This document shows positions 1 to 61,555 of a stretch of 61,555 nt of DNA, one piece after another. Origin of the DNA: Beijerinckiaceae bacterium (GTDB taxonomy: Bacteria > Pseudomonadota > Alphaproteobacteria > Rhizobiales > Beijerinckiaceae); NCBI GenBank assembly GCA_031291515.1, contig JARLIW010000099.1, forward strand, positions 1-61,555, in the 5' to 3' direction. The notes under the pieces were generated by a model, which searched no databases, had not been told where the DNA came from, and was given only the letters and a program-made list of their open reading frames with translations. The position numbers and the translations under genes are program-made. Within the stretch, counting starts at the first letter, position 1. Each line of letters starts with the position of its first letter.

Positions 1-235
1 CGGTGGAACGCATGAGTGACTTCGGCGAAACCGCTGTCATATGCCGAGAATGGTCATGCGGGGCCTCAAGCACCGCCCCTGCCGAAACTCCAGACGGGAA
101 GGCCGCGTTTTTGGCTTTGCCCGCGAAGTTGTCCTGGATGCCCGTGCCAGGAAACACCATGCCCCCAATCGGCGGACCTCCGAATATCTGGTCGTTGCGC
201 TGGCGAGGGACGCGATCGAACCGAGCTCGCGTCAT
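1..235 (-). CDS. Possible 5' part of an unrecognised protein running off the left edge
   Basis: An open minus-strand frame of 78 codons starts with ATG at 235 and continues past position 1 without a stop. It has an AGAGGG ribosome-binding site about 5 nt upstream. The protein begins MTRARFDRVPRQRNDQ and has a Gly/Pro-rich stretch (GGPPIGGMVFPGTG, around residues 18-31). I do not recognise the family. It lies divergent to the MFS gene at 626, on the other side of a TetR-type operator. An overlapping plus-strand reading is also open, so coding on this strand is not certain. Confidence 0.3.
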   Translation of the reverse strand, partial: MTRARFDRVPRQRNDQIFGGPPIGGMVFPGTGIQDNFAGKAKNAAFPSGVSAGAVLEAPHDHSRHMTAVSPKSLMRST

Positions 236-332
236 CGGCGCCCTCTGACATGAAGCCCGTCCACGTGATGATTATCGGCCAGGAGAACCGCATGCCGGAT
301 CCGCTGACGACCCACCGGGGTTTCAGTCGACC

Positions 333-535
333 TCGATGGCTTTGGAAGTCTTGCGCGCTTCGTCGCGTTCGCCGGTTGCGAACCGTGCGACGGCCGCCGC
401 CGCTGCAAGCGGATCGGCAGGCCTGTATTCCCCGTCAGCTCCGCTTGCGTTGGAGGACGATCCAGATCCTTCGCGCATCGAATCTACGACCTCATGCTGG
501 GGCTACAAATCGATTTTCACCTTTTCGTCCGCCAT
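333..535 (-). pseudogene. Candidate small gene interrupted by an in-frame amber codon
   Basis: Reading minus from ATG 535 gives MADEKVKIDL, then TAG, then in the same frame about 55 further codons with a plausible composition (starting PQHEVVDSMREGSGSS, ending SKAIEVD) to a TGA near 333. Either a nonsense mutation has broken a gene of about 66 codons, or only the internal ATG in SMREGS is used. It begins next to the TetR-type operator at 554-569. The family is unknown. The reading rests only on continuity of one frame across a single stop. Confidence 0.25.
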
Positions 536-536
536 G

Positions 537-569
537 TTGACCCAAATATAAAATTGAGTATAAACTCAA
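537..569 (+). promoter_or_regulatory. Promoter with overlapping TGAGT-N4-ACTCA operator (site 1), upstream of the MFS gene
   Basis: A -35 like TTGACC (537-542), a 16-nt spacer and a -10 TATAAA (559-564) lie about 60 nt before the MFS start. The inverted repeat TTGAGTATAAACTCAA (554-569) covers the -10. The same arrangement recurs at 6529-6561 and 7461-7493, and a looser version at 2611-2641. This is the layout expected of a repressor site; the likely repressor is the TetR protein at 5595-6374 (inference). Confidence 0.65.
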
Positions 570-625
570 AAACTGCCGCCGAATGACGAACGGCGAACCG
601 CACGGGCGGGAACGAGGTGCTTCGC

Positions 626-1969
626 ATGAGTGCTGGCAAGTTGGGCGCGAGCAATGTCCGCGCAACGCAGGATAAGCGTAGCGCGCTCAGCCGAAGCGGT
701 CTGGCCGCCTATGCCGCCGGCTCGTTCAGCACCGGCGTCTTTTCCACCGTGCCGACGGTGCTCCTGCTCTATTTTTGCACTCAAATATTGTCGATAGATC
801 CGGCGCTTGCCTCAATCCTGGTGTTGGTCCCGAAAGTGTGGGCGATCCTCTGGGATCCACTCGTCGGGTCCTGGTCGGACAGGGCTGTTACGCCGCTTGG
901 GCGCCGCAGGCCGTTCATGCTTGTGGGTGCGGCGGGAGTCACATTGGCGTTTATCGCCATTTTCTCCCCGCCCCGCCTTCCCGCTGGACCTTTGTTTGTC
1001 TGGATGATGGCGAGCTATTTCGCCCTTGCCACGTCCTACTCCCTCTTCGCCGTTCCCTATGTCGCCATTCCCGCGGAAATCGGAGCCACGGCGCGTGAGC
1101 GCTCCCGTCTGGTCGGCTGGCGCATGCTTGTGGTCATGGTCGGAGTCCTTACCGGCGCCGCCGTCGCCCCTCTGGTTGTGGCGGCCGCCGGCGGCGGCGC
1201 CCACGGCTATGCCGTCATGTCCGTCATCGTGGCCACCGTCTGTGGTCTTGCCATGGTCGGGCCGATCATCGCCTTGGGGGGGCGAGACCAACCCGTCGCG
1301 GTCCCAGGGGTGAGGCGGTCGGGATGGCGGCAAGCGATCCGCAACCCCCGCTTCGTCACCTTGGCCCTGACCTATATCATCCTGCTGACGGCAATCGGGG
1401 CCGTCTCTTCGGTTTCGCCTTATCTGGTCACGGGCGTTTTTCACAGAGCGGAGGGGGATATCGGCATTGCCCTGCTGGCGATGCTCGGAACGATGACGGC
1501 CACCTTACCGTTTTGGGTCTGGGCTGGTCGATCGCTGGGGGAGCGGAGAGCGCTCGTCTTCGCCATAGTCGTATTCGCGACGGCGTCGCCGTTACTCGGC
1601 CTCGCGGCCGTCCTCGACGTATCCTGGCCTATCGCGCTTGCGCTTTTTGCTTTGATGGGGCTGCCGCTGGCTGGCCTGCAACTGCTTCCTTTTACCCTCT
1701 CCGCTCATGTCATTCATGAAGCGGTTGCCGCCTCGGATCAAACCGGAGCGGGAGAAGGCGTGTTCGCTGGCCTTTGGACCGCGGCCGAAAAACTCGGCCT
1801 TGCGCTGGGGCCCGCGCTCACCGGCGTCGCCATGACCTTCGGCGCGGATTTCAGCCGCGTGTCGGCTCCATTCACGGCCATCGTTCCGGCGGTTCTCGCA
1901 ATCGCGTCGTTGCCATTGCTGCTCGGTTTGAACCGGCGGCAGGCCGCAGTGCCCGGAGCCGCCTTCTGA
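626..1969 (+). CDS. MFS/GPH-family sugar-type cation symporter
   Basis: An inner-membrane transporter of about 447 residues with about 12 hydrophobic segments. The loop after the second segment reads DPLVGSWSDR..TPLGRRRPFML, the signature of the glycoside-pentoside-hexuronide:cation symporter (MelB-like, MFS_2) group. I chose ATG 626 over GTG 617 because GAGG at 614-617 is then 8 nt upstream. It is preceded by operator site 1, so it probably belongs to the local TetR regulon with the porin, a MaoC enzyme and the PQQ dehydrogenase. The substrate cannot be read from sequence. GPH members also occur in clusters for isoprenoid, aromatic and organic-acid use, so sugar transport is not assured. Confidence 0.8.
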   Translation: MSAGKLGASNVRATQDKRSALSRSGLAAYAAGSFSTGVFSTVPTVLLLYFCTQILSIDPALASILVLVPKVWAILWDPLVGSWSDRAVTPLGRRRPFMLVGAAGVTLAFIAIFSPPRLPAGPLFVWMMASYFALATSYSLFAVPYVAIPAEIGATARERSRLVGWRMLVVMVGVLTGAAVAPLVVAAAGGGAHGYAVMSVIVATVCGLAMVGPIIALGGRDQPVAVPGVRRSGWRQAIRNPRFVTLALTYIILLTAIGAVSSVSPYLVTGVFHRAEGDIGIALLAMLGTMTATLPFWVWAGRSLGERRALVFAIVVFATASPLLGLAAVLDVSWPIALALFALMGLPLAGLQLLPFTLSAHVIHEAVAASDQTGAGEGVFAGLWTAAEKLGLALGPALTGVAMTFGADFSRVSAPFTAIVPAVLAIASLPLLLGLNRRQAAVPGAAF

Positions 1970-2610
1970 TTCTGGTTAGCGCGCTCAATTAACGCGATCC
2001 GCCGCCTTCGCGAACCGAGCGAAACCGCCGATCAAAGCTTGATCGCGACACGGGATCGGCTCCTCGAGTCAGGCGCGCACCATGACCGATCCGGATGGCC
2101 CGGCGCCAATGACGACCTAATGATTTTGCGTCTTGCGGCCTCGGCCGCGATCCGCGTGAAAACCGGGCGACCTTCGCGGCCCGCGATATGAGCGTAGACG
2201 GCCCAGGCGTCTGCATTTCAGCCTTTTGGCGAAAGCAGCGCGCCGATGGCGGGCGGCACAAGACAGAACGGCAGCGAATTTACGGGCGGATTATCCGTTC
2301 CCGTCGAGCTGCGATGGCTCTTGATACGTGAACCAAACAAAGGCTGTCACTCGCCGCGCCGATCGCCGCCGTGAGCTCGGGCGTGACGAGACCCGCGGGA
2401 TTGCCTTTGCAACGCCAAGAGATCACCGCGAATCAGCGGTCGATCCGCACGGCGATAATGTCGATCGTCCTGACTCCCACCATCGACGATGCGATGCCGA
2501 CTACGGAGTTACGCCGTGGAGACAGGGACGGACGACCAGGCTTAGTTCCCATGAGGTCATTGGCGCGGCGCTCCAAGGCGAATTATCTCGGTCTTTATTG
2601 AGACACATTA
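1970..2610. other. Intergenic region without a recognised gene
   Basis: About 640 bp between the MFS gene and promoter site 2. Short open frames exist on both strands (for example minus 1989-2261 and plus 2328-2723), but none has a recognisable domain, a convincing ribosome-binding site or typical codon use. It may be decayed sequence. Confidence 0.5.
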
Positions 2611-2641
2611 TTGACAGAAACAAAAATGAGTCTAAACTCAG
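2611..2641 (+). promoter_or_regulatory. Promoter with TGAGT-N4-ACTCA operator (site 2), upstream of the porin
   Basis: A consensus -35 TTGACA (2611-2616) is followed after 16 nt by TAAACT (2633-2638) as -10. The repeat TGAGTCTAAACTCA (2627-2640) overlaps it. It is the second copy of the motif seen at 554, 6546 and 7478. The leader to the chosen porin start at 3031 would be nearly 400 nt, which is long. Confidence 0.55.
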
Positions 2642-3030
2642 TTCGATGTTGAAGCGGTCTTCCCAGGTTTGGCGATGCCGCGGAGGTGATTTTCTGAAGG
2701 GGTGCCGGAGGGCTGGGAGTTAGTATTCCAAATACGCCTGTCCCATTGAGGGAGAGAAATTCCATTCCGACACGCTGCGACCACAAGTATTATGCGGGAG
2801 TCGTAGAGTAGCTCTGCTTTGCTACGCGCCAAACCGGTCGGCGGCCCCGCACGCAAGTATAATGAAGCATTTTCTTCAAACGACAAGGAATGGCCGAGGG
2901 GGGCACCATGCAAAGCGCAGCGAAAAATATCGTCACACACGTAGGCACGGCGCGAGCGGCTGGAATACGCATAGAGCCGCTAAACGCCGGAGAATTCGAA
3001 CCGTCGGCGCAAGTTCACGATGCGCGTTTG

Positions 3031-5148
3031 ATGGTATCATATTCCTCGGCAAAATGGTTGCCGGTCTTTTTTACAACCGCGATAGTCGCCCTGTTTACGG
3101 GAAGCGCCGCGGCGGCGGCGGATCTTTCGATGCCGACTCAGGCGGCAACGGTTCCGGCGAGCGGCACCTATGATTGGACGGGTTTTTACGTTGGCATCCA
3201 AACCGGTGCCGCCTGGGGCAAATCGAAATGGAACACCGACGGCGGTTTGGGTTCCGACGCAGGCAGTATGCACTTAGGGAATTCACTCAACTTTTTTAAT
3301 GAAGACGGAAGCTGGTTCAACGGCCTGCAAGCGGGCTACAACTATCAGCTTCCAAGTCACATTGTTCTTGGCGCGGAGACTGATGCCCGGTTTCCCTCTT
3401 ACCCGTCTCCCATTACCGGCATCGGGATTGGCGGAACCTCCATTTCAAACAATACCGGACTGGGCTATGCTCAGAATATCCTCGCGTCCGGCAGCGTGCG
3501 AGCTCGCCTCGGCTACGCGGCCGGAGATTGGCTGCTTTATACGACCGGCGGCCTCGCTTGGGAGGCCCAGCGATCTTACCTCGCGACCAGTACACTACCA
3601 ACAACCCATGATTCCGGGCGGGTGGGCTGGGCGGCGGGTGGTGGCGTCGAAGTCGCCTTGTCGCCGCACTGGAGCGCGCGCGCCGAATATTTGTATAGCG
3701 GGTTTGGCAAGAGTACCACGAATTTTGACTTAGGCGCCATGACGCCGGGTCTTTCGCAAAGTGTCACATCCAATATTGCCGAGCAAGAAATCCGCCTGGG
3801 CGTGAACTATCAGTTCGGCGGCGGCGGGCTAGCGCCGCCGAAAGTCGAGCCCCCGGCGCCGGGGATGGAATCGGACCGCTTCAACATACATGTCGAGACA
3901 ACCGGTACTTGGCAGGGCTATCCCGCGTTCCCGGCGGCTTACTCTGGGGTTAGAAGTCTTCCCGCGGGTGGCGATAGCCGTGAAACCACCGAGCTAGGCG
4001 TATATCTCGGCGCCAGGTTATGGAAGGACGCCGAAATTTGGGTCGAACCTGAAATCGACCAAGGCTTCGGTGTCGCAAACACGAGTGGGTTGGCTGGTTA
4101 CTCGAGCGCGGGAGCTTTCAAGCTCGGCCTGTCGACGCCCTACGCCAGACTGAGTCATTTGTTTGTCCAGCAAACCTTCAATTTTGGCGGCACGCCTGAA
4201 ACTATCGATCCGAGCCTTTTCAACTTCGGCAACGAGGTCAGCTCGAACCGCCTTGTCCTGACCATCGGCAAGTACGTGGCCCCTGAAATCTTCGGCAGAA
4301 ACACATATCTCAACCCAAAAACCGATTTCATCAACTGGTCGTTTCTCATCAACTTGCCATATGACTTTGGTGGCGACGCATGGACGACGACCATTGGCGC
4401 CGCGGCGGAATATTACATCGGGGACTGGACCTTTCGCGCGGGATTTTTCGATCTATCGGCCGGGCCGTCCGGCGGCGACCCGGCCTCCCAATTGGGCGCG
4501 TTTGGTCTCGACGAGGACTTCAAGCAGTATAACCTCGTGGGTGAAATCGAGCGGCGGTATAACATTTGGGGCCAGCCAGGTAAAATCAAACTACTTGGCT
4601 ACAACGATCACGGCATGATGGGCAAATATTCGGATGCCGTCGCACTCTGGCAATCGCAGGGCGGTGTGGCTTCCGGCGCAAACCCCGATACCGGCCTCGT
4701 TCGCCAATGGGCGGACAAGCAGGGGGTGAGCTTGAACTGGGAGCAGCAAATTAGCAAAGGCATCGGTGTTTTTGTTGAAGCCGGTTGGATGAATGGAGCC
4801 TATGAAGTTTTTGATACGTCCGACGTTGACCGCTCACTGATCTTCGGCACCTCGATCGATGGCGACCGGTGGAGCAGGCCAGGCGATAGATTTGGCATAG
4901 CCGGCGCGGTCAACGGCATTTCCAAACAATATGCGACCTATCTAAATGACGGAGGTCTTGGTGTTCTGATTGGCGACGGACAATTGCCGCATCCCAGGAC
5001 GGAAAATATCATCGAGGCGTTCTACCGTTACCAGATTAATCCGGCGATCGCCTTTACCATCGACTACCAGTTCATCGACAACCCTGCCTATAATCCCGAT
5101 CGCGGGCCCGTGAACCTCTTTGGATGCCGTCTCTACGCGGCCTTCTAG
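3031..5148 (+). CDS. Fused Omp25-type beta-barrel / OprB-type carbohydrate porin
   Basis: An outer-membrane protein of about 705 residues. From M at 3031 the N-terminus is a clear signal peptide (MVSYSSAKWLPVFFTTAIVA..., cut after the Ala run before DLSMP). An Omp25/RopB-like eight-strand barrel domain follows (starts TYDWTGFYVGIQTGA, ends in a NYQFGGG strand near residue 265). After a short proline linker (APPKVEPPAPG) comes an OprB-like porin domain of about 430 residues (VETTGTWQGYPAF..., ending GCRLYAAF). In-frame ATGs at 2890 and 2908 would add about 40-47 residues with no export signal, although 2908 has a G-rich sequence upstream. Its likely job is uptake of the same substrate as the neighbouring MFS transporter. 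Promoter site 2 lies upstream. Confidence 0.75.
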   Translation: MVSYSSAKWLPVFFTTAIVALFTGSAAAAADLSMPTQAATVPASGTYDWTGFYVGIQTGAAWGKSKWNTDGGLGSDAGSMHLGNSLNFFNEDGSWFNGLQAGYNYQLPSHIVLGAETDARFPSYPSPITGIGIGGTSISNNTGLGYAQNILASGSVRARLGYAAGDWLLYTTGGLAWEAQRSYLATSTLPTTHDSGRVGWAAGGGVEVALSPHWSARAEYLYSGFGKSTTNFDLGAMTPGLSQSVTSNIAEQEIRLGVNYQFGGGGLAPPKVEPPAPGMESDRFNIHVETTGTWQGYPAFPAAYSGVRSLPAGGDSRETTELGVYLGARLWKDAEIWVEPEIDQGFGVANTSGLAGYSSAGAFKLGLSTPYARLSHLFVQQTFNFGGTPETIDPSLFNFGNEVSSNRLVLTIGKYVAPEIFGRNTYLNPKTDFINWSFLINLPYDFGGDAWTTTIGAAAEYYIGDWTFRAGFFDLSAGPSGGDPASQLGAFGLDEDFKQYNLVGEIERRYNIWGQPGKIKLLGYNDHGMMGKYSDAVALWQSQGGVASGANPDTGLVRQWADKQGVSLNWEQQISKGIGVFVEAGWMNGAYEVFDTSDVDRSLIFGTSIDGDRWSRPGDRFGIAGAVNGISKQYATYLNDGGLGVLIGDGQLPHPRTENIIEAFYRYQINPAIAFTIDYQFIDNPAYNPDRGPVNLFGCRLYAAF

Positions 5149-5580
5149 CGCGTTCCGATCCGTTCGGCCTGACCATCGGTCCGAGCATGATAAGGCTTCG
5201 TCATCTCGTGCGTGATGTCGTTTTCGTCACAGACGCGATCGATGGCGAGGAACATGTGGATCTTGCCGTCCGCGTGGCGCGGTCGCAGCTGTCGATGCGG
5301 ATATTGTTGATCGCCGCCTCGGCAAAACGGCCGCGTGTTCTATTCTCGGCGGCGGGAAGCCGCAAGATTCCGTGCCGTTCGAGACAGCAGTGGAGGCTCG
5401 ACCGTGTCAACTCCGGAATGCCGTCGCGCAGACACCCCATGATGACGTCGAGCGGCGGCGGCGTTCGCGGCCAGAAGGCCCTGGTCATCGCTTCTTTGAC
5501 CGGCGTCGGCGCCGTGCCCAAAGTCATCGCGCGCCGTCGCCCGTCACACCGCCTGGGCCCCGGCCGGGATCGAATCCGGC
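5145..5580 (-). pseudogene. Decayed IS481-type transposase
   Basis: The minus strand encodes PELTRSSLHCCLERHGILRLP, which matches the conserved HLTRSSLHRCLQRHGISRLP block of IS481-family integrase-type transposases. About 15 residues on, the frame shifts near 5285 and continues as ADGKIHMFLAIDR. This joins directly to CDENDITHEMTKPYHARTDGQAER (two pieces, in order), the block that ends the catalytic core. The roughly 50 residues that normally separate AIDR from this block, including DDE-core residues, are missing. The remnant therefore has a frameshift and an internal deletion and cannot be active. It overlaps the porin stop codon and abuts the TetR gene. No terminal inverted repeats were found. 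Confidence 0.7.
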
Positions 5581-5594
5581 GAGGATTCCGGCAT

Positions 5595-6374
5595 TCACGA
5601 CGTCGGCAATTTCCGGCGCGCCCGTTTTGCCGATCCGTCGCCATTCGGGGGCTGCTGAATCCAATCGATGATCGCGGCGAGCGGCCCCGTGCGCTTGCTG
5701 GGAAGCGGCGCTTCCGGGAAGAGTACCTTCATCCAAATGCTGGTCACTACGTTTGCCATGACTTCGTCTCTGTCGCCGACGCGATCCAGCTGCGAGAGGA
5801 GCCCTTCGTCTGGGTAGACGAGCAGCCGGCGAATCAACTCGTCCAGCATGATGCCGACGGAATAGACGAACAGGGCCGCAATATCCTCATCCGAGTGTTT
5901 GCGGTACTTCTGCAAACGCTTGCTGACGCTCGTGACCCAACCCATGTTGAATCGCTGCACATGCGCCAAAAAATCCGGGTTTTCGTCGCTCATCTGGAAC
6001 ATGCAGCGTATAAGGCCGGAATTGGCGCGGCAGAGCTTTATCCAATGGAGGATGGAGGCGTTTAACGATTCAAATGGACTTTCGCGCCCAAATTTTTGCA
6101 CGGGCGCGTCGACATGGACTTGCACAAAATTTTCGAGAAAATCGAACATCACTTCATTGATCGCCTGCGGACGATCATTGAAATAAACATAAATCGTTCC
6201 TTCGGCGACGCCCGCTTCCTGCGTCGCATCGGACAGACGCAGAGAATGATAGCCCTGATCTTCCAAGACTTTTGCTATCGCGATCATCAACCGCTTGCGA
6301 GTGCGCAAACTTTTTCGTTGCGGCGGCCGGTCGCGCAGCTCATTTTCAAGGTGAGTAATATAGTTCAAGTCCAT
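5595..6374 (-). CDS. TetR/AcrR-family repressor, probable local regulator
   Basis: A DNA-binding repressor of 259 residues. The N-terminal HTH is typical of TetR (RKRLMIAIAKVLEDQGYHSL..., then AGVAEGTIYVYFNDR at about residues 59-73). The rest is a variable ligand-binding helical domain. ATG 6374 is chosen because GGAAG lies about 5 nt upstream; a longer start at 6404 lacks this. It is divergent from the MaoC/PQQ-dehydrogenase side and central to the four TGAGT-N4-ACTCA sites. It is the only TetR gene near them, so I infer it binds them, with an alcohol-derived or acyl-CoA effector possible. No copy of the motif lies directly at its own start; the closest is 6546-6561. Confidence 0.85.
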   Translation of the reverse strand: MDLNYITHLENELRDRPPQRKSLRTRKRLMIAIAKVLEDQGYHSLRLSDATQEAGVAEGTIYVYFNDRPQAINEVMFDFLENFVQVHVDAPVQKFGRESPFESLNASILHWIKLCRANSGLIRCMFQMSDENPDFLAHVQRFNMGWVTSVSKRLQKYRKHSDEDIAALFVYSVGIMLDELIRRLLVYPDEGLLSQLDRVGDRDEVMANVVTSIWMKVLFPEAPLPSKRTGPLAAIIDWIQQPPNGDGSAKRARRKLPTS

Positions 6375-6528
6375 ATTTCTTCCAATGCATACGGTCCCGA
6401 CCAAGACGCGTAGTTAGTCTAAAGCTACGGTTGGAACAGACCGGGGTCAACTTTGCAACTCCGACCTGGGCGCCGGATCGGCCTTGTTTCCGAAACGTCT
6501 GGCCAGGCAGGCGCTGAAGCAAAGGCCG

Positions 6529-6561
6529 TCGACCGGCGTATCATATTGAGCATAAACTCAA
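6529..6561 (+). promoter_or_regulatory. Promoter with TTGAGC-N4-ACTCAA operator (site 3)
   Basis: The -35-like TCGACC (6529-6534), 16-nt spacer and CATAAA (6551-6556) repeat the geometry of sites 1 and 4. The operator TTGAGCATAAACTCAA spans 6546-6561. The downstream gene is the MaoC hydratase at 6813, with a leader of about 250 nt. The site could also act on the divergent tetR gene, whose start is about 170 bp away. Confidence 0.55.
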
Positions 6562-6812
6562 AAATCCACGAGGATGGGCCGGGCGTGCGGATCGTTGCGC
6601 CTGAGCCATGCGCCGCGTAAGCGGTTCCCGCGATCAAGACAGGCTTCGAGACAGCGTATCCGATCTGTCATCCGGACTCACCGGAGACGTGACGCCTCTC
6701 GTTCGCGGAAGGGAACAAATACGGAATATTTCCCGGCGAACACGCAGAAATCTCTTCAAATTCCCAAAAAACTGAGCTATTCCTCAATTATATTGAGTGA
6801 GGAGCCCATTCC

Positions 6813-7302
6813 GATGAATGCGACCAGCACGGGCGGTGCCGATGCGCACAATCTACCGGCCATCGGCACCGTTCTTTCCTCCGATTGGGTGCTCGTCACG
6901 CAGGACATGATCGATAGCTTTTCGAAGGCGACGCTCGATGCCGACCCCATGCATGTGAACGCGGAATTCGCATCCAAGGGCCCATTCGGCGGCACCATCG
7001 CATTTGGTTTCCTGACCATGTCTCTGATGACCCATATGATGAACAATGCGACAGGGCATAAAGGGACCGTGAGTTTCGACGACGGTTACTACCTCAATTA
7101 TGGCTTCGATCGTTTACGGCTCGTGAGTCCCGTACCGGTCAACTCGCGCGTTCGCGGCATATTCACCCTTAAGGATCGCAAGCCCGGCGAACACGGGCGC
7201 ATCGTGCAGCGGTTCGACACCGTCATCGAAATCGAAAACCAAGAGCGTCCGGCCGCCGTAGCCGAATGGCTTTCAATCTTCATGCCGCCTGGCAAATTGT
7301 GA
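6813..7302 (+). CDS. MaoC-family (R)-enoyl-CoA hydratase-like protein
   Basis: A hot-dog fold protein of 163 residues. The hydratase-2/MaoC motif is visible as TLDADPMHVNAEFA (about residues 40-53), with the Asp and His that form the catalytic pair in this family, followed by GGTIAFGFLTMSLM. A longer frame upstream exists, but ATG 6813 has GAGGAG about 9 nt before it and begins at the domain boundary, so I chose it. It is about 50% identical by eye to the protein at 12467-12925. It probably hydrates an enoyl-CoA produced after action of the acyl-CoA ligase at 9845; the true substrate is unknown. It lies downstream of operator site 3. Confidence 0.8.
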
Positions 7303-7460
7303 AGCGCATCGACGCTGCCGATGGCTCTCGGCGCCCCACTGCGCGGATCGCGAATGTTGGAATGGAAACGATATGCTCGGGGGCTCCAAGCGCGGGATCG
7401 TGAGGCCGAGGCGCGTTTGGGCTCGGGACGCGATCCTTCCGACCGACGCGAGCGTTCTGG

Positions 7461-7493
7461 TTGACGCCTCCAAAAAAATGAGTATAGACTCAT
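7461..7493 (+). promoter_or_regulatory. Promoter with ATGAGT-N4-ACTCAT operator (site 4), upstream of the PQQ dehydrogenase
   Basis: A -35 TTGACG (7461-7466), 16-nt spacer and -10 TATAGA (7483-7488) precede the dehydrogenase by about 100 nt. The inverted repeat ATGAGTATAGACTCAT (7478-7493) has perfect 6-bp arms and covers the -10, as in site 1. This is the best-placed copy relative to its gene. Confidence 0.65.
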
Positions 7494-7593
7494 AAATTAG
7501 ATCGCAACTTCCGGGGAGCTCTCGGCGCCATGCGAGAGGCCGGAATTAACGGGCGTTGACTGCCGGTTCCTCGGCGAACGCGACAAACTTGGG

Positions 7594-9741
7594 ATGAGGG
7601 AAATGCAGACAGGCTCGCGCGTAGGCGTGGTTCACACCGTAAAGATCGGCTCCCTCGCTCTGCTTTGCGCCGGCAGCCTTTTAAGCTGCCCAGAGGCGAA
7701 CGCAAGCGCGTCCGATTGGCTCGGCCACGGGCGGGACGAGGCAGAGGACCGGTTCAGTCCGCTCGATCAGATCAATACCGTCAATGCCGCGCGGGTGGGA
7801 CTGGAATGGTCACTTGATCTGCCAGGCGAAAACGCGCTCGAAGGCACGCCGCTCGCGGTCGACGGGATCCTTTACTTCTCGGGCACATTCGGGACGGTCT
7901 ATGCGGTCGATGGTGCGACCGGCCGTCAGCTTTGGCGGTACGATCCTCACGCCAGCGAAGTGGATCCACGCGGGACTCGTAAAATCTACGGCAATAACCG
8001 CGGCGTCGCTTATTGGGACGGCAAGGTCTATGTCGCGACCAAAGATGGTCGCATGATTGCCGTGGATGCCAAGACTGGCCAGCCGGCATGGTCCACACAG
8101 TTTCTTATCGCGGGCGATCAACGTTCGACAAGTAGCGGCGCTCCTCGCATTTTCGATGGGAAGATCATCATTGGAAACAGCGGCGCCGAATTCGGCGCGC
8201 GCGGATATGTCACCACGCTCGACGCGAAGACGGGAAAACTGCTCTGGCGTTTCTTCGTCGTGCCAGGAAATCCGGCCGTCGATACCGACGAGACAACGAA
8301 GATCGCCTCCAATACTTGGATGGGCGAATGGTGGAAATATGGCGGCGGCGGAACACCGTGGAACGGCATCACCTACGACCGGCAGTTCCATCAGATTCTC
8401 GTCGGTACCGGAAATGGCGCGCCGTGGAATCCGCGATTCCGGTGCGAAGACAGCAAGGGAAATAAGAAAGACGCGCTGTTTGTGGATTCGGTTGTGGCTC
8501 TCGATGAAGATACAGGCAAGTATAAATGGCATTACCAGTACAATCCCTGTGAAGCATGGGATTGGAAGGCAGCCATGGACATCATTTTGACCAATCTCAA
8601 GATCGATGGCCAAGAGCGGCCGGTGCTTATGCAAGCGCCCTCAAATGGCTTCTTTTACGTCATCGATCGGCGAGACGGGAAGCTCATCTCGGCCGACAAA
8701 CTGGGCAAGGTCACCTGGGCCGACCATATCGACCTCAAGACGGGCCGCCCGGTTGAGAACGGCCCGATACGTTACGAGGAAGGGCCGACGACAATTTATC
8801 CAAGTGTTCTTGGGGCGCACAACTGGCAGGCATCGTCGTACAATCCAAAAACGGGTCTGATTTACATCCCATATATGCAAGCCGGCATGCAGATTGTTTC
8901 CTCCGACGATCCTGTTCACGACGTTGCTGCGGATCCGTCGCGGTTGAAGCTTCGACTGGGTGCGTGGCCGTCAGTGATCATCGATCCCAAGGATCCCATG
9001 GATGGCAAGGGTTCGTTGATCGCTTGGGATCCCGTCGCGAAGAACATCCGTTGGCGCGTCGATTACCCCTCCGTTTGGAACGCCGGGACTATGACGACAG
9101 CCGGCGGCCTTGTCTTCCAAGGCACCAATACCGGAAAGTTCTTCGCTTACGACGCGGCCAGCGGTAAGCAGCTTTGGTCTTTCGACGCGAAGCTCGGGAT
9201 CATGGCGCCCCCCATTACCTATTCAGTCAACGGTCGCCAGTATATCGCCGTTCAGGTCGGCTATGGGGCTGGCGCGGGAGAAGGAGGCATGCCCGGGCTG
9301 AAGCAAGGGTGGAAATTCGGGCTGCAGCCACGCCGCCTGCTCACCTTTGCGCTCGATGGCAAGGCAAGCCTTCCCGAGACGGCGCCGCCTGATTTCACAA
9401 TCAAGCCGCTCGACGACCCGAAAATACAGCTAGACCCCAAGGTTGTGGACATCGGCAACGCCGAATACCACCAGAACTGCACCGGCTGCCACGGCGCCGA
9501 GGTCGTGGCGAGCGGTGGAGCGCCCGACCTGCGTGAATCGGCGTTAGCGTTCGACCGCCAGGCGTTTGCCCAGGTGCTGCATGACGGTCCGTTTGTGGCA
9601 AATGGAATGCCGCGCATGGATGACCTCAGCCAAGACCAGGTCGACGCGATCTATCAGTATATCCGGTCGCAAGCGCGAGCCTACAAAGAGGGCAAAGCTG
9701 CGGACCAACTTCTTGGTGAGGCTTCGAACAAGCGCCCCTAA
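7594..9741 (+). CDS. PQQ-dependent alcohol dehydrogenase with C-terminal cytochrome c (type II quinohaemoprotein)
   Basis: A periplasmic enzyme of 715 residues: a signal peptide (hydrophobic segment at about residues 18-34), an eight-bladed PQQ propeller with repeated W-docking motifs (for example VYAVDGATGRQLWRYD), and a class I cytochrome c domain with haem motif CTGCH at 629-633 and a candidate Met ligand in NGMPRM. The catalytic Asp is probably D323 in EAWDWK; the residue two further on is Lys (325), not the Asp typical of lanthanide enzymes. The vicinal Cys-Cys ring of this family, normally in CCDxxNRG, is replaced by IYGNNRG (131-137). It oxidises an unidentified primary or secondary alcohol and passes electrons to cytochrome c. 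A start at 7603 is also possible. Confidence 0.9.
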   Translation: MREMQTGSRVGVVHTVKIGSLALLCAGSLLSCPEANASASDWLGHGRDEAEDRFSPLDQINTVNAARVGLEWSLDLPGENALEGTPLAVDGILYFSGTFGTVYAVDGATGRQLWRYDPHASEVDPRGTRKIYGNNRGVAYWDGKVYVATKDGRMIAVDAKTGQPAWSTQFLIAGDQRSTSSGAPRIFDGKIIIGNSGAEFGARGYVTTLDAKTGKLLWRFFVVPGNPAVDTDETTKIASNTWMGEWWKYGGGGTPWNGITYDRQFHQILVGTGNGAPWNPRFRCEDSKGNKKDALFVDSVVALDEDTGKYKWHYQYNPCEAWDWKAAMDIILTNLKIDGQERPVLMQAPSNGFFYVIDRRDGKLISADKLGKVTWADHIDLKTGRPVENGPIRYEEGPTTIYPSVLGAHNWQASSYNPKTGLIYIPYMQAGMQIVSSDDPVHDVAADPSRLKLRLGAWPSVIIDPKDPMDGKGSLIAWDPVAKNIRWRVDYPSVWNAGTMTTAGGLVFQGTNTGKFFAYDAASGKQLWSFDAKLGIMAPPITYSVNGRQYIAVQVGYGAGAGEGGMPGLKQGWKFGLQPRRLLTFALDGKASLPETAPPDFTIKPLDDPKIQLDPKVVDIGNAEYHQNCTGCHGAEVVASGGAPDLRESALAFDRQAFAQVLHDGPFVANGMPRMDDLSQDQVDAIYQYIRSQARAYKEGKAADQLLGEASNKRP

Positions 9742-9844
9742 GCTCTCGGCGAAGGTGCGGATGGACAGCTGAGTCGCGGAGCGAGTGAAGCTCGGGCCCA
9801 GCGTCCAACCCGAACAGATTTTCGAACTTTGAAGGCGCCAATCC

Positions 9845-11422
9845 ATGCTTCTGCCACCACACTTGCCGCGGATCAGCGACTATGCCGCATGGCATGCCGA
9901 CACGCGGCCTGATTCCGTCGCGCTGACGCTGGGCGCCGCGCGGTGGACCTACAAAGATATGGCGGGAGCGGTCGACGACCTGGCAAAAGCGCTGCTGGCC
10001 GCCGGTGTCAAAAAGGGTAACCGCGTCGCGACGTTACAGACGCCGAGGCCCGAGTATTTCATCGTGTTCTTGGCCGCCGCGTCCGTGGGGGCGATCTGGC
10101 TAGGGCTGAACCCGCGTTACCGGCGGGCGGAGCTTGAGCATATCGTAAGGGACGCCGAGCCGTGCCTTCTCATCACCCGGCTCGAGATCGAAGACAGGAG
10201 CTATGCCGACGATATCAGCGCGCTCAAACGTGCATGCCCGTCGCTGTCGCGCGTGATTGCCTTCTCAGGAGACCCCAACGAGAGCGACGACATCGAACGG
10301 ATGGAAGACTTCCTCGCCGCGGGGAAAGGGGTCTCCGACGAGGAACTGAGCGCGGCCCGCGCGGCTTGTGGGGGACGAGATCCCTGCGCGATCGTTTACA
10401 CGTCGGGATCGACCGGAGCTCCGAAAGGTGCGTTGCTCTGCCACGAGGCAATCGCGGCGTCCGGCGTCGAAATGAACCGCGCATGGCCGGTCGATCCGTA
10501 TCGCGCCCTAAACTTCTTCCCCATCAATCATGTTGGCTGTCTGGTTGATGTCAGCACGCCATGCCTGGTCGCGGGCGGCAACATGATCTTCATGGAGCAT
10601 TTTGATGTTAGGGAAAGCCTGAAGCTGATCGAGCGGGAACGGATCACGCTTTGGGGCTCTGTGCCCAGCACGTTCCAGATGCAATTGTCGCTCGACGACC
10701 TCGCTTCGTTCGATCTGAGTTCGGTCCAACTGATCGTCTGGGCGGGCGCGGCCATGCCCGCGGAGCTGATCGAGAAGCTACGGAATATCTGCCCGCGCCT
10801 CGGCACGAACTATGGTCTCACCGAGACCACGACGGCCGTCACCTTGGTCGAGCCGACGGCGGACCTCGACATCCTCGCCAAGACGGTAGGACTCCCGTTT
10901 GCACAGGTTGAAGTCCGCATCGTCGGGGAGAACGATAGGATTCTGGGCGTCAACGAACCGGGCGAAATTCAGACACGATCGCTTTTCAACCTGCTCGGTT
11001 ATTGGCGCCGCCCGGACGCTACCGCCGAAGCCTACACACATGACGGGTTTCTTCGAACAGGCGACATCGCCGAACAACGTCCCGACGGCCGTCTGCGGAT
11101 CGTCGGGCGACTGCGCGAAATGTACAAGTCGGGCGGCTACAATGTCTATCCGAGAGAGGTCGAGGAAACGATCGAGCGCCATCCAAGCGTCTCGCTCGCC
11201 GCGGTTGTCGCGGCTCCGGATCCTCTGTGGCAGGAAGTTGGCGTCGCCTATGTCCTGACAGACGGGTCCTCCTCGCCGGAAGAGCTCCTCAACTATTGCC
11301 GCGAGCATCTCGCGAATTTCAAGATTCCGAAACGGATTTACATCGAGGAAAGTTTGCCCCTGCTCCCAATCGGAAAGGTCGACAAGGTCGAGCTCAAGCG
11401 CCGGGCGGCGGGACTGCCATGA
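9845..11422 (+). CDS. AMP-forming acyl-CoA synthetase
   Basis: An ANL-superfamily ligase of 525 residues. The P-loop YTSGSTGAPKG is at 185-195, the adenine motif YGLTETT is near residue 320, the RTGDIAEQRPDGRLRIVGR hinge is near 405-423, and the catalytic Lys is in PIGKVDK near the C-terminus. It activates a carboxylic acid, probably the product of alcohol oxidation by the preceding dehydrogenase. Chain length or ring type cannot be told. It follows the dehydrogenase by about 100 nt on the same strand. Its stop codon overlaps the ATG of a decayed enoyl-CoA hydratase (ATGA at 11419), a sign that the two were once translationally coupled. Confidence 0.88.
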   Translation: MLLPPHLPRISDYAAWHADTRPDSVALTLGAARWTYKDMAGAVDDLAKALLAAGVKKGNRVATLQTPRPEYFIVFLAAASVGAIWLGLNPRYRRAELEHIVRDAEPCLLITRLEIEDRSYADDISALKRACPSLSRVIAFSGDPNESDDIERMEDFLAAGKGVSDEELSAARAACGGRDPCAIVYTSGSTGAPKGALLCHEAIAASGVEMNRAWPVDPYRALNFFPINHVGCLVDVSTPCLVAGGNMIFMEHFDVRESLKLIERERITLWGSVPSTFQMQLSLDDLASFDLSSVQLIVWAGAAMPAELIEKLRNICPRLGTNYGLTETTTAVTLVEPTADLDILAKTVGLPFAQVEVRIVGENDRILGVNEPGEIQTRSLFNLLGYWRRPDATAEAYTHDGFLRTGDIAEQRPDGRLRIVGRLREMYKSGGYNVYPREVEETIERHPSVSLAAVVAAPDPLWQEVGVAYVLTDGSSSPEELLNYCREHLANFKIPKRIYIEESLPLLPIGKVDKVELKRRAAGLP

Positions 11423-11819
11423 CTGGCATTGTCCTCTACGACCCGCGTGACGGATTTGCCCGCATTGCCCAAAACCGACGGGAAAAGCGCAACACCATCC
11501 ATCGCCGGCGGATCGAACAGTTCATGGCCACGGGCAGGCATGCGAATGCCGCCCGAGATTTGCGGCTCATATTGCCGGTTGCAGGCGGGCAGGCCTTCCG
11601 CGCGGGGAACGATTCCCGAGAATTTTCGAGCGGAGTGCGCGCCCCCGCTTCGACCATTTCGTTCGTCTGCAAAGTGTCATGCGGTTGATCAAGCTCGTCG
11701 TATGCACCGCCAAGGGCTGGATCATCGGCGGCGGGAGCGCGGGGCGCGCGAACTCTGACGTCTGCAGTCTTGCGAATGCCGCCGTGATGTACCGCCCGCT
11801 CGAATTTTCGAATGCGTAG
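11419..11819 (+). pseudogene. Decayed enoyl-CoA hydratase/isomerase
   Basis: The first frame reads MTGIVLYDPRDGFARIAQNR then REKRN, matching the crotonase N-terminus (VLYD..DGVARITLNRPEKRNA). It continues as RLILPVAGGQAFRAGND, matching the oxyanion strand V.LTGAGRAFCAGND. A frameshift near 11665 moves the reading to VMRLIKLVVCTAKGWIIGGG, the second oxyanion-loop block (K..V..V.G..IGGG). Translation then ends at TAG 11817-11819, so the C-terminal half is missing. The fragment is about 130 codons against the usual 260. It overlaps the acyl-CoA ligase stop by four bases. Confidence 0.7.
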
Positions 11820-11903
11820 CATCCGCCGAGTGAGCATGGACCGCGGCATTCGAGGGTCGGTGCAATGATGTCCAGAAGACCGAGATAATGAAAGGGCGTG
11901 GGA

Positions 11904-12260
11904 ATGACTTCTGTCGAGGACGTTATGAATGATGACGGGTTCCAGCCGTCGGACGCAAGAGACGAGGAGGGAATCGGGACGGCGTGGCGCAAGTACCTGA
12001 ACTTCGACGCCGAGCGCGGCGTCGGCGTGATGATCTGGAAGGCCGACACCGGCTATTTTGTGTCGGCGCAGCCGCCCTATGCCGAGACGTTCGTCGTTCT
12101 CTCGGGGACCGCCGACTGTTCGGTCGGCGAGGCGCCGTTCGCTCCGATCGGGCCTGGCTCGATCGTGCGCATGCCGCTTGGCGCGGGGATGAGGCTCAGG
12201 GTCAAGACGCCATATCGAATGGTTGCAACCGTGATCTTAGGAGCGGTCGCCGGTGGCTAG
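11904..12260 (+). CDS. Small cupin-fold protein
   Basis: A protein of 118 residues with a single cupin barrel. The pattern FVVLSGTADCSVG..PFAPIGPGSIVRMP (about residues 59-94) resembles the Cupin_3 (ureidoglycine aminohydrolase/EutQ-like) type, although the usual metal-binding His pair is not evident. ATG 11904 is preferred over GTG 11898 because AAGGG lies 7 nt before it. It sits between the decayed hydratase and the second MaoC gene on the same strand. Its function is unknown; a small-molecule binding or auxiliary role in this catabolic block is a guess. Confidence 0.65.
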   Translation: MTSVEDVMNDDGFQPSDARDEEGIGTAWRKYLNFDAERGVGVMIWKADTGYFVSAQPPYAETFVVLSGTADCSVGEAPFAPIGPGSIVRMPLGAGMRLRVKTPYRMVATVILGAVAGG

Positions 12261-12466
12261 CGGCCTAACCGCGGAGGCGCGGCTCGTGCTGCGTTGGTGC
12301 GGGCTATCCTCCACGGATGGACCGGTAAAGAACGGGAACAGGCTTCGATGAAAGATGAAGACCTCAATGAGGTGCGCCGCGTGACGAAGCGCGCTGCGTT
12401 CTCATGACCGGCACGCGCTTGTGACGCTTTGATCATCTTTTCAGATTTTCTTTCGGGAGTATTGAC

Positions 12467-12925
12467 ATGACACCGCAGACATCTACCGCGGAAGACCCTA
12501 CCCTTGTGTCGGATTGGCTTGTGATCGACCAGAACATGATCACCCAATTCGGTGACCTTACCCTTGATCCCGATCCAATGCATATGGATCCCGAGTGGGC
12601 CAAGGCGAATGGCCCTTATGGTGGAACGATTGCTTACGGATTTTTAACGATCTCGCTGCTCTCGCACCTTTTGCGCCTCGTTCCGGGGGAAAGCGGGGGG
12701 CCGAGAACCGGACATTATCTCAACTACGGCTTCGACCGCCTTCGGCTCGTATCGCCGGTTCGCGTCGGCTCGCGAATACGCGGGCGGTTCTTGCCGAAAG
12801 ACCGCAAGCCCGATGAGAAGGGGCGGATCCTCAATCGTTACGATTGTTTGATCGAGATCGAGGGGCAGGATCGCCCGGCGCTGGTCGCGGAATGGCTCTC
12901 GCTTTGGGTCCAAAGCATTTCGTGA
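12467..12925 (+). CDS. MaoC-family hydratase-like protein, second copy
   Basis: A hot-dog protein of 152 residues, clearly a paralogue of the one at 6813 (shared SDWxVxxQxMI, LDxDPMHxxxE and HYLNYGFDRLRLVSPV blocks). The catalytic Asp/His motif is LDPDPMHMDPEWA at about residues 30-42. GGGAG lies about 7 nt before ATG. Both copies keep the active-site residues, so they may act on different enoyl-CoA intermediates or form a heteromer. No TGAGT-type operator was seen before this gene. Confidence 0.8.
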   Translation: MTPQTSTAEDPTLVSDWLVIDQNMITQFGDLTLDPDPMHMDPEWAKANGPYGGTIAYGFLTISLLSHLLRLVPGESGGPRTGHYLNYGFDRLRLVSPVRVGSRIRGRFLPKDRKPDEKGRILNRYDCLIEIEGQDRPALVAEWLSLWVQSIS

Positions 12926-13334
12926 ACCGATCGGGCGAGGCGGCCGCGCGGTCCGGTTCCAAGACGCGCGCGTGGCCGCATCGCCCACCAGATCCGACGC
13001 CGGACTTTTGGCGAAGCAATATGCGAGGAAGGGCGACGACCAGGACGTCCGACCACGCGCCAATCGGCGAAGAATTGATCCTGAAACAACGCGACGTCGC
13101 TTCGCTACAAGCAGGACATGCGTCGCGCGCCACTTGGATGATATGACCGTGCGTATCGAATTGGTGCCGGGCCTGAACGGTTCGAGCGATGTGCACGGCC
13201 TCAAGAAGGACGTGAAGTCGATCATCGGCATGACCATTCGCACGCAGATAGCGCGTTGGCTCAGTTCGAGCGCTCCACGGGCAAGGCGCGCAGGGGCGTT
13301 GAGCACCCGGCCCGAGGCAGCTTGCGAAAGCGCA
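12926..13334. other. Convergent intergenic region with no recognised gene
   Basis: About 400 bp between the MaoC gene and the 3' end of the minus-strand TetR gene. Long open frames on both strands (plus 12972-13661, minus 12644-13384) overlap the flanking genes in antisense, and have Arg-rich, domain-free translations. I take them as high-GC artefacts. Confidence 0.45.
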
Positions 13335-14003
13335 TTATGTCTGTTGTCCTTCGGCGACCTGCGAACCGAGGAGTCGGCCCGCAAGATCGGCGACCGCTTC
13401 CGGATCGAATGTCCCAGGGGTGAATGGCAAGCGGGTCAGCAGTCCGGCGCCTTCGCTAATGGCCACGATCATCTGCACGACACCTACGATGCGACCGCGC
13501 GCGACGTACGGAGCGGATTTCGCCAGCAGCTCGACGGCATTGGCCATGCCCTGCTCGTAATACTTCGCCAAAAGTTGCGCCACCGTCGCATCCCGAATGG
13601 CCATCGCGTGGAGCTCGCAATAGTAGACGTTGGTTTCTTCGTCCAGCCCCATTTTGACTAAGGCTCGGATTAGAGCTTCGACGCGTAGCGCCGGCGTGTC
13701 GATGTCCTGCATTGCTTGCGCCAGTTCGGCCTCATCCTTCTCGAGTGTCTCGCGGATGAGCTCGCGCATCAGATGCTGCTTGGTCGGGAAGTGATACATC
13801 ATGTTTCCCGAGGAAATCTGTGCGGCCTCAGCGACACGTCGCACGGTAAAACGCGCCGCTCCTTCCCGAATCAATACGATGCGCGCCGATGTGAGGATGG
13901 ATGCGCGCGTGGCGGCGCTGAGCGCGGCTTGGCCACACGTCGTGCTTCTCCGCGAACGGCTTTCGCGTGGCGCGCTCTGCTTGCACCGAGCCTGCACTCC
14001 CAT
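13335..14003 (-). CDS. TetR-family regulator divergent from the monooxygenase
   Basis: A repressor of 222 residues. Its HTH reads FTVRRVAEAAQISSGNMMYHFPTKQHLM (two halves, about residues 53-80), a typical TetR recognition region with YHFP. It is transcribed away from the flavin monooxygenase at 14163, with about 160 bp between. That gap holds two AGAGCA-type inverted repeats at the monooxygenase promoter. A Baeyer-Villiger monooxygenase with a divergent TetR gene is a common arrangement, so this protein probably represses the monooxygenase and possibly itself until a ketone or related ligand is present. Confidence 0.85.
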   Translation of the reverse strand: MGVQARCKQSAPRESRSRRSTTCGQAALSAATRASILTSARIVLIREGAARFTVRRVAEAAQISSGNMMYHFPTKQHLMRELIRETLEKDEAELAQAMQDIDTPALRVEALIRALVKMGLDEETNVYYCELHAMAIRDATVAQLLAKYYEQGMANAVELLAKSAPYVARGRIVGVVQMIVAISEGAGLLTRLPFTPGTFDPEAVADLAGRLLGSQVAEGQQT

Positions 14004-14094
14004 TTCTATCGCTCCTGGTTCTCAAAACCCGCGCAGTCTAGCTGCACGGTTTACATTATGTAAGACCAAAACGCTCAAACCGCGCGAGCCGCGC

Positions 14095-14138
14095 TTGACA
14101 CTTTTAGAGCAAATGCTCTACGCTAAGCAATTGCTCTA
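14095..14138 (+). promoter_or_regulatory. Monooxygenase promoter with two TetR-type inverted repeats
   Basis: A consensus -35 TTGACA lies at 14095-14100; a weak -10 (TACGCT, 14119-14124) follows after 18 nt. The repeat TAGAGCAAATGCTCTA (14105-14120; 6-bp arms, 4-nt centre) sits between -35 and -10. A second palindrome AGCAATTGCT (14126-14135, followed by CTA) lies just downstream of the -10. The two copies share AGCA/TGCT cores and are spaced about 18 bp apart. Binding by the adjacent TetR protein is inferred. Confidence 0.6.
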
Positions 14139-14162
14139 AGAGTAGCCAACGGGGAGGTTTTA

Positions 14163-15722
14163 ATGACGACTGCGACTGGCCAGCAAGCGCCGCTCGATGT
14201 TGTGGTGGTGGGCGCGGGCTTCGCCGGCCTGGGCATGGGCATTCAGCTCAAGCGCGCCGGAATCACAGCGTTTCGGATTCTCGAGCGGGCGCCGCAGATC
14301 GGTGGCTGCTGGCGCGACAACGTCTATCCGGGATTGTGTTGCGACATCCCTTCGCACCTATACTCGTATTCGTTCGAGCTAAACCCGAAATGGTCGCAGA
14401 AATTTGCACCGGGCCGCGAGATCTGGGAGTACTTGGAACATTGCAAGCGTAAGTATGGGCTCGAACGTTTCATCAGCTACGGCGCGGAAGTCCAATCGGC
14501 TCGCTTCGACGATGGCACCGGCCTGTGGACCGTGCACCTGGCTTCAGGCGAACGCATCACTGCTCGGTTTCTCGTCGCGGCTCAAGGCGCGCTCACGCTC
14601 CCGAATACTCCGGACATCCCTGGGTTGGAGTCTTTCGAGGGCCCGGTCATGCACACTGCTCGCTGGAATCCCCAATTTGATGCTCGCGGGAAGCGCATCG
14701 CGGTGATCGGCAACGCCGCCAGCGGCGTCCAGGCAATTCCGCAACTCGCGCAACAAGCGGCTCACGTCTACGTGTTCCAGCGAACTCCGAACTGGGTGTT
14801 CCCGCGTGGCAGCGCGCCGATTTCGGCGGCCACCCAGGCGATCTATCGCTGGGTGCCTGGAGCCATGCGCCTGAAGCGCCTGGCGATTTATCTCGAACAT
14901 GAGATGCGCTACTTCGCGCTCAAGAACCCGCGTGGTCGGATGGCGAAGTTCGTGCGCAAACTAGCGAAGGATCATCTGGAAAAGTCGATCTCCGATCCGG
15001 AGCTGCGTCGCAAGCTCACCCCGGACTATGAATTCGGGTGCAAGCGCATGCTGATCTCCGACGACTATTTCCCCGCGCTGACGCGTCCGAACGTCACGTT
15101 GATCACGGATCCCATCGAGCGGGCCGGCTCGCGCGAAATCGCGACTCCGCGTGCTCGCGTCGAAGTGGACGCGGTGGTTCTGGCAACCGGCTATCGGGTG
15201 CAGGAAATGTTGTCGTATGACATCATTGGGCGGGATGGCCAGAGCATGAACGCGCTCTGGAAAACCACACCCGAAGCTTACCTCGGCGTGGTAGCGGCCG
15301 GCTTTCCCAACCTGTTCCTGCCCGGTGGACCGAACAGCGCGCCTGGCCATACGTCCTTCATCTTGGTGCTGGAAAACCATATCAATTACGCTGTTCGCTG
15401 CATCGCTCGCGCGCTCGAATCGAACTATCTCAGCATGGAAGTTCGGGACCAGGTGCAGGCAAATTACAACAAGCGCATGCAGGACCAACTGAAAAACATG
15501 GTGTGGTCGAGCGGCTGCAAGAATTGGTACACGACGGCGGGAGGCCGCGTGTTCACGCAGGTTCCGGGCTTCTCGTGGCAGTATGCGCGCAAACTGCGTC
15601 GTCCCAAGTGGAGCGACTTCGTGATCCGGTCCCATGACGCGACGCCGCCGACCGATAGTGACCTCGATAAGTACCCGTCCCCGGCTTTTCCCAGTTCCGG
15701 TTTGGCGGGTGAAGCGCGATGA
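14163..15722 (+). CDS. Baeyer-Villiger-type flavin monooxygenase
   Basis: An FAD- and NADPH-dependent monooxygenase of 519 residues. The FAD fold is GAGFAGLGMG at 17-26, the Baeyer-Villiger signature FxGxxxHxxxW is FEGPVMHTARW at 158-168 (followed by Asn-Pro rather than the usual Pro or Asp), and the NADP fold is VIGNAASG near 181-188. The motif GGCWRDNVYPGLCCDIPSHLY (in two overlapping parts, about 47-67) is characteristic of the cyclohexanone/phenylacetone group. It would insert oxygen next to a ketone to give an ester or lactone. GGGGAGG lies before the ATG. It stands alone apart from its divergent TetR gene; no adjacent esterase was seen. Confidence 0.88.
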   Translation: MTTATGQQAPLDVVVVGAGFAGLGMGIQLKRAGITAFRILERAPQIGGCWRDNVYPGLCCDIPSHLYSYSFELNPKWSQKFAPGREIWEYLEHCKRKYGLERFISYGAEVQSARFDDGTGLWTVHLASGERITARFLVAAQGALTLPNTPDIPGLESFEGPVMHTARWNPQFDARGKRIAVIGNAASGVQAIPQLAQQAAHVYVFQRTPNWVFPRGSAPISAATQAIYRWVPGAMRLKRLAIYLEHEMRYFALKNPRGRMAKFVRKLAKDHLEKSISDPELRRKLTPDYEFGCKRMLISDDYFPALTRPNVTLITDPIERAGSREIATPRARVEVDAVVLATGYRVQEMLSYDIIGRDGQSMNALWKTTPEAYLGVVAAGFPNLFLPGGPNSAPGHTSFILVLENHINYAVRCIARALESNYLSMEVRDQVQANYNKRMQDQLKNMVWSSGCKNWYTTAGGRVFTQVPGFSWQYARKLRRPKWSDFVIRSHDATPPTDSDLDKYPSPAFPSSGLAGEAR

Positions 15723-16067
15723 CCGCGGCGACGCCTTGCGAACGGATCGATGGGCATGCGCGCGAACGCCCTTCCTAGAAACAGGCGGATCAAGACGCAA
15801 TTCGGGGGAGTTACCCAAGCTTCGGAATCGCTCCTTCGGAATCGTAAGTGGCAGCTTTATTCGGCCTGCAAAGTGACCTCGTCAGCCTCGGGATCGAACG
15901 CCCGGATTGACCTCCGACGACCTTGGCGAGGATCGAAGCTCTTGTCGTTTGAAATCGCCTATTTTAAGCGTGACCCACGATCATCGATAATGCGATCCTT
16001 GCGGGCCTCGCGGTGCAGTTCGATTACATACAATCGAGGATTTGTAACGCCGTCCGAATTTTGCTGA
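15723..16067. other. Intergenic region without a recognised gene
   Basis: About 345 bp between the monooxygenase and the decayed chemotaxis receptor. A short plus-strand frame (15750-16067) has no recognisable domain. The region may contain more of the decayed receptor that I cannot align. Confidence 0.4.
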
Positions 16068-16515
16068 GCTCGAGGCGGCGCGCGCGTAATGAGCGACCTG
16101 GATTGCAGTCGTCGCGTCCGAAGTGCGGGCTCTACTCGACGTTCGGACGAGACGAGCAAGGAGATCAACGAGTTGATATCGGCGTCGCTCATGGACGTCG
16201 AAAATGGGCTGATTCTTGGCGATAGGACCGGAGCCGCGTCGACCGACATTATTACGAAAATCACGGAGACGGATGGCTTGGTCCACGAGGTCTCCGCTTC
16301 GTAGGCGCCAGCGACGACGATTGCCGAGATCAATCCCGCGGTTGCGCGGCGGGTCCGGTGGTTCGACAAAACATCGCATTGGTCGAACAACCAGTTGCGG
16401 CTGCGCATTCACTTGAAACGGAGACGGACGATCGGAGCCAGGAGATCAACCGATTCAAGATCAATAATCAAGCGACGGCATCTAAGGCGCGGCACCACGC
16501 GCAACCGGAAACGTA
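16068..16515 (+). pseudogene. Decayed methyl-accepting chemotaxis protein (signalling-domain remnant)
   Basis: Pieces in successive frames match the MCP hairpin tip and C-terminus in order: LEAARA (16069), AVVASEVRAL (16114), RSDETSKEINELISAS with DVENGL, then ITETDGLVHEVSAS (to 16302), TIAEINPAV, and finally VVRQNIALVEQPVAAAHSLE with INRFKI before TAA 16513. Stops and frameshifts separate the blocks, and the membrane-spanning and ligand-binding parts are absent. The remnant shows a lost chemotaxis receptor immediately upstream of an atypical response regulator. Confidence 0.7.
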
Positions 16516-16535
16516 AACCTGGATAGGTTAAACTG

Positions 16536-17282
16536 ATGGTGACAAGACAATCCTGCGCATTTGAGGGTTTTCAGCACCTATGCGGTTCCACGGCCAAAGC
16601 TGTCATTGTCGACGACGACATTTCCTTCCGTAACTTCTTGCAAGGGCAGCTGGGGCTGCTCGGGTTCGACGTGGCGGCTCCCCGCCGTCTCGACGAAGGC
16701 CTCGAAATTTTGGATCGTGAAACGGATTTGATCGTCGTCAGCGCGGACATTCCCGGGACCACCGGGGGAGAGCTCGCCAATAACGTACGGGCGCGAAACC
16801 CTTACGTGGCCTTGATCTTGATTTCCGGTCGGCACGTTGAAGCGGATATTGTGGCCGCGCTCGATAATGGCGCCAACGGCTATATGGTCAAACCATTTTC
16901 GGCCGCGGAATTTCTCGCCCGTGTCCGCGCCGCGCTTCGTCACCGGCTGCGCCCCAATACGGAAAAGGCTCTGTTTCAAATTGGAGGTCTCGCCGTTGAT
17001 AATGCGCGCCGATACGTGACCGTCGATGGGCAAAAAATTCATCTGACCCCGAAGGAATACGATTGCCTTAATCTTCTTGTCCAGCACGCCGGCTCGGTCG
17101 TCACGACTAGCGCGTTCATGCAACGGATGTGGACGGATGATACGAGCGAAAATTATCTACGTGTCCTCGTCCGTTCGGTCCGCGAGAAAATTGAACCCAG
17201 ACCGACCGACCCAAGTTACATCCTGACCGTGACCGGTGTCGGTTATCGTTTACAGACGCAAGGAGTCTGGCGGAGGCCCTAA
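16536..17282 (+). CDS. OmpR-family response regulator with a non-canonical receiver
   Basis: A protein of 248 residues: an N-terminal receiver domain (about 20-140) and a C-terminal winged helix (about 150-245, ending SYILTVTGVGYRL). The acidic pocket VDDD (25-28), the switch Ser in LISG (97) and Lys119 in VKPF are present. The phospho-acceptor position, normally the Asp in LLDxxLPxxDG, is Ser69 in DLIVVSADIPGTTG. Normal His-Asp phosphorylation therefore seems unlikely unless Asp71 substitutes. No histidine kinase is nearby. It may work without phosphorylation or through a ligand. Confidence 0.85.
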   Translation: MVTRQSCAFEGFQHLCGSTAKAVIVDDDISFRNFLQGQLGLLGFDVAAPRRLDEGLEILDRETDLIVVSADIPGTTGGELANNVRARNPYVALILISGRHVEADIVAALDNGANGYMVKPFSAAEFLARVRAALRHRLRPNTEKALFQIGGLAVDNARRYVTVDGQKIHLTPKEYDCLNLLVQHAGSVVTTSAFMQRMWTDDTSENYLRVLVRSVREKIEPRPTDPSYILTVTGVGYRLQTQGVWRRP

Positions 17283-17617
17283 ACGACGAGGTTGATATCT
17301 CTGTGAGACGAAGCGGGATTTGACGCCGCGCCCAATCGTTGAAGAGCGGTCCGGGCTCTGCTGGAGCGACGGCACCGTGAGGGACACAACCGTAAAACGG
17401 GGTCGCGAGGTTTAGTAACGGTAAGTAGTCGTTTCGGGGTCAAAACAAGGTGATTGTCGTGAACCGCCCACAGCTTCATCGTCGTCGACATCGTCGTGAA
17501 GACACGGACCGAACCAGATCGAGAGCCGCACCCCTATTTGAAGGCACCAAAGATAGAGACGCGGCTCGGAAGAATTCTGGTTTTGAGGCGCATGAGAGCA
17601 CCGACGCCCCCCATAAC
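17283..17617. other. Intergenic region, possible upstream extension of the next gene
   Basis: The frame of the following small protein stays open back to GTG 17450, but this part (HRRRHRREDTDRTRSR) is low-complexity and basic and lacks a good ribosome-binding site. I see no other feature. Confidence 0.4.
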
Positions 17618-18013
17618 ATGCCGATGCCTGCGCTGCAGAAATGGATAGCGAATCGTCCGGCATGGTTTGTGAAGACGAATATAGACATCGATATGCGGCC
17701 TGACGGCTGGGACCAACTTTTAGATTTTGCAATGAGTGCAATTCAGAACATCGTTTCTCGTCATCCGATTTCGCGATTGAGAGTCACTAAAATTTCGAGA
17801 AAAAACGGAGCGCTCTCTATTCTGATCAGCGATAGAAGAATCCAGAGGCACCTACTCCACGAGATCCGCAAGATCATGATGGAAGTCCATAAGGAATCCA
17901 AATCTGTTTGCGAACATTGCGGTTCCCATGGCACTTTGGGTTCCGTCGAGAGCGAACTTAGTGTCCGTTGCGATCAATGCGCGCCTCCTCGATGGCGAAA
18001 ATGCGTCTATTAG
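17618..18013 (+). CDS. Hypothetical protein with a C-terminal CxxC...CxxC zinc-ribbon-like motif
   Basis: A protein of about 131 residues beginning MPMPALQKWIANRPAWFVKT. The layout GWDQLLDFAMSAIQNI..., then a short strand region (RVTKISRKNGALSILISD), a helix, and CEHCGSH...CDQCAPP resembles a widespread small hypothetical family found on mobile and phage-linked DNA. That family has a GWxPLLDxLM core, a KxGxLRxY strand and a final CxxCG. Zinc binding by the four Cys is inferred. The start is uncertain (17450 is possible). Nothing points to a role. Confidence 0.55.
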   Translation: MPMPALQKWIANRPAWFVKTNIDIDMRPDGWDQLLDFAMSAIQNIVSRHPISRLRVTKISRKNGALSILISDRRIQRHLLHEIRKIMMEVHKESKSVCEHCGSHGTLGSVESELSVRCDQCAPPRWRKCVY

Positions 18014-18303
18014 TCCTGAAGATGGAGGTTGCGGTCTACCCGCGAACGAGCACGCATCGCCGAGCCTGTCAAATGAGGAACCTAATTTCCGCGTTCGGCG
18101 AAAGATCGGCGAGCCACCTGTAGCCACTGTCTCTGGCTTTGGGCTCCGCGACTCGATCGTGCGCCCTGGCCCTGCCCCGAACGTTCATCCGGCCGCGAAT
18201 GGAATCCATTCGCTAAGCGCGATGTGATTTGTACGCAAACGAAAATTTATCGGAAAAATAATTCAAGCGGATCTATTTGACTTGCATTAATCGCGAAGCC
18301 GCG
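18014..18303. other. Intergenic region upstream of a candidate small RNA
   Basis: No gene is recognised here. It becomes AT-rich near 18236-18280 and contains promoter-like hexamers TTGACT (18277-18282) and TTGCAT (18282-18287) upstream of TATTCT (18304-18309). Confidence 0.4.
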
Positions 18304-18315
18304 TATTCTTGTCCT

Positions 18316-18394
18316 TGCGGTCGCTCTCGGCTGCCTGCCCTATCGGGCGTATTCCTCCCACGACTCCGACCGCTCGAAAGGGCGGTCTTTTTTT
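18316..18394 (+). ncRNA. Candidate small RNA ending in a strong terminator
   Basis: The segment between the TATTCT box (18304-18309) and the terminator at 18368-18394 has no coding potential. It contains a small hairpin (GCCC 18337-18340, loop TATC, GGGC 18345-18348) and an unpaired CCTCCC (18354-18359) that could pair with Shine-Dalgarno sequences. This is the layout of short anti-SD trans-acting RNAs of Rhizobiales. The promoter is not ideal: TTGCAT has correct spacing but poor match, and TTGACT has a better match but a 21-nt spacer. Expression is unproven. Confidence 0.4.
18368..18394 (+). terminator. Rho-independent terminator
   Basis: GACCGCTC and GGGCGGTC pair around a GAAA tetraloop (18368-18387; 8-bp stem with one T-G pair) and are followed directly by seven T (18388-18394). 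No protein-coding gene ends just before it, which supports a short noncoding transcript upstream. Confidence 0.8.
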
Positions 18395-18636
18395 ATCGAA
18401 GCGATCTCAGCCGAACAACGGGCGACATCGATCGCTCTTCTCGGATAGTGTTTAACCATACAATATCGATCGCGAGACTGGTCGAGCTATTTTCCGAGGA
18501 GAGCCAACCATCGATAAGGTCAACAACAATAGTAGAAAGCGGACTGATCCCAACTTCTGGACGAAAGGTCGCTTTGTGATGGGATGCCTCGTCCAAATTC
18601 ATCAGCCAAAACAAGCAGCGTGATTTCCGTCGAGGA

Positions 18637-19944
18637 TCAGATGTCAAGAGTTGTTCGGTGTTCCCACGCCGTGAATTGCGAGCAATAAGTATTCCACTCG
18701 TCATGTTTAAGCTTTAGATATGACGAAGAGAAATCTTCACCTAGCGTGGCCATGAGTTCCGCGTCGTGTTCGAACGCACGTAGCGCGTCGAGAAGATTGA
18801 GGGGCAACTTCGGCGCGTCCGTGACCAAATGGCCGTCCTGATACATATTGATATCATGGTGCGGACCTGGATCGGCTTTTGATTTAAGGCCGGACAATCC
18901 GGCGGCAATGATGATCGCCTGCAAAAGATACGGGTTGACCGCGCCATCGGGCAACCGCAATTCGAAGCGACCCGGACCAGGCACACGGACCATGTGGGTC
19001 CGGTTGTTGCCGGTCCAGGTCACGGAGTTCGGCGCCCAGGTTGCTCCGGAAACCGTGCGCGGCGCATTGATCCGTTTGTAGGAATTAACGGTGGGGTTGG
19101 TGATTGCGGCCAACGCGGACGCGTGCTTCATGATCCCGCCAAGGAACGTTCTTCCCTGAGCCGAAAGCCCAAAGGGCATCGCCGCATCGGCAAACGCATT
19201 CGTCTCGCCGTCAAGATCCCAGACCGAGATATGGGCGTGGCAGCCGTTGCCCGTCAATCCCATGAACGGCTTTGGCATGAAAGTCGCGCGAAGCCCGTGC
19301 TTTTCGGCAATCGATTTGACCATGAATTTGAAGAAGGAATGCTTGTCCGCGGTTTCCAAGGCGTCATCATATTCCCAGTTCATTTCGAACTGGCCATTCG
19401 CGTCTTCGTGATCGTTTTGGTACGGCTTCCAACCTAATTCAAGCATGTAATCGCAAATCTCCGCGATGACATCATAGCGCCGCATCAGAGCCTGTTGGTC
19501 GTAGCAGGGCTTTTCCGCATTGTCGAACTCATCGGAAATCTTTGACCCATCGGGAGAAATCAAGAAGAACTCTGGCTCTACGCCGGTTTTTACACGAAGG
19601 CCCTGACGTTTGGCCTCCTCCGTAAGCCGTTTGAGGACGCATCGCGGGGCTTGTGCCAGCGGTTGTCCGTCCATGACGCAGTCGGCGGCGACCCAGGCCA
19701 CATCCTTTTTCCATGGCAGTTGAATCACCGACCGCGCATCCGGAATCGCAAAAAGGTCCGGATGCGCTGGCGTCAAATCAAACCAAGTGGCAAAGCCCGC
19801 GAAGCCCGCACCATTCTTCTGCATATCCGCGATAGCTGCGGTGGGGACCAGTTTTGCGCGCTGGGCACCGAACAAGTCTGTGTAGCTGACCATGAAATAA
19901 TTGATGCCGCGCTCAGCCGCGAAATGCGAGAGATCCTGTGTCAC
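18637..19944 (-). CDS. gmaS: Gamma-glutamylmethylamide synthetase (glutamine synthetase-like)
   Basis: A protein of 435 residues of the GlnT/GSIII-like glutamine-synthetase branch. Typical blocks are EPEFFLI (metal-binding Glu), NDHEDANGQFEMNW, GNGCHAHISVW (ATP/metal site), NSYKRI and RVPGPGRFELRLPDGAVNPYL. Its position downstream of mgsABC and beside mgdABCD indicates the methylamine-specific enzyme, which joins methylamine to glutamate with ATP as the first step of the N-methylglutamate pathway, rather than a housekeeping glutamine synthetase. The start is GTG at 19944 with a weak AAGG upstream. It lies about 80 nt after mgsC, probably in one operon. Confidence 0.85.
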   Translation of the reverse strand: MTQDLSHFAAERGINYFMVSYTDLFGAQRAKLVPTAAIADMQKNGAGFAGFATWFDLTPAHPDLFAIPDARSVIQLPWKKDVAWVAADCVMDGQPLAQAPRCVLKRLTEEAKRQGLRVKTGVEPEFFLISPDGSKISDEFDNAEKPCYDQQALMRRYDVIAEICDYMLELGWKPYQNDHEDANGQFEMNWEYDDALETADKHSFFKFMVKSIAEKHGLRATFMPKPFMGLTGNGCHAHISVWDLDGETNAFADAAMPFGLSAQGRTFLGGIMKHASALAAITNPTVNSYKRINAPRTVSGATWAPNSVTWTGNNRTHMVRVPGPGRFELRLPDGAVNPYLLQAIIIAAGLSGLKSKADPGPHHDINMYQDGHLVTDAPKLPLNLLDALRAFEHDAELMATLGEDFSSSYLKLKHDEWNTYCSQFTAWEHRTTLDI

Positions 19945-20024
19945 GTGAATTCTGCCTTATCAAAATGAGACCTATGCGGAGAGCCTGCGGATCGGTGGGG
20001 CGGACGCGCGAGCGTCCGGCGGCC

Positions 20025-21353
20025 TTAGAAGCTGTTCTTGCCCGGGTACCAATTGGTGCCCGCCAGAGGGACCTGCGCCATGGCGGCCGCTTCCATCGTC
20101 AGCGCGCAAAGATCTTCGGGCTCGAGATTATGTAACCGGCTCTTGCCGCAAGCGCGTGCAATCGTCTGGGCCTCCAGCGTCATAACCTTCAGATAATTGG
20201 CGAGGCGACGGCCCGCGAGCGCGGGATCAAGCCGTTGTGCAAGAATAGGATCTTGCGTGGTGATGCCGGCCGGATCGCGGCCTTCATGCCAATCGTCATA
20301 GGCACCGGCTGTGGTCCCGAGCTTCCTGTATTCATCTTCCCATCGTGGATCGTTGTCCCCGATCGCGACCAGTGCCGCCGTGCCAATCGAGACGGCGTCC
20401 GCACCCAACGCGAGGGCCTTCGCCACGTCGGCGCCACAACGGATACCTCCAGAAATGACGAGCTGCACTTTGCGATGCATGCCAAGATCCTGCAACGCTT
20501 GAACCGCGGGCCGGAGACAGGCTAGGGTTGGCATGCCAACGTTTTCAATAAACACATCCTGAGTCGCCGCCGTGCCCCCTTGCATCCCGTCGAGCACGAC
20601 CACGTCGGCGCCGGCTTTCACGGCAAGCGCCGTGTCATAATATGGTCGTGCACCGCCGACCTTCACATAAATCGGCTTTTCCCAATCCGTGATCTCGCGA
20701 ATCTCCAAGATTTTGATTTCGAGATCGTCTGGGCCCGTCCAATCGGGATGACGGCAGGCGGACCGCTGGTCGATGCCTTGGGGTAGGTTGCGCATTTGAG
20801 CCACGCGCGCGGAAATTTTCTGGCCGAGCAGCATGCCCCCGCCTCCGGGCTTGGCGCCTTGGCCAATTACGATCTCAATTGCGTCGGCTCGACGCAAATC
20901 GGTCGGATTCATTCCGTATCGCGACGGAAGATACTGATAGACGAGTTTTTCGGAATGGCCGCGCTCTTCATCCGTCATGCCTCCGTCGCCAGTGGTGGTG
21001 GAGGTGCCGGCGAGTGTCGCCCCGCGTCCGAGCGCCTCCTTGGCATTGCCAGAAAGCGCGCCAAAGCTCATCCCGGCGATCGTGATTGGAATTTTCAGTT
21101 CAATCGGTTTCTTGGCAAACCGCGTTCCCAGAACAACTGTCGTATCGCAACGTTCTCGGTAGCCTTCGAGCGGATACCGCGAGATCGACGCGCCGAGAAA
21201 CAGCAGATCATCGAAATGTGGGACCTTGCGCTTCGTGCCCCCGCCGCGAATATCGTAAATACCGGTGGCGGCGGCGCGTCGGATTTCCGCCAGCGTATTA
21301 TCGTCGAACGTCATGGACTTGCGCGGGGGCGTCCTGGGATTATGATCACTCAT
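20025..21353 (-). CDS. mgsC: N-methylglutamate synthase large (FMN) subunit
   Basis: A protein of 442 residues related to the FMN domain of glutamate synthase (GlxD-like). FMN-barrel blocks include ITIAGMSFGALSGNAKEALG, GQGAKPGGGGML, VKVGGARP and DGMQGGTAATQD. It combines the amidotransferase and beta-helix subunits to make N-methylglutamate from gamma-glutamylmethylamide. ATG 21353 is chosen because GAGAGG lies about 8 nt upstream; earlier ATGs lack a signal. The Cys-rich 3Fe-4S motif of true glutamate synthases (before PVGxATQDP) is absent: the matching place reads YDDWHEGRDPAGITTQDP. Confidence 0.85.
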   Translation of the reverse strand: MSDHNPRTPPRKSMTFDDNTLAEIRRAAATGIYDIRGGGTKRKVPHFDDLLFLGASISRYPLEGYRERCDTTVVLGTRFAKKPIELKIPITIAGMSFGALSGNAKEALGRGATLAGTSTTTGDGGMTDEERGHSEKLVYQYLPSRYGMNPTDLRRADAIEIVIGQGAKPGGGGMLLGQKISARVAQMRNLPQGIDQRSACRHPDWTGPDDLEIKILEIREITDWEKPIYVKVGGARPYYDTALAVKAGADVVVLDGMQGGTAATQDVFIENVGMPTLACLRPAVQALQDLGMHRKVQLVISGGIRCGADVAKALALGADAVSIGTAALVAIGDNDPRWEDEYRKLGTTAGAYDDWHEGRDPAGITTQDPILAQRLDPALAGRRLANYLKVMTLEAQTIARACGKSRLHNLEPEDLCALTMEAAAMAQVPLAGTNWYPGKNSF

Positions 21354-21369
21354 TTGGCGGCCTCTCGCT

Positions 21370-22056
21370 TTAATACGCTTCTGCATTGTCAATATGGAAA
21401 TTATAGAGCTTGCGCGCCGAACCATAGCGCTTGAACTCGTCCGGCTTGACGCCTATGACGCCGGCCTTTTCCAAAAGCACGGCGAGCGCTTCAAGATGCT
21501 CAAGCCGCATGGCTTTTTCGATACAGTCGGCCCCCAGGCTTTTAACCTGGCCGCGCACGAAAAGCTTGGCTTCATAGAGTGAATCGCCAAGGGCGTCACC
21601 GGCATCGCCTAAAACGACGAGATGCCCAGATTGCCCCATGAACGCCGACATGTGGCCGATCGATCCGTGGACAACGATGTCGATACCCTTCATCGAGATC
21701 CCGCAGCGTGAAGCCGCATTTCCCTTGATCACAAGTAAGCCGCCACGCCCGGTTGCGCCGGCGTACTGACTTGCGTCACCTTCGACAATAACGGTGCCCG
21801 ACATCATATTTTCGGCGATGCCGGGACCTGCGGAACCATGAATTGTCACGGTGCCGCCATCGTTCATGCCGGCACAATAATAGCCTACGGACCCATGCAC
21901 TTCGACGTTGACCGGACGATCGATTCCAACCGCGACCGCATGGCTACCGCGCGGATTGGTGATCTCGAAAAGCGTGTCGTTGGCACCGTGTTCAATTCCG
22001 TGCAAGGCGCTATTCAGGGCGCGAAGCGGCGTTTGGGAGAGATCGAAAACAGGCAT
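21370..22056 (-). CDS. mgsB: N-methylglutamate synthase beta-helix subunit
   Basis: A protein of 228 residues, homologous to the C-terminal GXGXG beta-helix domain of glutamate synthase (GlxC-like). Repeats such as VNVEVHGSVGYYCAGMNDGG, VIVEGDASQYAGATGRGG and IVVHGSIGHMSAFMGQSG show the helix turns. A GAGGAAG signal lies about 8 nt before ATG 22056, and the frame upstream of it has no domain. It lies 16 nt after mgsA and 16 nt before mgsC, so the three are one transcription unit and one complex. Confidence 0.87.
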   Translation of the reverse strand: MPVFDLSQTPLRALNSALHGIEHGANDTLFEITNPRGSHAVAVGIDRPVNVEVHGSVGYYCAGMNDGGTVTIHGSAGPGIAENMMSGTVIVEGDASQYAGATGRGGLLVIKGNAASRCGISMKGIDIVVHGSIGHMSAFMGQSGHLVVLGDAGDALGDSLYEAKLFVRGQVKSLGADCIEKAMRLEHLEALAVLLEKAGVIGVKPDEFKRYGSARKLYNFHIDNAEAY

Positions 22057-22072
22057 TGAGCAAACTTCCTCT

Positions 22073-22993
22073 TCAAACGCGGGCACGCGCGGCCACATTC
22101 TTGTGATCCCAGAAATAGACGGTGGCCGGCTCCGGCTCCCAAACGCGCGCGCGCGCGATGCCTGGCAGATCAACGAGCGCGCGATACTCCGAACCAAAGG
22201 CGACATATTGATCCGTTTCCGCCATTACCGCGGGCTTGCAGGCAATCGGGTCCCGCAATACACCGAACCCTGTCTTTGTGCCGACGACGAATGTGAAAAA
22301 GCCGTCTAGATCATCGAGCGCACCGGTCAGAGCTTCCCCAAGGTCCTTGCCCTTGGCCATTTCGGCTGTGAGATAGGCGGCCGCGACTTCGGAATCATTC
22401 TGGGTCTCGAATGTCATCCCCTCGCGGACGAGCTCCCGGCGCAGATTATTGTGGTTTGATAACGAGCCATTGTGTACGAGGCATTGGTCGGCACCGGTCG
22501 AAAAGGGGTGCGCCCCAAGCGTCGTCACGGCGCTTTCGGTCGCCATTCGCGTGTGGCCAATGCCATGGCTTCCCGACATCGCGCGGATGCCAAAGCGCGC
22601 GACAACATCCTTCGGCAGGCCCGTCTCTTTAAAAATCTCGATACTTTGACCCGAACCCATGATGCGAACGTCGGGGCGGATCGCGCCGAGAGTTAGGCGG
22701 ATTTCCGAAATCTTCGCGATCTCGACTTCGATGACGGCATGGGTATCTTTCACGGTCACCAAGGCTCGGATGCCCTGGGCGGCAAGGTCTGCCTCGAGGC
22801 CAGTAAAATCACGCCCCGGGTCCGCCGATTGAATGGTGACCTTTGCTTGGCCTGGCGAACTCGCGCGGTAAATAGCGATTCCCCCGGAGTCCGGGCCCCT
22901 GTCGGTCAAGGTAATCAACATGTCCGAGAGCAAGGCACCAAGCTCGGGCTCCAGTCCCTTGTCCTTCAGGAACAATCCAACAATCCCGCACAT
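22073..22993 (-). CDS. mgsA: N-methylglutamate synthase class II glutamine-amidotransferase subunit
   Basis: A protein of 306 residues of the Ntn-hydrolase amidotransferase family (GlxB-like). The start must be the ATG at 22993, because the next codon is the catalytic Cys (MCGIVGLF); an upstream ATG would bury it. A GGAGAG signal is about 8 nt before. Other active-site blocks are DRGPDSGG, GIGHTRMATES and VHNGSLSNHNNLR. It is the first gene of the mgsABC-gmaS operon. A perfect 11-bp-armed inverted repeat lies 59-87 nt upstream, a probable operator. Confidence 0.88.
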   Translation of the reverse strand: MCGIVGLFLKDKGLEPELGALLSDMLITLTDRGPDSGGIAIYRASSPGQAKVTIQSADPGRDFTGLEADLAAQGIRALVTVKDTHAVIEVEIAKISEIRLTLGAIRPDVRIMGSGQSIEIFKETGLPKDVVARFGIRAMSGSHGIGHTRMATESAVTTLGAHPFSTGADQCLVHNGSLSNHNNLRRELVREGMTFETQNDSEVAAAYLTAEMAKGKDLGEALTGALDDLDGFFTFVVGTKTGFGVLRDPIACKPAVMAETDQYVAFGSEYRALVDLPGIARARVWEPEPATVYFWDHKNVAARARV

Positions 22994-23051
22994 GGCCACG
23001 CTCTCCATTGTCGATGACACGACACGTAATCGAAGCAGCTAGGCAGATCAA

Positions 23052-23080
23052 CCTAAAAAGAATAAATTTTTCTTTTTAGG
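23052..23080. promoter_or_regulatory. 29-bp inverted repeat before mgsA, probable operator
   Basis: Arms CCTAAAAAGAA (23052-23062) and TTCTTTTTAGG (23070-23080) are perfectly complementary around a 7-nt TAAATTT centre. It lies upstream of the mgs operon and is much more AT-rich than its surroundings. There is no gene end here that would need a terminator. The likely binders are the cupin-HTH or GlxA-like regulators encoded just beyond (inference). Confidence 0.6.
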
Positions 23081-23472
23081 CAAATTTTGGCGCGGATTGC
23101 GCGCGCTTCCGTCACGTATGGCGGAGGTGAGTTGGTGATTCCGCCCTAGATGATCGGGGCCGGTTGGTGGGATCCGGCGGCGGAGTTTCCAAAGCAATTG
23201 GCATATAGTGGGCTGGCCTACGGCCCGCGCCAGCGACGCCGCCGCTTATGATCGAGGGTCTGAGACCTTGGATCAGGCCGTGTGTCGGGGGAGCTTCATT
23301 GGTTTTATTCCCTCGATCGACCTAGCGAGCCATGCCGCGACTATCCCGATATGACCGGGTTGTTCCAAGTCTAGCGATCGAGGGCGCGTCCGATATTTGA
23401 GGTTCGCTCTGCCAGGTGCGCATCAGTCAATGTGACTAAAAGTTGCGATCTCGCTTGGCCGCCAGGGTTCAA
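23081..23472. other. Upstream region of the mgs operon, no gene seen
   Basis: About 390 bp between the inverted repeat and the 3' end of the cupin-HTH regulator. I found no coding frame with a domain, and no repeat beyond a few short GATCGA-rich stretches. Confidence 0.4.
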
Positions 23473-24132
23473 TTATCTTTGCTGCGGATAGGAAATGATC
23501 GAAAGGTAGCGAGCCGGCAGTTTGATCAATTCCTCTGGTCCATGCGGCGCGTCGGCGTCGAAGAAGAGACTGTCGCCCGGCTGCATGTGGTAGAGGCTCT
23601 CTGCGTGGCGATAAACGATTTCACCTTTGAGCATGTAGAGGAATTCCATGCCCTCGTGCTGAAAGGTTGGGAAGACGTCGGACTCTGCGTTCAGGGTGAT
23701 GAGATAGGGTTCGACCATCACCCCCGACGTGTTGTTCTCGACAAGTCCGAGCAAGCTATAGTGATGGCCTGCGCGGGTCCCACGCCGTTCGATGTCAACG
23801 CCTTGTCCTGCTTTGACGAAACTCGCGCCACGAGGCTCCTCGAAGCTTCGAAAAAAGGCTGTGACCGGGACGCCCAAAGCCCGTGACAAGGCCTGCAAAG
23901 TGCCCAGAGAGGGCGAGATATTCCCATTCTCGATCTTCGACAGCATTCCGACGGACATTCCCGTCGCCACTCCAAGGTCAATGACGGTGAGGCCAAGCTT
24001 TCGGCGATAGGTCCGCACTTCATGCCCGATCGCCATTTCAAGCGTATTAGCGCGCGCTTCTCGCACGGCGTGAGGGTCTTGGACAAGGAGCGTCTGGGCT
24101 CCTTTTGCGGACTGTTTTGTGCCGGACGCCAT
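23473..24132 (-). CDS. XRE-type HTH regulator with C-terminal cupin domain
   Basis: A protein of 219 residues: an N-terminal helix-turn-helix (EVRTYRRKLGLTVIDLGVAT then GMSVGMLSKIENGNISPSLG, about residues 37-77) and a C-terminal cupin (about 135-210, HEGMEFLYMLKGEIVYRH... MQPGDSLFFDADAPHGPEEL). This architecture (PuuR/SutR-like) is common for regulators of amine and amino-acid catabolism. ATG 24132 has GGGGGA just upstream; longer starts do not. It lies 40 nt after the GlxA-like gene in the same direction. Located between the mgs and mgd operons, it probably controls methylamine use. Confidence 0.85.
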   Translation of the reverse strand: MASGTKQSAKGAQTLLVQDPHAVREARANTLEMAIGHEVRTYRRKLGLTVIDLGVATGMSVGMLSKIENGNISPSLGTLQALSRALGVPVTAFFRSFEEPRGASFVKAGQGVDIERRGTRAGHHYSLLGLVENNTSGVMVEPYLITLNAESDVFPTFQHEGMEFLYMLKGEIVYRHAESLYHMQPGDSLFFDADAPHGPEELIKLPARYLSIISYPQQR

Positions 24133-24172
24133 CGATTCCCCCAAAAATATCTTTCCGAATACGGAGAGAACG

Positions 24173-25132
24173 CTAGACTCTAACGGTTTTCGGTTGAATG
24201 CCAAAACGATGCTTATAAGCGCGGGCAAAATGCGAGGCGCTGGAAAAGCCGGTCGCGAAGGCAATTTCCGAAATTGCCAGCGCGCTCTGTTCTAGTAGCT
24301 TACGCGCATGCTCTAGCCGGATGTTTCGATAGGTCTGCAAAAAACTTGAGGCCATTTGTTTCTCAAATAGACGATCGAGATGGCGCGGGCTGATGTCGGC
24401 CAGGCGGGCCATGGCCGACTTGCCGAGAGGTTTCTCAATCGTTGACTCCATTTTTTCCAGGACTGTGAGCAGTGCCCGATGGTGAGTGCCGTATCGCTCG
24501 GTCATAGACGCACGCTGCGGTCCGCTCGGCTCGGCGATGCTCGTGTGAAGGAACCAGTCACTGACCCTTCGGGCAAAAGCGGATCCCATCCGAGCGGCAA
24601 TCAAGGCATGAATCATGTCGAGCGGCGCGATTCCGCCCCCGCACGTAATCCGGTCGCCATCCACCACATAGCGGGCCTGACGAGGCGCCAGCCGGGGATA
24701 GGCCTCCCGCAACGCCATCGCATGTTCCCAGTGGATCGTGAAGTCCCGCGCCTCTAGCAGACCGGCTTCGGCGAGTAGGTAAGGCCCGCTGGAAATTCCA
24801 CCTATGCGCACGCCTTGCCGGGCCAACCGGCGCAACAACGGATAGATCCCGGTTGCATGTTGCCAGTCGAACGGATTCCCGCCGGCGACGACAAAAACAG
24901 TGTGGCAAGAACCGCCCTCTGCGGAAAGGTCGTCGCAGGGAATGGAAAAGCCGGCTGAACTTTTCACCGCCTCCCCATTCAATGACATGGGTCGTACCGC
25001 GTAGAGATTCATGCGCGCGATAAGATTGGCCGCGCGAAGCGGCTCCGTCGCCGATGCATAGGACATCAGTGCGAAATTGGGCACAAGAACAAACCCAATA
25101 GTCTGCGTGGGAAGGGACGAGTTATCGCTCAT
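24173..25132 (-). CDS. GlxA-family regulator (DJ-1/PfpI-like domain plus AraC HTH)
   Basis: A protein of 319 residues. The N-terminal part (about 10-190) is a DJ-1/PfpI-like sensing domain in which the nucleophile-elbow position reads GGISSGPYLLAEAG, without a Cys. The C-terminal AraC-type HTH (about 225-318) ends with AISEIAFATGFSSASHFARA and YKHRFGIQP. Proteins of this class activate sarcosine, glycine-betaine and NMG genes in other proteobacteria. It is divergent from mgdA across about 90 bp, so it is a good candidate activator of the mgd operon. Confidence 0.85.
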   Translation of the reverse strand: MSDNSSLPTQTIGFVLVPNFALMSYASATEPLRAANLIARMNLYAVRPMSLNGEAVKSSAGFSIPCDDLSAEGGSCHTVFVVAGGNPFDWQHATGIYPLLRRLARQGVRIGGISSGPYLLAEAGLLEARDFTIHWEHAMALREAYPRLAPRQARYVVDGDRITCGGGIAPLDMIHALIAARMGSAFARRVSDWFLHTSIAEPSGPQRASMTERYGTHHRALLTVLEKMESTIEKPLGKSAMARLADISPRHLDRLFEKQMASSFLQTYRNIRLEHARKLLEQSALAISEIAFATGFSSASHFARAYKHRFGIQPKTVRV

Positions 25133-25224
25133 GGCGTGTTTTTATCATTATTCGTCTGTTTTGTGCAATTCATGACGCTTCGCGCCAACCTATGTTGTCT
25201 CTCTATCCAACTAGGCGGGCCCCG

Positions 25225-26475
25225 ATGCGTTTTTCCGCTCTTTCAATCATCCTCAATGGCCTCTCCGGCAACACGAACTGGTCCGCCCATTGGCGGCGGC
25301 CGGAGCCAAAGCCTGATTACGACGTGGTGATCGTTGGCGGCGGCGGCCACGGACTGGCAACCGCTTATTACCTCGCGAAGATTTACGGGGTCCAGAATAT
25401 CGCTGTCTTGGAAAAAGCCTACGTGGGCTCGGGCAACGTTGGCCGCAACACGACAATTATCCGGTCCAATTATATGCTGTCGGAAAACAATCCATTCTAC
25501 GAATTATCGATGAAGCTCTGGGAGGGGCTGGAACAAGACTTCAATTTCAATGCCATGGTGTCCCAGCGCGGGGTGCTGAATCTTTTTCATTCCGACGCAC
25601 AGCGCGACTCATACACAAGGCGCGGCAATGCTATGCGGCTTCACGGTGTCGATGCTGACTTGCTCGACCGGCGAGCGGTCCAATCCCTGTATCCGTTTCT
25701 CGACTTCGCGAACGCCCGGTTCCCCATCCAAGGCGGCCTCCTGCAACGGCGCGGCGGCACGGTTCGCCATGACGCGGTGGCCTGGGGCTACGCACGCGGC
25801 GCGAACGGTTATTCTGTCGATATAATCCAAAACTGTGAAGTGACGTCCATCCGGACCAGCAACGGCAAGGCCATCGGCGTCGAGACAACGCGCGGCTATA
25901 TCGGCTGTGGGAAACTCGCGCTCGCCGCGGCCGGCAATTCGTCGCGCGTCGCCGCAATGGCCGGCCTGAAGCTGCCGCTCGAAAGCCATGTTCTACAGGC
26001 CTTCGTGTCCGAGGGCCTCAAGCCTTTCATCAACGGCGTTGTGACCTTCGGCGCCGGACATTTTTATGTTTCACAGTCCGACAAGGGGGGGCTTGTTTTC
26101 GGAGGCGACCTCGACGGCTACAATTCCTATGCGCAGCGCGGCAATTTGGCGACGGTCGAACACGTCGCCGAAGCCGGCAAGGCAATGATCCCAGCGCTCT
26201 CCCGTCTCAGAGTCCTTCGCTCCTGGGGCGGCATCATGGACATGAGCATGGACGGGTCGCCAATCATCGACCGGGGGCATCTCGACAACCTCTATCTGAA
26301 CGCGGGCTGGTGCTATGGCGGGTTCAAGGCCACGCCGGCCTCGGGCTACTGCTTTGCCCATCTCATCGCCAAGAACGAACCGCACGAAACCGCGCGCGCC
26401 TTTCGACTAGATCGCTTCCGACGCGGCTACATCATCGATGAAAAGGGCCAGGGCGCCCAACCCAATCTTCACTGA
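25225..26475 (+). CDS. mgdA: N-methylglutamate dehydrogenase beta-type subunit (SoxB-like)
   Basis: A flavoprotein of 416 residues homologous to sarcosine oxidase beta. FAD fold VVIVGGGGHGLATAYYLA (34-51), then GSGNVGRNTTIIRSNY and the block RRGGTVRHDAVAWGYA (about 175-190); its His182 lies where the covalent-flavin His of SoxB occurs. The start MRFSALSIILNGLSG is the usual SoxB N-terminus, so ATG 25225 is preferred over 25192. It is the first gene of the mgdABCD operon, which oxidises N-methylglutamate to glutamate and a one-carbon unit carried by tetrahydrofolate. Confidence 0.88.
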   Translation: MRFSALSIILNGLSGNTNWSAHWRRPEPKPDYDVVIVGGGGHGLATAYYLAKIYGVQNIAVLEKAYVGSGNVGRNTTIIRSNYMLSENNPFYELSMKLWEGLEQDFNFNAMVSQRGVLNLFHSDAQRDSYTRRGNAMRLHGVDADLLDRRAVQSLYPFLDFANARFPIQGGLLQRRGGTVRHDAVAWGYARGANGYSVDIIQNCEVTSIRTSNGKAIGVETTRGYIGCGKLALAAAGNSSRVAAMAGLKLPLESHVLQAFVSEGLKPFINGVVTFGAGHFYVSQSDKGGLVFGGDLDGYNSYAQRGNLATVEHVAEAGKAMIPALSRLRVLRSWGGIMDMSMDGSPIIDRGHLDNLYLNAGWCYGGFKATPASGYCFAHLIAKNEPHETARAFRLDRFRRGYIIDEKGQGAQPNLH

Positions 26476-26498
26476 TCCTCCACAAAAAGCAGAGCGTC

Positions 26499-26771
26499 AT
26501 GGCCAGCCTAATTCCATGCCCCCATTGCGGGTCTCGTCCGAAAGAGGAATTTGTCGTCAAGGGCGCGGCGATCCCTCGCCCAGCCCCGGACGCCGGGGCC
26601 GATGCGTGGTTCGGCTACGTGTACCTGCGAGACAATCCGCGCGGACCCTATGACGAGTTTTGGCATCACACCTCCGGTTGCCGGCGCTGGCTCATCGTCA
26701 CGCGCGACACCGTCACCCACGACATTTACGCAAGTCGGGATGCCGCCAAAATCGGGGAGGCGACACCGTGA
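26499..26771 (+). CDS. mgdB: N-methylglutamate dehydrogenase delta-type subunit (SoxD-like)
   Basis: A small subunit of 90 residues. The zinc site begins CPHCG (residues 7-11), and the family blocks YVYLRDNPRGPYDEFWHHTSGCRRW (two adjacent parts) and DIYASRD are present. It lies 23 nt after mgdA, and its stop overlaps the GTG start of mgdC (GTGA at 26768). Confidence 0.88.
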   Translation: MASLIPCPHCGSRPKEEFVVKGAAIPRPAPDAGADAWFGYVYLRDNPRGPYDEFWHHTSGCRRWLIVTRDTVTHDIYASRDAAKIGEATP

Positions 26772-29731
26772 AGCCGTATCGTCTCGCGAAAGGCGGTTTG
26801 ATCGACCGCAAGCAGCCATTGTCGTTTACGTTCGACGGCAAGCCGATGAAGGGTTTTTCCGGCGACACGCTGGCTTCGGCGCTACTCGCCAACGGCCAGC
26901 AATTCGTTGGCCGCAGCTTTAAATATCATCGGCCTCGCGGTATTTTGACGGCTGGCGCGGCGGAGCCTAACGCGCTGGTGACGGTCGGCCAGGGTGGTCG
27001 CTCCGAGCCCAATACCCGCGCCACCATGCAAGAACTTTACGAAGGCCTGGAAGCGATAAGTCAGAATCGATGGCCGTCGCTTGCGTATGACGTCGGCGCC
27101 GTCGACGGGCTTTTGTCGCCGTTTTTGTCCGCGGGATTTTACTACAAGACATTCATGTGGCCGGCAGCCTTCTGGGAAAGAGTTTATGAACCCATCATCC
27201 GAAAGGCCGCCGGTCTTGGTAAGGCGTCGTATGAGACCGATCCGGATCTTTACGAGAAATGCTGGGCACATTGTGATCTCTTAGTCATCGGGGCCGGAAT
27301 AACCGGGCTGATTGCGGCGCTTTCCGCCGGACGTGCCGGAAAAAGGGTCGTCCTGATCGACGAGAATGCCGCGCTCGGTGCCTATCTGTTGAGCGAGTCC
27401 TCGCGCATTGACGGGCAGCCCGCCGCGACTTTCGCAGGCACTTTGGTCGCCGAGCTTGAAGACCTACCAAATGTCGATCTCAAACGGGCAACCACGGGCT
27501 TTGGCTGGTACGACGGCAATGTTTTTGGCGCGGTGGAACGGACAGCCGGACATGTCGCGGCCTCTTCAGGCCCCACCTTAGTCGGGCGACTTTGGCGCAT
27601 CGCGGCGAAAAAAGCGATTTTGGCGACCGGCGCGGAAGAACGTCCGCTGGTGTTCGGCGGCAACGACATTCCAGGCGTGACGATGGCCGGCGCCATGCGC
27701 AGCTATCTCAATCGATTCGCCGTCGCGCCTGGCGCCCGCACCGCCGTGTTCACCACCAATGACAGCGGCTACGCCCTTGCCGCCGATCTCGAGGCCGCTG
27801 GCGTGGACGTCGCCGCCGTGATCGACAGTCGCGTTGACGCGAGCGTGGTCTACGGAGGAAAGGCGCGTCTCGTGCGCGGCGGCTATATTTCGGATGCGCA
27901 TGGCGGAAAGGCCGTGCGCCGAGTCGATCTTTGGCGCGAAGGCCGGATCGAACGGCTGGATGTCGATAGTGTCGCAATGTCGGGCGGTTTCAGCCCGGTC
28001 ATTCACCTTGCCTGCCATCGTGGCGGCAGGCCACGCTGGTCCGACGCTCATGCGGCGTTCCTGGCGCCGAACGGATTAACGGATCTGGTCTTGGCGGGAT
28101 CGGCGGCGGGCATCTCTGGACTAGCCGCTTGCGCGGCGTCGGGGCTCGCGCAGGCAGCCGCTGCCCTCGCGGATCTCGGTGTCACGACACCGCCGATGGC
28201 AGTCCCGAAAGTCGAACATGAATATAGTCCTCAACCAACAAAACCGCTTTGGTCGATTCCCGGCGTCAAAACGAAGGCCTTTGTCGACTTCCAAAACGAT
28301 GTTCACCGACAAGACCTCGGTCTTGCCGTACGCGAAGGCTATGAACATGTCGAACTGGCCAAGCGTTATACAACGAATGGAATGGCGACAGACCAAGGCA
28401 AACTTTCCAACGTGAATGCCATTGGCCTGATCGCCGAGGCGCGCGGCGTGTCACCTGCCGATGTTGGGACCACGACATTCCGCCCGTTCTACACACCGGT
28501 GTCCTTTGGTGCCCTTGCCGGAACATCGCATGGCGCGCAATTCCAGCCCGTGCGCAAATCTCCCTTGCATGATTGGGCGGCGAAAAACGGCGCCGCATTT
28601 GTCGAGACCGGGTTGTGGTATCGCTCGAGCTGGTTCTCGCGTCCGGCCGAAAAAGGTTGGCGCGAAAGCGTTGACCGCGAGGTCCTCAATGTCCGAGCGA
28701 ATGCCGGGATCTGCGATGTCTCCATGCTTGGCAAGATCGAGATCCGCGGCGTGGATGCCGCGGAATTTCTGAACCGTGTCTATGCCAATGCGTTTTTGAA
28801 ACTGCCCGTCGGCAAGGCCCGGTATGGCTTGATGCTGCGCGAGGATGGCTTCGTCTATGACGATGGCACGACGAGTCGGCTCGCGGAGGACCGCTATTTT
28901 ATGACGACGACGACCGCTTACGCCGCCGGTGTGCTGACCCATCTCGAGTTCTGCGCCCAAACGCTGTGGCCAGAGCTCGACGTCCGGCTTGCATCGGTGA
29001 CCGACCAATGGGCGCAAATGGCGGTGGCCGGCCCGAAATCCCGCGCAGTCTTGCAACATATCGTGGATGCGGACCTCGATAACCTCGCGTTCCCCTTTCT
29101 GGCCGCCCAAGACGTTTCGCTATTCGATGGAAAGCTGAAAGGACTGTTGTTTCGGATCTCTTTCTCAGGCGAATTGGCCTATGAGCTCGCAGTTCCGGCG
29201 GGCTTCGGCGAGAGTGTCGCCGATGCCGTCATGGAGGTGGGTAAGGTTCACGGGATCCAGCCCTACGGCGTCGAGGCGCTCAACGTGCTGCGCATCGAAA
29301 AAGGCCATGTCACGCACAATGAGATTGACGGGACGACCGTGCCCGCCGATCTTGGCCTCGCGAAAATGGTATCCTCGGGAAAGCGCGATTTCATCGGCAA
29401 GCACATGCTGTCGCGCGAGGGCCTAAGCGATCGCGGCCGCCCACAGCTCGTGGGCGTCGTACCGATCGATCCGGCTTCAAGCTTCCGGTCCGGCGCGCAT
29501 ATCCTCGAAAAATCTGCCGCCCCGACATTGGAAAACGATCAGGGCTACATCACGTCGAGTTGTTATTCGCCGCACGTTGGCTCGGTCATCGGTTTGGCGC
29601 TCGTCAAGCGCGGCGCGGCGCGCCACGGCGAGGAAGTTACCGTCTGGAACGGCTTACGATCCGAATTGACCCCCGCGCGTCTTGTCGACCCGGTTTTTAT
29701 CGATCCCGTCCATGAGAAGCTCCATGCTTGA
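26768..29731 (+). CDS. mgdC: N-methylglutamate dehydrogenase alpha-type subunit (SoxA-like)
   Basis: A protein of 987 residues. An N-terminal ferredoxin-like domain (FSGDTLASALLANGQQFVGR) is followed by a Rossmann domain (LVIGAGITGLIAALSAG), an oxidoreductase domain (CPVxFAD-type, KAILATGAEERPL), and a C-terminal aminomethyltransferase/folate domain (about 600-980, for example GVDAAEFLNRVYAN and NVLRIEKGHVTHNEIDG) that takes the methyl-derived carbon onto tetrahydrofolate. GTG 26768 overlaps the mgdB stop, and MKPYRLAKGGLIDRKQPL is the expected N-terminus; a longer upstream frame is not used. The length is normal for SoxA. Confidence 0.9.
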   Translation: MKPYRLAKGGLIDRKQPLSFTFDGKPMKGFSGDTLASALLANGQQFVGRSFKYHRPRGILTAGAAEPNALVTVGQGGRSEPNTRATMQELYEGLEAISQNRWPSLAYDVGAVDGLLSPFLSAGFYYKTFMWPAAFWERVYEPIIRKAAGLGKASYETDPDLYEKCWAHCDLLVIGAGITGLIAALSAGRAGKRVVLIDENAALGAYLLSESSRIDGQPAATFAGTLVAELEDLPNVDLKRATTGFGWYDGNVFGAVERTAGHVAASSGPTLVGRLWRIAAKKAILATGAEERPLVFGGNDIPGVTMAGAMRSYLNRFAVAPGARTAVFTTNDSGYALAADLEAAGVDVAAVIDSRVDASVVYGGKARLVRGGYISDAHGGKAVRRVDLWREGRIERLDVDSVAMSGGFSPVIHLACHRGGRPRWSDAHAAFLAPNGLTDLVLAGSAAGISGLAACAASGLAQAAAALADLGVTTPPMAVPKVEHEYSPQPTKPLWSIPGVKTKAFVDFQNDVHRQDLGLAVREGYEHVELAKRYTTNGMATDQGKLSNVNAIGLIAEARGVSPADVGTTTFRPFYTPVSFGALAGTSHGAQFQPVRKSPLHDWAAKNGAAFVETGLWYRSSWFSRPAEKGWRESVDREVLNVRANAGICDVSMLGKIEIRGVDAAEFLNRVYANAFLKLPVGKARYGLMLREDGFVYDDGTTSRLAEDRYFMTTTTAYAAGVLTHLEFCAQTLWPELDVRLASVTDQWAQMAVAGPKSRAVLQHIVDADLDNLAFPFLAAQDVSLFDGKLKGLLFRISFSGELAYELAVPAGFGESVADAVMEVGKVHGIQPYGVEALNVLRIEKGHVTHNEIDGTTVPADLGLAKMVSSGKRDFIGKHMLSREGLSDRGRPQLVGVVPIDPASSFRSGAHILEKSAAPTLENDQGYITSSCYSPHVGSVIGLALVKRGAARHGEEVTVWNGLRSELTPARLVDPVFIDPVHEKLHA

Positions 29732-30272
29732 AACAGCCCGTGTCGATTTCCCGCTCGTCCACCGCCCGGCGATCAAGGCCCACGGCACTCCTCGTAAAGG
29801 CAAGGCAACGCTAGAGGCCAATTTAGAGGGGACGATCCTCAATTTATTAAGCCGACCTGGCGCGGCGAGCGCGGCTGAAATTATTGCCGCCTTGGAGTCG
29901 CGCGGGCCGTTCTCCATGCGTGCCGCCGGGCCAGGTCAGTGGCTCGTCGTGTTCGACCGGTTGCTTGTGCCGCACGAAATCGACGAATGCGAAAATGACC
30001 TCAAGGGAACAGCCTATGTCGTCGATCAAACCCATGGCCGGGTCAGGATTCGGTTGCAGGGGTCGTCGGCCAGATGCGTTCTCGCCAAAGGAACCGGCGT
30101 CGACCTACACCCAGACGTGTTCGCGATCGGTTCATCAGCGATGACGCTGATCGGCCATATCGGCGTCAATCTGACTCGGATCGACACCGATGCCTTCGAA
30201 CTTCTTGTCCTTCGGAGCTTTGCGGAAAGCCTCTGGCATGAGCTTGAACACATGAGCAATGAGTTTTTTTAG
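29724..30272 (+). CDS. mgdD: N-methylglutamate dehydrogenase gamma-type subunit (SoxG-like)
   Basis: A protein of 182 residues, the usual length for SoxG. It contains the typical LVVFDRLL..., DQTHGRVRIRLQGSSARCVLAKGTGVDLHP region (split blocks) and TLIGHIGVNLTRIDTDAFELLVLRSFAESLW. ATG 29724 overlaps the mgdC stop, with GAGAAG before it; ATG 29712 is possible. It is the last gene of the mgd operon. Confidence 0.87.
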   Translation: MLETARVDFPLVHRPAIKAHGTPRKGKATLEANLEGTILNLLSRPGAASAAEIIAALESRGPFSMRAAGPGQWLVVFDRLLVPHEIDECENDLKGTAYVVDQTHGRVRIRLQGSSARCVLAKGTGVDLHPDVFAIGSSAMTLIGHIGVNLTRIDTDAFELLVLRSFAESLWHELEHMSNEFF

Positions 30273-30631
30273 AGCTCATCGACGAAGATATAGGGCCTGT
30301 GCATTTGCAACCATTTGGGCGCCGACCCCGGAGACGAAAACGGTCCTGTTGTTGAGGGTAAGTCAGCGAGACACCGCCGGATGCGCCGAGCGGCGGGTTT
30401 CCGCGTTGATCCAAATTTACGAAGTCCGATCGTTCCGGCCAGTCGGCAAGCGCCACGCGATCCGCAAGGAGCGGATTTCTTCCCCTATGAGCCCGCGATG
30501 AACGTTTGGTGTCTGATCGAATTCACTCGCCTGGCGAAGGCATTTCCCGAAACCGGCCTTGGCGCGAGCTTTGGAAATGAGGTCGGGGCTTCGCTCAACG
30601 TCCGTTGCTCTTGATGATATGAGGATCAACC
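30273..30631. other. Intergenic region after mgdD, no gene seen
   Basis: About 360 bp. Short frames here have no domain. A GAGGAT signal at the end serves the TTG start of the thioesterase at 30632. Confidence 0.4.
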
Positions 30632-31021
30632 TTGCAGACCGACATCCCCCCTGACGCCGATCCGGCAATTCGCACAATCGCAATGTCTAGCGATACCAAT
30701 CCCGCCGGGGATATTTTTGGCGGCTGGTTGCTTTCGCAAATGGACTTGGCGGCGGGCAGTGTCGCGGCGCGCTACGCGCGCGGACGCTGTGTAACCGTCG
30801 CCATCGACAAGATCGTATTCGTCGAGCCGGTTAAAGTCGGAGATGAAGTCACTGTTTATGCGTTGCTTGTCGAAACGGGACGAAGTTCGATGAAATTCGA
30901 GGTTTCCGCCTGGCGAAGAATGTGCGACGGCGAAGACGTTCGCAAGGTGACAGGAGCGCTGTTTACGTTCGTTGCTCTTGGCTCAGACGGTCGCCCGCGG
31001 CCGCTTCTGCCCGCGAAGTAG
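30632..31021 (+). CDS. YciA-like acyl-CoA thioesterase
   Basis: A hot-dog thioesterase of 129 residues. The motif SSDTNPAGDIFGGWLLSQMD (about 19-38) matches the MPxDTNxxGDIFGGWxMSQMD of YciA, including the catalytic Asp, and FVEPVKVGDEV is the usual second block. It cleaves acyl-CoA esters in the cytosol. The start is TTG with GAGGAT 5 nt before; no in-frame ATG precedes the domain. It lies between the NMG and phenylacetate clusters. Because no paaI is seen in the paa cluster, it could serve the same rescue role, though that is speculation. Confidence 0.82.
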   Translation: MQTDIPPDADPAIRTIAMSSDTNPAGDIFGGWLLSQMDLAAGSVAARYARGRCVTVAIDKIVFVEPVKVGDEVTVYALLVETGRSSMKFEVSAWRRMCDGEDVRKVTGALFTFVALGSDGRPRPLLPAK

Positions 31022-31361
31022 CGTCGCACCTCGGGCCCGATATCGTCGCATGCCGAACTCGGACGATGATTCCACCGCGTTCGCGCGGCATTCCTTATGC
31101 GAGGCGAACAACTGTCTTTGCGGATCAAGATAGAATCTTGCATGTCGCGCCTCTGCGATGCCGTCGTTTGCACCGGGCCTCAATTCGCGTGGAAGCCAAG
31201 CGCCTTCCGCAGCGCAACGGTTTTACTTCGCCCCCCCCCGACGACTATCCCACACAGGCTTTGAGGCCGCCGCGGCGTATTGTGCACGCCGGCGTCTCGT
31301 CGTGGCGCAGCGGGTTCCTATCGCCCGCGGCGACCGCAAAGTCGCATATCCGTCCGGCACG
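31022..31361. other. Convergent intergenic region, no gene seen
   Basis: About 340 bp between the thioesterase and the 3' end of paaE. Frames on both strands are short and Arg-rich. A run of ten C lies near 31230-31240. Confidence 0.4.
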
Positions 31362-32441
31362 TCAAACCGCGTCGAAATCGATCACCACACGGTCGCTCAC
31401 GGGACGAGCTTGGCAGGTGAGAACGAAGCCGGCCTTCAGCTCCCAAGGCTCAAGTGAATAGTTCACCTCCATCGCCGTCTCGCCCTCGGCCACTTTCGCG
31501 CGACACGTACTGCACATACCGCCCTTGCAGGCGTAGGGAAGATCGAGCCCCGCGCGCAGCGCCGCATCGAGAATGGTCTCGCCGTCCGCCACCAGCACAT
31601 CCCGGCGCTTGCCGTCGAGCACCAGGCTTGCCACATGCGTCGCGGCGTCGCCGCGCGGCACCGCCACCGGCTTCCGCTTGCCGCCGTGGGCGGAGACGAA
31701 TCGCTCCGAATGGATGCGGTCGGGCTCGATCCCGATGGCGCGGCAGGTCGCTTCGAGGTCGGCGATCATTTCTTCGGGACCGCAAATGTAAACGTCGTCG
31801 ACGATCTCCCAGGGAACGATCGATCGCAGTAGGATACGGGCCTTGGCGCCGTCGAGCCGGCCGTTGAGGACCGGTATGTCCTGCTCTTCGCGCGAAAGGA
31901 CATGGAACACCGACAGGCGTCCGGTGTACCGGTCCTTCAACTCCTCAAGCGCACCCTTGTAGAGTATATCTTCGCTCGACTTGTTACCGTAGAATAGAAA
32001 AAAACGCCCGTCACGATCCCCGTCGAGAGCGCCCCGCATGATCGATAGGATCGGCGTGATGCCCGATCCCGCGGCAAAACCTACCAAAACGCGATCCGAG
32101 CCGGTCCGTCTGGACAGGCCGAAGCGCCCGGTTGGCGTCATCACGTCGATCGCGTGCCCCGCTTTCAACTCTGCGTTCGCCCAAGTGGAGAAGACGCCGC
32201 CCTCGACCGCCTTGATGGCGATGCGCAGCTCGGCGTCAAATGGTCCGGAACTAATCGAATAGGATCGCCGCACGGATTCTCCGGCGATATCCGCCTTGAG
32301 GGTGAGATACTGCCCCGGCTCGAACCGATAGGCATCCGCCAGTTGGGGCGGGACATCAAAGGCGACGGAAACCGCGTCTTTCGTCTCTTTGGTGACGTCC
32401 TTGACGGTGAGCTCGTGGAAGCGTGGCGATAAACTATTCAT
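31362..32441 (-). CDS. paaE: Phenylacetyl-CoA epoxidase reductase subunit
   Basis: A reductase of 359 residues: an FAD/NAD(P)H ferredoxin-reductase module (about 1-250; RRSYSISSGP for FAD, VGFAAGSGITPILSIMRGAL for NADP) and a C-terminal plant-type 2Fe-2S domain with YACKGGMCSTCRAKV and a fourth Cys in VLTCQA. It supplies electrons to the PaaABCD oxygenase. ATG 32441 is right for the family (MNSLSPRFHELTVKDVTKET) and overlaps the paaD stop; a frame that stays open to 33128 runs through paaD and paaC in antisense register and is not real N-terminus. Confidence 0.92.
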   Translation of the reverse strand: MNSLSPRFHELTVKDVTKETKDAVSVAFDVPPQLADAYRFEPGQYLTLKADIAGESVRRSYSISSGPFDAELRIAIKAVEGGVFSTWANAELKAGHAIDVMTPTGRFGLSRRTGSDRVLVGFAAGSGITPILSIMRGALDGDRDGRFFLFYGNKSSEDILYKGALEELKDRYTGRLSVFHVLSREEQDIPVLNGRLDGAKARILLRSIVPWEIVDDVYICGPEEMIADLEATCRAIGIEPDRIHSERFVSAHGGKRKPVAVPRGDAATHVASLVLDGKRRDVLVADGETILDAALRAGLDLPYACKGGMCSTCRAKVAEGETAMEVNYSLEPWELKAGFVLTCQARPVSDRVVIDFDAV

Positions 32442-32944
32442 CAATGACACTTGAAATAGTCGAAGGGCTCGAGGCATGTCTTGCAACGCCAGAGCGCCTT
32501 GCAGGAGGTGGAGGCGAATTCGGCGAGCTTCTCTGTATCCGCCGAGTTGCAACGCGCGCATGGAACGGTCTCGGCGCCGAATAGCGCGCGCCGTCCAGCT
32601 GCGCGCGCGGGCGGCGCGATGCCATAGTCTTTGAGCTTCCGCCGTCCGGTCTCGGACATCCAATCGGTCGTCCAGGCGGGCGAAAGCACGGTTCGCACCG
32701 CGGGCCGTCCGAGCCCCGCGGCCTCCACCGCGACCTCGATCTCCAGCGCGATCATGTTCATGGCGGGACATCCCGAATAGGTTGGCGTGATCGACACCTC
32801 GATACGGCCGCCATCGACCGCGACGTCCCTCAAAACGCCCAGGTCGGCGATCGTGAGCACCGGAATTTCTGGGTCGGCAACGGCGCCGGCAATGCCGATG
32901 ACGCGCTCGCGCAGAAGCTCGTCGCTCGCGGCCGCGTTCACCAC
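32441..32944 (-). CDS. paaD: Phenylacetyl-CoA epoxidase maturation protein
   Basis: A protein of 167 residues with an N-terminal MIP18/DUF59 domain (DPEIPVLTIADLGVLRDV, TPTYSGCPAMNMI) and a C-terminal Cys-pair zinc ribbon (CARCNSADTEKL..., WRCKTCLEPFDYFKCH). It is thought to assist assembly of the iron centre of the epoxidase. It overlaps paaC at its start and paaE at its end, so translation is coupled. Confidence 0.9.
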   Translation of the reverse strand: MVNAAASDELLRERVIGIAGAVADPEIPVLTIADLGVLRDVAVDGGRIEVSITPTYSGCPAMNMIALEIEVAVEAAGLGRPAVRTVLSPAWTTDWMSETGRRKLKDYGIAPPARAAGRRALFGAETVPCARCNSADTEKLAEFASTSCKALWRCKTCLEPFDYFKCH

Positions 32945-33714
32945 GCCGCTCCCGGATACGACCGCTGGAGGTGCTGAAGTTCGGCAAGGATGTGGCCGAG
33001 GTATTCGCCGTGCCTCCCGGCGCGGCCGCCCTGCTGCATCCAGGACGACGCCGGCATGTCGAGGGTGGCCGTCCGCAGAACGTCCGAAACGGTGGCGCGC
33101 CAGCCATCGCGCAACGGTCCGAGATCAATGGCTTTGCCTTGTTCGATCAGTTCGCGCTCCGCATCGTCCATTGCGAACATTTCACCCGTAAAAGACCACA
33201 TTGCCGCGACCGCCGCCTGCATGCGGGCGTGGCTCTCTCCCGTGCCGTCGCCGAGCCGGATCACCCATTCCGCGCTATGACGCAGGTGATAGGCCATTTC
33301 CTTCTCGGATTTGCAGGCGATGGCGGCCAGGGTGTCGTCGGCGCTCGACGTCATCGCCCGCCAAAACAGGTCCGCGAAGGCGGCATAAAAGAATTGCCGC
33401 GCAATCGTTTGGGCGAAGTCACCGTTCGGCTGCTCGGCGAGCAGGAGGTTGCGATATTGTCGTTCCTCGCGAAGATAGGCGTAACCGTCCTCGGTCGCGC
33501 CTCGTCCCTCGACGTCCGCGGCGTAGCTGTAGAGCGACCGCGCTTGGCCCAGGAGATCGAGGCCCATGTTGGAGAGAGCCATATCTTCCTCGAGCGTCGG
33601 GCCGTGGCCGCACCATTCCGACAGGCGGTGTCCGAGGATCAGGGCGTCGTCGGCCCGGCGCAGGCAATAGAGGACCAGGGGCGTTTCTTCGATGATCAGG
33701 GACCGGGCGGTCAT
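32938..33714 (-). CDS. paaC: Phenylacetyl-CoA epoxidase structural subunit
   Basis: A ferritin-like four-helix protein of 258 residues with typical blocks LGHRLSEWCGHGPTLEEDMA, LGQARSLYSYAA and EKEMAYHLRHSAEWVIRLGDG. It is the non-catalytic partner of PaaA in the core of the multicomponent oxygenase that epoxidises the ring of phenylacetyl-CoA. It overlaps the start of paaD by 7 bp and follows paaB by 46 bp. Confidence 0.92.
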   Translation of the reverse strand: MTARSLIIEETPLVLYCLRRADDALILGHRLSEWCGHGPTLEEDMALSNMGLDLLGQARSLYSYAADVEGRGATEDGYAYLREERQYRNLLLAEQPNGDFAQTIARQFFYAAFADLFWRAMTSSADDTLAAIACKSEKEMAYHLRHSAEWVIRLGDGTGESHARMQAAVAAMWSFTGEMFAMDDAERELIEQGKAIDLGPLRDGWRATVSDVLRTATLDMPASSWMQQGGRAGRHGEYLGHILAELQHLQRSYPGAAW

Positions 33715-33760
33715 GGGCCAAACCTTTGAATGTGGATGGGCATCGCGTACCGGCCGGCCA

Positions 33761-34051
33761 TCACATGTGCCCGATTTCGTCCGGGACCTCGTAGAAGGTG
33801 GGATGGCGGTAAACTTTCGATTCGGCGGGCTCGAACATCATCGCCTTGTCGGAAGGATCCGAGGCTACGATGGCCGCTGAAGGCACCACCCATATCGACA
33901 GTCCTTCGCCGCGCCGTGTGTAGACGTCGCGTGCGGCCTGGACCGCCATTTTGGAGTCCGTCGCATGAAGCGACCCCACATGCTTGTGAGCCAAACCATT
34001 GCGGCTCCGTATGAAGACCTCCCAGAGTGGCATCATCTTATTTTCCATCAT
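33761..34051 (-). CDS. paaB: Phenylacetyl-CoA epoxidase small subunit
   Basis: A protein of 96 residues with the conserved start PLWEVFIRSRNGLAHKHVGS and the blocks ARDVYTRRGEGLSIWVVPS and KVYRHPTFYEVPDEIGHM. It bridges PaaAC heterodimers in the complex. GAGGAG lies 6 nt before the first of several Met codons. Confidence 0.92.
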   Translation of the reverse strand: MMENKMMPLWEVFIRSRNGLAHKHVGSLHATDSKMAVQAARDVYTRRGEGLSIWVVPSAAIVASDPSDKAMMFEPAESKVYRHPTFYEVPDEIGHM

Positions 34052-34067
34052 GGTGATCTCCTCGGCG

Positions 34068-35048
34068 TCAGACCGCCGCGCGCATTTGTTTCAACGCATG
34101 CGCCGCGGCCGCGTCGCGGACCCAGGCGCCTTCCGCATGCGCCTTGCGGCGGGCGGCGAGCCTGTCGCGGTTACAAGGGCCGTTTCCGGCCAAAACCTGC
34201 TTGAACTCGTTCCAGTCGATCTCGCCGTATAGCCAATGGCCCGACGCCTCGTCGAACCGAAGATCGGGATCGGGGAGCATCAGTCCCAGGTGCTGGGCCT
34301 GCGGAACCGTGGCGTCGACGAATTTCTGGCGTAGCTCGTCGTTCGAGAATCGTTTAATTTTCCAAGCCATCGAGGCGTCGCTGTGTTCACTCACGGTGTC
34401 CGGTGGGCCGAACATCATGAGGCACGGCCACCACCAGCGGTTCAACGCATCCTGGGCCATGGCCTTCTGCTCACCGGTGCCTCTCGACAGCGTGACCATG
34501 ATCTCGAAGCCCTGGCGCTGATGGAAGGATTCTTCCTTGCACACCCTTATCATTGCGCGGGCGTAGGGTCCGTACGAGCAGCGGCACAACGGGATCTGGT
34601 TCATGATCGCGGCGCCATCCACCAGCCAGCCGATCGCGCCGATGTCGGCCCATGTCGTCGCAGGATAATTGAAAATCGAAGAATATTTGGCGTTGCCGGA
34701 CAACAACTGGCCGAAGAACTGCTCGCGCGATATGCCGAGCGTCTCGGCCGCGGCGTAGAGATACAAGCCGTGGCCGCACTCGTCTTGGACCTTCGCTAGC
34801 AGCGCCGCCTTGCGGCGCAGCGACGGCGCGCGAGTGATCCAATTGCCTTCGGGCAGCATGCCGACGATTTCGGAATGGGCATGCTGCGATATCTGACGGG
34901 CCAAGGTGCGCCGGTACGTCTCCGGCATCCAGTCGTTCGCCTCAATGCGCTCTTCGGCATCGATGCGCGCCTGAAAAGCCGCCGCCTGCGACATATCCTC
35001 GACGGGCTGGATTTGGGAATCGGTGGCGTTCAGGGCTTGCGTATACAC
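34068..35048 (-). CDS. paaA: Phenylacetyl-CoA epoxidase catalytic subunit
   Basis: A ferritin-like diiron oxygenase of 326 residues. Metal-ligand motifs are visible as [17 protein letters not shown] and the later [11 protein letters not shown] (E-x-x-H). It forms the ring 1,2-epoxide of phenylacetyl-CoA. The start is GTG at 35048 with a strong GGAGGA. It is the first structural gene, 48 bp after paaX, and a TTACAAAAA-type inverted repeat lies in that gap as a possible own operator. Confidence 0.93.
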
Positions 35049-35080
35049 AGGTTCCTCCGTTCGTCGGAAGAAAATATGTT

Positions 35081-35110
35081 ACAAAAAATCGTAGAGTCAA
35101 TTATTTTTGT
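35081..35110. promoter_or_regulatory. Candidate PaaX operator between paaX and paaA
   Basis: The halves ACAAAAA (35081-35087) and TTTTTGT (35104-35110) form an inverted repeat, imperfectly extended outward (GTTACAAAAA and TTTTTGTTAT). It overlaps the end of paaX and lies just upstream of paaA. PaaX-type repressors bind inverted repeats at paa promoters; the assignment here is inference. Confidence 0.4.
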
Positions 35111-36011
35111 TATATGTCGAAGGAGCTAGGCCAAACCGCGAGGCGAGCATGCCGCTTGCCGGCGGCAAGAGACCGCCGGCGCAGCGTCCGTGCGTGTCGA
35201 GCCAAGCCTCGGAAGCGGGGAGAAGCTTGCCATAGAGACGGCGGCAGAGCGCCGCGGCTTCCCGTCCCGGCCAGTCGGGCGGGAGGATCGCCTCCGGCAA
35301 AATAGGATCTCGCAGAACTATCCGCCGGAACTCGTGAATGAGAAGCGTCCGTGCAATAATGGCATTGCGAGGAAGAACGTCATGGTGATGCTTCAGATTC
35401 TCGTCGAGTGCCGAGAACGCCCGAAGGAACTCGGCATATCGCGCCGCGAGTTCACCAACTGGCCAGCAGATGCGCGCGAGCGCCCATCCGTCTTCCCGCG
35501 TGGCATGTCCGGAGAAGCAGATCGCATTGGCGCTAGGCGGCGCCACGCCATTTACGCTCATCCACAAATCGCCGCTCACCTGCGCGTAGCCGCTCCGTTT
35601 CAAGTCCTCGCGCGCGGCGTCCTTGTCGCCTTCGGCCTTCAATAGTGCGAATGACAATTCACTGGCGCCGCTGTTCGGCCCGGCTCCGGCATAGACCCGT
35701 TTGGCGGCTTGTTCGAACTCGGAGGCGCCTCGTCCCGATAACCGGTAGAAGCTATTGCGGCCGAGCCGCGTCCGGTCCAGCCAGTCGTCCGTCGTCAGGC
35801 GGGAGACGGCTGTCCGGACGACGGGAGCGTTGATGCCGAGCGCCTCGAACAGCTCGAGCAGCGTCCCGAGCCATACGGACCCGCCTCGCGGGACGATGGC
35901 ATCGCCGAAGAACGTGACGATGATCGACCAGGTGCGGGAAGGCTCCGCCTTCATTCGACCCACAAGCGATGCGATCGCTTCCCGTCCAACCTCGCCGCCC
36001 GTGCTTGTCAC
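35097..36011 (-). CDS. paaX: PaaX-family repressor of phenylacetate catabolism
   Basis: A protein of about 304 residues. The winged-helix N-terminus has the family block SRTWSIIVTFFGDAIVPRGG followed by WLGTLLELFEALGINAPVVR (about 26-65), then the central YRLSGRG and C-terminal HEFRRIVLRDPILPEAILPPDWPG blocks. PaaX is released from DNA by phenylacetyl-CoA. I place the start at GTG 36011, which gives normal PaaX length; an ATG at 36071 would add 20 untypical residues. The second regulator of the region, at 46125, is a PaaR-like TetR protein. Confidence 0.88.
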   Translation of the reverse strand: MTSTGGEVGREAIASLVGRMKAEPSRTWSIIVTFFGDAIVPRGGSVWLGTLLELFEALGINAPVVRTAVSRLTTDDWLDRTRLGRNSFYRLSGRGASEFEQAAKRVYAGAGPNSGASELSFALLKAEGDKDAAREDLKRSGYAQVSGDLWMSVNGVAPPSANAICFSGHATREDGWALARICWPVGELAARYAEFLRAFSALDENLKHHHDVLPRNAIIARTLLIHEFRRIVLRDPILPEAILPPDWPGREAAALCRRLYGKLLPASEAWLDTHGRCAGGLLPPASGMLASRFGLAPSTYNKNN

Positions 36012-36191
36012 TTGATTGCCTGCCCGAACATTTGAGCGGCAGTCTCTATAGAACGGACTCTGGGGCGGCAACCCGGCGTGCGTCGCCTTCGTTTGGGAGC
36101 GATCTGTCGTGGGCGGACGTCTTTGACATAGGCGAGCTGGGAGAAGCGCCTGTTTTTCCAGCGTCGCGCCGACACAAAAAGAGCCTAAAGG

Positions 36192-38321
36192 TTATCCTCG
36201 GCCGGCGTCCCAACCGGCGAATGTGCCGCCGCGACGTGCAAGTTCCACCAGGAGGGGGGCGGGCTCCGATCCCGCGCCGCCAGCCTCCGCAGCGCGCTCG
36301 GCCTCCGCGAGGACGTTCGCCAAGCCCTCTTGATCGGCCGCCCACATGGGGCCGCCCCGGAAGCGGGGATAGCCGTAACCCGTGACGAAGGTGACGTCGA
36401 TGTCCGAGGCCCGGGCCGCGACGCCTTCTTCCAGGAGCTTGGCGCCCTCGTTGGCCATCACCGCCATCAAGCGACGCTGGATCCCGGCGGCGGCGAAGGC
36501 GCGGGGCTCGATCCCGTGCCGCCGGCGCGCTTCGGCGATAAAATATGCGGCGGTTTCGCTGGGGCGCCGCTGACCGCTGGCATAATCATAAAACCCGTTC
36601 CCCGTCTTACGGCCGAGATGCCCGATTTCGCAGAGGCGATCGGCGATATCGATGTAGCGCTGGCGAGGGTCGCGGGCCGGCGCCAGCCGCTTGCGCATTG
36701 CCCATGCGATGTCGAGTCCCGACATGTCGGAGACGGCGAAGACCCCCATGGCGAACCCGAAGGCTTCGAGAGCTTCGTCGATCGCTTGCGGCGTAGCTCC
36801 GTCTTCCAGGATATATTCCGCGTGGCGCCGGTAGGCGGCGTAGATCCTGTTGCCGATGAAGCCTTCCGAAGCCTTGGCCAACACCGGCTGCTTGCCGATA
36901 CGCTTGGCGAAATCGAGGCCGGTTCGCACGGCGTCGGGGGCGGTCTCCGGTGTTCTCACCACCTCGACCAGCCGCATCACATTGGCGGGCGCGAAGAAAT
37001 GCAGACCGATGACGTCCTGCGGTCGCGACGTCGCCGCCGCGATCGCGGAAAGGTCGAGGTAGGAGGTATTGCTCGCGAGAATCGCGCCCGGCTTGGTGAG
37101 ACTATCGAGTCGACTAAATATGTCCCGCTTTACCGCAAGATCCTCGAAGGCGGCTTCGATCACGAGATCGGCCTCCCCGAGCACGGACCAGTCGGTGCCG
37201 CTTTTCACGAGGCCGAGGCGATATGCGCGGGTCGATTCGTCGATTCGCCTCTTCGCAACCTGACCGTCATAGATCGCTTGCAACCGGTCCTGGCCGGCCT
37301 GGGACGCGGCTTCGTGGCGTTCCAGGAGCGCGACGGAGAGGCCCGCGTCCGCCAAGGCGGCGGCAATGCCGACGCCCATGGTGCCAGCGCCTATGACGCT
37401 GACAGAGCGCACCGGACGCGGCATGACATCTTGTAAATCCGGTGCTTTCGACGCTCGGCGCTCGGCGCGGAACAGATGGCGCAAGGCGGCGGCCTCCGGG
37501 CTGCCGCGCAGGCGCAGGAAAATCTCCCTTTCGGTCGCGAGGCCGGCGTCAAAGCCACCATCGCGGCCGGCCAGAATTGCTGCGATCGCGCCTTCCGCGG
37601 CGGGCGCGTTCCTCGACATCTTCAAGGCGGCCTCGACAGCCCCCGCGTCCGCCTCCGCGGCCGGCGCCAGGGGCAGCGCCGCGACGCGCCGCTTCGCTGC
37701 CGATGGCGCGCTCGCGATGGCTGCCTCGAGGACGTTTCCGGTGACGTCGTCGAGAAGGCCCGCGGCTTTAGCTTCGACGGCCTTGAACAGGCGCCCGGAG
37801 GTGATCGCGGCAATGGCCTCCGCCGTGCCGATGAGACGGGGCAGGCGCTGCGTCCCACCGGAGCCGGGAATGACGCCGAGCTTGGTCTCAGGCAGACCAA
37901 TCAACGCTTTCGGCGACCCTAGCCGCAGATCGCAGGCCAGCGCGACCTCGAAGCCGCCGCCGAGTGCCGCGCCCCCGATGGCGGCGGCGATGGGCTTGGT
38001 CATCGCGTCGATGGCGGCCACGACGCGGGGCAATGACGGCTCGTCCGGAGGAGCCTCCATTTCCCGGATGTCGGCGCCGGCAAGAAAACGGTCTTCTCCG
38101 CCCCACAAGACGGCGGCCCGGATGCTCGTGTCGGCCGCCACGTTCGCCAACGCCTCGAGAAGGCCGCGCCGCACCGCGCCGGACAGCGCGTTGACGGGCG
38201 GCGCGTCGATGGAGATGACGGCAACGTCCCCGGCTCTCCGGATCGAGACTGGCGGGACGGTTCCGCCCAAGGGGGCGTTTTGGGTTGACGCGGTCTGCTG
38301 CACAGGAAGGGTCTCGATCAT
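36192..38321 (-). CDS. Bifunctional enoyl-CoA hydratase / 3-hydroxyacyl-CoA dehydrogenase
   Basis: A FadB-like fusion of about 709 residues. The crotonase half (about 1-200) has AGADIREM and GGAALGGGFEVALACD oxyanion loops and LPETKLGVIPGSGGTQRLP. The dehydrogenase half has VSVIGAGTMGVGIAAALADAG (near 300), FFAPANVMRLVEVV with the preceding catalytic His (GLHFF), and EGFIGNRIYAAYR. In this cluster it would carry out the PaaF and PaaH steps (2,3-dehydroadipyl-CoA hydration and 3-hydroxyadipyl-CoA oxidation) in one chain. ATG 38321 is chosen because upstream residues lack homology, although no clear ribosome-binding site is visible. Confidence 0.85.
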   Translation of the reverse strand: MIETLPVQQTASTQNAPLGGTVPPVSIRRAGDVAVISIDAPPVNALSGAVRRGLLEALANVAADTSIRAAVLWGGEDRFLAGADIREMEAPPDEPSLPRVVAAIDAMTKPIAAAIGGAALGGGFEVALACDLRLGSPKALIGLPETKLGVIPGSGGTQRLPRLIGTAEAIAAITSGRLFKAVEAKAAGLLDDVTGNVLEAAIASAPSAAKRRVAALPLAPAAEADAGAVEAALKMSRNAPAAEGAIAAILAGRDGGFDAGLATEREIFLRLRGSPEAAALRHLFRAERRASKAPDLQDVMPRPVRSVSVIGAGTMGVGIAAALADAGLSVALLERHEAASQAGQDRLQAIYDGQVAKRRIDESTRAYRLGLVKSGTDWSVLGEADLVIEAAFEDLAVKRDIFSRLDSLTKPGAILASNTSYLDLSAIAAATSRPQDVIGLHFFAPANVMRLVEVVRTPETAPDAVRTGLDFAKRIGKQPVLAKASEGFIGNRIYAAYRRHAEYILEDGATPQAIDEALEAFGFAMGVFAVSDMSGLDIAWAMRKRLAPARDPRQRYIDIADRLCEIGHLGRKTGNGFYDYASGQRRPSETAAYFIAEARRRHGIEPRAFAAAGIQRRLMAVMANEGAKLLEEGVAARASDIDVTFVTGYGYPRFRGGPMWAADQEGLANVLAEAERAAEAGGAGSEPAPLLVELARRGGTFAGWDAGRG

Positions 38322-38379
38322 TCTATGGGCTGGCGCGCGGCAGACGGGACGCCGCCGCGCGGATGTTAAAAAGCGGGGC

Positions 38380-39882
38380 TCAATAAGCGATGCAGACTGA
38401 CTTTGTCTCGGTGTAGGCATGCAGCCAATCGGGACCGAAGTCCCTGCCGATGCCAGATTGCTTGAACCCGCCAAAGGGCATGTTCGCGTCGAGCACGTTA
38501 TGGCTGTTGACCCAAACGGTGCCGGCGTTGATGCGGGGGACAATCTCCATCGTCTTGGCCAGGTCGTTGGTCCACAACGAGGCCGTCAGGCCGAAATCAG
38601 TGTCGTTCGCGAGATTCACGGCCTCCTCGACGTCGTCGAACGGCGTGACCGTCACCACCGGACCGAACACCTCGTCCCGGCTAATCGCGAGATTTTCGCT
38701 GGCGTCAGCGATGATGGCCGGCGCCACGAAATAGCCTGGTCGGTCGATGGCCCGGCCGCCGGTCACGACGCGGGCGCCATCTTCGGCCGCTTTCGCGATG
38801 TGGGACACGACCTTGTCGCGGTGGGCGGCCGATACGAGAGGCGAGATCTGCGCCGTTTCGTCGAGGCCGGGACCAATATTCATCCTGTCGACCGAAGCCC
38901 GCAGGCCTTCCAGGAACGGTTCGTAGATTTTGCGGGCGACGTAAAGCCGCGACGAGGCGGCGCAGACCTGCCCCGAATTCAGAAATCCGCCCATGATCGC
39001 CCCCGGAATCGCCTTGTCGAGCGGAGCATCCTCGAGAAATATCGCCGGATTTTTGCCTCCGAGTTCGAGGGTGAAGCGGGCCAGCCGTTCGAGCGCGGCC
39101 ATCCCGAGTTTCTTGCCCGTGGCCGTCGAGCCCGTGAAACTGATCTTGGCGACGAGCGGGTGGGCGGCGAGGGTGGCGCCTGCGACGGGTCCCCGGCCGG
39201 TGATCACGTTGAGCACGCCCGCCGGAATACCGGCCTCGCTCGCCAATTCCGCCAGCCGCAGCGCCGACAGAGACGTCATTTCAGACGGTTTCAGCACGAC
39301 GGTGCACCCGGCCGCAAGCGCGGGCGCGGCCTTCCACAGGCCGATCATGAGTGGGAAGTTCCATGGCGCGATCGCGGCGACGACGCCGAGCGGCTCGCGT
39401 CGCGTATAGGCGGTGTAGCGCGCGCCCGGCGGCAGCGGAATCGACACGTCGAGCGAGGATCCCGTCAGCTTTGTCGCCAGGCCGGCGACATAGCGGATCA
39501 CGTTGACAGAGAAACCGATGTCGAGAAGGCGCGAGACATGGATGGACTTGCCCTGGTCGATCGTCTCGATCCGCGCGAGTTCCTCGGCATGGGTCTCGAC
39601 GAGATCCGCGAGGCGAAGCAGGATCCGCTCGCGCGCCACCGGTGGCAAGCCGCTCCAGCGACCGTCGCGGAACGCCGCGTGGGCGGACGTCACCGCGGCA
39701 TCGACCTCGTTGGCGGTCGCATCGGCGATCGTGCCGATCGCCTCGCCGGTCGAGGGGTCAAAAACCTCAAGACGGCCGCCAGCACCGGCAACGAAGCGCC
39801 CCTCGATGAAGAGACCGTGATCGCGGCTCGTGAAGTTGGCGGCTCGCTGTGACGGCGCGAGGCTCTCCGATTGTACGTTCAT
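38380..39882 (-). CDS. feaB: NAD(P)-dependent phenylacetaldehyde dehydrogenase-like enzyme
   Basis: An aldehyde dehydrogenase of 500 residues: AIAPWNFPLMIGLWK, FTGSTATGKKLG, the catalytic Glu in LELGGKNPAIF and the catalytic Cys in NSGQVCAASSRLYV, and PFGGFKQSGIGRDFG near the end. Among paa genes the best role is oxidation of phenylacetaldehyde to phenylacetate, so the cell may also use phenylethylamine, phenylalanine or styrene-derived aldehyde. GGGGAGG precedes the ATG. The symbol is by context; substrate specificity is not proven by sequence. Confidence 0.82.
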   Translation of the reverse strand: MNVQSESLAPSQRAANFTSRDHGLFIEGRFVAGAGGRLEVFDPSTGEAIGTIADATANEVDAAVTSAHAAFRDGRWSGLPPVARERILLRLADLVETHAEELARIETIDQGKSIHVSRLLDIGFSVNVIRYVAGLATKLTGSSLDVSIPLPPGARYTAYTRREPLGVVAAIAPWNFPLMIGLWKAAPALAAGCTVVLKPSEMTSLSALRLAELASEAGIPAGVLNVITGRGPVAGATLAAHPLVAKISFTGSTATGKKLGMAALERLARFTLELGGKNPAIFLEDAPLDKAIPGAIMGGFLNSGQVCAASSRLYVARKIYEPFLEGLRASVDRMNIGPGLDETAQISPLVSAAHRDKVVSHIAKAAEDGARVVTGGRAIDRPGYFVAPAIIADASENLAISRDEVFGPVVTVTPFDDVEEAVNLANDTDFGLTASLWTNDLAKTMEIVPRINAGTVWVNSHNVLDANMPFGGFKQSGIGRDFGPDWLHAYTETKSVCIAY

Positions 39883-39930
39883 GATACCTCCCCAGTAATT
39901 TTACGTGTTTCGTTTACGTGCCGGTCTTGT

Positions 39931-41988
39931 TTACTTGGCTGGATTTGTTTGTTTGCGCGCGGGCGCCGGCCTAGCGCTCATCGTCAGCAGATCGTACCGC
40001 GCGACGGTCTCGCCGTGCTGGTTGAAGACCTCCGCGTCCCAGCGCACCTCGCCGTATTCGGGGCTTCGGGACGGCCTTTTCGATTTGACAGTCAAGCGCA
40101 CGCGGATCGAATCCCCCGGCGAGACCGGTTTGAGGAACCGCAGGGTGTCGAGACCGGAATTGGCGAGCAACGGACCTGGCGCGGGATCGACGAAAAGACC
40201 CGCCGCGAAGGAGATGACCAGGTAGCCGTGCGCGACGCGGCCAGGAAAGAACGGATTTGCCTTGGCGGCGGCCTCGTCCATATGCGCGTAGAATTTGTCG
40301 CCCGTGAACTCGGCGAAATGTTCAATGTCGGCGAGGGTGATCTCGCGGCTTTCCGTCTCGACCGTCTGCCCGGTTGCGATCTCGGCAAAGTCGAGCCGGA
40401 AGGGGTGAGGAATCGAGACTGGCGCCGGCGCCCCCTTGATCCATGTGCGCATCAACCCAGATAGCCGCTCGGGCGATGCTTGGATCGCGGTGCGTTGCAT
40501 GTAGTGGAAGACGCCGCGCAGTCCGCCAAGCTCTTCGCCGCCTCCGGCGCGGCCCGGGCCGCCGTGAACGAGCATCGGCAGCGGCGACCCGTGGCCTGTC
40601 GATTCCGCCGCGTCGTCGCGATCGAGCAGCAATAGGCGGCCATGGTAGGGCGCGAGGGCCGATACGAGTTCTTGGACGCAGGCCGTGTCGTAGCTGTGAA
40701 TCGAGGCGACCAAGCTACCTTCCCCCTTTTCGACGAGAGTCACGGCATCGGCGATGCTGTCGTAGCCGATGACGGTCGCGACCGGGCCGAACGCCTCGAC
40801 CTCGTGGACGAGGACCGCCGACTTTGGATTCCGACAGCGCAGCAGCACGGGCTCCATGTAGGCGCCCGCGGGATCGAGGCTCTCGAATGCCTTGCCGGGG
40901 TCGCCAGCCACGATATCTGCCTCGTCGCGCAAGCGCTGGATTTGGGCGCGGACTTCGCGCCTCTGGTCGAGACTCGCGAGGGGGCCCATCACGCGTTCGC
41001 CCGATCGCGGATCGCCGGTCTTGATCTTGGCGAGGCGGCTACGCAGCACCTCGATGACGTCACCCTCGATGGAACTGGGAACGACCAGACGCCGGATCGC
41101 GGTGCATTTCTGGCCCGCCTTCACGGTCATCTCGCGCACCACTTCCTTGACGAAAAGGTCGAATTCCGGTGTTCCGGGCCCGGCGTCCGGCCCAAGGATG
41201 GCGGCGTTGAGGGAGTCTCGCTCGGCGACGAATCGAACCGCTTTGCGTGACACCGTTGGGTGGTTGCGCAACTTCTCCGAGGTTTCGAGAGACCCGGTGA
41301 AGGCGACCACGTCCTGACCGGTCAGATGGTCGAGAAGGTCGCCGGTGGATCCACAGACGAACTGGAGTGCGCCTTCGGGCAGAATGCCGGAATCGACGAT
41401 GATTTCGACGAGCGCCTCGGCCACATAGGCGGTCGCCGTCGCCGGCTTGGTGATCACTGGCATGCCCGCGAGGAAGGCCGGGGCGAATTTCTCGAGCATG
41501 CCCCAACACGGGAAGTTGAAGGCGTTGACGTGGACGGCGACGCCGTGGAGCGGCGACATCATATGCGCCCCGACGAAGCTGCCCGTCTTCGAAAGTGACT
41601 CCACAACGCCCTCGAAGACGACCTTCTCGTCCGGGAGTTCGCGCCGGCCCCGCGAGGCGTAGGCGAAGAGAGTGCCGATGCCGCCATCGACATCGATGAG
41701 ACTGTCGTGCTGGGTCGCCCCTGTCTCGCCCGACAACGCATAGAGCGCGTCCTTGTGGGCCGAGAGATGGTTGGCGAGCCTCTTGAGGAGAGCGGCCCGC
41801 TCGTGGAACGTCATGCCGCGTATCGCTGCTCCCCGCTCTCGCGCATACCGGGTCAGGGCCGCGAACTCGAGTCCCAGGCTCGAAGCTCGAGCGACCACCT
41901 TGCCGTCGACGGCACTCGGGATGTCGATCAGCCCGCCGGACGGGATAAACCACCGGCCGCGCGCGAAGCTTTTCAATACTTTTGTCAT
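39931..41988 (-). CDS. paaZ: Oxepin-CoA hydrolase / 3-oxo-5,6-dehydrosuberyl-CoA semialdehyde dehydrogenase
   Basis: A bifunctional enzyme of 685 residues. The N-terminal aldehyde-dehydrogenase domain (1 to about 520) has FVAERDSLNAAILGPD and the catalytic Cys in AGQKCTAIRRLVVP. The C-terminal MaoC hot-dog domain (about 540-680; FTGDKFYAHMDEAAAKANPFF, then GRVAHGYLVISFAAG) opens the oxepin ring. This fusion is diagnostic of phenylacetate ring cleavage. It lies between paaJ and feaB; a tandem CACGTAAA is present in the 48-bp gap before feaB. Confidence 0.93.
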   Translation of the reverse strand: MTKVLKSFARGRWFIPSGGLIDIPSAVDGKVVARASSLGLEFAALTRYARERGAAIRGMTFHERAALLKRLANHLSAHKDALYALSGETGATQHDSLIDVDGGIGTLFAYASRGRRELPDEKVVFEGVVESLSKTGSFVGAHMMSPLHGVAVHVNAFNFPCWGMLEKFAPAFLAGMPVITKPATATAYVAEALVEIIVDSGILPEGALQFVCGSTGDLLDHLTGQDVVAFTGSLETSEKLRNHPTVSRKAVRFVAERDSLNAAILGPDAGPGTPEFDLFVKEVVREMTVKAGQKCTAIRRLVVPSSIEGDVIEVLRSRLAKIKTGDPRSGERVMGPLASLDQRREVRAQIQRLRDEADIVAGDPGKAFESLDPAGAYMEPVLLRCRNPKSAVLVHEVEAFGPVATVIGYDSIADAVTLVEKGEGSLVASIHSYDTACVQELVSALAPYHGRLLLLDRDDAAESTGHGSPLPMLVHGGPGRAGGGEELGGLRGVFHYMQRTAIQASPERLSGLMRTWIKGAPAPVSIPHPFRLDFAEIATGQTVETESREITLADIEHFAEFTGDKFYAHMDEAAAKANPFFPGRVAHGYLVISFAAGLFVDPAPGPLLANSGLDTLRFLKPVSPGDSIRVRLTVKSKRPSRSPEYGEVRWDAEVFNQHGETVARYDLLTMSARPAPARKQTNPAK

Positions 41989-42081
41989 GCGGCGTCCTCT
42001 TCAACTGTATTTCGCGGGCGCGCCGGACCACCGCGGCGCCCTATGCGGTCTATTGAAAACCGGGATGGTCGCGGACGGCTT

Positions 42082-43293
<1,212 letters not shown>

Positions 43294-43448
43294 GAGGCGT
43301 CTCCGGGCAGGGCGTGGGGAGCGGGATCAAGGTGTTGAACCAGCACGCGCGCGGGGCGGCCCATCCAAGCAGCAGGTTGGTCTTGCCACTTGGATGTTTG
43401 AAAAATGTTCTCATCATCCCTCTTTATGCAGGGGCCAGCTCCGGGCCG

Positions 43449-43498
43449 TTGACACGTTGATCCGCTGACTACTATTAATCGGTCGATCGGTCAATTAA
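43449..43498 (+). promoter_or_regulatory. paaG promoter with a PaaR-type palindrome
   Basis: TTGACA (43449-43454) and TATTAA (43473-43478) with an 18-nt spacer precede paaG. A 24-bp imperfect palindrome at 43475-43498 (ends TTAAT/ATTAA, centre CGATCG, 18 of 24 positions symmetric) overlaps the -10 and contains the repeated CGGTC element. Operators of TetR-type PaaR regulators are palindromes rich in ACCG/CGGT. The adjacent paaR-like gene makes this the likely target, possibly controlling paaJZ divergently too. Confidence 0.6.
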
Positions 43499-43534
43499 GC
43501 TGCGCTCAAGACCGCCGGCCGAAGGGAGGAGACG

Positions 43535-44317
43535 ATGGAACCTGTCCTCATCGAGAAGGAGAGTGGCTGGACGAGGATCGTTCTCAACCGGCCGGACAAA
43601 TTGAATTCGTTCGACGGCGCCATGCACGCCGCTTTGGCCGCCGCTCTCGATCGGGTCGCGGAGGATCGCGATTGCCGGGCAGTGGTGCTGACCGGGGCTG
43701 GCCGCGGTTTCTGCGCGGGCCAAGACCTCGCGCTCCGCCAGGTAGAGAAAGGCGGCGAGGCACCTGATCTTGGGCAGACCGTGGATACGTTGTGGAATCC
43801 GCTGGTGCGCCGGATACGCTCCCTTCCAAAGCCCGTCGTCTGTGCCGTAAACGGCGTTGCCGCCGGCGCCGGCGCCAATCTCGCGCTTTCTTGCGACATT
43901 GTCGTTGCCGCCCGCTCCGCCAAATTCATCCAGGCGTTCTCATCGATTGGTCTCGTGCCAGATTCTGGAGGAACGTTCTTCCTTCCACGGCTCGTTGGCG
44001 ACGCCCGCGCAAGGGCCGTCGCCATGCTGGCCGTTCCAATCGCGGCGGAGCACGCCGAGGCCTGGGGCATGATCTGGAAGGCCGTCGATGATGACGCGCT
44101 CGCTGGCGAGGCCGCGCGCCTTGCGCAGGATTTGGCCGCGCGGTCGGCCCGCGGCCTTGCCCTGATCAAGCAAGCTCTGAACGCGTCCAGGGACAACTCG
44201 CTCGACGATCAGCTCGACCTCGAGCGAGACCTCCAGCGGATAGCGGGACGAACCTCCGAATACGCGGAAAGCGTGAGTGCCTTCCTCGAAAAACGGACGC
44301 CGCCGTTCAAGAAATAA
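43535..44317 (+). CDS. paaG: Ring-1,2-epoxyphenylacetyl-CoA isomerase
   Basis: A crotonase-family enzyme of 260 residues. The blocks LNRPDKLNSFDGAMHAAL, VLTGAGRGFCAGQDLA, AVNGVAAGAGANLALSCD and SIGLVPDSGGTFFLPRLVG match PaaG; the catalytic Asp in VPDSGG distinguishes it from ordinary hydratases, which carry Glu in PE. It converts the epoxide to the oxepin. GGGAGGAG precedes the ATG. Confidence 0.92.
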   Translation: MEPVLIEKESGWTRIVLNRPDKLNSFDGAMHAALAAALDRVAEDRDCRAVVLTGAGRGFCAGQDLALRQVEKGGEAPDLGQTVDTLWNPLVRRIRSLPKPVVCAVNGVAAGAGANLALSCDIVVAARSAKFIQAFSSIGLVPDSGGTFFLPRLVGDARARAVAMLAVPIAAEHAEAWGMIWKAVDDDALAGEAARLAQDLAARSARGLALIKQALNASRDNSLDDQLDLERDLQRIAGRTSEYAESVSAFLEKRTPPFKK

Positions 44318-44587
44318 GTCATGAGCGGCACGCTAGGGCGATGCCCGGTCTACCGGACGTGCACCACCAAAGGAAAGTAGATCGAGATCAAACGTGGAGC
44401 AGCGCAAATCGGTCCTGGCCGAACGGATTTTGCTCTATCGCCCTGGAGCGCGCGGGCCCATGGATGCTTACGAAGACTCGGAGTCTCCTGCCACCAACAG
44501 CCTCGATGCCGGCAAGGTTTTGGCGCCGGAAAGGGAAAATTTTCAATCGCGGACACTCAGCGCGTCAGAAGGCTGGAAGGATTGACC

Positions 44588-45913
44588 ATGAACTCGATGT
44601 CCCTGGCAGATACCGGGCAAACGCTTTTCGATTTGGACGAGCATGCCTCGGTGGACGAGATCCGGTCTTTACAGACTGGGCGTCTCGCTTGGTCGTTGCG
44701 CTATGCCTATGAAAACGTCTCGCACTATCGCAGGGCCTTCGACGCCAAAGGCGTTCACCCAGACGACTTCCGAAATCTGTCCGATCTTTCCATGTTTCCA
44801 TTCACGGTTAAGACGGATTTGCGGGACAATTATCCGTTTGGAATGTTTGCGGTGCCGCGCGAACAGCTCGCCCGCATCCACGGATCGTCGGGTACGACCG
44901 GCAAGCCGGTCGTCGTCGGCTATACCGCCAATGATCTCTCGACATGGTCCGGTCTGATGGCGCGCTCGATCCGCGCGGCGGGCGGCCGTCCGGGCATGAT
45001 GCTGCACAACGCTTACGGCTATGGCCTGTTCACGGGCGGTTTGGGCGCGCATCAGGGCGCCGAACGGCTTGGTTGCGCGGTGGTCCCCATGTCCGGTGGC
45101 ATGACCGCGCGCCAGGTCCAGCTGATCACGGATTTCAAGCCGGAGATGATCATGGTGACGCCGAGCTACATGCTCTCGATCCTTGATGAATTTCGCAAGC
45201 AGGGCCTCGATCCGCGGGCGAGTTCGCTCAAATACGGGATCTTCGGGGCCGAACCCTGGACCAATGCGATGCGCCGAGAGATCGAGGAGGCGTTCGATCT
45301 CGAGGCGACGGATATCTACGGGCTGTCGGAACTCATAGGTCCCGGCGTCGCCCAGGAGTGCATCGAGTCCAAGGATGGGCTTCACATCTGGGAGGACCAT
45401 TTCTACCCGGAAATAATTGATCCACACACCGGAGAAGTCCTTCCTGACGGCGAAATGGGCGAACTCGTATTCACGTCCTTGAGCAAGGAGGCTTTTCCAG
45501 TGGTGCGCTATCGCACACGCGATCTCACCCGTCTGCTTCCTGGCACGGCACGGCCAGGCATGCGGCGCATGGAGAAGGTCACCGGCCGGTCCGACGACAT
45601 GATGATCCTGCGGGGTGTGAACGTCTTTCCGACGCAGATCGAGGAGCTGCTCCTCGCCAGCGGCTGGTGCAGCGGCCAATTCAGCATCGAGCTCAGCCGC
45701 GAAGGGCGGATGGATTGCATGACGATCATTGCCGAGGCGAGGGATCACGTCTGGGATGGCGCCGGCATGCGGGCTCACGCGACGACGTTCGTCGAACGGG
45801 TTAAGGAGACGATCGGCCTCACGACGAAGGTCGTCGTGATTGCGCCCGGAACAGTGGAACGTTCCGAGGGTAAGGCGAAGCGGATTGTCGACAAGAGACC
45901 ACGCCCCGGCTGA
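44588..45913 (+). CDS. paaK: Phenylacetate-CoA ligase
   Basis: An AMP-forming ligase of 441 residues and of PaaK length. The start region SLQTGRLAWSLRYAYENVSHYRRAFD, the P-loop HGSSGTTGKPVVVGYT (about 99-114), DIYGLSELIGPGVAQEC, and RSDDMMILRGVNVFPTQIEE are diagnostic. It activates phenylacetate, and its product phenylacetyl-CoA is both substrate of PaaABCE and inducer for both regulators. It follows paaG after 270 bp, in which I see no gene (a 63-codon frame has no domain). Confidence 0.93.
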   Translation: MNSMSLADTGQTLFDLDEHASVDEIRSLQTGRLAWSLRYAYENVSHYRRAFDAKGVHPDDFRNLSDLSMFPFTVKTDLRDNYPFGMFAVPREQLARIHGSSGTTGKPVVVGYTANDLSTWSGLMARSIRAAGGRPGMMLHNAYGYGLFTGGLGAHQGAERLGCAVVPMSGGMTARQVQLITDFKPEMIMVTPSYMLSILDEFRKQGLDPRASSLKYGIFGAEPWTNAMRREIEEAFDLEATDIYGLSELIGPGVAQECIESKDGLHIWEDHFYPEIIDPHTGEVLPDGEMGELVFTSLSKEAFPVVRYRTRDLTRLLPGTARPGMRRMEKVTGRSDDMMILRGVNVFPTQIEELLLASGWCSGQFSIELSREGRMDCMTIIAEARDHVWDGAGMRAHATTFVERVKETIGLTTKVVVIAPGTVERSEGKAKRIVDKRPRPG

Positions 45914-46124
45914 TTTGCGTTTTCTGGTATTTTGTTGACCGCCCGCTCTGCTAATTGTATGGAGCGCGTGCTTTAATCCAGACCGGTTCTTGACCGGAGC
46001 CGTCGTTTCCGCAACTGGTGGCGCGACGTGGTTGTTTCGCGTGATGCGTGGCGAGTTGTGCGCCGGAGCTGGAGCGGCGATCGTATAGGGACGGCAGCTC
46101 CGGCGTCCGGGGTGAAATAGAATA

Positions 46125-46766
46125 ATGGCGCGACCGAAGGCCAGCGACTACGACGAAAAAAGAGTTTCCATTCTGAGCAAGGCGGCGAGCCTAATCGCTG
46201 AACGAGGCTATGCCGGTGCATCGCTGAGCCTGATCGCAAAGGAATGCGACTTCTCGAAGTCCCTGACCTATCATTACTATCCAGACAAGGACTCTCTGCT
46301 CTTCGATATTATTTTCTGCCACCTCAACGAGTTGGCCGAAACGGTGGAGGAGGCTGCGGCGCGGGCCAAATCGCCGCGGCGCAAGCTGGAGGCCATGGCG
46401 ATCGCGCTTCTCGAAGCCTATCGTGACCACGACGCCGAACATGACGTCCAAATCTCCAGCCTCAAGCTGCTCTCGCCAGACAGGCAAGGCGTGCTGAAAA
46501 ACATCGAACGCCGCTTGGTGCGCATGTTTTCGGCGGTCATCGCCGAATTGCTGCCTTCAGGCGCGAACTCGGACGACCTCCTGAAGCCGCTCACCATGTC
46601 GTTGTTCGGCATGTTGAATTGGCATTACCTCTGGTTCAAGGAAGGCAAGGGAATGGAGCGAGCCGATTATGCGCGGCTTGCCTGCCGGCTCGTCGTTGAC
46701 GGATCGCGGAAGGTTACCGCGAGTCCACCGATAAAGCCGAGGCCGGAGGACGTCGTCCCCGGCTGA
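46125..46766 (+). CDS. paaR: TetR-family regulator of phenylacetate genes (PaaR-like)
   Basis: A protein of 213 residues. The N-terminus DEKRVSILSKAASLIAERGY and HTH SLSLIAKECDFSKSLTYHYYPDKDSLLF resemble PaaR-type regulators linked to paaK in many proteobacteria. It follows paaK by about 210 bp with its own promoter-like hexamers (TTGACC 45935, TATGGA 45958). It probably responds to phenylacetyl-CoA and binds the palindrome at 43475-43498. The symbol is by context and family look. Confidence 0.75.
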   Translation: MARPKASDYDEKRVSILSKAASLIAERGYAGASLSLIAKECDFSKSLTYHYYPDKDSLLFDIIFCHLNELAETVEEAAARAKSPRRKLEAMAIALLEAYRDHDAEHDVQISSLKLLSPDRQGVLKNIERRLVRMFSAVIAELLPSGANSDDLLKPLTMSLFGMLNWHYLWFKEGKGMERADYARLACRLVVDGSRKVTASPPIKPRPEDVVPG

Positions 46767-46775
46767 AAGCCGGGG
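46757..46775 (+). repeat. Perfect hairpin across the paaR stop codon
   Basis: CCCCGGCT (46757-46764) and AGCCGGGG (46768-46775) pair around GAA, placing the TGA stop inside the hairpin. No T run follows, so a classical terminator is not supported; it may stabilise the mRNA end or weaken readthrough. Confidence 0.5.
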
Positions 46776-47104
46776 AGGCAAACCTTGCGGATCAGCGATA
46801 CATGTTTTTTGATTTGCTCTGATTTTTTTCGCGTCGGACCTGTCCGGCAAACGGAACGTTGCTTTGATAGCGCTCGCCGACGGCGACGGGCTTCCCGCCT
46901 GGGGCCGCGACATAGAACGGGTCGATCATATCGCAGTGGTGCGTGGGGCGATCGAGCAAGGCCGGCCTGCGTCCGATCTCAATCACCCAAGAACTCGGCG
47001 GCGATCCGGCTCAAATTGTGATGCGGCGGGTCATTGCCTATTTGACGAATATCAAAGCCCGGAAAACGCGAATTGCGTTTTGCGGGCGATGAAGGAAAAC
47101 GCCC

Positions 47105-47215
47105 GGCAGGACTTTTATCGCCTATATAAACTCTCGAATTGACGAAATCGAGGTCGATGACGGCGTCGTGCGCATCGTCGGCTCGCGGCGCAATCCTTAT
47201 CACACGCCACGGAAG
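47105..47215 (+). pseudogene. Fragment of a serine-recombinase C-terminus
   Basis: The frame reads INSRIDEIEVDDGVVRIVGSRRNP, which resembles the LIDEIEVDDGVVRIVGRKDVL end of large serine recombinases on phages and conjugative elements. Nothing upstream (46767-47100) keeps the frame or shows the resolvase domain. It suggests a former integration near the junction of the paa cluster and the next island. Confidence 0.4.
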
Positions 47216-47985
47216 GCGGGAGCGCGCTTTTCCAAAAAGGCTGTCCATCCCTCTTTGTAGTCCGCGCTGGCAAAGCAAGCCGCGATCGCGGCACGCGCCT
47301 GTTCCACCTTGTGCGCGTCGGGTGGGAATGAGGCGTCAACCGAAAGCTTCGAGGCCTTAATCGTCAGTGACGCGTTGGATGCGACCGTTTCGGCGTATTC
47401 GCGAACCGTGCTTTCCAATGCTCCAACGGCGAGCATCCGGTCGACGAGCCCAATCGCAAGCGCTTCCGCGGCGTCTAACCGGCGCGCGGAAAAGAGGACG
47501 TCCTTCGCACGCGACGGGCCCACCGCTTGAACCAGGCGAGACACCGCATCGAGGTCGTAGCCAAGTCCCAGCCGCGCCGCCGGGATCGAAAACCGCGCGT
47601 TGACGGCCGCAAACCGCAAATCGCAAGCCAAGGCGAGCGCCACTCCCCCTCCGACGCAATGACCAGAAATCATGGCAATTGTCGGCTTTTCAAAAGCCTG
47701 AATCGACCGAAGCGCGGCCGAACCCGCCGCTTCGTAGTCCAGCGCGGCGTCGGCCGTCGCCCGGGAATCGGCGAATTCGGAAATGTCCGCGCCGGAGACA
47801 AAAGCTTCCTCCCCGTCGCCCCGGACAACGACGACGCCCACGCATGGATCGGTCTTCAGCTCCGCGAAGATCTCCGGAACAGCGCGCCACATAGAAAGCG
47901 TGACGGCGTTCCGCCGTGCCGGGTTTGCGAACGTCACCCATCCAATTGAGCCGTCGACATCAACCCGCACTTCGCTCGTTTTCAT
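47200..47985 (-). CDS. Enoyl-CoA hydratase/isomerase
   Basis: A crotonase-fold protein of 261 residues. The blocks VTFANPARRNAVTLSMW, VSGADISEF and ISGHCVGGGVALALACD provide the oxyanion hole. The region IPAARLGLGYDLDAVSRL has Ala and Gly where hydratases carry the catalytic Glu residues, so isomerase, decarboxylase or hydrolase chemistry is possible. GGAGGT lies before ATG 47985. It is the last gene of a unit with the SnoaL-like gene and the CoA-transferase, pointing to CoA-thioester processing. Confidence 0.82.
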   Translation of the reverse strand: MKTSEVRVDVDGSIGWVTFANPARRNAVTLSMWRAVPEIFAELKTDPCVGVVVVRGDGEEAFVSGADISEFADSRATADAALDYEAAGSAALRSIQAFEKPTIAMISGHCVGGGVALALACDLRFAAVNARFSIPAARLGLGYDLDAVSRLVQAVGPSRAKDVLFSARRLDAAEALAIGLVDRMLAVGALESTVREYAETVASNASLTIKASKLSVDASFPPDAHKVEQARAAIAACFASADYKEGWTAFLEKRAPAFRGV

Positions 47986-48036
47986 CCAGACCTCCATCGG
48001 CAGCGCAATGCTTTAGTGCAACCTGACGAAATACCT

Positions 48037-48483
48037 CTATTGAAGGGCATCCAGCTGGAATGTCGTTGCTTCAAGCGCAAGATGCCGTCGTGCAAATCTC
48101 CACAGGCCATCCTCCTTGACCAACAGATCGTCGTAGGTGCCGCAATCGACGATCGAAGGGAGCGTGTTCGGGACGCCGTTGTACGCCACGAGGTAACAGC
48201 GGCCTCTCACGGAGTCGGTTTGAAGCTGTTCAAGATGGACGCCGCTGTTCCAGTGGCGCCGGTATTTGGTGCCGCGTCGAGCCCGGTCTCGTTCCTTCCA
48301 GAGCTTCAGGTTGTCGCGGCCTTCGACGCGGACGGCAAGTTTCCCGATCTCCAGAATGCCCGTCGCCGTAAAGCACTGCGCATAGAGTTCGGCGTCGGCC
48401 TCATCGCTCGCCAAGTTATAAATCGCGTAAAGATTCATTATCTCGACGTAGTCGGCGGGGTTCGGTGTCTTGGGAAGGGTCAT
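48037..48483 (-). CDS. SnoaL/NTF2-like protein
   Basis: A cone-fold protein of 148 residues, related to SnoaL_4 and small subunits of ring-hydroxylating dioxygenases (ADYVEIMNLYAIYNLASDEADAELYAQCF at the start, split in two, and YDDLLVKEDGLWRFARRHL near the end). Members act as isomerases, dehydratases or partners of oxygenases. A GAGGT signal is 7 nt before ATG. No oxygenase alpha subunit is nearby, so it likely acts as a stand-alone enzyme between the CoA-transferase and hydratase genes. Confidence 0.75.
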   Translation of the reverse strand: MTLPKTPNPADYVEIMNLYAIYNLASDEADAELYAQCFTATGILEIGKLAVRVEGRDNLKLWKERDRARRGTKYRRHWNSGVHLEQLQTDSVRGRCYLVAYNGVPNTLPSIVDCGTYDDLLVKEDGLWRFARRHLALEATTFQLDALQ

Positions 48484-48554
48484 TGGCGGTACCTCAAATG
48501 ATGATTGTCGTGATGCTTGCTTCGTGAAGGCGCGGCCATGGCTCGCGTTCTGCT

Positions 48555-49766
48555 CTACTGCTCAGGGAATCCCCCTGGGTTGACCCCGGTGTCGAAACGG
48601 TCCTTCAAGCCCAATTCCGCCATCACCTCGTCCGTGTGTTCCCCCAAAAGAGGAGGCGGTCTGCGAATCGTCTGCGGCGTTCCGGATAACTTTATTGGAA
48701 ACCCCAAGGTCCGGATCTTCCCCTCGACTGGATGATCGATTTCGAGGACCATCTGCCGCTCGCGAACATGGTCGCTTTGCAACACCTGCTCATAGTTGAG
48801 AATGGGACCAGCCGGGATGCCTGCGTCCAAGAGCGCGGCCACCCAGTCGTCCACGGGCCGCGTGCGGAAAACGGCCTCCAGCAATTCGATGAGGACAAGC
48901 CTGTTGTGCATCCGGCTCTTCACATCCCGAAAGCGTTCGTCCTTCGCGAGATCCGGCCGATCCAGCATCTTGCACAGAGACAACCATAGTTTCTGGTTGG
49001 CGGCTCCGAGGACAAACCAACCGTCCAATGCGCGAACAGCCTGGTAGGGAGCGCTCATCCTATTGGCGGAGCCCATTGGTTGCGGTGGTTGCGCGGTGGC
49101 CCAATATTCCGTCGCCTCCCAAACCGACAGTCCCAACGCGGCATCGAATAGCGAGGCGTCGATATATTGGCCCTTGCCGTTCGTCTGCCGCGCGATCAAC
49201 GCGCATAAAATGCCATATGTCGCGAAGAGTCCCGCACCGAGATCGCCAACGGAAATGCCCGATTTGACAGGCTCCTGGCCAAGAATGCCCATTGCGCTCA
49301 TCACACCAGACATGGCTTGAGCGATCAGGTCGTAACCTGGACGATCCGCCCAAGGGCCGGTCTGCCCGAAGCCCGAGATGCTGGCATAGATCAGCCTGGG
49401 ATTGTGGCGGGACAGCGTTTCGTAATCGATCCCAAGCCGGGCCGAGGCGCCTGGCCGGTTGTTCTCAATCAACACATCCGCCGTCGCGGCAAGCTTGTAA
49501 AACACCTCGCGTCCGGTGGGACTTTTGAGATCCAGCGCCATGCTCCGCTTGTTCCTATTCAGCGCCATGAACCCAGGGCTGTCCAAGCCCTTGCCTCGGA
49601 TCCCCATCGATTTGCGTGTGCTGTCGCCCGATCCCGGCGGCTCGACCTTGATCACGTCAGCCCCCATGTCCCCGAGCAGCATCGCGCAATAAGGCCCCGC
49701 AAGGACTTGACTTAGATCGAGCACCTTTATCCCCGAGAGCGCCGAATTTTTTTCCATGTCTCGCAC
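48555..49766 (-). CDS. CaiB/BaiF-type (class III) CoA-transferase
   Basis: A protein of 403 residues. The start KVLDLSQVLAGPYCAMLLGD followed by MGADVIKVEPPGSGD is diagnostic; the catalytic Asp is in ISVGDLGAGLFATYG (about 180). It moves CoA between acids without ATP. The start is GTG 49766 with GGAGAT 5 nt before. It is first of a three-gene unit and divergent from the SDR at 50042, with a shared promoter region containing TTRGTAT motifs. Confidence 0.9.
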   Translation of the reverse strand: MRDMEKNSALSGIKVLDLSQVLAGPYCAMLLGDMGADVIKVEPPGSGDSTRKSMGIRGKGLDSPGFMALNRNKRSMALDLKSPTGREVFYKLAATADVLIENNRPGASARLGIDYETLSRHNPRLIYASISGFGQTGPWADRPGYDLIAQAMSGVMSAMGILGQEPVKSGISVGDLGAGLFATYGILCALIARQTNGKGQYIDASLFDAALGLSVWEATEYWATAQPPQPMGSANRMSAPYQAVRALDGWFVLGAANQKLWLSLCKMLDRPDLAKDERFRDVKSRMHNRLVLIELLEAVFRTRPVDDWVAALLDAGIPAGPILNYEQVLQSDHVRERQMVLEIDHPVEGKIRTLGFPIKLSGTPQTIRRPPPLLGEHTDEVMAELGLKDRFDTGVNPGGFPEQ

Positions 49767-49840
49767 AATTTATCTCCGCCCGGCCGCGGGCTTGTTGAAA
49801 CCAACCGTCATCGAGGCGAACACCCCTCCATCGACGACGC

Positions 49841-49874
49841 TTGACATGTTAGTATCATGTTTTCATCATACCAA
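49841..49874 (+). promoter_or_regulatory. Promoter with 26-bp inverted repeat in a divergent region
   Basis: TTGACA (49841-49846) and CATCAT (49864-49869) with a 17-nt spacer form a plus-strand promoter. Arms TTAGTATCATG (49849-49859) and CATCATACCAA (49864-49874) around TTTT are complementary at 9 of 11 places. A further TTAGTATATCAG lies at about 49884-49895. The same TTRGTA..ATCAGA type recurs before the ABC-transporter operon near 55787. The FCD-GntR protein at 52386 is the likely binder. Confidence 0.55.
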
Positions 49875-50041
49875 TTACATTAGTTAGTATATCAGATGAT
49901 GTTGGGGGCGCAAGCGTTTGGAGAAGGCGCTTTAAACATCGCGCTTCGCATGGGCCGCCAGAAGAGCCGGGGGTCCTGGGACAGGCCTTGGCGTCTTGAA
50001 GGCTTGCGACCATACACCGGCCATAAGGAGTGACGACAAAA

Positions 50042-50812
50042 ATGAGCGAAAACCTAAAAGGCAAAGTTGCCCTCATCACGGGATCCACAAGAGGGATCGG
50101 CCGGGCCATCGCGATAAGCATGGCGGAGGCCGGCTGCAACATCGTGATCTCGTCGCGGCGGCAAGATGCTTGCGACGATTTGGCTGCCGAGATCAACGCG
50201 CAATCTGATCATGTCAGCGCGCTTGCCTGCGCCGCCAACATCGCCGAGAAAGAAGACCTGCGTCGATTGACGGACGCGACGTTGCAGAAATGGGGCCGGA
50301 TCGATATTTTGATCTGCAACGCGGCCACCAATCCGTACTACGGGACGATGAGCGGCATCAGCGATGACGCGTTCCGGACGATCCTGAGCAACAACATCCT
50401 GTCGAACCATTGGCTCGTCCAATTCGCGCGGCCGGGGATGGTCGAGCAGCGGGACGGCGTCATAATCGTCGTTTCGTCGATCGGCGGCCTTCGCGGTTCA
50501 TCCGTCATCGGCGCCTACAACATCTCAAAAGCCGCCGACATGCAGCTAGTTCGCAATCTTGCAATGGAGCTCGGACCCTATGGCATCCGGGTCAACTGTT
50601 TGGCTCCAGGTCTGATCAAAACCGACTTCTCAAAGGCGATTTGGAACGACGCGGAAAAGCGGCGACAGCATGAATCGCTTACACCGCTGAGACGTATCGG
50701 CGAACCCGCGGATATCGCGGGCGCGGCCCTTTTCCTGGCCTCCCCGGCCAGCCGGTTCCTCACGGGGCAGACGATCGTGGTGGACGGGGGAGCCACAATC
50801 GTAGGGCTGTGA
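50042..50812 (+). CDS. Short-chain dehydrogenase/reductase
   Basis: A classical SDR of 256 residues: TGSTRGIGRAIAISMAEAG (about 14-32) for NAD(P), CNAAT around 90, and the active-site YNISKAA (Y-x-x-x-K) near 155-161. It ends with VVDGGATIVGL. ATG 50042 follows AAGGAG; a GTG at 50030 lies inside that signal and is unlikely. It probably oxidises an alcohol or reduces a ketone in the island pathway and is followed by an amidase gene 62 bp on. Confidence 0.85.
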   Translation: MSENLKGKVALITGSTRGIGRAIAISMAEAGCNIVISSRRQDACDDLAAEINAQSDHVSALACAANIAEKEDLRRLTDATLQKWGRIDILICNAATNPYYGTMSGISDDAFRTILSNNILSNHWLVQFARPGMVEQRDGVIIVVSSIGGLRGSSVIGAYNISKAADMQLVRNLAMELGPYGIRVNCLAPGLIKTDFSKAIWNDAEKRRQHESLTPLRRIGEPADIAGAALFLASPASRFLTGQTIVVDGGATIVGL

Positions 50813-50874
50813 GCCCGTTACGTCAGCCAAACTCACAAATCCAGCATGTCTCAACTCGCATCAAAGGCTCCCAG

Positions 50875-52344
50875 ATGGATCTCGCCCAGCTCTCCGCAAC
50901 GGAAACCACCGGTCTCGTGAAGACCGGCCAGTTGAGCATCGTCGAAAGCATAACGGCTTCCCTTGACCGGGTCGCGATGGGAAATCCGCTCATCAACGCC
51001 GTCTGCACGGTGAACCATCGCGCACTGGAACAAGCGGCGCAAGCCGAAGCCAGGCTCCGGTCCGGCCAAGCGGCGCGGCCCCTCGAAGGCGTCCCTTTCG
51101 TGGCCAAGGATAATCTTCTGACGTCCGGCCTTCTGACGACGTTCGGCTCGTTGTTGTACCGGGACTCGGTCCCGGCCGAAACCTCTCTTTCGGTTCAGCG
51201 CATGTTGGACGCCGGCGCGATCCTCATCGGCAAAAGCAATCTCCCGGAATTCGCCCACGACATCAACAGCGTCAACGCGCTATTCGGGCTCACCCGCAAT
51301 CCCGTCGACTTGAACGTGACCGCCGGTGGATCGAGCGGCGGCACGGCGGCGGCGGTCGCGGGCGGCCTGACCCCTGTCGGACTCGGCACGGACTTGGGCG
51401 GATCCATCCGAATCCCGTCGTCCTTCTGCGGCATCTGTGGACTGCGGCCCTCGGCTGGCCGGATCCCGGTCCATCCATCGGAGTTCGCATGGGACACGCT
51501 TGTCGCCCACGTGCATGGGCCGATGACGAGGACGGTGCCTGACTTGGGCCTGCTCCTTTCCGTATTGGCGGGTCCCGACGATCGTGACCCGATGTCCCTG
51601 CCGGCCTCGCCAGCGGACTATGTTGCGGCGGCCTCCGGCAACCACGACCTCCTCGGCCGCCGGGGTGGCTTGTTGATGAACCTCATGGACCTCGTCGCCA
51701 TCGACGCGGAAGTCGAGAGACTTGTGAGCCAGGCGGCGTCCGACCTATCGGACCTCGGGTGCGTCCTGGACAATGCAAGGCTCGACGCAAGTCACGTCAA
51801 GCCGGCCGTCAACGGAACGCGTGCGTTCGGCATGGTGGCACGCTACGCGGAGATCTACCGGAACTCCGGAGAGGTACTATCGGCCGCTTTGAAATCGCAG
51901 GTCGGCGGCGCGATGGGCGTCGACCTTCTGGCCCTCGCGGACTCCGAACGACACAGGAGCATGTTTTACCATGCCGTCGCGCGGCTCCTTGAACACTTCG
52001 ATTTCCTCGTTTGCCCAACCGTTGCCGTGCCTGCGATGCGGCTCGACGAACCACTGCCCCGCAGTGTTGGCGGCCACCCCATCTCGAGCTTCTACGACGT
52101 GTTCTACGCTTGTTACGCCTTCAGCCTGACTGGCCTCCCCAGCGTCTCGGTGCCATGTGGTTTCACATCAGCCGGGCTGCCGGTCGGTCTGCAGATCATC
52201 GGCCGCAGGCATCGTGACGACAACCTGCTTGAGGTCGCGTCATGCTATGCGCGTCACCATCCCGAGCATTTCCGGAGTCCGGGCATTTCAACCTCGATCG
52301 CAAATGACGCGTCACTGGCCACCCGCGGTGTCACGATAGGCTGA
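50875..52344 (+). CDS. Amidase-signature family hydrolase
   Basis: A protein of 489 residues with the full Ser-cisSer-Lys triad: Lys78 in FVAKDN, the Gly/Ser-rich TAGGSSGGTAAAVAGG (about 149-164; Ser153) and nucleophile Ser177 in GTDLGGSIRIPSS. It hydrolyses an amide to acid and ammonia. The start MDLAQLSATE (ATG 50875) is typical; the signal upstream is weak, suggesting coupling to the SDR. Its presence suggests that the imported substrate has an amide bond. Confidence 0.87.
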   Translation: MDLAQLSATETTGLVKTGQLSIVESITASLDRVAMGNPLINAVCTVNHRALEQAAQAEARLRSGQAARPLEGVPFVAKDNLLTSGLLTTFGSLLYRDSVPAETSLSVQRMLDAGAILIGKSNLPEFAHDINSVNALFGLTRNPVDLNVTAGGSSGGTAAAVAGGLTPVGLGTDLGGSIRIPSSFCGICGLRPSAGRIPVHPSEFAWDTLVAHVHGPMTRTVPDLGLLLSVLAGPDDRDPMSLPASPADYVAAASGNHDLLGRRGGLLMNLMDLVAIDAEVERLVSQAASDLSDLGCVLDNARLDASHVKPAVNGTRAFGMVARYAEIYRNSGEVLSAALKSQVGGAMGVDLLALADSERHRSMFYHAVARLLEHFDFLVCPTVAVPAMRLDEPLPRSVGGHPISSFYDVFYACYAFSLTGLPSVSVPCGFTSAGLPVGLQIIGRRHRDDNLLEVASCYARHHPEHFRSPGISTSIANDASLATRGVTIG

Positions 52345-52385
52345 GGTCGGGTGCCCAAGCCCAATGTCATCGACATCAGGAACGT

Positions 52386-53174
52386 TCACTGACCGCGACG
52401 ATTCCTGTTCTCAACGAGAGCAAGCAATGGGACGAAGTCGTCGCGCTTGATGTTGGTATGATCTTGCATGAGCTTCTGCACCAGATCGGCTTCGCCTTCG
52501 CTGATGGCCTTGGCAATCGCAAGGTGCTCGGCAGCGGAAACCTTCAACCGACCCGGTATCCCGAACGTGTGATTCCGGTAACTCCCGATTCGCTGGCGCG
52601 TCTGTCGCGCCGCCGTTTCGAGGTATCGGTTCTTCGCGCCCTTGTAGATGGCATCATGGAAGGACTGGTTGGCGGCCAGATAGTCATCGATCGAAATATC
52701 CTCAGCCCGTTGAGTCGCTTCCGCGAGAGCGGCCAGTTCCGCTCGTTCCTCAAAGCTCATGCGCAACGCGCAATATCGGGCACACAAACTTTCGAGGTCA
52801 CCCATAAATTCGAAAAGCTGGATTAGTTCGGACGCATCCATGCTTGTGACGTAACTTCCCGACCTCGGCCGGACATCGACAAGGCCGACCGACGCAAGAC
52901 GTCCGATCGCATCACGGACAGGCATGCGTGACACGTGAAAACGAGCCGCCAGTTCCCTTTCATCGATTCTCGCGCCTGGTGCCAAGCGGCCCAAGATGAT
53001 GTCGGCTTCGAGCTCGCGGACGATCTCGTCCCGCGAGAACGAATCCTTTTCCTCTCCGAGGCCTACATCAGTGGCTGGCGGGGCGGACGAGGACGCGCGA
53101 TCCGCCTTGACACTGCGTCGTGGCTTAGGTTGGACCTCGATTTGCGACTTCGATTGCGAGATTTTTTTCAACAT
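52386..53174 (-). CDS. GntR-family regulator with FCD domain
   Basis: A protein of 262 residues. After a low-complexity N-terminal tail of about 50 residues comes the winged HTH (IVRELEADIILGRLAPGARI, then ELAARFHVSRMPVRDAIGRL at about 71-90), then the all-helical FCD ligand domain with a metal-type His pattern (NQSFHDAIYKGAKN, SAAEHLAIAKAI, MQDHTNI). Such proteins sense organic acids. It closes the ABC-transporter operon, 16 bp after the binding-protein gene. It is the only regulator of the island and probably binds the TTRGTAT motifs. Confidence 0.87.
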   Translation of the reverse strand: MLKKISQSKSQIEVQPKPRRSVKADRASSSAPPATDVGLGEEKDSFSRDEIVRELEADIILGRLAPGARIDERELAARFHVSRMPVRDAIGRLASVGLVDVRPRSGSYVTSMDASELIQLFEFMGDLESLCARYCALRMSFEERAELAALAEATQRAEDISIDDYLAANQSFHDAIYKGAKNRYLETAARQTRQRIGSYRNHTFGIPGRLKVSAAEHLAIAKAISEGEADLVQKLMQDHTNIKRDDFVPLLALVENRNRRGQ

Positions 53175-53190
53175 TATCAATGCGCTTCCA

Positions 53191-54129
53191 TCAATTCGCC
53201 TGCGCCCGCATAAGTGGCTTGTCGTAAACAAAATCGTCCCAATTCACCGCTTTTTTCAATTTGCCCGATTTCGCCAACTGGGCTTCGACGGACTTAAGAT
53301 ACGCGACGGAGTCCGGCATCATCCTAACCTTGTAGTCCATCTTGGCCATCAAAAGCTTCGTTAAATCAAGATCGAGCTTTAGAAACGAAGAAACCTCCTG
53401 CGCCGCTTGGTCCGGGTTCGAATGGATGAAATCGGTCGCTTGCACGAGCGCCTTCATGAATGAGGCCGCCGCGTCTGGATTCCGTTCCGCCCACGTCTTG
53501 TTCAGATAGACGAAACTGCGGTTGTTGATGATCCCGATGTTGTCTCTTATCAGTTTAGCCCCCTTCACTGATCGTAATATCCGGGTCAACCAAGGCTCGT
53601 AGGCTGCCGCGGCGTCGATGTCCCCCCGCTCCAAGGCCGCCAGCATTTCGGGAGGCTCGACCGGCACAATATTGTAATCATTAGCGTTCAGGCCGAGCTT
53701 GCTTATGAAGGCATTCCAAAACACCTCGCTAGCGCTTCCCAGCACAACGCCGATGCGCTTGCCTTTGAGTGCGGCCACGTCGGCCACGCCCTTTCCGACT
53801 ATGCCCATGTATTGCTGAACCTGCAACATTTCCGCCGCAACAACCACGTCGGGATCCAAAGCATTCGTCTGGATCCCGGCCTGTTCGCCTCCGAAGACAG
53901 CCTGGACTTGGTTCCTAACGAGGAAAGGGACCATCGCGGAACCGGAGGCTCCTGTATTCAGCGTAACGTCGAGTCCATTCTTCTCGAAGAAACCGCCCAC
54001 CTTTCCAATGTAAAACGCGGCAAGGGACGGGTCGATGCCGGTTGCCACGGTCATCTTGATCGCGGAGGCGGCATGGGATTGCCCCGCGAGCGACATCATC
54101 AACAATATGGAAACCAACAGCTTTTTCAC
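53191..54129 (-). CDS. ABC transporter substrate-binding protein (SsuA/TauA/NMT1-like), first copy
   Basis: A periplasmic protein of 312 residues with a signal peptide (MKKLLVSILLMMSLAGQSHA, cut before ASAIK). Its NMT1/SsuA-like fold has VGGFFEKNGLDVTLNTGASG, ALKGKRIGVVLGSASEVFWN and PEMLAALERGDIDAAAAYEPW. The ligand class ranges over sulfonates, nitrate, pyrimidine precursors and aromatic acids. The start is GTG at 54129 with GGAGAA upstream. It is about 55% identical by eye to the second binding protein at 58430. Confidence 0.87.
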   Translation of the reverse strand: MKKLLVSILLMMSLAGQSHAASAIKMTVATGIDPSLAAFYIGKVGGFFEKNGLDVTLNTGASGSAMVPFLVRNQVQAVFGGEQAGIQTNALDPDVVVAAEMLQVQQYMGIVGKGVADVAALKGKRIGVVLGSASEVFWNAFISKLGLNANDYNIVPVEPPEMLAALERGDIDAAAAYEPWLTRILRSVKGAKLIRDNIGIINNRSFVYLNKTWAERNPDAAASFMKALVQATDFIHSNPDQAAQEVSSFLKLDLDLTKLLMAKMDYKVRMMPDSVAYLKSVEAQLAKSGKLKKAVNWDDFVYDKPLMRAQAN

Positions 54130-54173
54130 ATGATTTCTCCGTGCCGTGTCGTGATGAATTTCGTTTGTCGAGT

Positions 54174-54980
54174 TCAGGTGACCGGGCCGTAGCGGTGCGC
54201 AAAACGGTAAATGCCCATTCTAAACAGCCGATCGGCGGCGAATCCGAGCAAGCCAAGCGTGAGAAGGGAAACGAAAATGTCGTCGACCAGCATGAAAAGC
54301 CGCCCGTTCCACAGCATGACGCCCAGCCCGTGCGGCGCGGAAATCATTTCCGCCGCGACAATCGTCGTGAACGAATTCGCCATGGCGAGGCGCATTCCGG
54401 TCAAGATGAACGGAACCGTCGCCGGCAAAGCAACAAGGGTGTACATCTGCCATCGCGTGGCCCCGAGCGCGAGCGCCGCGCGCGTCATGTTCTTGTGAAT
54501 GGATGCAACACCGGCAGCCGTGTTCAAGATGACGATGAATATCGTGGTGTAAACGATCAGGAACACCTTTCCTTCTTCGCCGATCCCGAACCAGATAACG
54601 GCGATGGTGATCAAAGCCGTGGCGGGGATGAAGCGGAGGAACTCGGTCCAGGGCTCGACCAGGCGTCGCACCGATGCGAAACTCCCAATTGTAAGACCTA
54701 TGGGGATGCCGAGCGCCGAACCAAGGAAAAAGCCGAGAAAGATCCGTTGAAGACTTGCAAGCATGTCGATCTCCAGATCGCCACTGCGCAGAAGCTCCCA
54801 GGCCTTCACGAAGACTTCGATCGGAGGCGGGAACAGAATCGACTTCACGAGGTAAATCGACGCCAAGTGCCATGCGATGAACAGTGCGGAAAAACTGACG
54901 AGGTAAGGCAGAATGCCGCTCGCAAGGCGGAACGCCCACGTCGTCTTCACATGAATAGTCGTGACAGCAAAAGTGCTCAT
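54174..54980 (-). CDS. ABC transporter permease (SsuC/TauC-like)
   Basis: An inner-membrane protein of 268 residues with about six membrane segments and the transport-permease loop typical of BPD transporters (ALALGATRWQMYTLVALPAT, about 175-194, EAA-type motif). It overlaps the ATPase gene by four bases (ATGA at 54977) and is 44 bp before the binding-protein gene. Confidence 0.9.
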   Translation of the reverse strand: MSTFAVTTIHVKTTWAFRLASGILPYLVSFSALFIAWHLASIYLVKSILFPPPIEVFVKAWELLRSGDLEIDMLASLQRIFLGFFLGSALGIPIGLTIGSFASVRRLVEPWTEFLRFIPATALITIAVIWFGIGEEGKVFLIVYTTIFIVILNTAAGVASIHKNMTRAALALGATRWQMYTLVALPATVPFILTGMRLAMANSFTTIVAAEMISAPHGLGVMLWNGRLFMLVDDIFVSLLTLGLLGFAADRLFRMGIYRFAHRYGPVT

Positions 54981-55768
54981 ACCGGCTCCTGGATGCGCTT
55001 CCCCGCGCGGTTAACTTCATGACCCACCGCACGCTCGATCCGTGCGTAGTAATCGACATAGGTCAAATCTGACCGAGACCGCTCGTCACCCATCTCGATT
55101 TCGATCACCTGCTGCAATGTGCCGCCTGGGCCGGCACTCATAATCCCGACTCGGGAGCCAAGCGTGATTGCTTCGTCGATGTCGTGGGTGATGAAAAAGA
55201 TCGACGCCTCGGTGGCGCGCCATATCTGACGAAGCTCCCGCTGCATGGTCGCGCGGGTCTGCGCATCCAATGCCCCGAACGGCTCGTCCATCAGAAGAAT
55301 CTTCGGTTGGTTGGCCAAAGCCCGCGCGACCTGGATCCGCTGCTTCATGCCACCGGACAACTCCGCTGGATATTTGTCCTGCTGCCCGTCCAATCCCACA
55401 AGACGCAGGTACTCCATCGCCTTTGGCCGGTATATTTTCCGCGGAAGCCGCCGCAACCGTAACCCGAATTCGATGTTCTCCAGCGCCGTGAGCCAAGAAT
55501 ATAGCGAGTTGTCGCCTTGGAACACGACGCCGCGATCGCGAGAGGTTCCCGAAATCGGTTCGCCGTCGAGCAATATCTCGCCCGTGGTCGGAGCTTCGAA
55601 TCCGGCCAACAGCGACAAAATGGTCGTCTTGCCGCACCCCGACGGACCGAGGAGGCAGAAAAACTCTCCCCGCTTCAATTCCAGTTCAAACCCCCGAAGG
55701 GCCGGAACCCGTCGTCCGCTCTGGGTGTCGTACGATTTTCCCACATTTGAGAAACGAATGAGTGACAT
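54977..55768 (-). CDS. ABC transporter ATP-binding protein (SsuB/TauB-like)
   Basis: A nucleotide-binding subunit of 263 residues: Walker A GPSGCGKTT (about 39-47), signature LSGGMKQRIQVARAL (about 138-152), Walker B ILLMDEPFGALD and the switch His in FITHDIDEA. It is first in a four-gene unit (ATPase, permease, binding protein, GntR regulator). The promoter region is shared with the divergent SDR at 55883. Confidence 0.92.
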   Translation of the reverse strand: MSLIRFSNVGKSYDTQSGRRVPALRGFELELKRGEFFCLLGPSGCGKTTILSLLAGFEAPTTGEILLDGEPISGTSRDRGVVFQGDNSLYSWLTALENIEFGLRLRRLPRKIYRPKAMEYLRLVGLDGQQDKYPAELSGGMKQRIQVARALANQPKILLMDEPFGALDAQTRATMQRELRQIWRATEASIFFITHDIDEAITLGSRVGIMSAGPGGTLQQVIEIEMGDERSRSDLTYVDYYARIERAVGHEVNRAGKRIQEPV

Positions 55769-55786
55769 GTCTGGGCATCTCCGTTA

Positions 55787-55825
55787 TTTTGGTACTATCA
55801 GACATTAAAACTAGTATGCAAAGAT
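55787..55825. promoter_or_regulatory. Divergent control region with TTRGTA/TAGTAT motifs
   Basis: Between the ABC operon and the SDR, TTGGTACTATCAGAC (about 55788-55802) and CTAGTATGCAAAG (about 55812-55824) face each other; they resemble the TTAGTATATCAGA and TTAGTAT/ATACCAA elements at 49849-49895. The shared element suggests joint control of both divergent promoters by the GntR protein. No strict palindrome is present here. Confidence 0.4.
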
Positions 55826-55882
55826 TTTTTTCGCCGATATGGTCGGCGGCGACAGGATAAATCAGCTAGGGGCGAAGTGCGC

Positions 55883-56665
55883 ATGGATCTCAGGTTGAAC
55901 GGAAAACGCGTGGCGGTCAGTGGCGCGACAAAAGGCATAGGCCGGGCCGTTGCCTATGCGTTCGCTGACGAGGGTTGCGCCCTTTTGCTGGCGGCCCGGG
56001 ACGGAGATGCCCTCCGGGACACCGCGGTGGATTTGAGGGAAAGCCGCGGCGTGGCGGTCGAGACATATCGCGGCGACTTGTCGACCTCCGAACATCAGCT
56101 GGGCTTCGCACGAGCCTGCGCCGGGACCGACATCCTAATCAATTGCGCCGGGTCCAACCCGGCGGGCGGCATCGAGGACATCAGCGACAAGGTTTGGCGC
56201 GACTCCTGGGATCTGAAAGTCTTCTCCTACATAAACATAACGCGTGCCGTCTTCACAGACATGAAGACCCGCGGCGGTGGCGTCATTGTGAACGTCATCG
56301 GGAATTCAGCTGACCGCATGAACGACAAGTACATCTTGGGCAGCACTGGAAACCTCGCGCTAGCCGGGCTGACGAAAGCGTTGGGAGCCAGGTCTCCCGA
56401 TTTCGGTGTGCGCATCCTCGGCGTACATCCGGGCGCCACGGCAACAGATAGAATCCAGGGTCTGTTGCGGGATTGGAGCATCGGCAAATACGGAACCCCG
56501 AACCATGCGGACGACGTGCTTGCGAGCATGAATTTACCGTTCGGCCGCTTGTGCGACCCATCGGAAATAGCCGACGCCGTCGTTTTCCTCGCCTCACCCC
56601 GGGCAAGCTACGTCAGCGGAACGATTCTAACGGTGGATGGCGGCGCGACAAACCGGAACAATTAG
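55883..56665 (+). CDS. Atypical short-chain dehydrogenase-like protein lacking YxxxK
   Basis: An SDR-fold protein of 260 residues. The cofactor motif SGATKGIGRAVAYAFADEG and the NAG-like INCAGSNPAGG are intact. At the catalytic site, where Y-x-x-x-K should precede the helix, the sequence is KYILGSTGNLALAGLTKAL: Gly replaces Tyr and Asn replaces Lys (the aligned S-x-S-K is GSTGN). It ends with LTVDGGATNRNN. It may catalyse a different reaction or act as a binding protein. The start at 55883 or GTG 55877 cannot be settled. Its last 53 bases overlap the convergent isomerase gene. Confidence 0.78.
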   Translation: MDLRLNGKRVAVSGATKGIGRAVAYAFADEGCALLLAARDGDALRDTAVDLRESRGVAVETYRGDLSTSEHQLGFARACAGTDILINCAGSNPAGGIEDISDKVWRDSWDLKVFSYINITRAVFTDMKTRGGGVIVNVIGNSADRMNDKYILGSTGNLALAGLTKALGARSPDFGVRILGVHPGATATDRIQGLLRDWSIGKYGTPNHADDVLASMNLPFGRLCDPSEIADAVVFLASPRASYVSGTILTVDGGATNRNN

Positions 56666-57302
56666 TCCGGGACAGCGCCATAGCCAGAAAGTCCAAACGA
56701 TCCTGCCCCCAAAACACCTCGCCGTTCAGAACATAGCTCGGTACGCCAAACACCCCCTGCTTATTGGCGAACCGGGCATTCGCCATGTATGCGCGGGCGA
56801 CGGCGGGCCGTTGCGAAATCTCTAACAGATTGCCGGGCAGGCCGAGCGCGGTAATTAGACCGCGCATCACGAATGGATCGGCGATGTCCCGCTCATCCCT
56901 CCAAATGGCGCTCATGATTGCCGCGGTCAGGCGCATCGCGGCCGTCGCTCCAAGACAATGATCCGCGGCGACCACGATCTTCGACGCCAGTTCCCCATCG
57001 ACAGGGAAGTATCTTGGTTCAAGCACCATGGGGACATTCAAGCCCTGGCTGAATCTGCGCAATTCGACCAGCCTGTACGCCTTTCGGGCGGCGGAACGGT
57101 TTTCGAGCGGAACCCCTCCCGACACAGGGAAAACCTGTCCCGCGAGATCGATCGGCCGCAAGCGGATCCTCGCGTCGTGGTCCCGCGCGAGCTTCCAAAA
57201 ACGTTCATGGCCCAGATAGGCCCACGGACTTGCCAGCGCTACATAATACGTGATTTCACTCGTGGCGGGTACATTTTCCGCCGAGCTGAACGACGACGTC
57301 AT
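56613..57302 (-). CDS. 2-hydroxychromene-2-carboxylate isomerase-like DsbA-fold protein
   Basis: A thioredoxin-fold (kappa GST-like) protein of 229 residues. The active region reads ITYYVALASPWAYLGHERFWKLA (start of domain; Ser in ASPWAYLG is the catalytic position in HCCA isomerases), with NKQGVFGVPSYVLNGEVFWGQDRLDFL near the end. Family members isomerise aromatic breakdown products with glutathione. ATG 57302 is chosen at the domain start. It lies 10 bp after the enolase gene, in the same operon. An aromatic or alpha-keto-acid intermediate in the island pathway is suggested. Confidence 0.8.
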   Translation of the reverse strand: MTSSFSSAENVPATSEITYYVALASPWAYLGHERFWKLARDHDARIRLRPIDLAGQVFPVSGGVPLENRSAARKAYRLVELRRFSQGLNVPMVLEPRYFPVDGELASKIVVAADHCLGATAAMRLTAAIMSAIWRDERDIADPFVMRGLITALGLPGNLLEISQRPAVARAYMANARFANKQGVFGVPSYVLNGEVFWGQDRLDFLAMALSRTNCSGLSRRHPPLESFR

Positions 57303-57312
57303 CCGCCCATCC

Positions 57313-58422
57313 CTATTCTTTGATCCAATTCGTGTGCCTGTCGACATAATCCCAATCGACGGCGAGCCCCAGGCCCGGTCCCTTGGGTGCCGCGACGCGG
57401 CCTCCGCCATCGATGGCGGTCGGCGCGTCGAAACCCGGCACGACATAGTCGGCGACCGGAACACAGCATTCGTAGTAAGATTCTAGCTTCTGAGACAGCG
57501 CCACGTGGAGCCCAGCGATCGAGTTGGGCTCCGGGCCGAAGGCGTGGAACTCGCAACGTACGCCATATGGCGCGGCCGCTTCGACGACCTTCCGGCAAAA
57601 CGTGATGCCTTGGCGTCCAGCGTCGAGGCGAAGTCCAACGGGACATTGGCGCGAGGCGGCCTCCAAATAGTCGCCAAAGCTCCAATACAACGCGTCGGTG
57701 GCGAACACGGGAATGGCCAGCTGCCGGGATAACCATGGATAGCCATGACGCTGCGAATGGGGCAACGGATCCTCCAGCCACAGATAGGAGAGTTCCTCCA
57801 ATCCCCTGCCGACCTTAAGCGCCTCGAACAAGTCGTAGCGGCCCAGCGGATCGAACATCAAAGCGAACTCGTCGCCCACGGCGCGGCGGATGGCTGCGCA
57901 GGCGTCGAGATCCAGGCGGGGATCCCCCCACAGATGCGGTTTGTAACCGCGATGACCCTCCTGCTTGAAACGCAGCACGTGTTCGATCACCTGATCCGCC
58001 GAGGTCATCGAAAGTTCTTCGCGCGACACGCCGTAAGCGGGTAGCGAGAGATGCCTTGTTCCCAAAAGCGCATGAAGCGGCATCCCGAGGCATTTGGCTT
58101 TCGCGTCCCACATTGCGTTGTCGACGGCGGCGATGGCAACGCAGGACGTGCCATTCCATGCTGCCGTCTCCATGACGCGTTCCGCCGCGATCGGATGATG
58201 GCGAACATCGATCCCGACTAGCGCCTCGCGGAACCAGGCGGCGATCGCAAGTGCCATGGACGTCGCCGAGGGTGAGTCATTCCAGGAGACGCTCACGCCA
58301 GACTCGCCGCAATCGGTCCTGACCCTGACGATCGTCGCGGTTTGGGGCCCACCTTGCCCGAGCCATTGGACCATGGTTCCATATTCGAGGACGCCGACAT
58401 CGATGCCAGTGACAAGAGCCAT
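57313..58422 (-). CDS. Enolase-superfamily enzyme (mandelate racemase/muconate lactonizing type), copy 1
   Basis: A protein of 369 residues with capping domain and TIM barrel. The second-strand base motif is K161-x-H163 in GYKPHLWGD instead of the common KxK; metal ligands are Asp191 (MFDPLGRY), Glu217 (WLEDPLP) and Asp243 (FATDALYW). EFHAFGPEPNSIAG near residue 300 resembles a seventh-strand acid/base site. It abstracts a proton alpha to a carboxylate: racemase, dehydratase or cycloisomerase. It and copy 2 share the KxHLWGDxRxDxDACAxIR block. Confidence 0.85.
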   Translation of the reverse strand: MALVTGIDVGVLEYGTMVQWLGQGGPQTATIVRVRTDCGESGVSVSWNDSPSATSMALAIAAWFREALVGIDVRHHPIAAERVMETAAWNGTSCVAIAAVDNAMWDAKAKCLGMPLHALLGTRHLSLPAYGVSREELSMTSADQVIEHVLRFKQEGHRGYKPHLWGDPRLDLDACAAIRRAVGDEFALMFDPLGRYDLFEALKVGRGLEELSYLWLEDPLPHSQRHGYPWLSRQLAIPVFATDALYWSFGDYLEAASRQCPVGLRLDAGRQGITFCRKVVEAAAPYGVRCEFHAFGPEPNSIAGLHVALSQKLESYYECCVPVADYVVPGFDAPTAIDGGGRVAAPKGPGLGLAVDWDYVDRHTNWIKE

Positions 58423-58429
58423 TGATCCC

Positions 58430-59392
58430 TCAATCTTTCACGGTGACGGCAGCGGGGGCGACCTTGCGAAGAAGATCGGGATAGACGAATGCCTTCCAGT
58501 CCACGGGCTTGGTGAGCCGGCCGGTTCTCCGCAATTCGGCTTCGACGCCGTGCATATGGTTCAGCGTTGCGTCGTCTAGGCGCACGCCAAACGTAATCTT
58601 CGTAAGGAAGACCTTCGTTTCCTCCAAGTCCAACTTCAAGAACGTGGACACGACCTTCGCGGCGGCGCCGGGATCATTATGGATCACGTCCGTCGCTTCC
58701 ACCAAGGAGCGAACGAACAGTTCAGCGGCCTTGGGGTTGTCTTGCGCCCAGCCGCGATTCACATACAAGATTGCGCGCGGCAGCATGATTCCAACGTTGT
58801 TCCGCAGGACTTTGGTGTTGGGGACGGACTTCACCGCCCGGGACAGCCACGGCTCCCAGCACACGAACGCATCGATGTCCCTACGAGATAGGGCGGCGAC
58901 CATTTCCGGCGGCTCGACGTTGACGATCGTGTAGTCTTTGGGGTCGAGCGAAAACCTCTTGATGATCGCGTTCCAGAAGACCTCGCTTCCACTGCCGAGC
59001 GACACACCAATGCGCTTGCCCTTCAAGTCGGCGAGACCGGGCGTGTCCCGGCCCACGACGCCCCACCAGTCGTCCGCGGCGGCCGTTTCGCCAACCAAGA
59101 CCACATTGGGGTCGAGATTGAAGTTCGTGATGCCCGCCTGTTCGGCGGCAATGGCCGCCTGACTTTGGTTTTTGACCAAGTATGAGACCATCGCGGAGCC
59201 ACTTGGGCCGGTATTCAACTTCACGTCGAGACCATTCCGTTTGAAAATACCCATGGATTGGGCGACGTACGCGGTGGCGAAGGCCGGGTCGACACCGGTG
59301 CCGAGCGCCATGCTGGCGGTTTCCGCACGGGCCGCGTTGGCTTGCGACGTCAGGCACATCAGAAACGCGGCGATCCGAAGAATGTTCTTCAC
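58430..59392 (-). CDS. ABC transporter substrate-binding protein (SsuA/TauA-like), second copy
   Basis: A periplasmic protein of 320 residues with a signal peptide (GTG start 59392; VKNILRIAAFLMCLTSQANA). A GGAAAAAG signal lies before the GTG; the longer open frame to 59623 has no signal peptide. It parallels the first copy throughout (GIFKRNGLDVKLNTGPSGSAM, DLKGKRIGVSLGSGSEVFWN). No permease or ATPase gene is next to it, so it probably shares the transporter at 54174-55768. It lies between two enolase genes and in line with them. Confidence 0.86.
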   Translation of the reverse strand: MKNILRIAAFLMCLTSQANAARAETASMALGTGVDPAFATAYVAQSMGIFKRNGLDVKLNTGPSGSAMVSYLVKNQSQAAIAAEQAGITNFNLDPNVVLVGETAAADDWWGVVGRDTPGLADLKGKRIGVSLGSGSEVFWNAIIKRFSLDPKDYTIVNVEPPEMVAALSRRDIDAFVCWEPWLSRAVKSVPNTKVLRNNVGIMLPRAILYVNRGWAQDNPKAAELFVRSLVEATDVIHNDPGAAAKVVSTFLKLDLEETKVFLTKITFGVRLDDATLNHMHGVEAELRRTGRLTKPVDWKAFVYPDLLRKVAPAAVTVKD

Positions 59393-59408
59393 GGGGATCT
59401 TTTTCCTT

Positions 59409-60521
59409 CTATCTGGAGAACCAGTGCGTGTGTCGATCCAGCTCGGCCCAATCGACATCGAATCCAAGTCCCGGACGTCCGGAACCCGACGCGACACCGG
59501 CGTTGAAGACCACGCCCGAGCGCAAACCTGGAACCTCGCCGAGGCCACATGTCGTATGATGTTCGAACCAGCGCGTGGTGGCGCCGGCAAGCGCGAGACT
59601 AAGACATGCTTCGACGCCGCCACGAGGCGCGAACGACGAAATGTCCAGCTCGGCTTGATTGGCTTGCGCGACCGCGGCGAAGTTCGCCCAAGCGACGATT
59701 CCGGTCCGGAGCGGATTAAAGCGAAGACCCTGGACGACGCCGCCGCGTGTCGCCCGGTCGCATTCCGAGAGGCTCCAGCCTTGGGACTCGTTGACCACGA
59801 CGGGGACGTTCAGCCGCGACGCAAGCCATTCGTAGCCGGCATGATCCAACGGCGAAATCGGATCCTCAAGACGCGTAAACGCGAGATCCTCCAGAGCGCG
59901 GCCAACCTGCAACGCCTCATTCCGGCGGTAGCGGCTGATCGGATCCAGCATGAACGTGATGCCGGAACCGAACGCATCCCGGATGCGGGCGCAGGCGTCG
60001 ATGTCGCGCCGCGCATCGCCCCACAAGTGGAGTTTGAAAGCCCGAAAGCCGTCACGCACGTGACCCTCCAACAGGTCCAGATATTGTTCAACATGTTCGA
60101 AGCCGAACTCTTCGGACGAGACGACGTAAGCGGGTATCGAGGTGCGCTTCCGGCCCAGCAACACCGCGGTGGGAACCTTCCAGAGGTGCCCCGCAAGATC
60201 CCATATCGCCAACTCGAGAGCGCATGCCGCGAGGGACATCCCCGCGGCCGCGCCGAGGCTCTGGCAGCGCGCCGCGATCTCGTAGGCCGCCAGCGCGTCT
60301 AGCCCGGTCAAGGCTTCGGCGAACAACGTGGATGCCGCCTCGGCATAAGACGCGTCCGATTCGAGCACGCTCCAAATCACGCCAAGGCCGCGCGCGCCGC
60401 CTTCAGCCTCCACCCGCGCCACCAGAACCGCCCGGCGAAACCGAAGGGAGCCGAGCTGGACCGGCCCTCGGCCACCATCGTATTCGACGGCTCCGAACTG
60501 AACGCGTGTGATCTGACTCAT
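59409..60521 (-). CDS. Enolase-superfamily enzyme, copy 2
   Basis: A protein of 370 residues. The base motif is K163-x-H165 in AFKLHLWGD; metal ligands are Asp193 (MLDPISRY), Glu219 (RLEDPIS) and Glu245 (VNESQGW). The third ligand is Glu rather than Asp as in copy 1. The seventh-strand region has SSFAPRGG in place of the EFHAFGPE of copy 1, so the two paralogues probably differ in substrate or stereochemistry. GGGGAGG precedes ATG 60521, which overlaps the end of copy 3 by four bases. Confidence 0.85.
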   Translation of the reverse strand: MSQITRVQFGAVEYDGGRGPVQLGSLRFRRAVLVARVEAEGGARGLGVIWSVLESDASYAEAASTLFAEALTGLDALAAYEIAARCQSLGAAAGMSLAACALELAIWDLAGHLWKVPTAVLLGRKRTSIPAYVVSSEEFGFEHVEQYLDLLEGHVRDGFRAFKLHLWGDARRDIDACARIRDAFGSGITFMLDPISRYRRNEALQVGRALEDLAFTRLEDPISPLDHAGYEWLASRLNVPVVVNESQGWSLSECDRATRGGVVQGLRFNPLRTGIVAWANFAAVAQANQAELDISSFAPRGGVEACLSLALAGATTRWFEHHTTCGLGEVPGLRSGVVFNAGVASGSGRPGLGFDVDWAELDRHTHWFSR

Positions 60522-61555
60522 GACGCGCCTCCCCAATCAAATCCGGGCGCCATGAAGCCCCTGAGCGTTCCCTCATCGACGGTGACGCCGAGACCAGGGC
60601 CATCGCCGCGGATCACCTCGCCTCCGACCGATTCGAGATCCGCAACGGCGGGCGACTCGGACACCCAAAGCGACCCCAAGCTCACGCCCCAGTCGACGGC
60701 GGGAAGCGCACAGGCGGCATGAACGATGGCGGCGGTCGCCAAGGGCGATTCAACCAGCATGGCGAGATTGACGCGCAAGCCCCGCGCCTGTGCCAAGGTC
60801 GCGGCCCGCACCAAGGCCGCGAGGCCGCCGAATTTCGCCGCCTTGAGGCTGAGTCCGCTCGCCCCGCCCCGCGCCGCGAGCCGCTCGATGTCCTGATCGC
60901 CATGAACCGCTTCATCCGCGCCGACAGGAGCGGGCGAGGCCTCGGCAACTTGGGCCAAACCCTCGAAATCGGCGGACGCGACAGGTTGCTCGATGAAGTT
61001 CACGGCAAACGCCGCGACACCGCGAGCGAAGCGCCTCGCGGAGGCGACATCCCATGCCATGTTCGCGTCCACGGCGATCGCCGCCGTGGGTCCGAGCGCG
61101 CGACGGAGCGCGGCGACGGTTTCGATCTCCCGCTCCAATTCCGCGACACCGACCTTCAGTTTGAACGCGCGGAACCCCTCGCGTTGCAGCGCCAACGCTT
61201 CGGCGACGTCGGCATCGAGGTCCGCGGAACCGCCGATCACGCGAAGGACCAAGGCGCGTCTCCGAACCGCGCCGCCCAAAAGCTCGACGACGGGCTTGCC
61301 ACCCAGCTTTCCCGCGAGGTCCAACACGGCCATCAGCACCGCGGACTTGGCCCCGCCATTGGCATAGACACGGCTAAAAGCCGTCTCCAAACGGTCATGA
61401 TCAAACGGGGACGCGCCCAGCAACGGCGTGCGCAAATGCTGTTCGATCATCGCGACCATGCCGGCAAGCGTCTCGCCCGCCATGATCGCATCGGCGCCGG
61501 ACTCACCCCATCCGACGTGCCCGCTCCGGCTGCGGACACGGACGAAGAGCGTTTC
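60518..61555 (-). CDS. Enolase-superfamily enzyme, copy 3, cut by the window edge
   Basis: The frame is open to the right edge and the visible protein starts inside the capping domain (ETLFVRVRSRSGHVGWGES), so the true start is beyond 61555; the ATG at 61483 is internal. About 345 residues are seen. It has a standard K-x-K (FKLKVG), Asp in VDANMAW, Glu in FIEQP, Asp/Glu in GADEAV and Lys in SLKAAKFGG, as in muconate-lactonizing and dipeptide-epimerase subgroups. It is more distant from copies 1 and 2 than they are from each other. First visible gene of the operon. Confidence 0.85.
   Translation of the reverse strand, partial: ETLFVRVRSRSGHVGWGESGADAIMAGETLAGMVAMIEQHLRTPLLGASPFDHDRLETAFSRVYANGGAKSAVLMAVLDLAGKLGGKPVVELLGGAVRRRALVLRVIGGSADLDADVAEALALQREGFRAFKLKVGVAELEREIETVAALRRALGPTAAIAVDANMAWDVASARRFARGVAAFAVNFIEQPVASADFEGLAQVAEASPAPVGADEAVHGDQDIERLAARGGASGLSLKAAKFGGLAALVRAATLAQARGLRVNLAMLVESPLATAAIVHAACALPAVDWGVSLGSLWVSESPAVADLESVGGEVIRGDGPGLGVTVDEGTLRGFMAPGFDWGGAS

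Follow-up and report, generated by a model that had tools for sequence, protein, structure and literature searches.

The closest described relatives of the regulator considered here belong to the FadR/FCD subfamily of GntR proteins, whose operators follow the pattern TKGT-N2/3-ACMA, with G at the variable position preferred by an arginine at position 28 of the helix-turn-helix (HTH) and with extra, weaker half-sites beside the main site (available text of PMC4494728). In the available account of Atu1419, an FCD regulator of the VanR group that controls an aromatic catabolic region in Agrobacterium fabrum, the operator is the 10-bp palindrome ATGTATACAT, and changing G3 together with its partner C8 abolished binding (PMC7797058). 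That protein is a tetramer of two dimers, each of which can hold a palindrome; its palindromes are separated by 190 bp or 109 bp, and DNA looping by the tetramer is possible (PMC7797058). NanR of E. coli is described as binding repeated GGTATA with several adjacent dimers, cooperatively via an N-terminal extension, and AlkR of Pseudomonas aeruginosa, also of the VanR group, as acting at a divergent promoter with the short palindrome ATTGTCAGACAAT (available parts of PMC8012715 and PMC12042122, respectively).

The locus analyzed here shares with the FadR/FCD subfamily, as far as PMC4494728 describes it, the combination of a GntR and an FCD domain, divergent promoters, and, as a candidate operator, a short AT-rich GT/AC palindrome; this type of site is like that of Atu1419, and its arrangement of short palindrome and divergent promoter is like that of AlkR. 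It differs in the element that accompanies the main site. Whereas the extra boxes in the accessible part of PMC4494728 lie 7–12 nt from the site center, here a complete palindrome accompanies the first at a 21-bp center spacing, and the palindrome centers are 21.5 bp apart, far from the distances given for Atu1419. AlkR, in the same partial account, has one main palindrome plus two weak extra sites, with a half-site unlike the one found here. The regulator, like NanR, carries an N-terminal stretch (residues 1–46, low-confidence in the structural model), but the NanR repeats as described are direct and spaced by less than half a turn, whereas the units here are palindromes about two turns apart. 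A search for NanR-type direct repeats of minimum length 8 returned only GTTAGTAT, 35 bp apart, at promoter A and none at promoter B, and direct GGTATA repeats were rejected as the operator for their misfit in spacing. Neither a 21-bp operator pair nor CTGGTATACCAG, a sequence of the regulator's homologues treated below, was found in the literature searched, a scope outside which most subscription journals lie.

Gene context and regulator

The window, that is, the whole stretch of DNA analyzed, is a complete contig (C179; 61,555 bp) of a 3.83-Mb genome in 334 contigs that is 87.6% complete. Promoter A is flanked by a family III CoA-transferase gene (48555–49766, minus strand) and an SDR oxidoreductase gene (50030–50812, plus strand) with an amidase gene downstream of it (50809–52344, plus strand). 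Flanking promoter B are an ABC transporter operon on the minus strand, which runs from the ATPase gene (54977–55768) through the permease gene (54174–54980) to that of an NMT1/SsuA-like substrate-binding protein (53191–54129), and a divergent SDR oxidoreductase gene on the plus strand (55877–56665). An earlier note on this DNA had named the products flanking each promoter in the same way, and these gene identities are borne out. The FCD-domain GntR gene (52386–53174, minus strand) has its ATG at 53174, 16 bp behind the substrate-binding gene and on the same strand, and therefore probably closes the ABC operon. Both promoters have AT-rich cores, with a GC fraction of 0.32 and 0.27 compared with 60% GC for the window, and a promoter-like TTGACA-17-CATCAT (10/12; 49841–49869, plus strand) stands ahead of the SDR-amidase genes.

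Several neighboring features were recorded. The substrate-binding gene at 53191–54129 has a paralogue at 58430–59383 in the same cluster (48% identical), which in the window has no adjoining ABC genes. Three enolase-superfamily genes, mandelate racemase/muconate cycloisomerase-like, occupy 57313–61483, and a related locus described below, L051, has them too. The cluster is adjoined at 31362–46766 by a phenylacetate-type gene set with a PaaX gene and a TetR-family gene.

The regulator consists of an N-terminal GntR winged HTH (PF00392, E = 3.3e-20) and a C-terminal FCD domain (PF07729, E = 2.6e-23), and a search of its own genome, at 87.6% completeness, gave two matches at E ≤ 0.001, itself included. 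Its recognition helix reads SRMPVRDAI. With positions placed by eye on the numbering in the available text of PMC4494728, it has Arg at HTH position 28, in common with its L051 relative, and Met at position 39, where the homologues listed have Thr. The best of five AlphaFold2 models, built from two input sequences (mean pLDDT 71.7), contains six confident C-terminal helices and a low-confidence seventh at residues 248–265, a count that bears on membership in the VanR (six) or the FadR (seven) subgroup of FCD regulators. H177, H221, and H243, candidate histidines of the metal-binding site, are invariant between the window GntR and that of L051.

Promoter motifs and the operator of homologous regulators

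The earlier note had proposed that an imperfect 26-bp inverted repeat at promoter A and a motif near it resemble motifs at promoter B, and that all of them answer to one regulator, probably the FCD-GntR protein. The letters are present: the repeat at 49849–49874 reads TTAGTATCATG-TTTT-CATCATACCAA, with arms complementary at 9 of 11 positions, and the further motifs TTAGTATATCAG, TTGGTACTATCAGAC, and CTAGTATG are found at 49884–49895, 55789–55803, and 55811–55818. The repeat itself, however, does not exceed chance (P = 0.24 in the intergenic region and 0.12 in the AT-rich core), and its degenerate form has no other match in its own genome at up to three mismatches. It is also longer than the 10–13-bp sites of the group, a length norm that we infer, and it was rejected as the operator itself. 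Blind comparison of the two promoter regions was not significant either by local alignment (P = 0.73 and 0.235) or by their best common 12-, 16-, and 20-mers (P = 0.85, 0.71, and 0.47). The pattern YTRGTAY is seen five times, compared with an average of 0.2 when the sequence is shuffled locally; this motif had been picked after the sequence was viewed, and the expectation was therefore built from other genomes. The likeness between the promoters asserted in the note is recovered through the homologue-derived site and spacing, and not by direct comparison.

Overlapping genome sets were searched for matches to the GntR protein: 100 relatives, 385 members of the class, 397 members of the order, and 398 members of the phylum, with only the HTH part as the query in the last set. 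Identity to the window GntR is at most 44% among the matches listed for the relatives and the class (47% in a separate alignment), reaching 43% for L113–L126, so that none of these is a close ortholog. Removal of identical proteins from 91 scanned loci left 80 distinct regulators; TNGTATACNA lies within 450 bp upstream or 250 bp downstream of 25 of them, and the other 55 have no site there. In the first 48 loci, TNGTATACNA gives 32 matches compared with 4 in reversed sequence, both strands being counted. Directly after the first T, Arg28 regulators have G in 9 of their 12 half-sites and other regulators in none of 44, which agrees with the correlation between position 28 and G in the available part of PMC4494728. 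The three Arg28 regulators that have sites come from one genus and are thus not independent, and two more in that set have no site. In a held-out set there are two Arg28 regulators, one with TTGTACACCA and the other without anything similar.

A second palindrome accompanies many of the homologue sites at a fixed distance. Over 28 sites in 20 clusters, its mean score at a center distance of 21 bp, taken on the better side, is 5.01 of 8, a value reached in 0 of 500 flank shuffles; the mean over all distances from 11 to 50 bp is 2.77. Taking the first member of each cluster, a score of at least 5 is found at 21 bp in 15 of 20 clusters, and the pair is lacking in 5. For the held-out set, sixty more loci of the same order, drawn from the listed matches, yielded seven sites, one of which was removed as similar to an earlier one; all six others score at least 5 at 21 bp (mean 5.67; 0 of 500 shuffles), with two of the six, L205 and L219, belonging to genera already present in the first set. 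Elsewhere in the phylum, 29 TTGTATACAA sites in other classes (14 of the 25 genomes searched) have a mean of 2.55 at 21 bp and no peak, and the seven of these within 700 bp of an FCD hit have a mean of 2.14, again with no 21-bp peak. On these 29 sites, the spacing rule failed as a phylum-wide feature. On these sequence comparisons, the 21-bp pair is a feature of the regulator's clade and not of all such sites.

The Arg28 homologues are nearest in specificity to the window GntR; their main CTGGTATACCAG sites give 3/8 at 21 bp, and their second site gives 5/8. The composite TTGTATACAA-N13-G-N-ATGCAA, with at most one mismatch, matches in 3 of 289 genomes, with no control match among the matches listed, and in one of the three, L173, the site adjoins an FCD-type match by coordinates.

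Palindrome pairs at promoters A and B

The scan of the window sought two TNGTATACNA-like sites, each allowed to skip one central base, with centers 20.5–22 bp apart; the site and the spacing come from the homologues, and the tolerance for a central base and the range of spacings were fixed after the window had been viewed. Promoter B takes rank 1 in the 61.5-kb window (14/16) and promoter A rank 2 (13/16), and three unrelated places reach 12/16.

Palindrome 1 of promoter B is TGGTACTATCA at 55790–55800 (TGGTA-C-TATCA; 7/8 to TNGTATACNA), and palindrome 2 is TAGTATGCAA at 55812–55821 (7/8), with its center 21.5 bp from that of the first. The latter includes most of CTAGTATG, and its right half, ATGCAA, fits the second-site consensus ATRCAA of the homologues, the variable place of which is A in 9, G in 6, and T in 1 of 16 sites. 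At promoter A, palindrome 1 is TAGTATATCA (reverse TGATATACTA; 7/8) at 49885–49894 and palindrome 2 is TCATCATACCA (reverse TGGTATGATGA; 6/8) at 49863–49873, the centers again being 21.5 bp apart. Palindrome 2 of promoter A overlaps both the right arm of the inverted repeat and the promoter-like TTGACA-17-CATCAT. None of the four palindromes (7, 7, 7, and 6 of 8) is perfect, those at 55790 and 49863 need the central base omitted, and three of the four have A, on one side, at the place of Atu1419 G3/C8.

By the pair scan, CTAGTATG thus falls in a second candidate operator and the right repeat arm in another one. The earlier note had misread the anatomy of the motifs, in that the right repeat arm, TTAGTATATCAG, TTGGTACTATCAGAC, and CTAGTATG all belong to one or the other of two palindrome pairs; the left arm TTAGTATCATG (49849–49859, plus strand), which misfits the 21-bp spacing, is a possible extra half-site. 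As a candidate operative unit, a pair of short palindromes per promoter is better supported than the 26-bp repeat.

The pair scores are rarely reproduced by dinucleotide shuffles. When the intergenic regions were shuffled, the score of promoter B was reached in 0 of 2000 and that of promoter A in 4 of 2000 cases; for the AT-rich cores, the counts were 0 and 10 of 2000. In 30 shuffles of the whole window, a score of 13 was reached twice and 14 never. A weighted model built from the homologue second sites, with a weight of our choosing, places promoter B first and promoter A third among 382 candidates, with shuffles reaching the score of B in 0 of 400 cases and giving P = 0.01 to 0.02 for A. Across spacings, the weighted scan of promoter A is without a sharp peak (18.1 at 21 bp, 18.4 at 32 bp, and 17.8 at 24 bp). 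Judged by its single best TGGTATACCA site, promoter A is not unusual (P = 0.145), and promoter B is matched in 0 of 1000 shuffles. Palindrome 1 of promoter B is the best noncoding TGGTATACCA match (9/10), equalled by one coding match at 8527. 

Elsewhere in the window, TGGTTCGACAA and TGGTCGAACAA stand 21 bp apart at 16359–16390, upstream of an OmpR-type response regulator gene (16536–17282), a pair that ties for third in the scan.

In the 3.83-Mb genome, exact TRGTANTATCAGA occurs once, at promoter B, and exact TRGTATATCAGA once, at promoter A. The near-matches of these motifs number 2 and 4, compared with 11 and 8 for control patterns; since the controls have more, the counts show rarity and not enrichment. 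Likewise, CTGGTATACCAG with up to two mismatches is not enriched in this genome (37 per strand vs 197 in the control). A wider regulon in the genome was considered and discarded, the nearest other match (CTGGTATATCAG, contig C327) falling in coding sequence.

A predicted local regulon and related islands

Because the palindrome pairs match the pattern beside homologues of the GntR protein, both promoters are probably controlled by that protein. We assign a probability of about 0.7 to the reading in which the two divergent promoters form a local regulon of the cluster's own FCD-GntR, acting through the predicted operators. As a target of this protein, promoter B is much better supported than promoter A. 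The FCD-GntR would bind as two dimers per divergent promoter, on imperfect TNGTATACNA-type palindromes, and the dimers may sit side by side on each promoter: centers 21.5 bp apart correspond to about two helical turns and hence to nearly the same DNA face. An Atu1419-like tetramer or NanR-like N-terminal cooperativity are conceivable modes of such binding. At promoter A, the pair overlaps the promoter-like sequence ahead of the SDR-amidase genes. The GntR would probably repress both divergent units and be released by a catabolic ligand, for which a carboxylate or a CoA-pathway intermediate is the likely candidate. With gntR probably closing the transporter operon, the protein would regulate its own expression at promoter B. 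The proposal of one FCD-GntR for both promoters, raised in the earlier note, gains independent sequence support from the homologue-derived operator type and spacing, the operon position, and the presence of only one further match to the regulator in its genome, and is weakened by the lesser A pair and by the pair at the L051 promoter, which is not significant.

Part of this pattern could have a simpler origin. The motifs at promoter B might be only a sigma-70-type −35/−10 pair, TTGGTA-17-TAGTAT, and those at promoter A AT-rich promoter sequence, making a shared regulator unnecessary. TTGGTA at 55789 and TAGTAT at 55812 are indeed separated by 17 bp, both cores are AT-rich within a 60% GC window, and TTGACA-17-CATCAT is present in promoter A. 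Yet TTGGTA-TAGTAT scores 8/12 by manual count and went unlisted by the promoter scan (threshold 9), dinucleotide-preserving shuffles reproduce the pairs rarely or never, and promoter elements leave the fit to the homologue-derived 10-bp site and spacing unexplained. We regard this explanation as improbable; since operator and promoter may overlap, a sigma-70 element at these places is in any case compatible with control by the FCD-GntR. Still less probable is the binding of the 26-bp repeat and related motifs by another regulator encoded on the contig, such as the TetR-family protein (46125–46766). TetR proteins often bind palindromes of ~26 bp, and the end of this gene is 3.1 kb from promoter A, but the repeat alone is at chance level, the gene adjoins the phenylacetate-type set, and the region upstream of it (45914–46124) contains one CTGGTAT, no pair scoring at least 12, and no TATCAGA.

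It is also rather unlikely, on the present figures, that promoter B carries a true GntR operator and promoter A a chance likeness, the two not being co-regulated. Such a division would account for the weaker palindromes of the A pair (6 and 7 of 8), its ordinary best single site (P = 0.145), its weighted score (P = 0.01 to 0.02), and the equal peaks elsewhere in its spacing scan; the second rank of the A pair in the window, the 4 of 2000 intergenic shuffles that reach its score, and the single genomic occurrence of TRGTATATCAGA, at promoter A, argue instead for the two-promoter regulon of the FCD-GntR.

Beyond this cluster, there is a slightly better than even chance that a clade of FCD/VanR-type GntR proteins, in this order and its relatives, follows a fixed operator grammar, with a strong and a degenerate palindrome whose centers are 21 bp apart, adjacent dimers on one DNA face, and HTH residue 28 setting G or T, and that the window cluster applies it at two divergent promoters. 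The catabolic control itself is ordinary in kind, and the new element is the spacing of paired palindromes in the clade. What began as a visual hunch becomes a testable two-promoter regulon, and the spacing rule could find operators of a large, little-studied group of GntR proteins, for which single 10-bp sites are too weak alone.

With the GntR protein alone as the query, no relative was found in the genome_contigs collection, and the 1654 plasmid records with a match are all below 60% identity. The two binding-protein paralogues retrieved 62 loci from genome_contigs, of which only L051 (JADZED010000054.1) retains the wider gene set, with a GntR 56% identical to that of the window; L109 encodes a 34% match to the regulator, and the sequence ahead of its ATPase gene lacks a site of at least 8/10. 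Among 59 related loci, 2 (L051 and L052) have a site of at least 8/10 upstream of the ABC ATPase, compared with 28 for an in-gene control that is not fair because coding sequence is conserved. The L051 operon is preceded by TCTGATATGCCAGA (516–529), with TATCAGA on the reverse strand, a string found in the window at promoters A and B only; of the other 8/10 sites in L051, two are in gaps (1749 and 4174) and two in coding sequence. Of the 1024 ten-letter palindromes, 3 outscore TGGTATACCA and 6 equal it when scores are summed over the three promoters. The L051 promoter thus carries palindromes related to those of the window, but its 21-bp pair is not significant (P = 0.17), so the conservation in related islands, which the earlier note had named as a check, is partial. 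L051 (1–12059), titled as an Acidobacteria MAG, is the closest relative of the island found, and transfer or mis-binning is possible; the MAG titles behind L055 (Bordetella parapertussis) and L060 (Asaia bogorensis) look doubtful.
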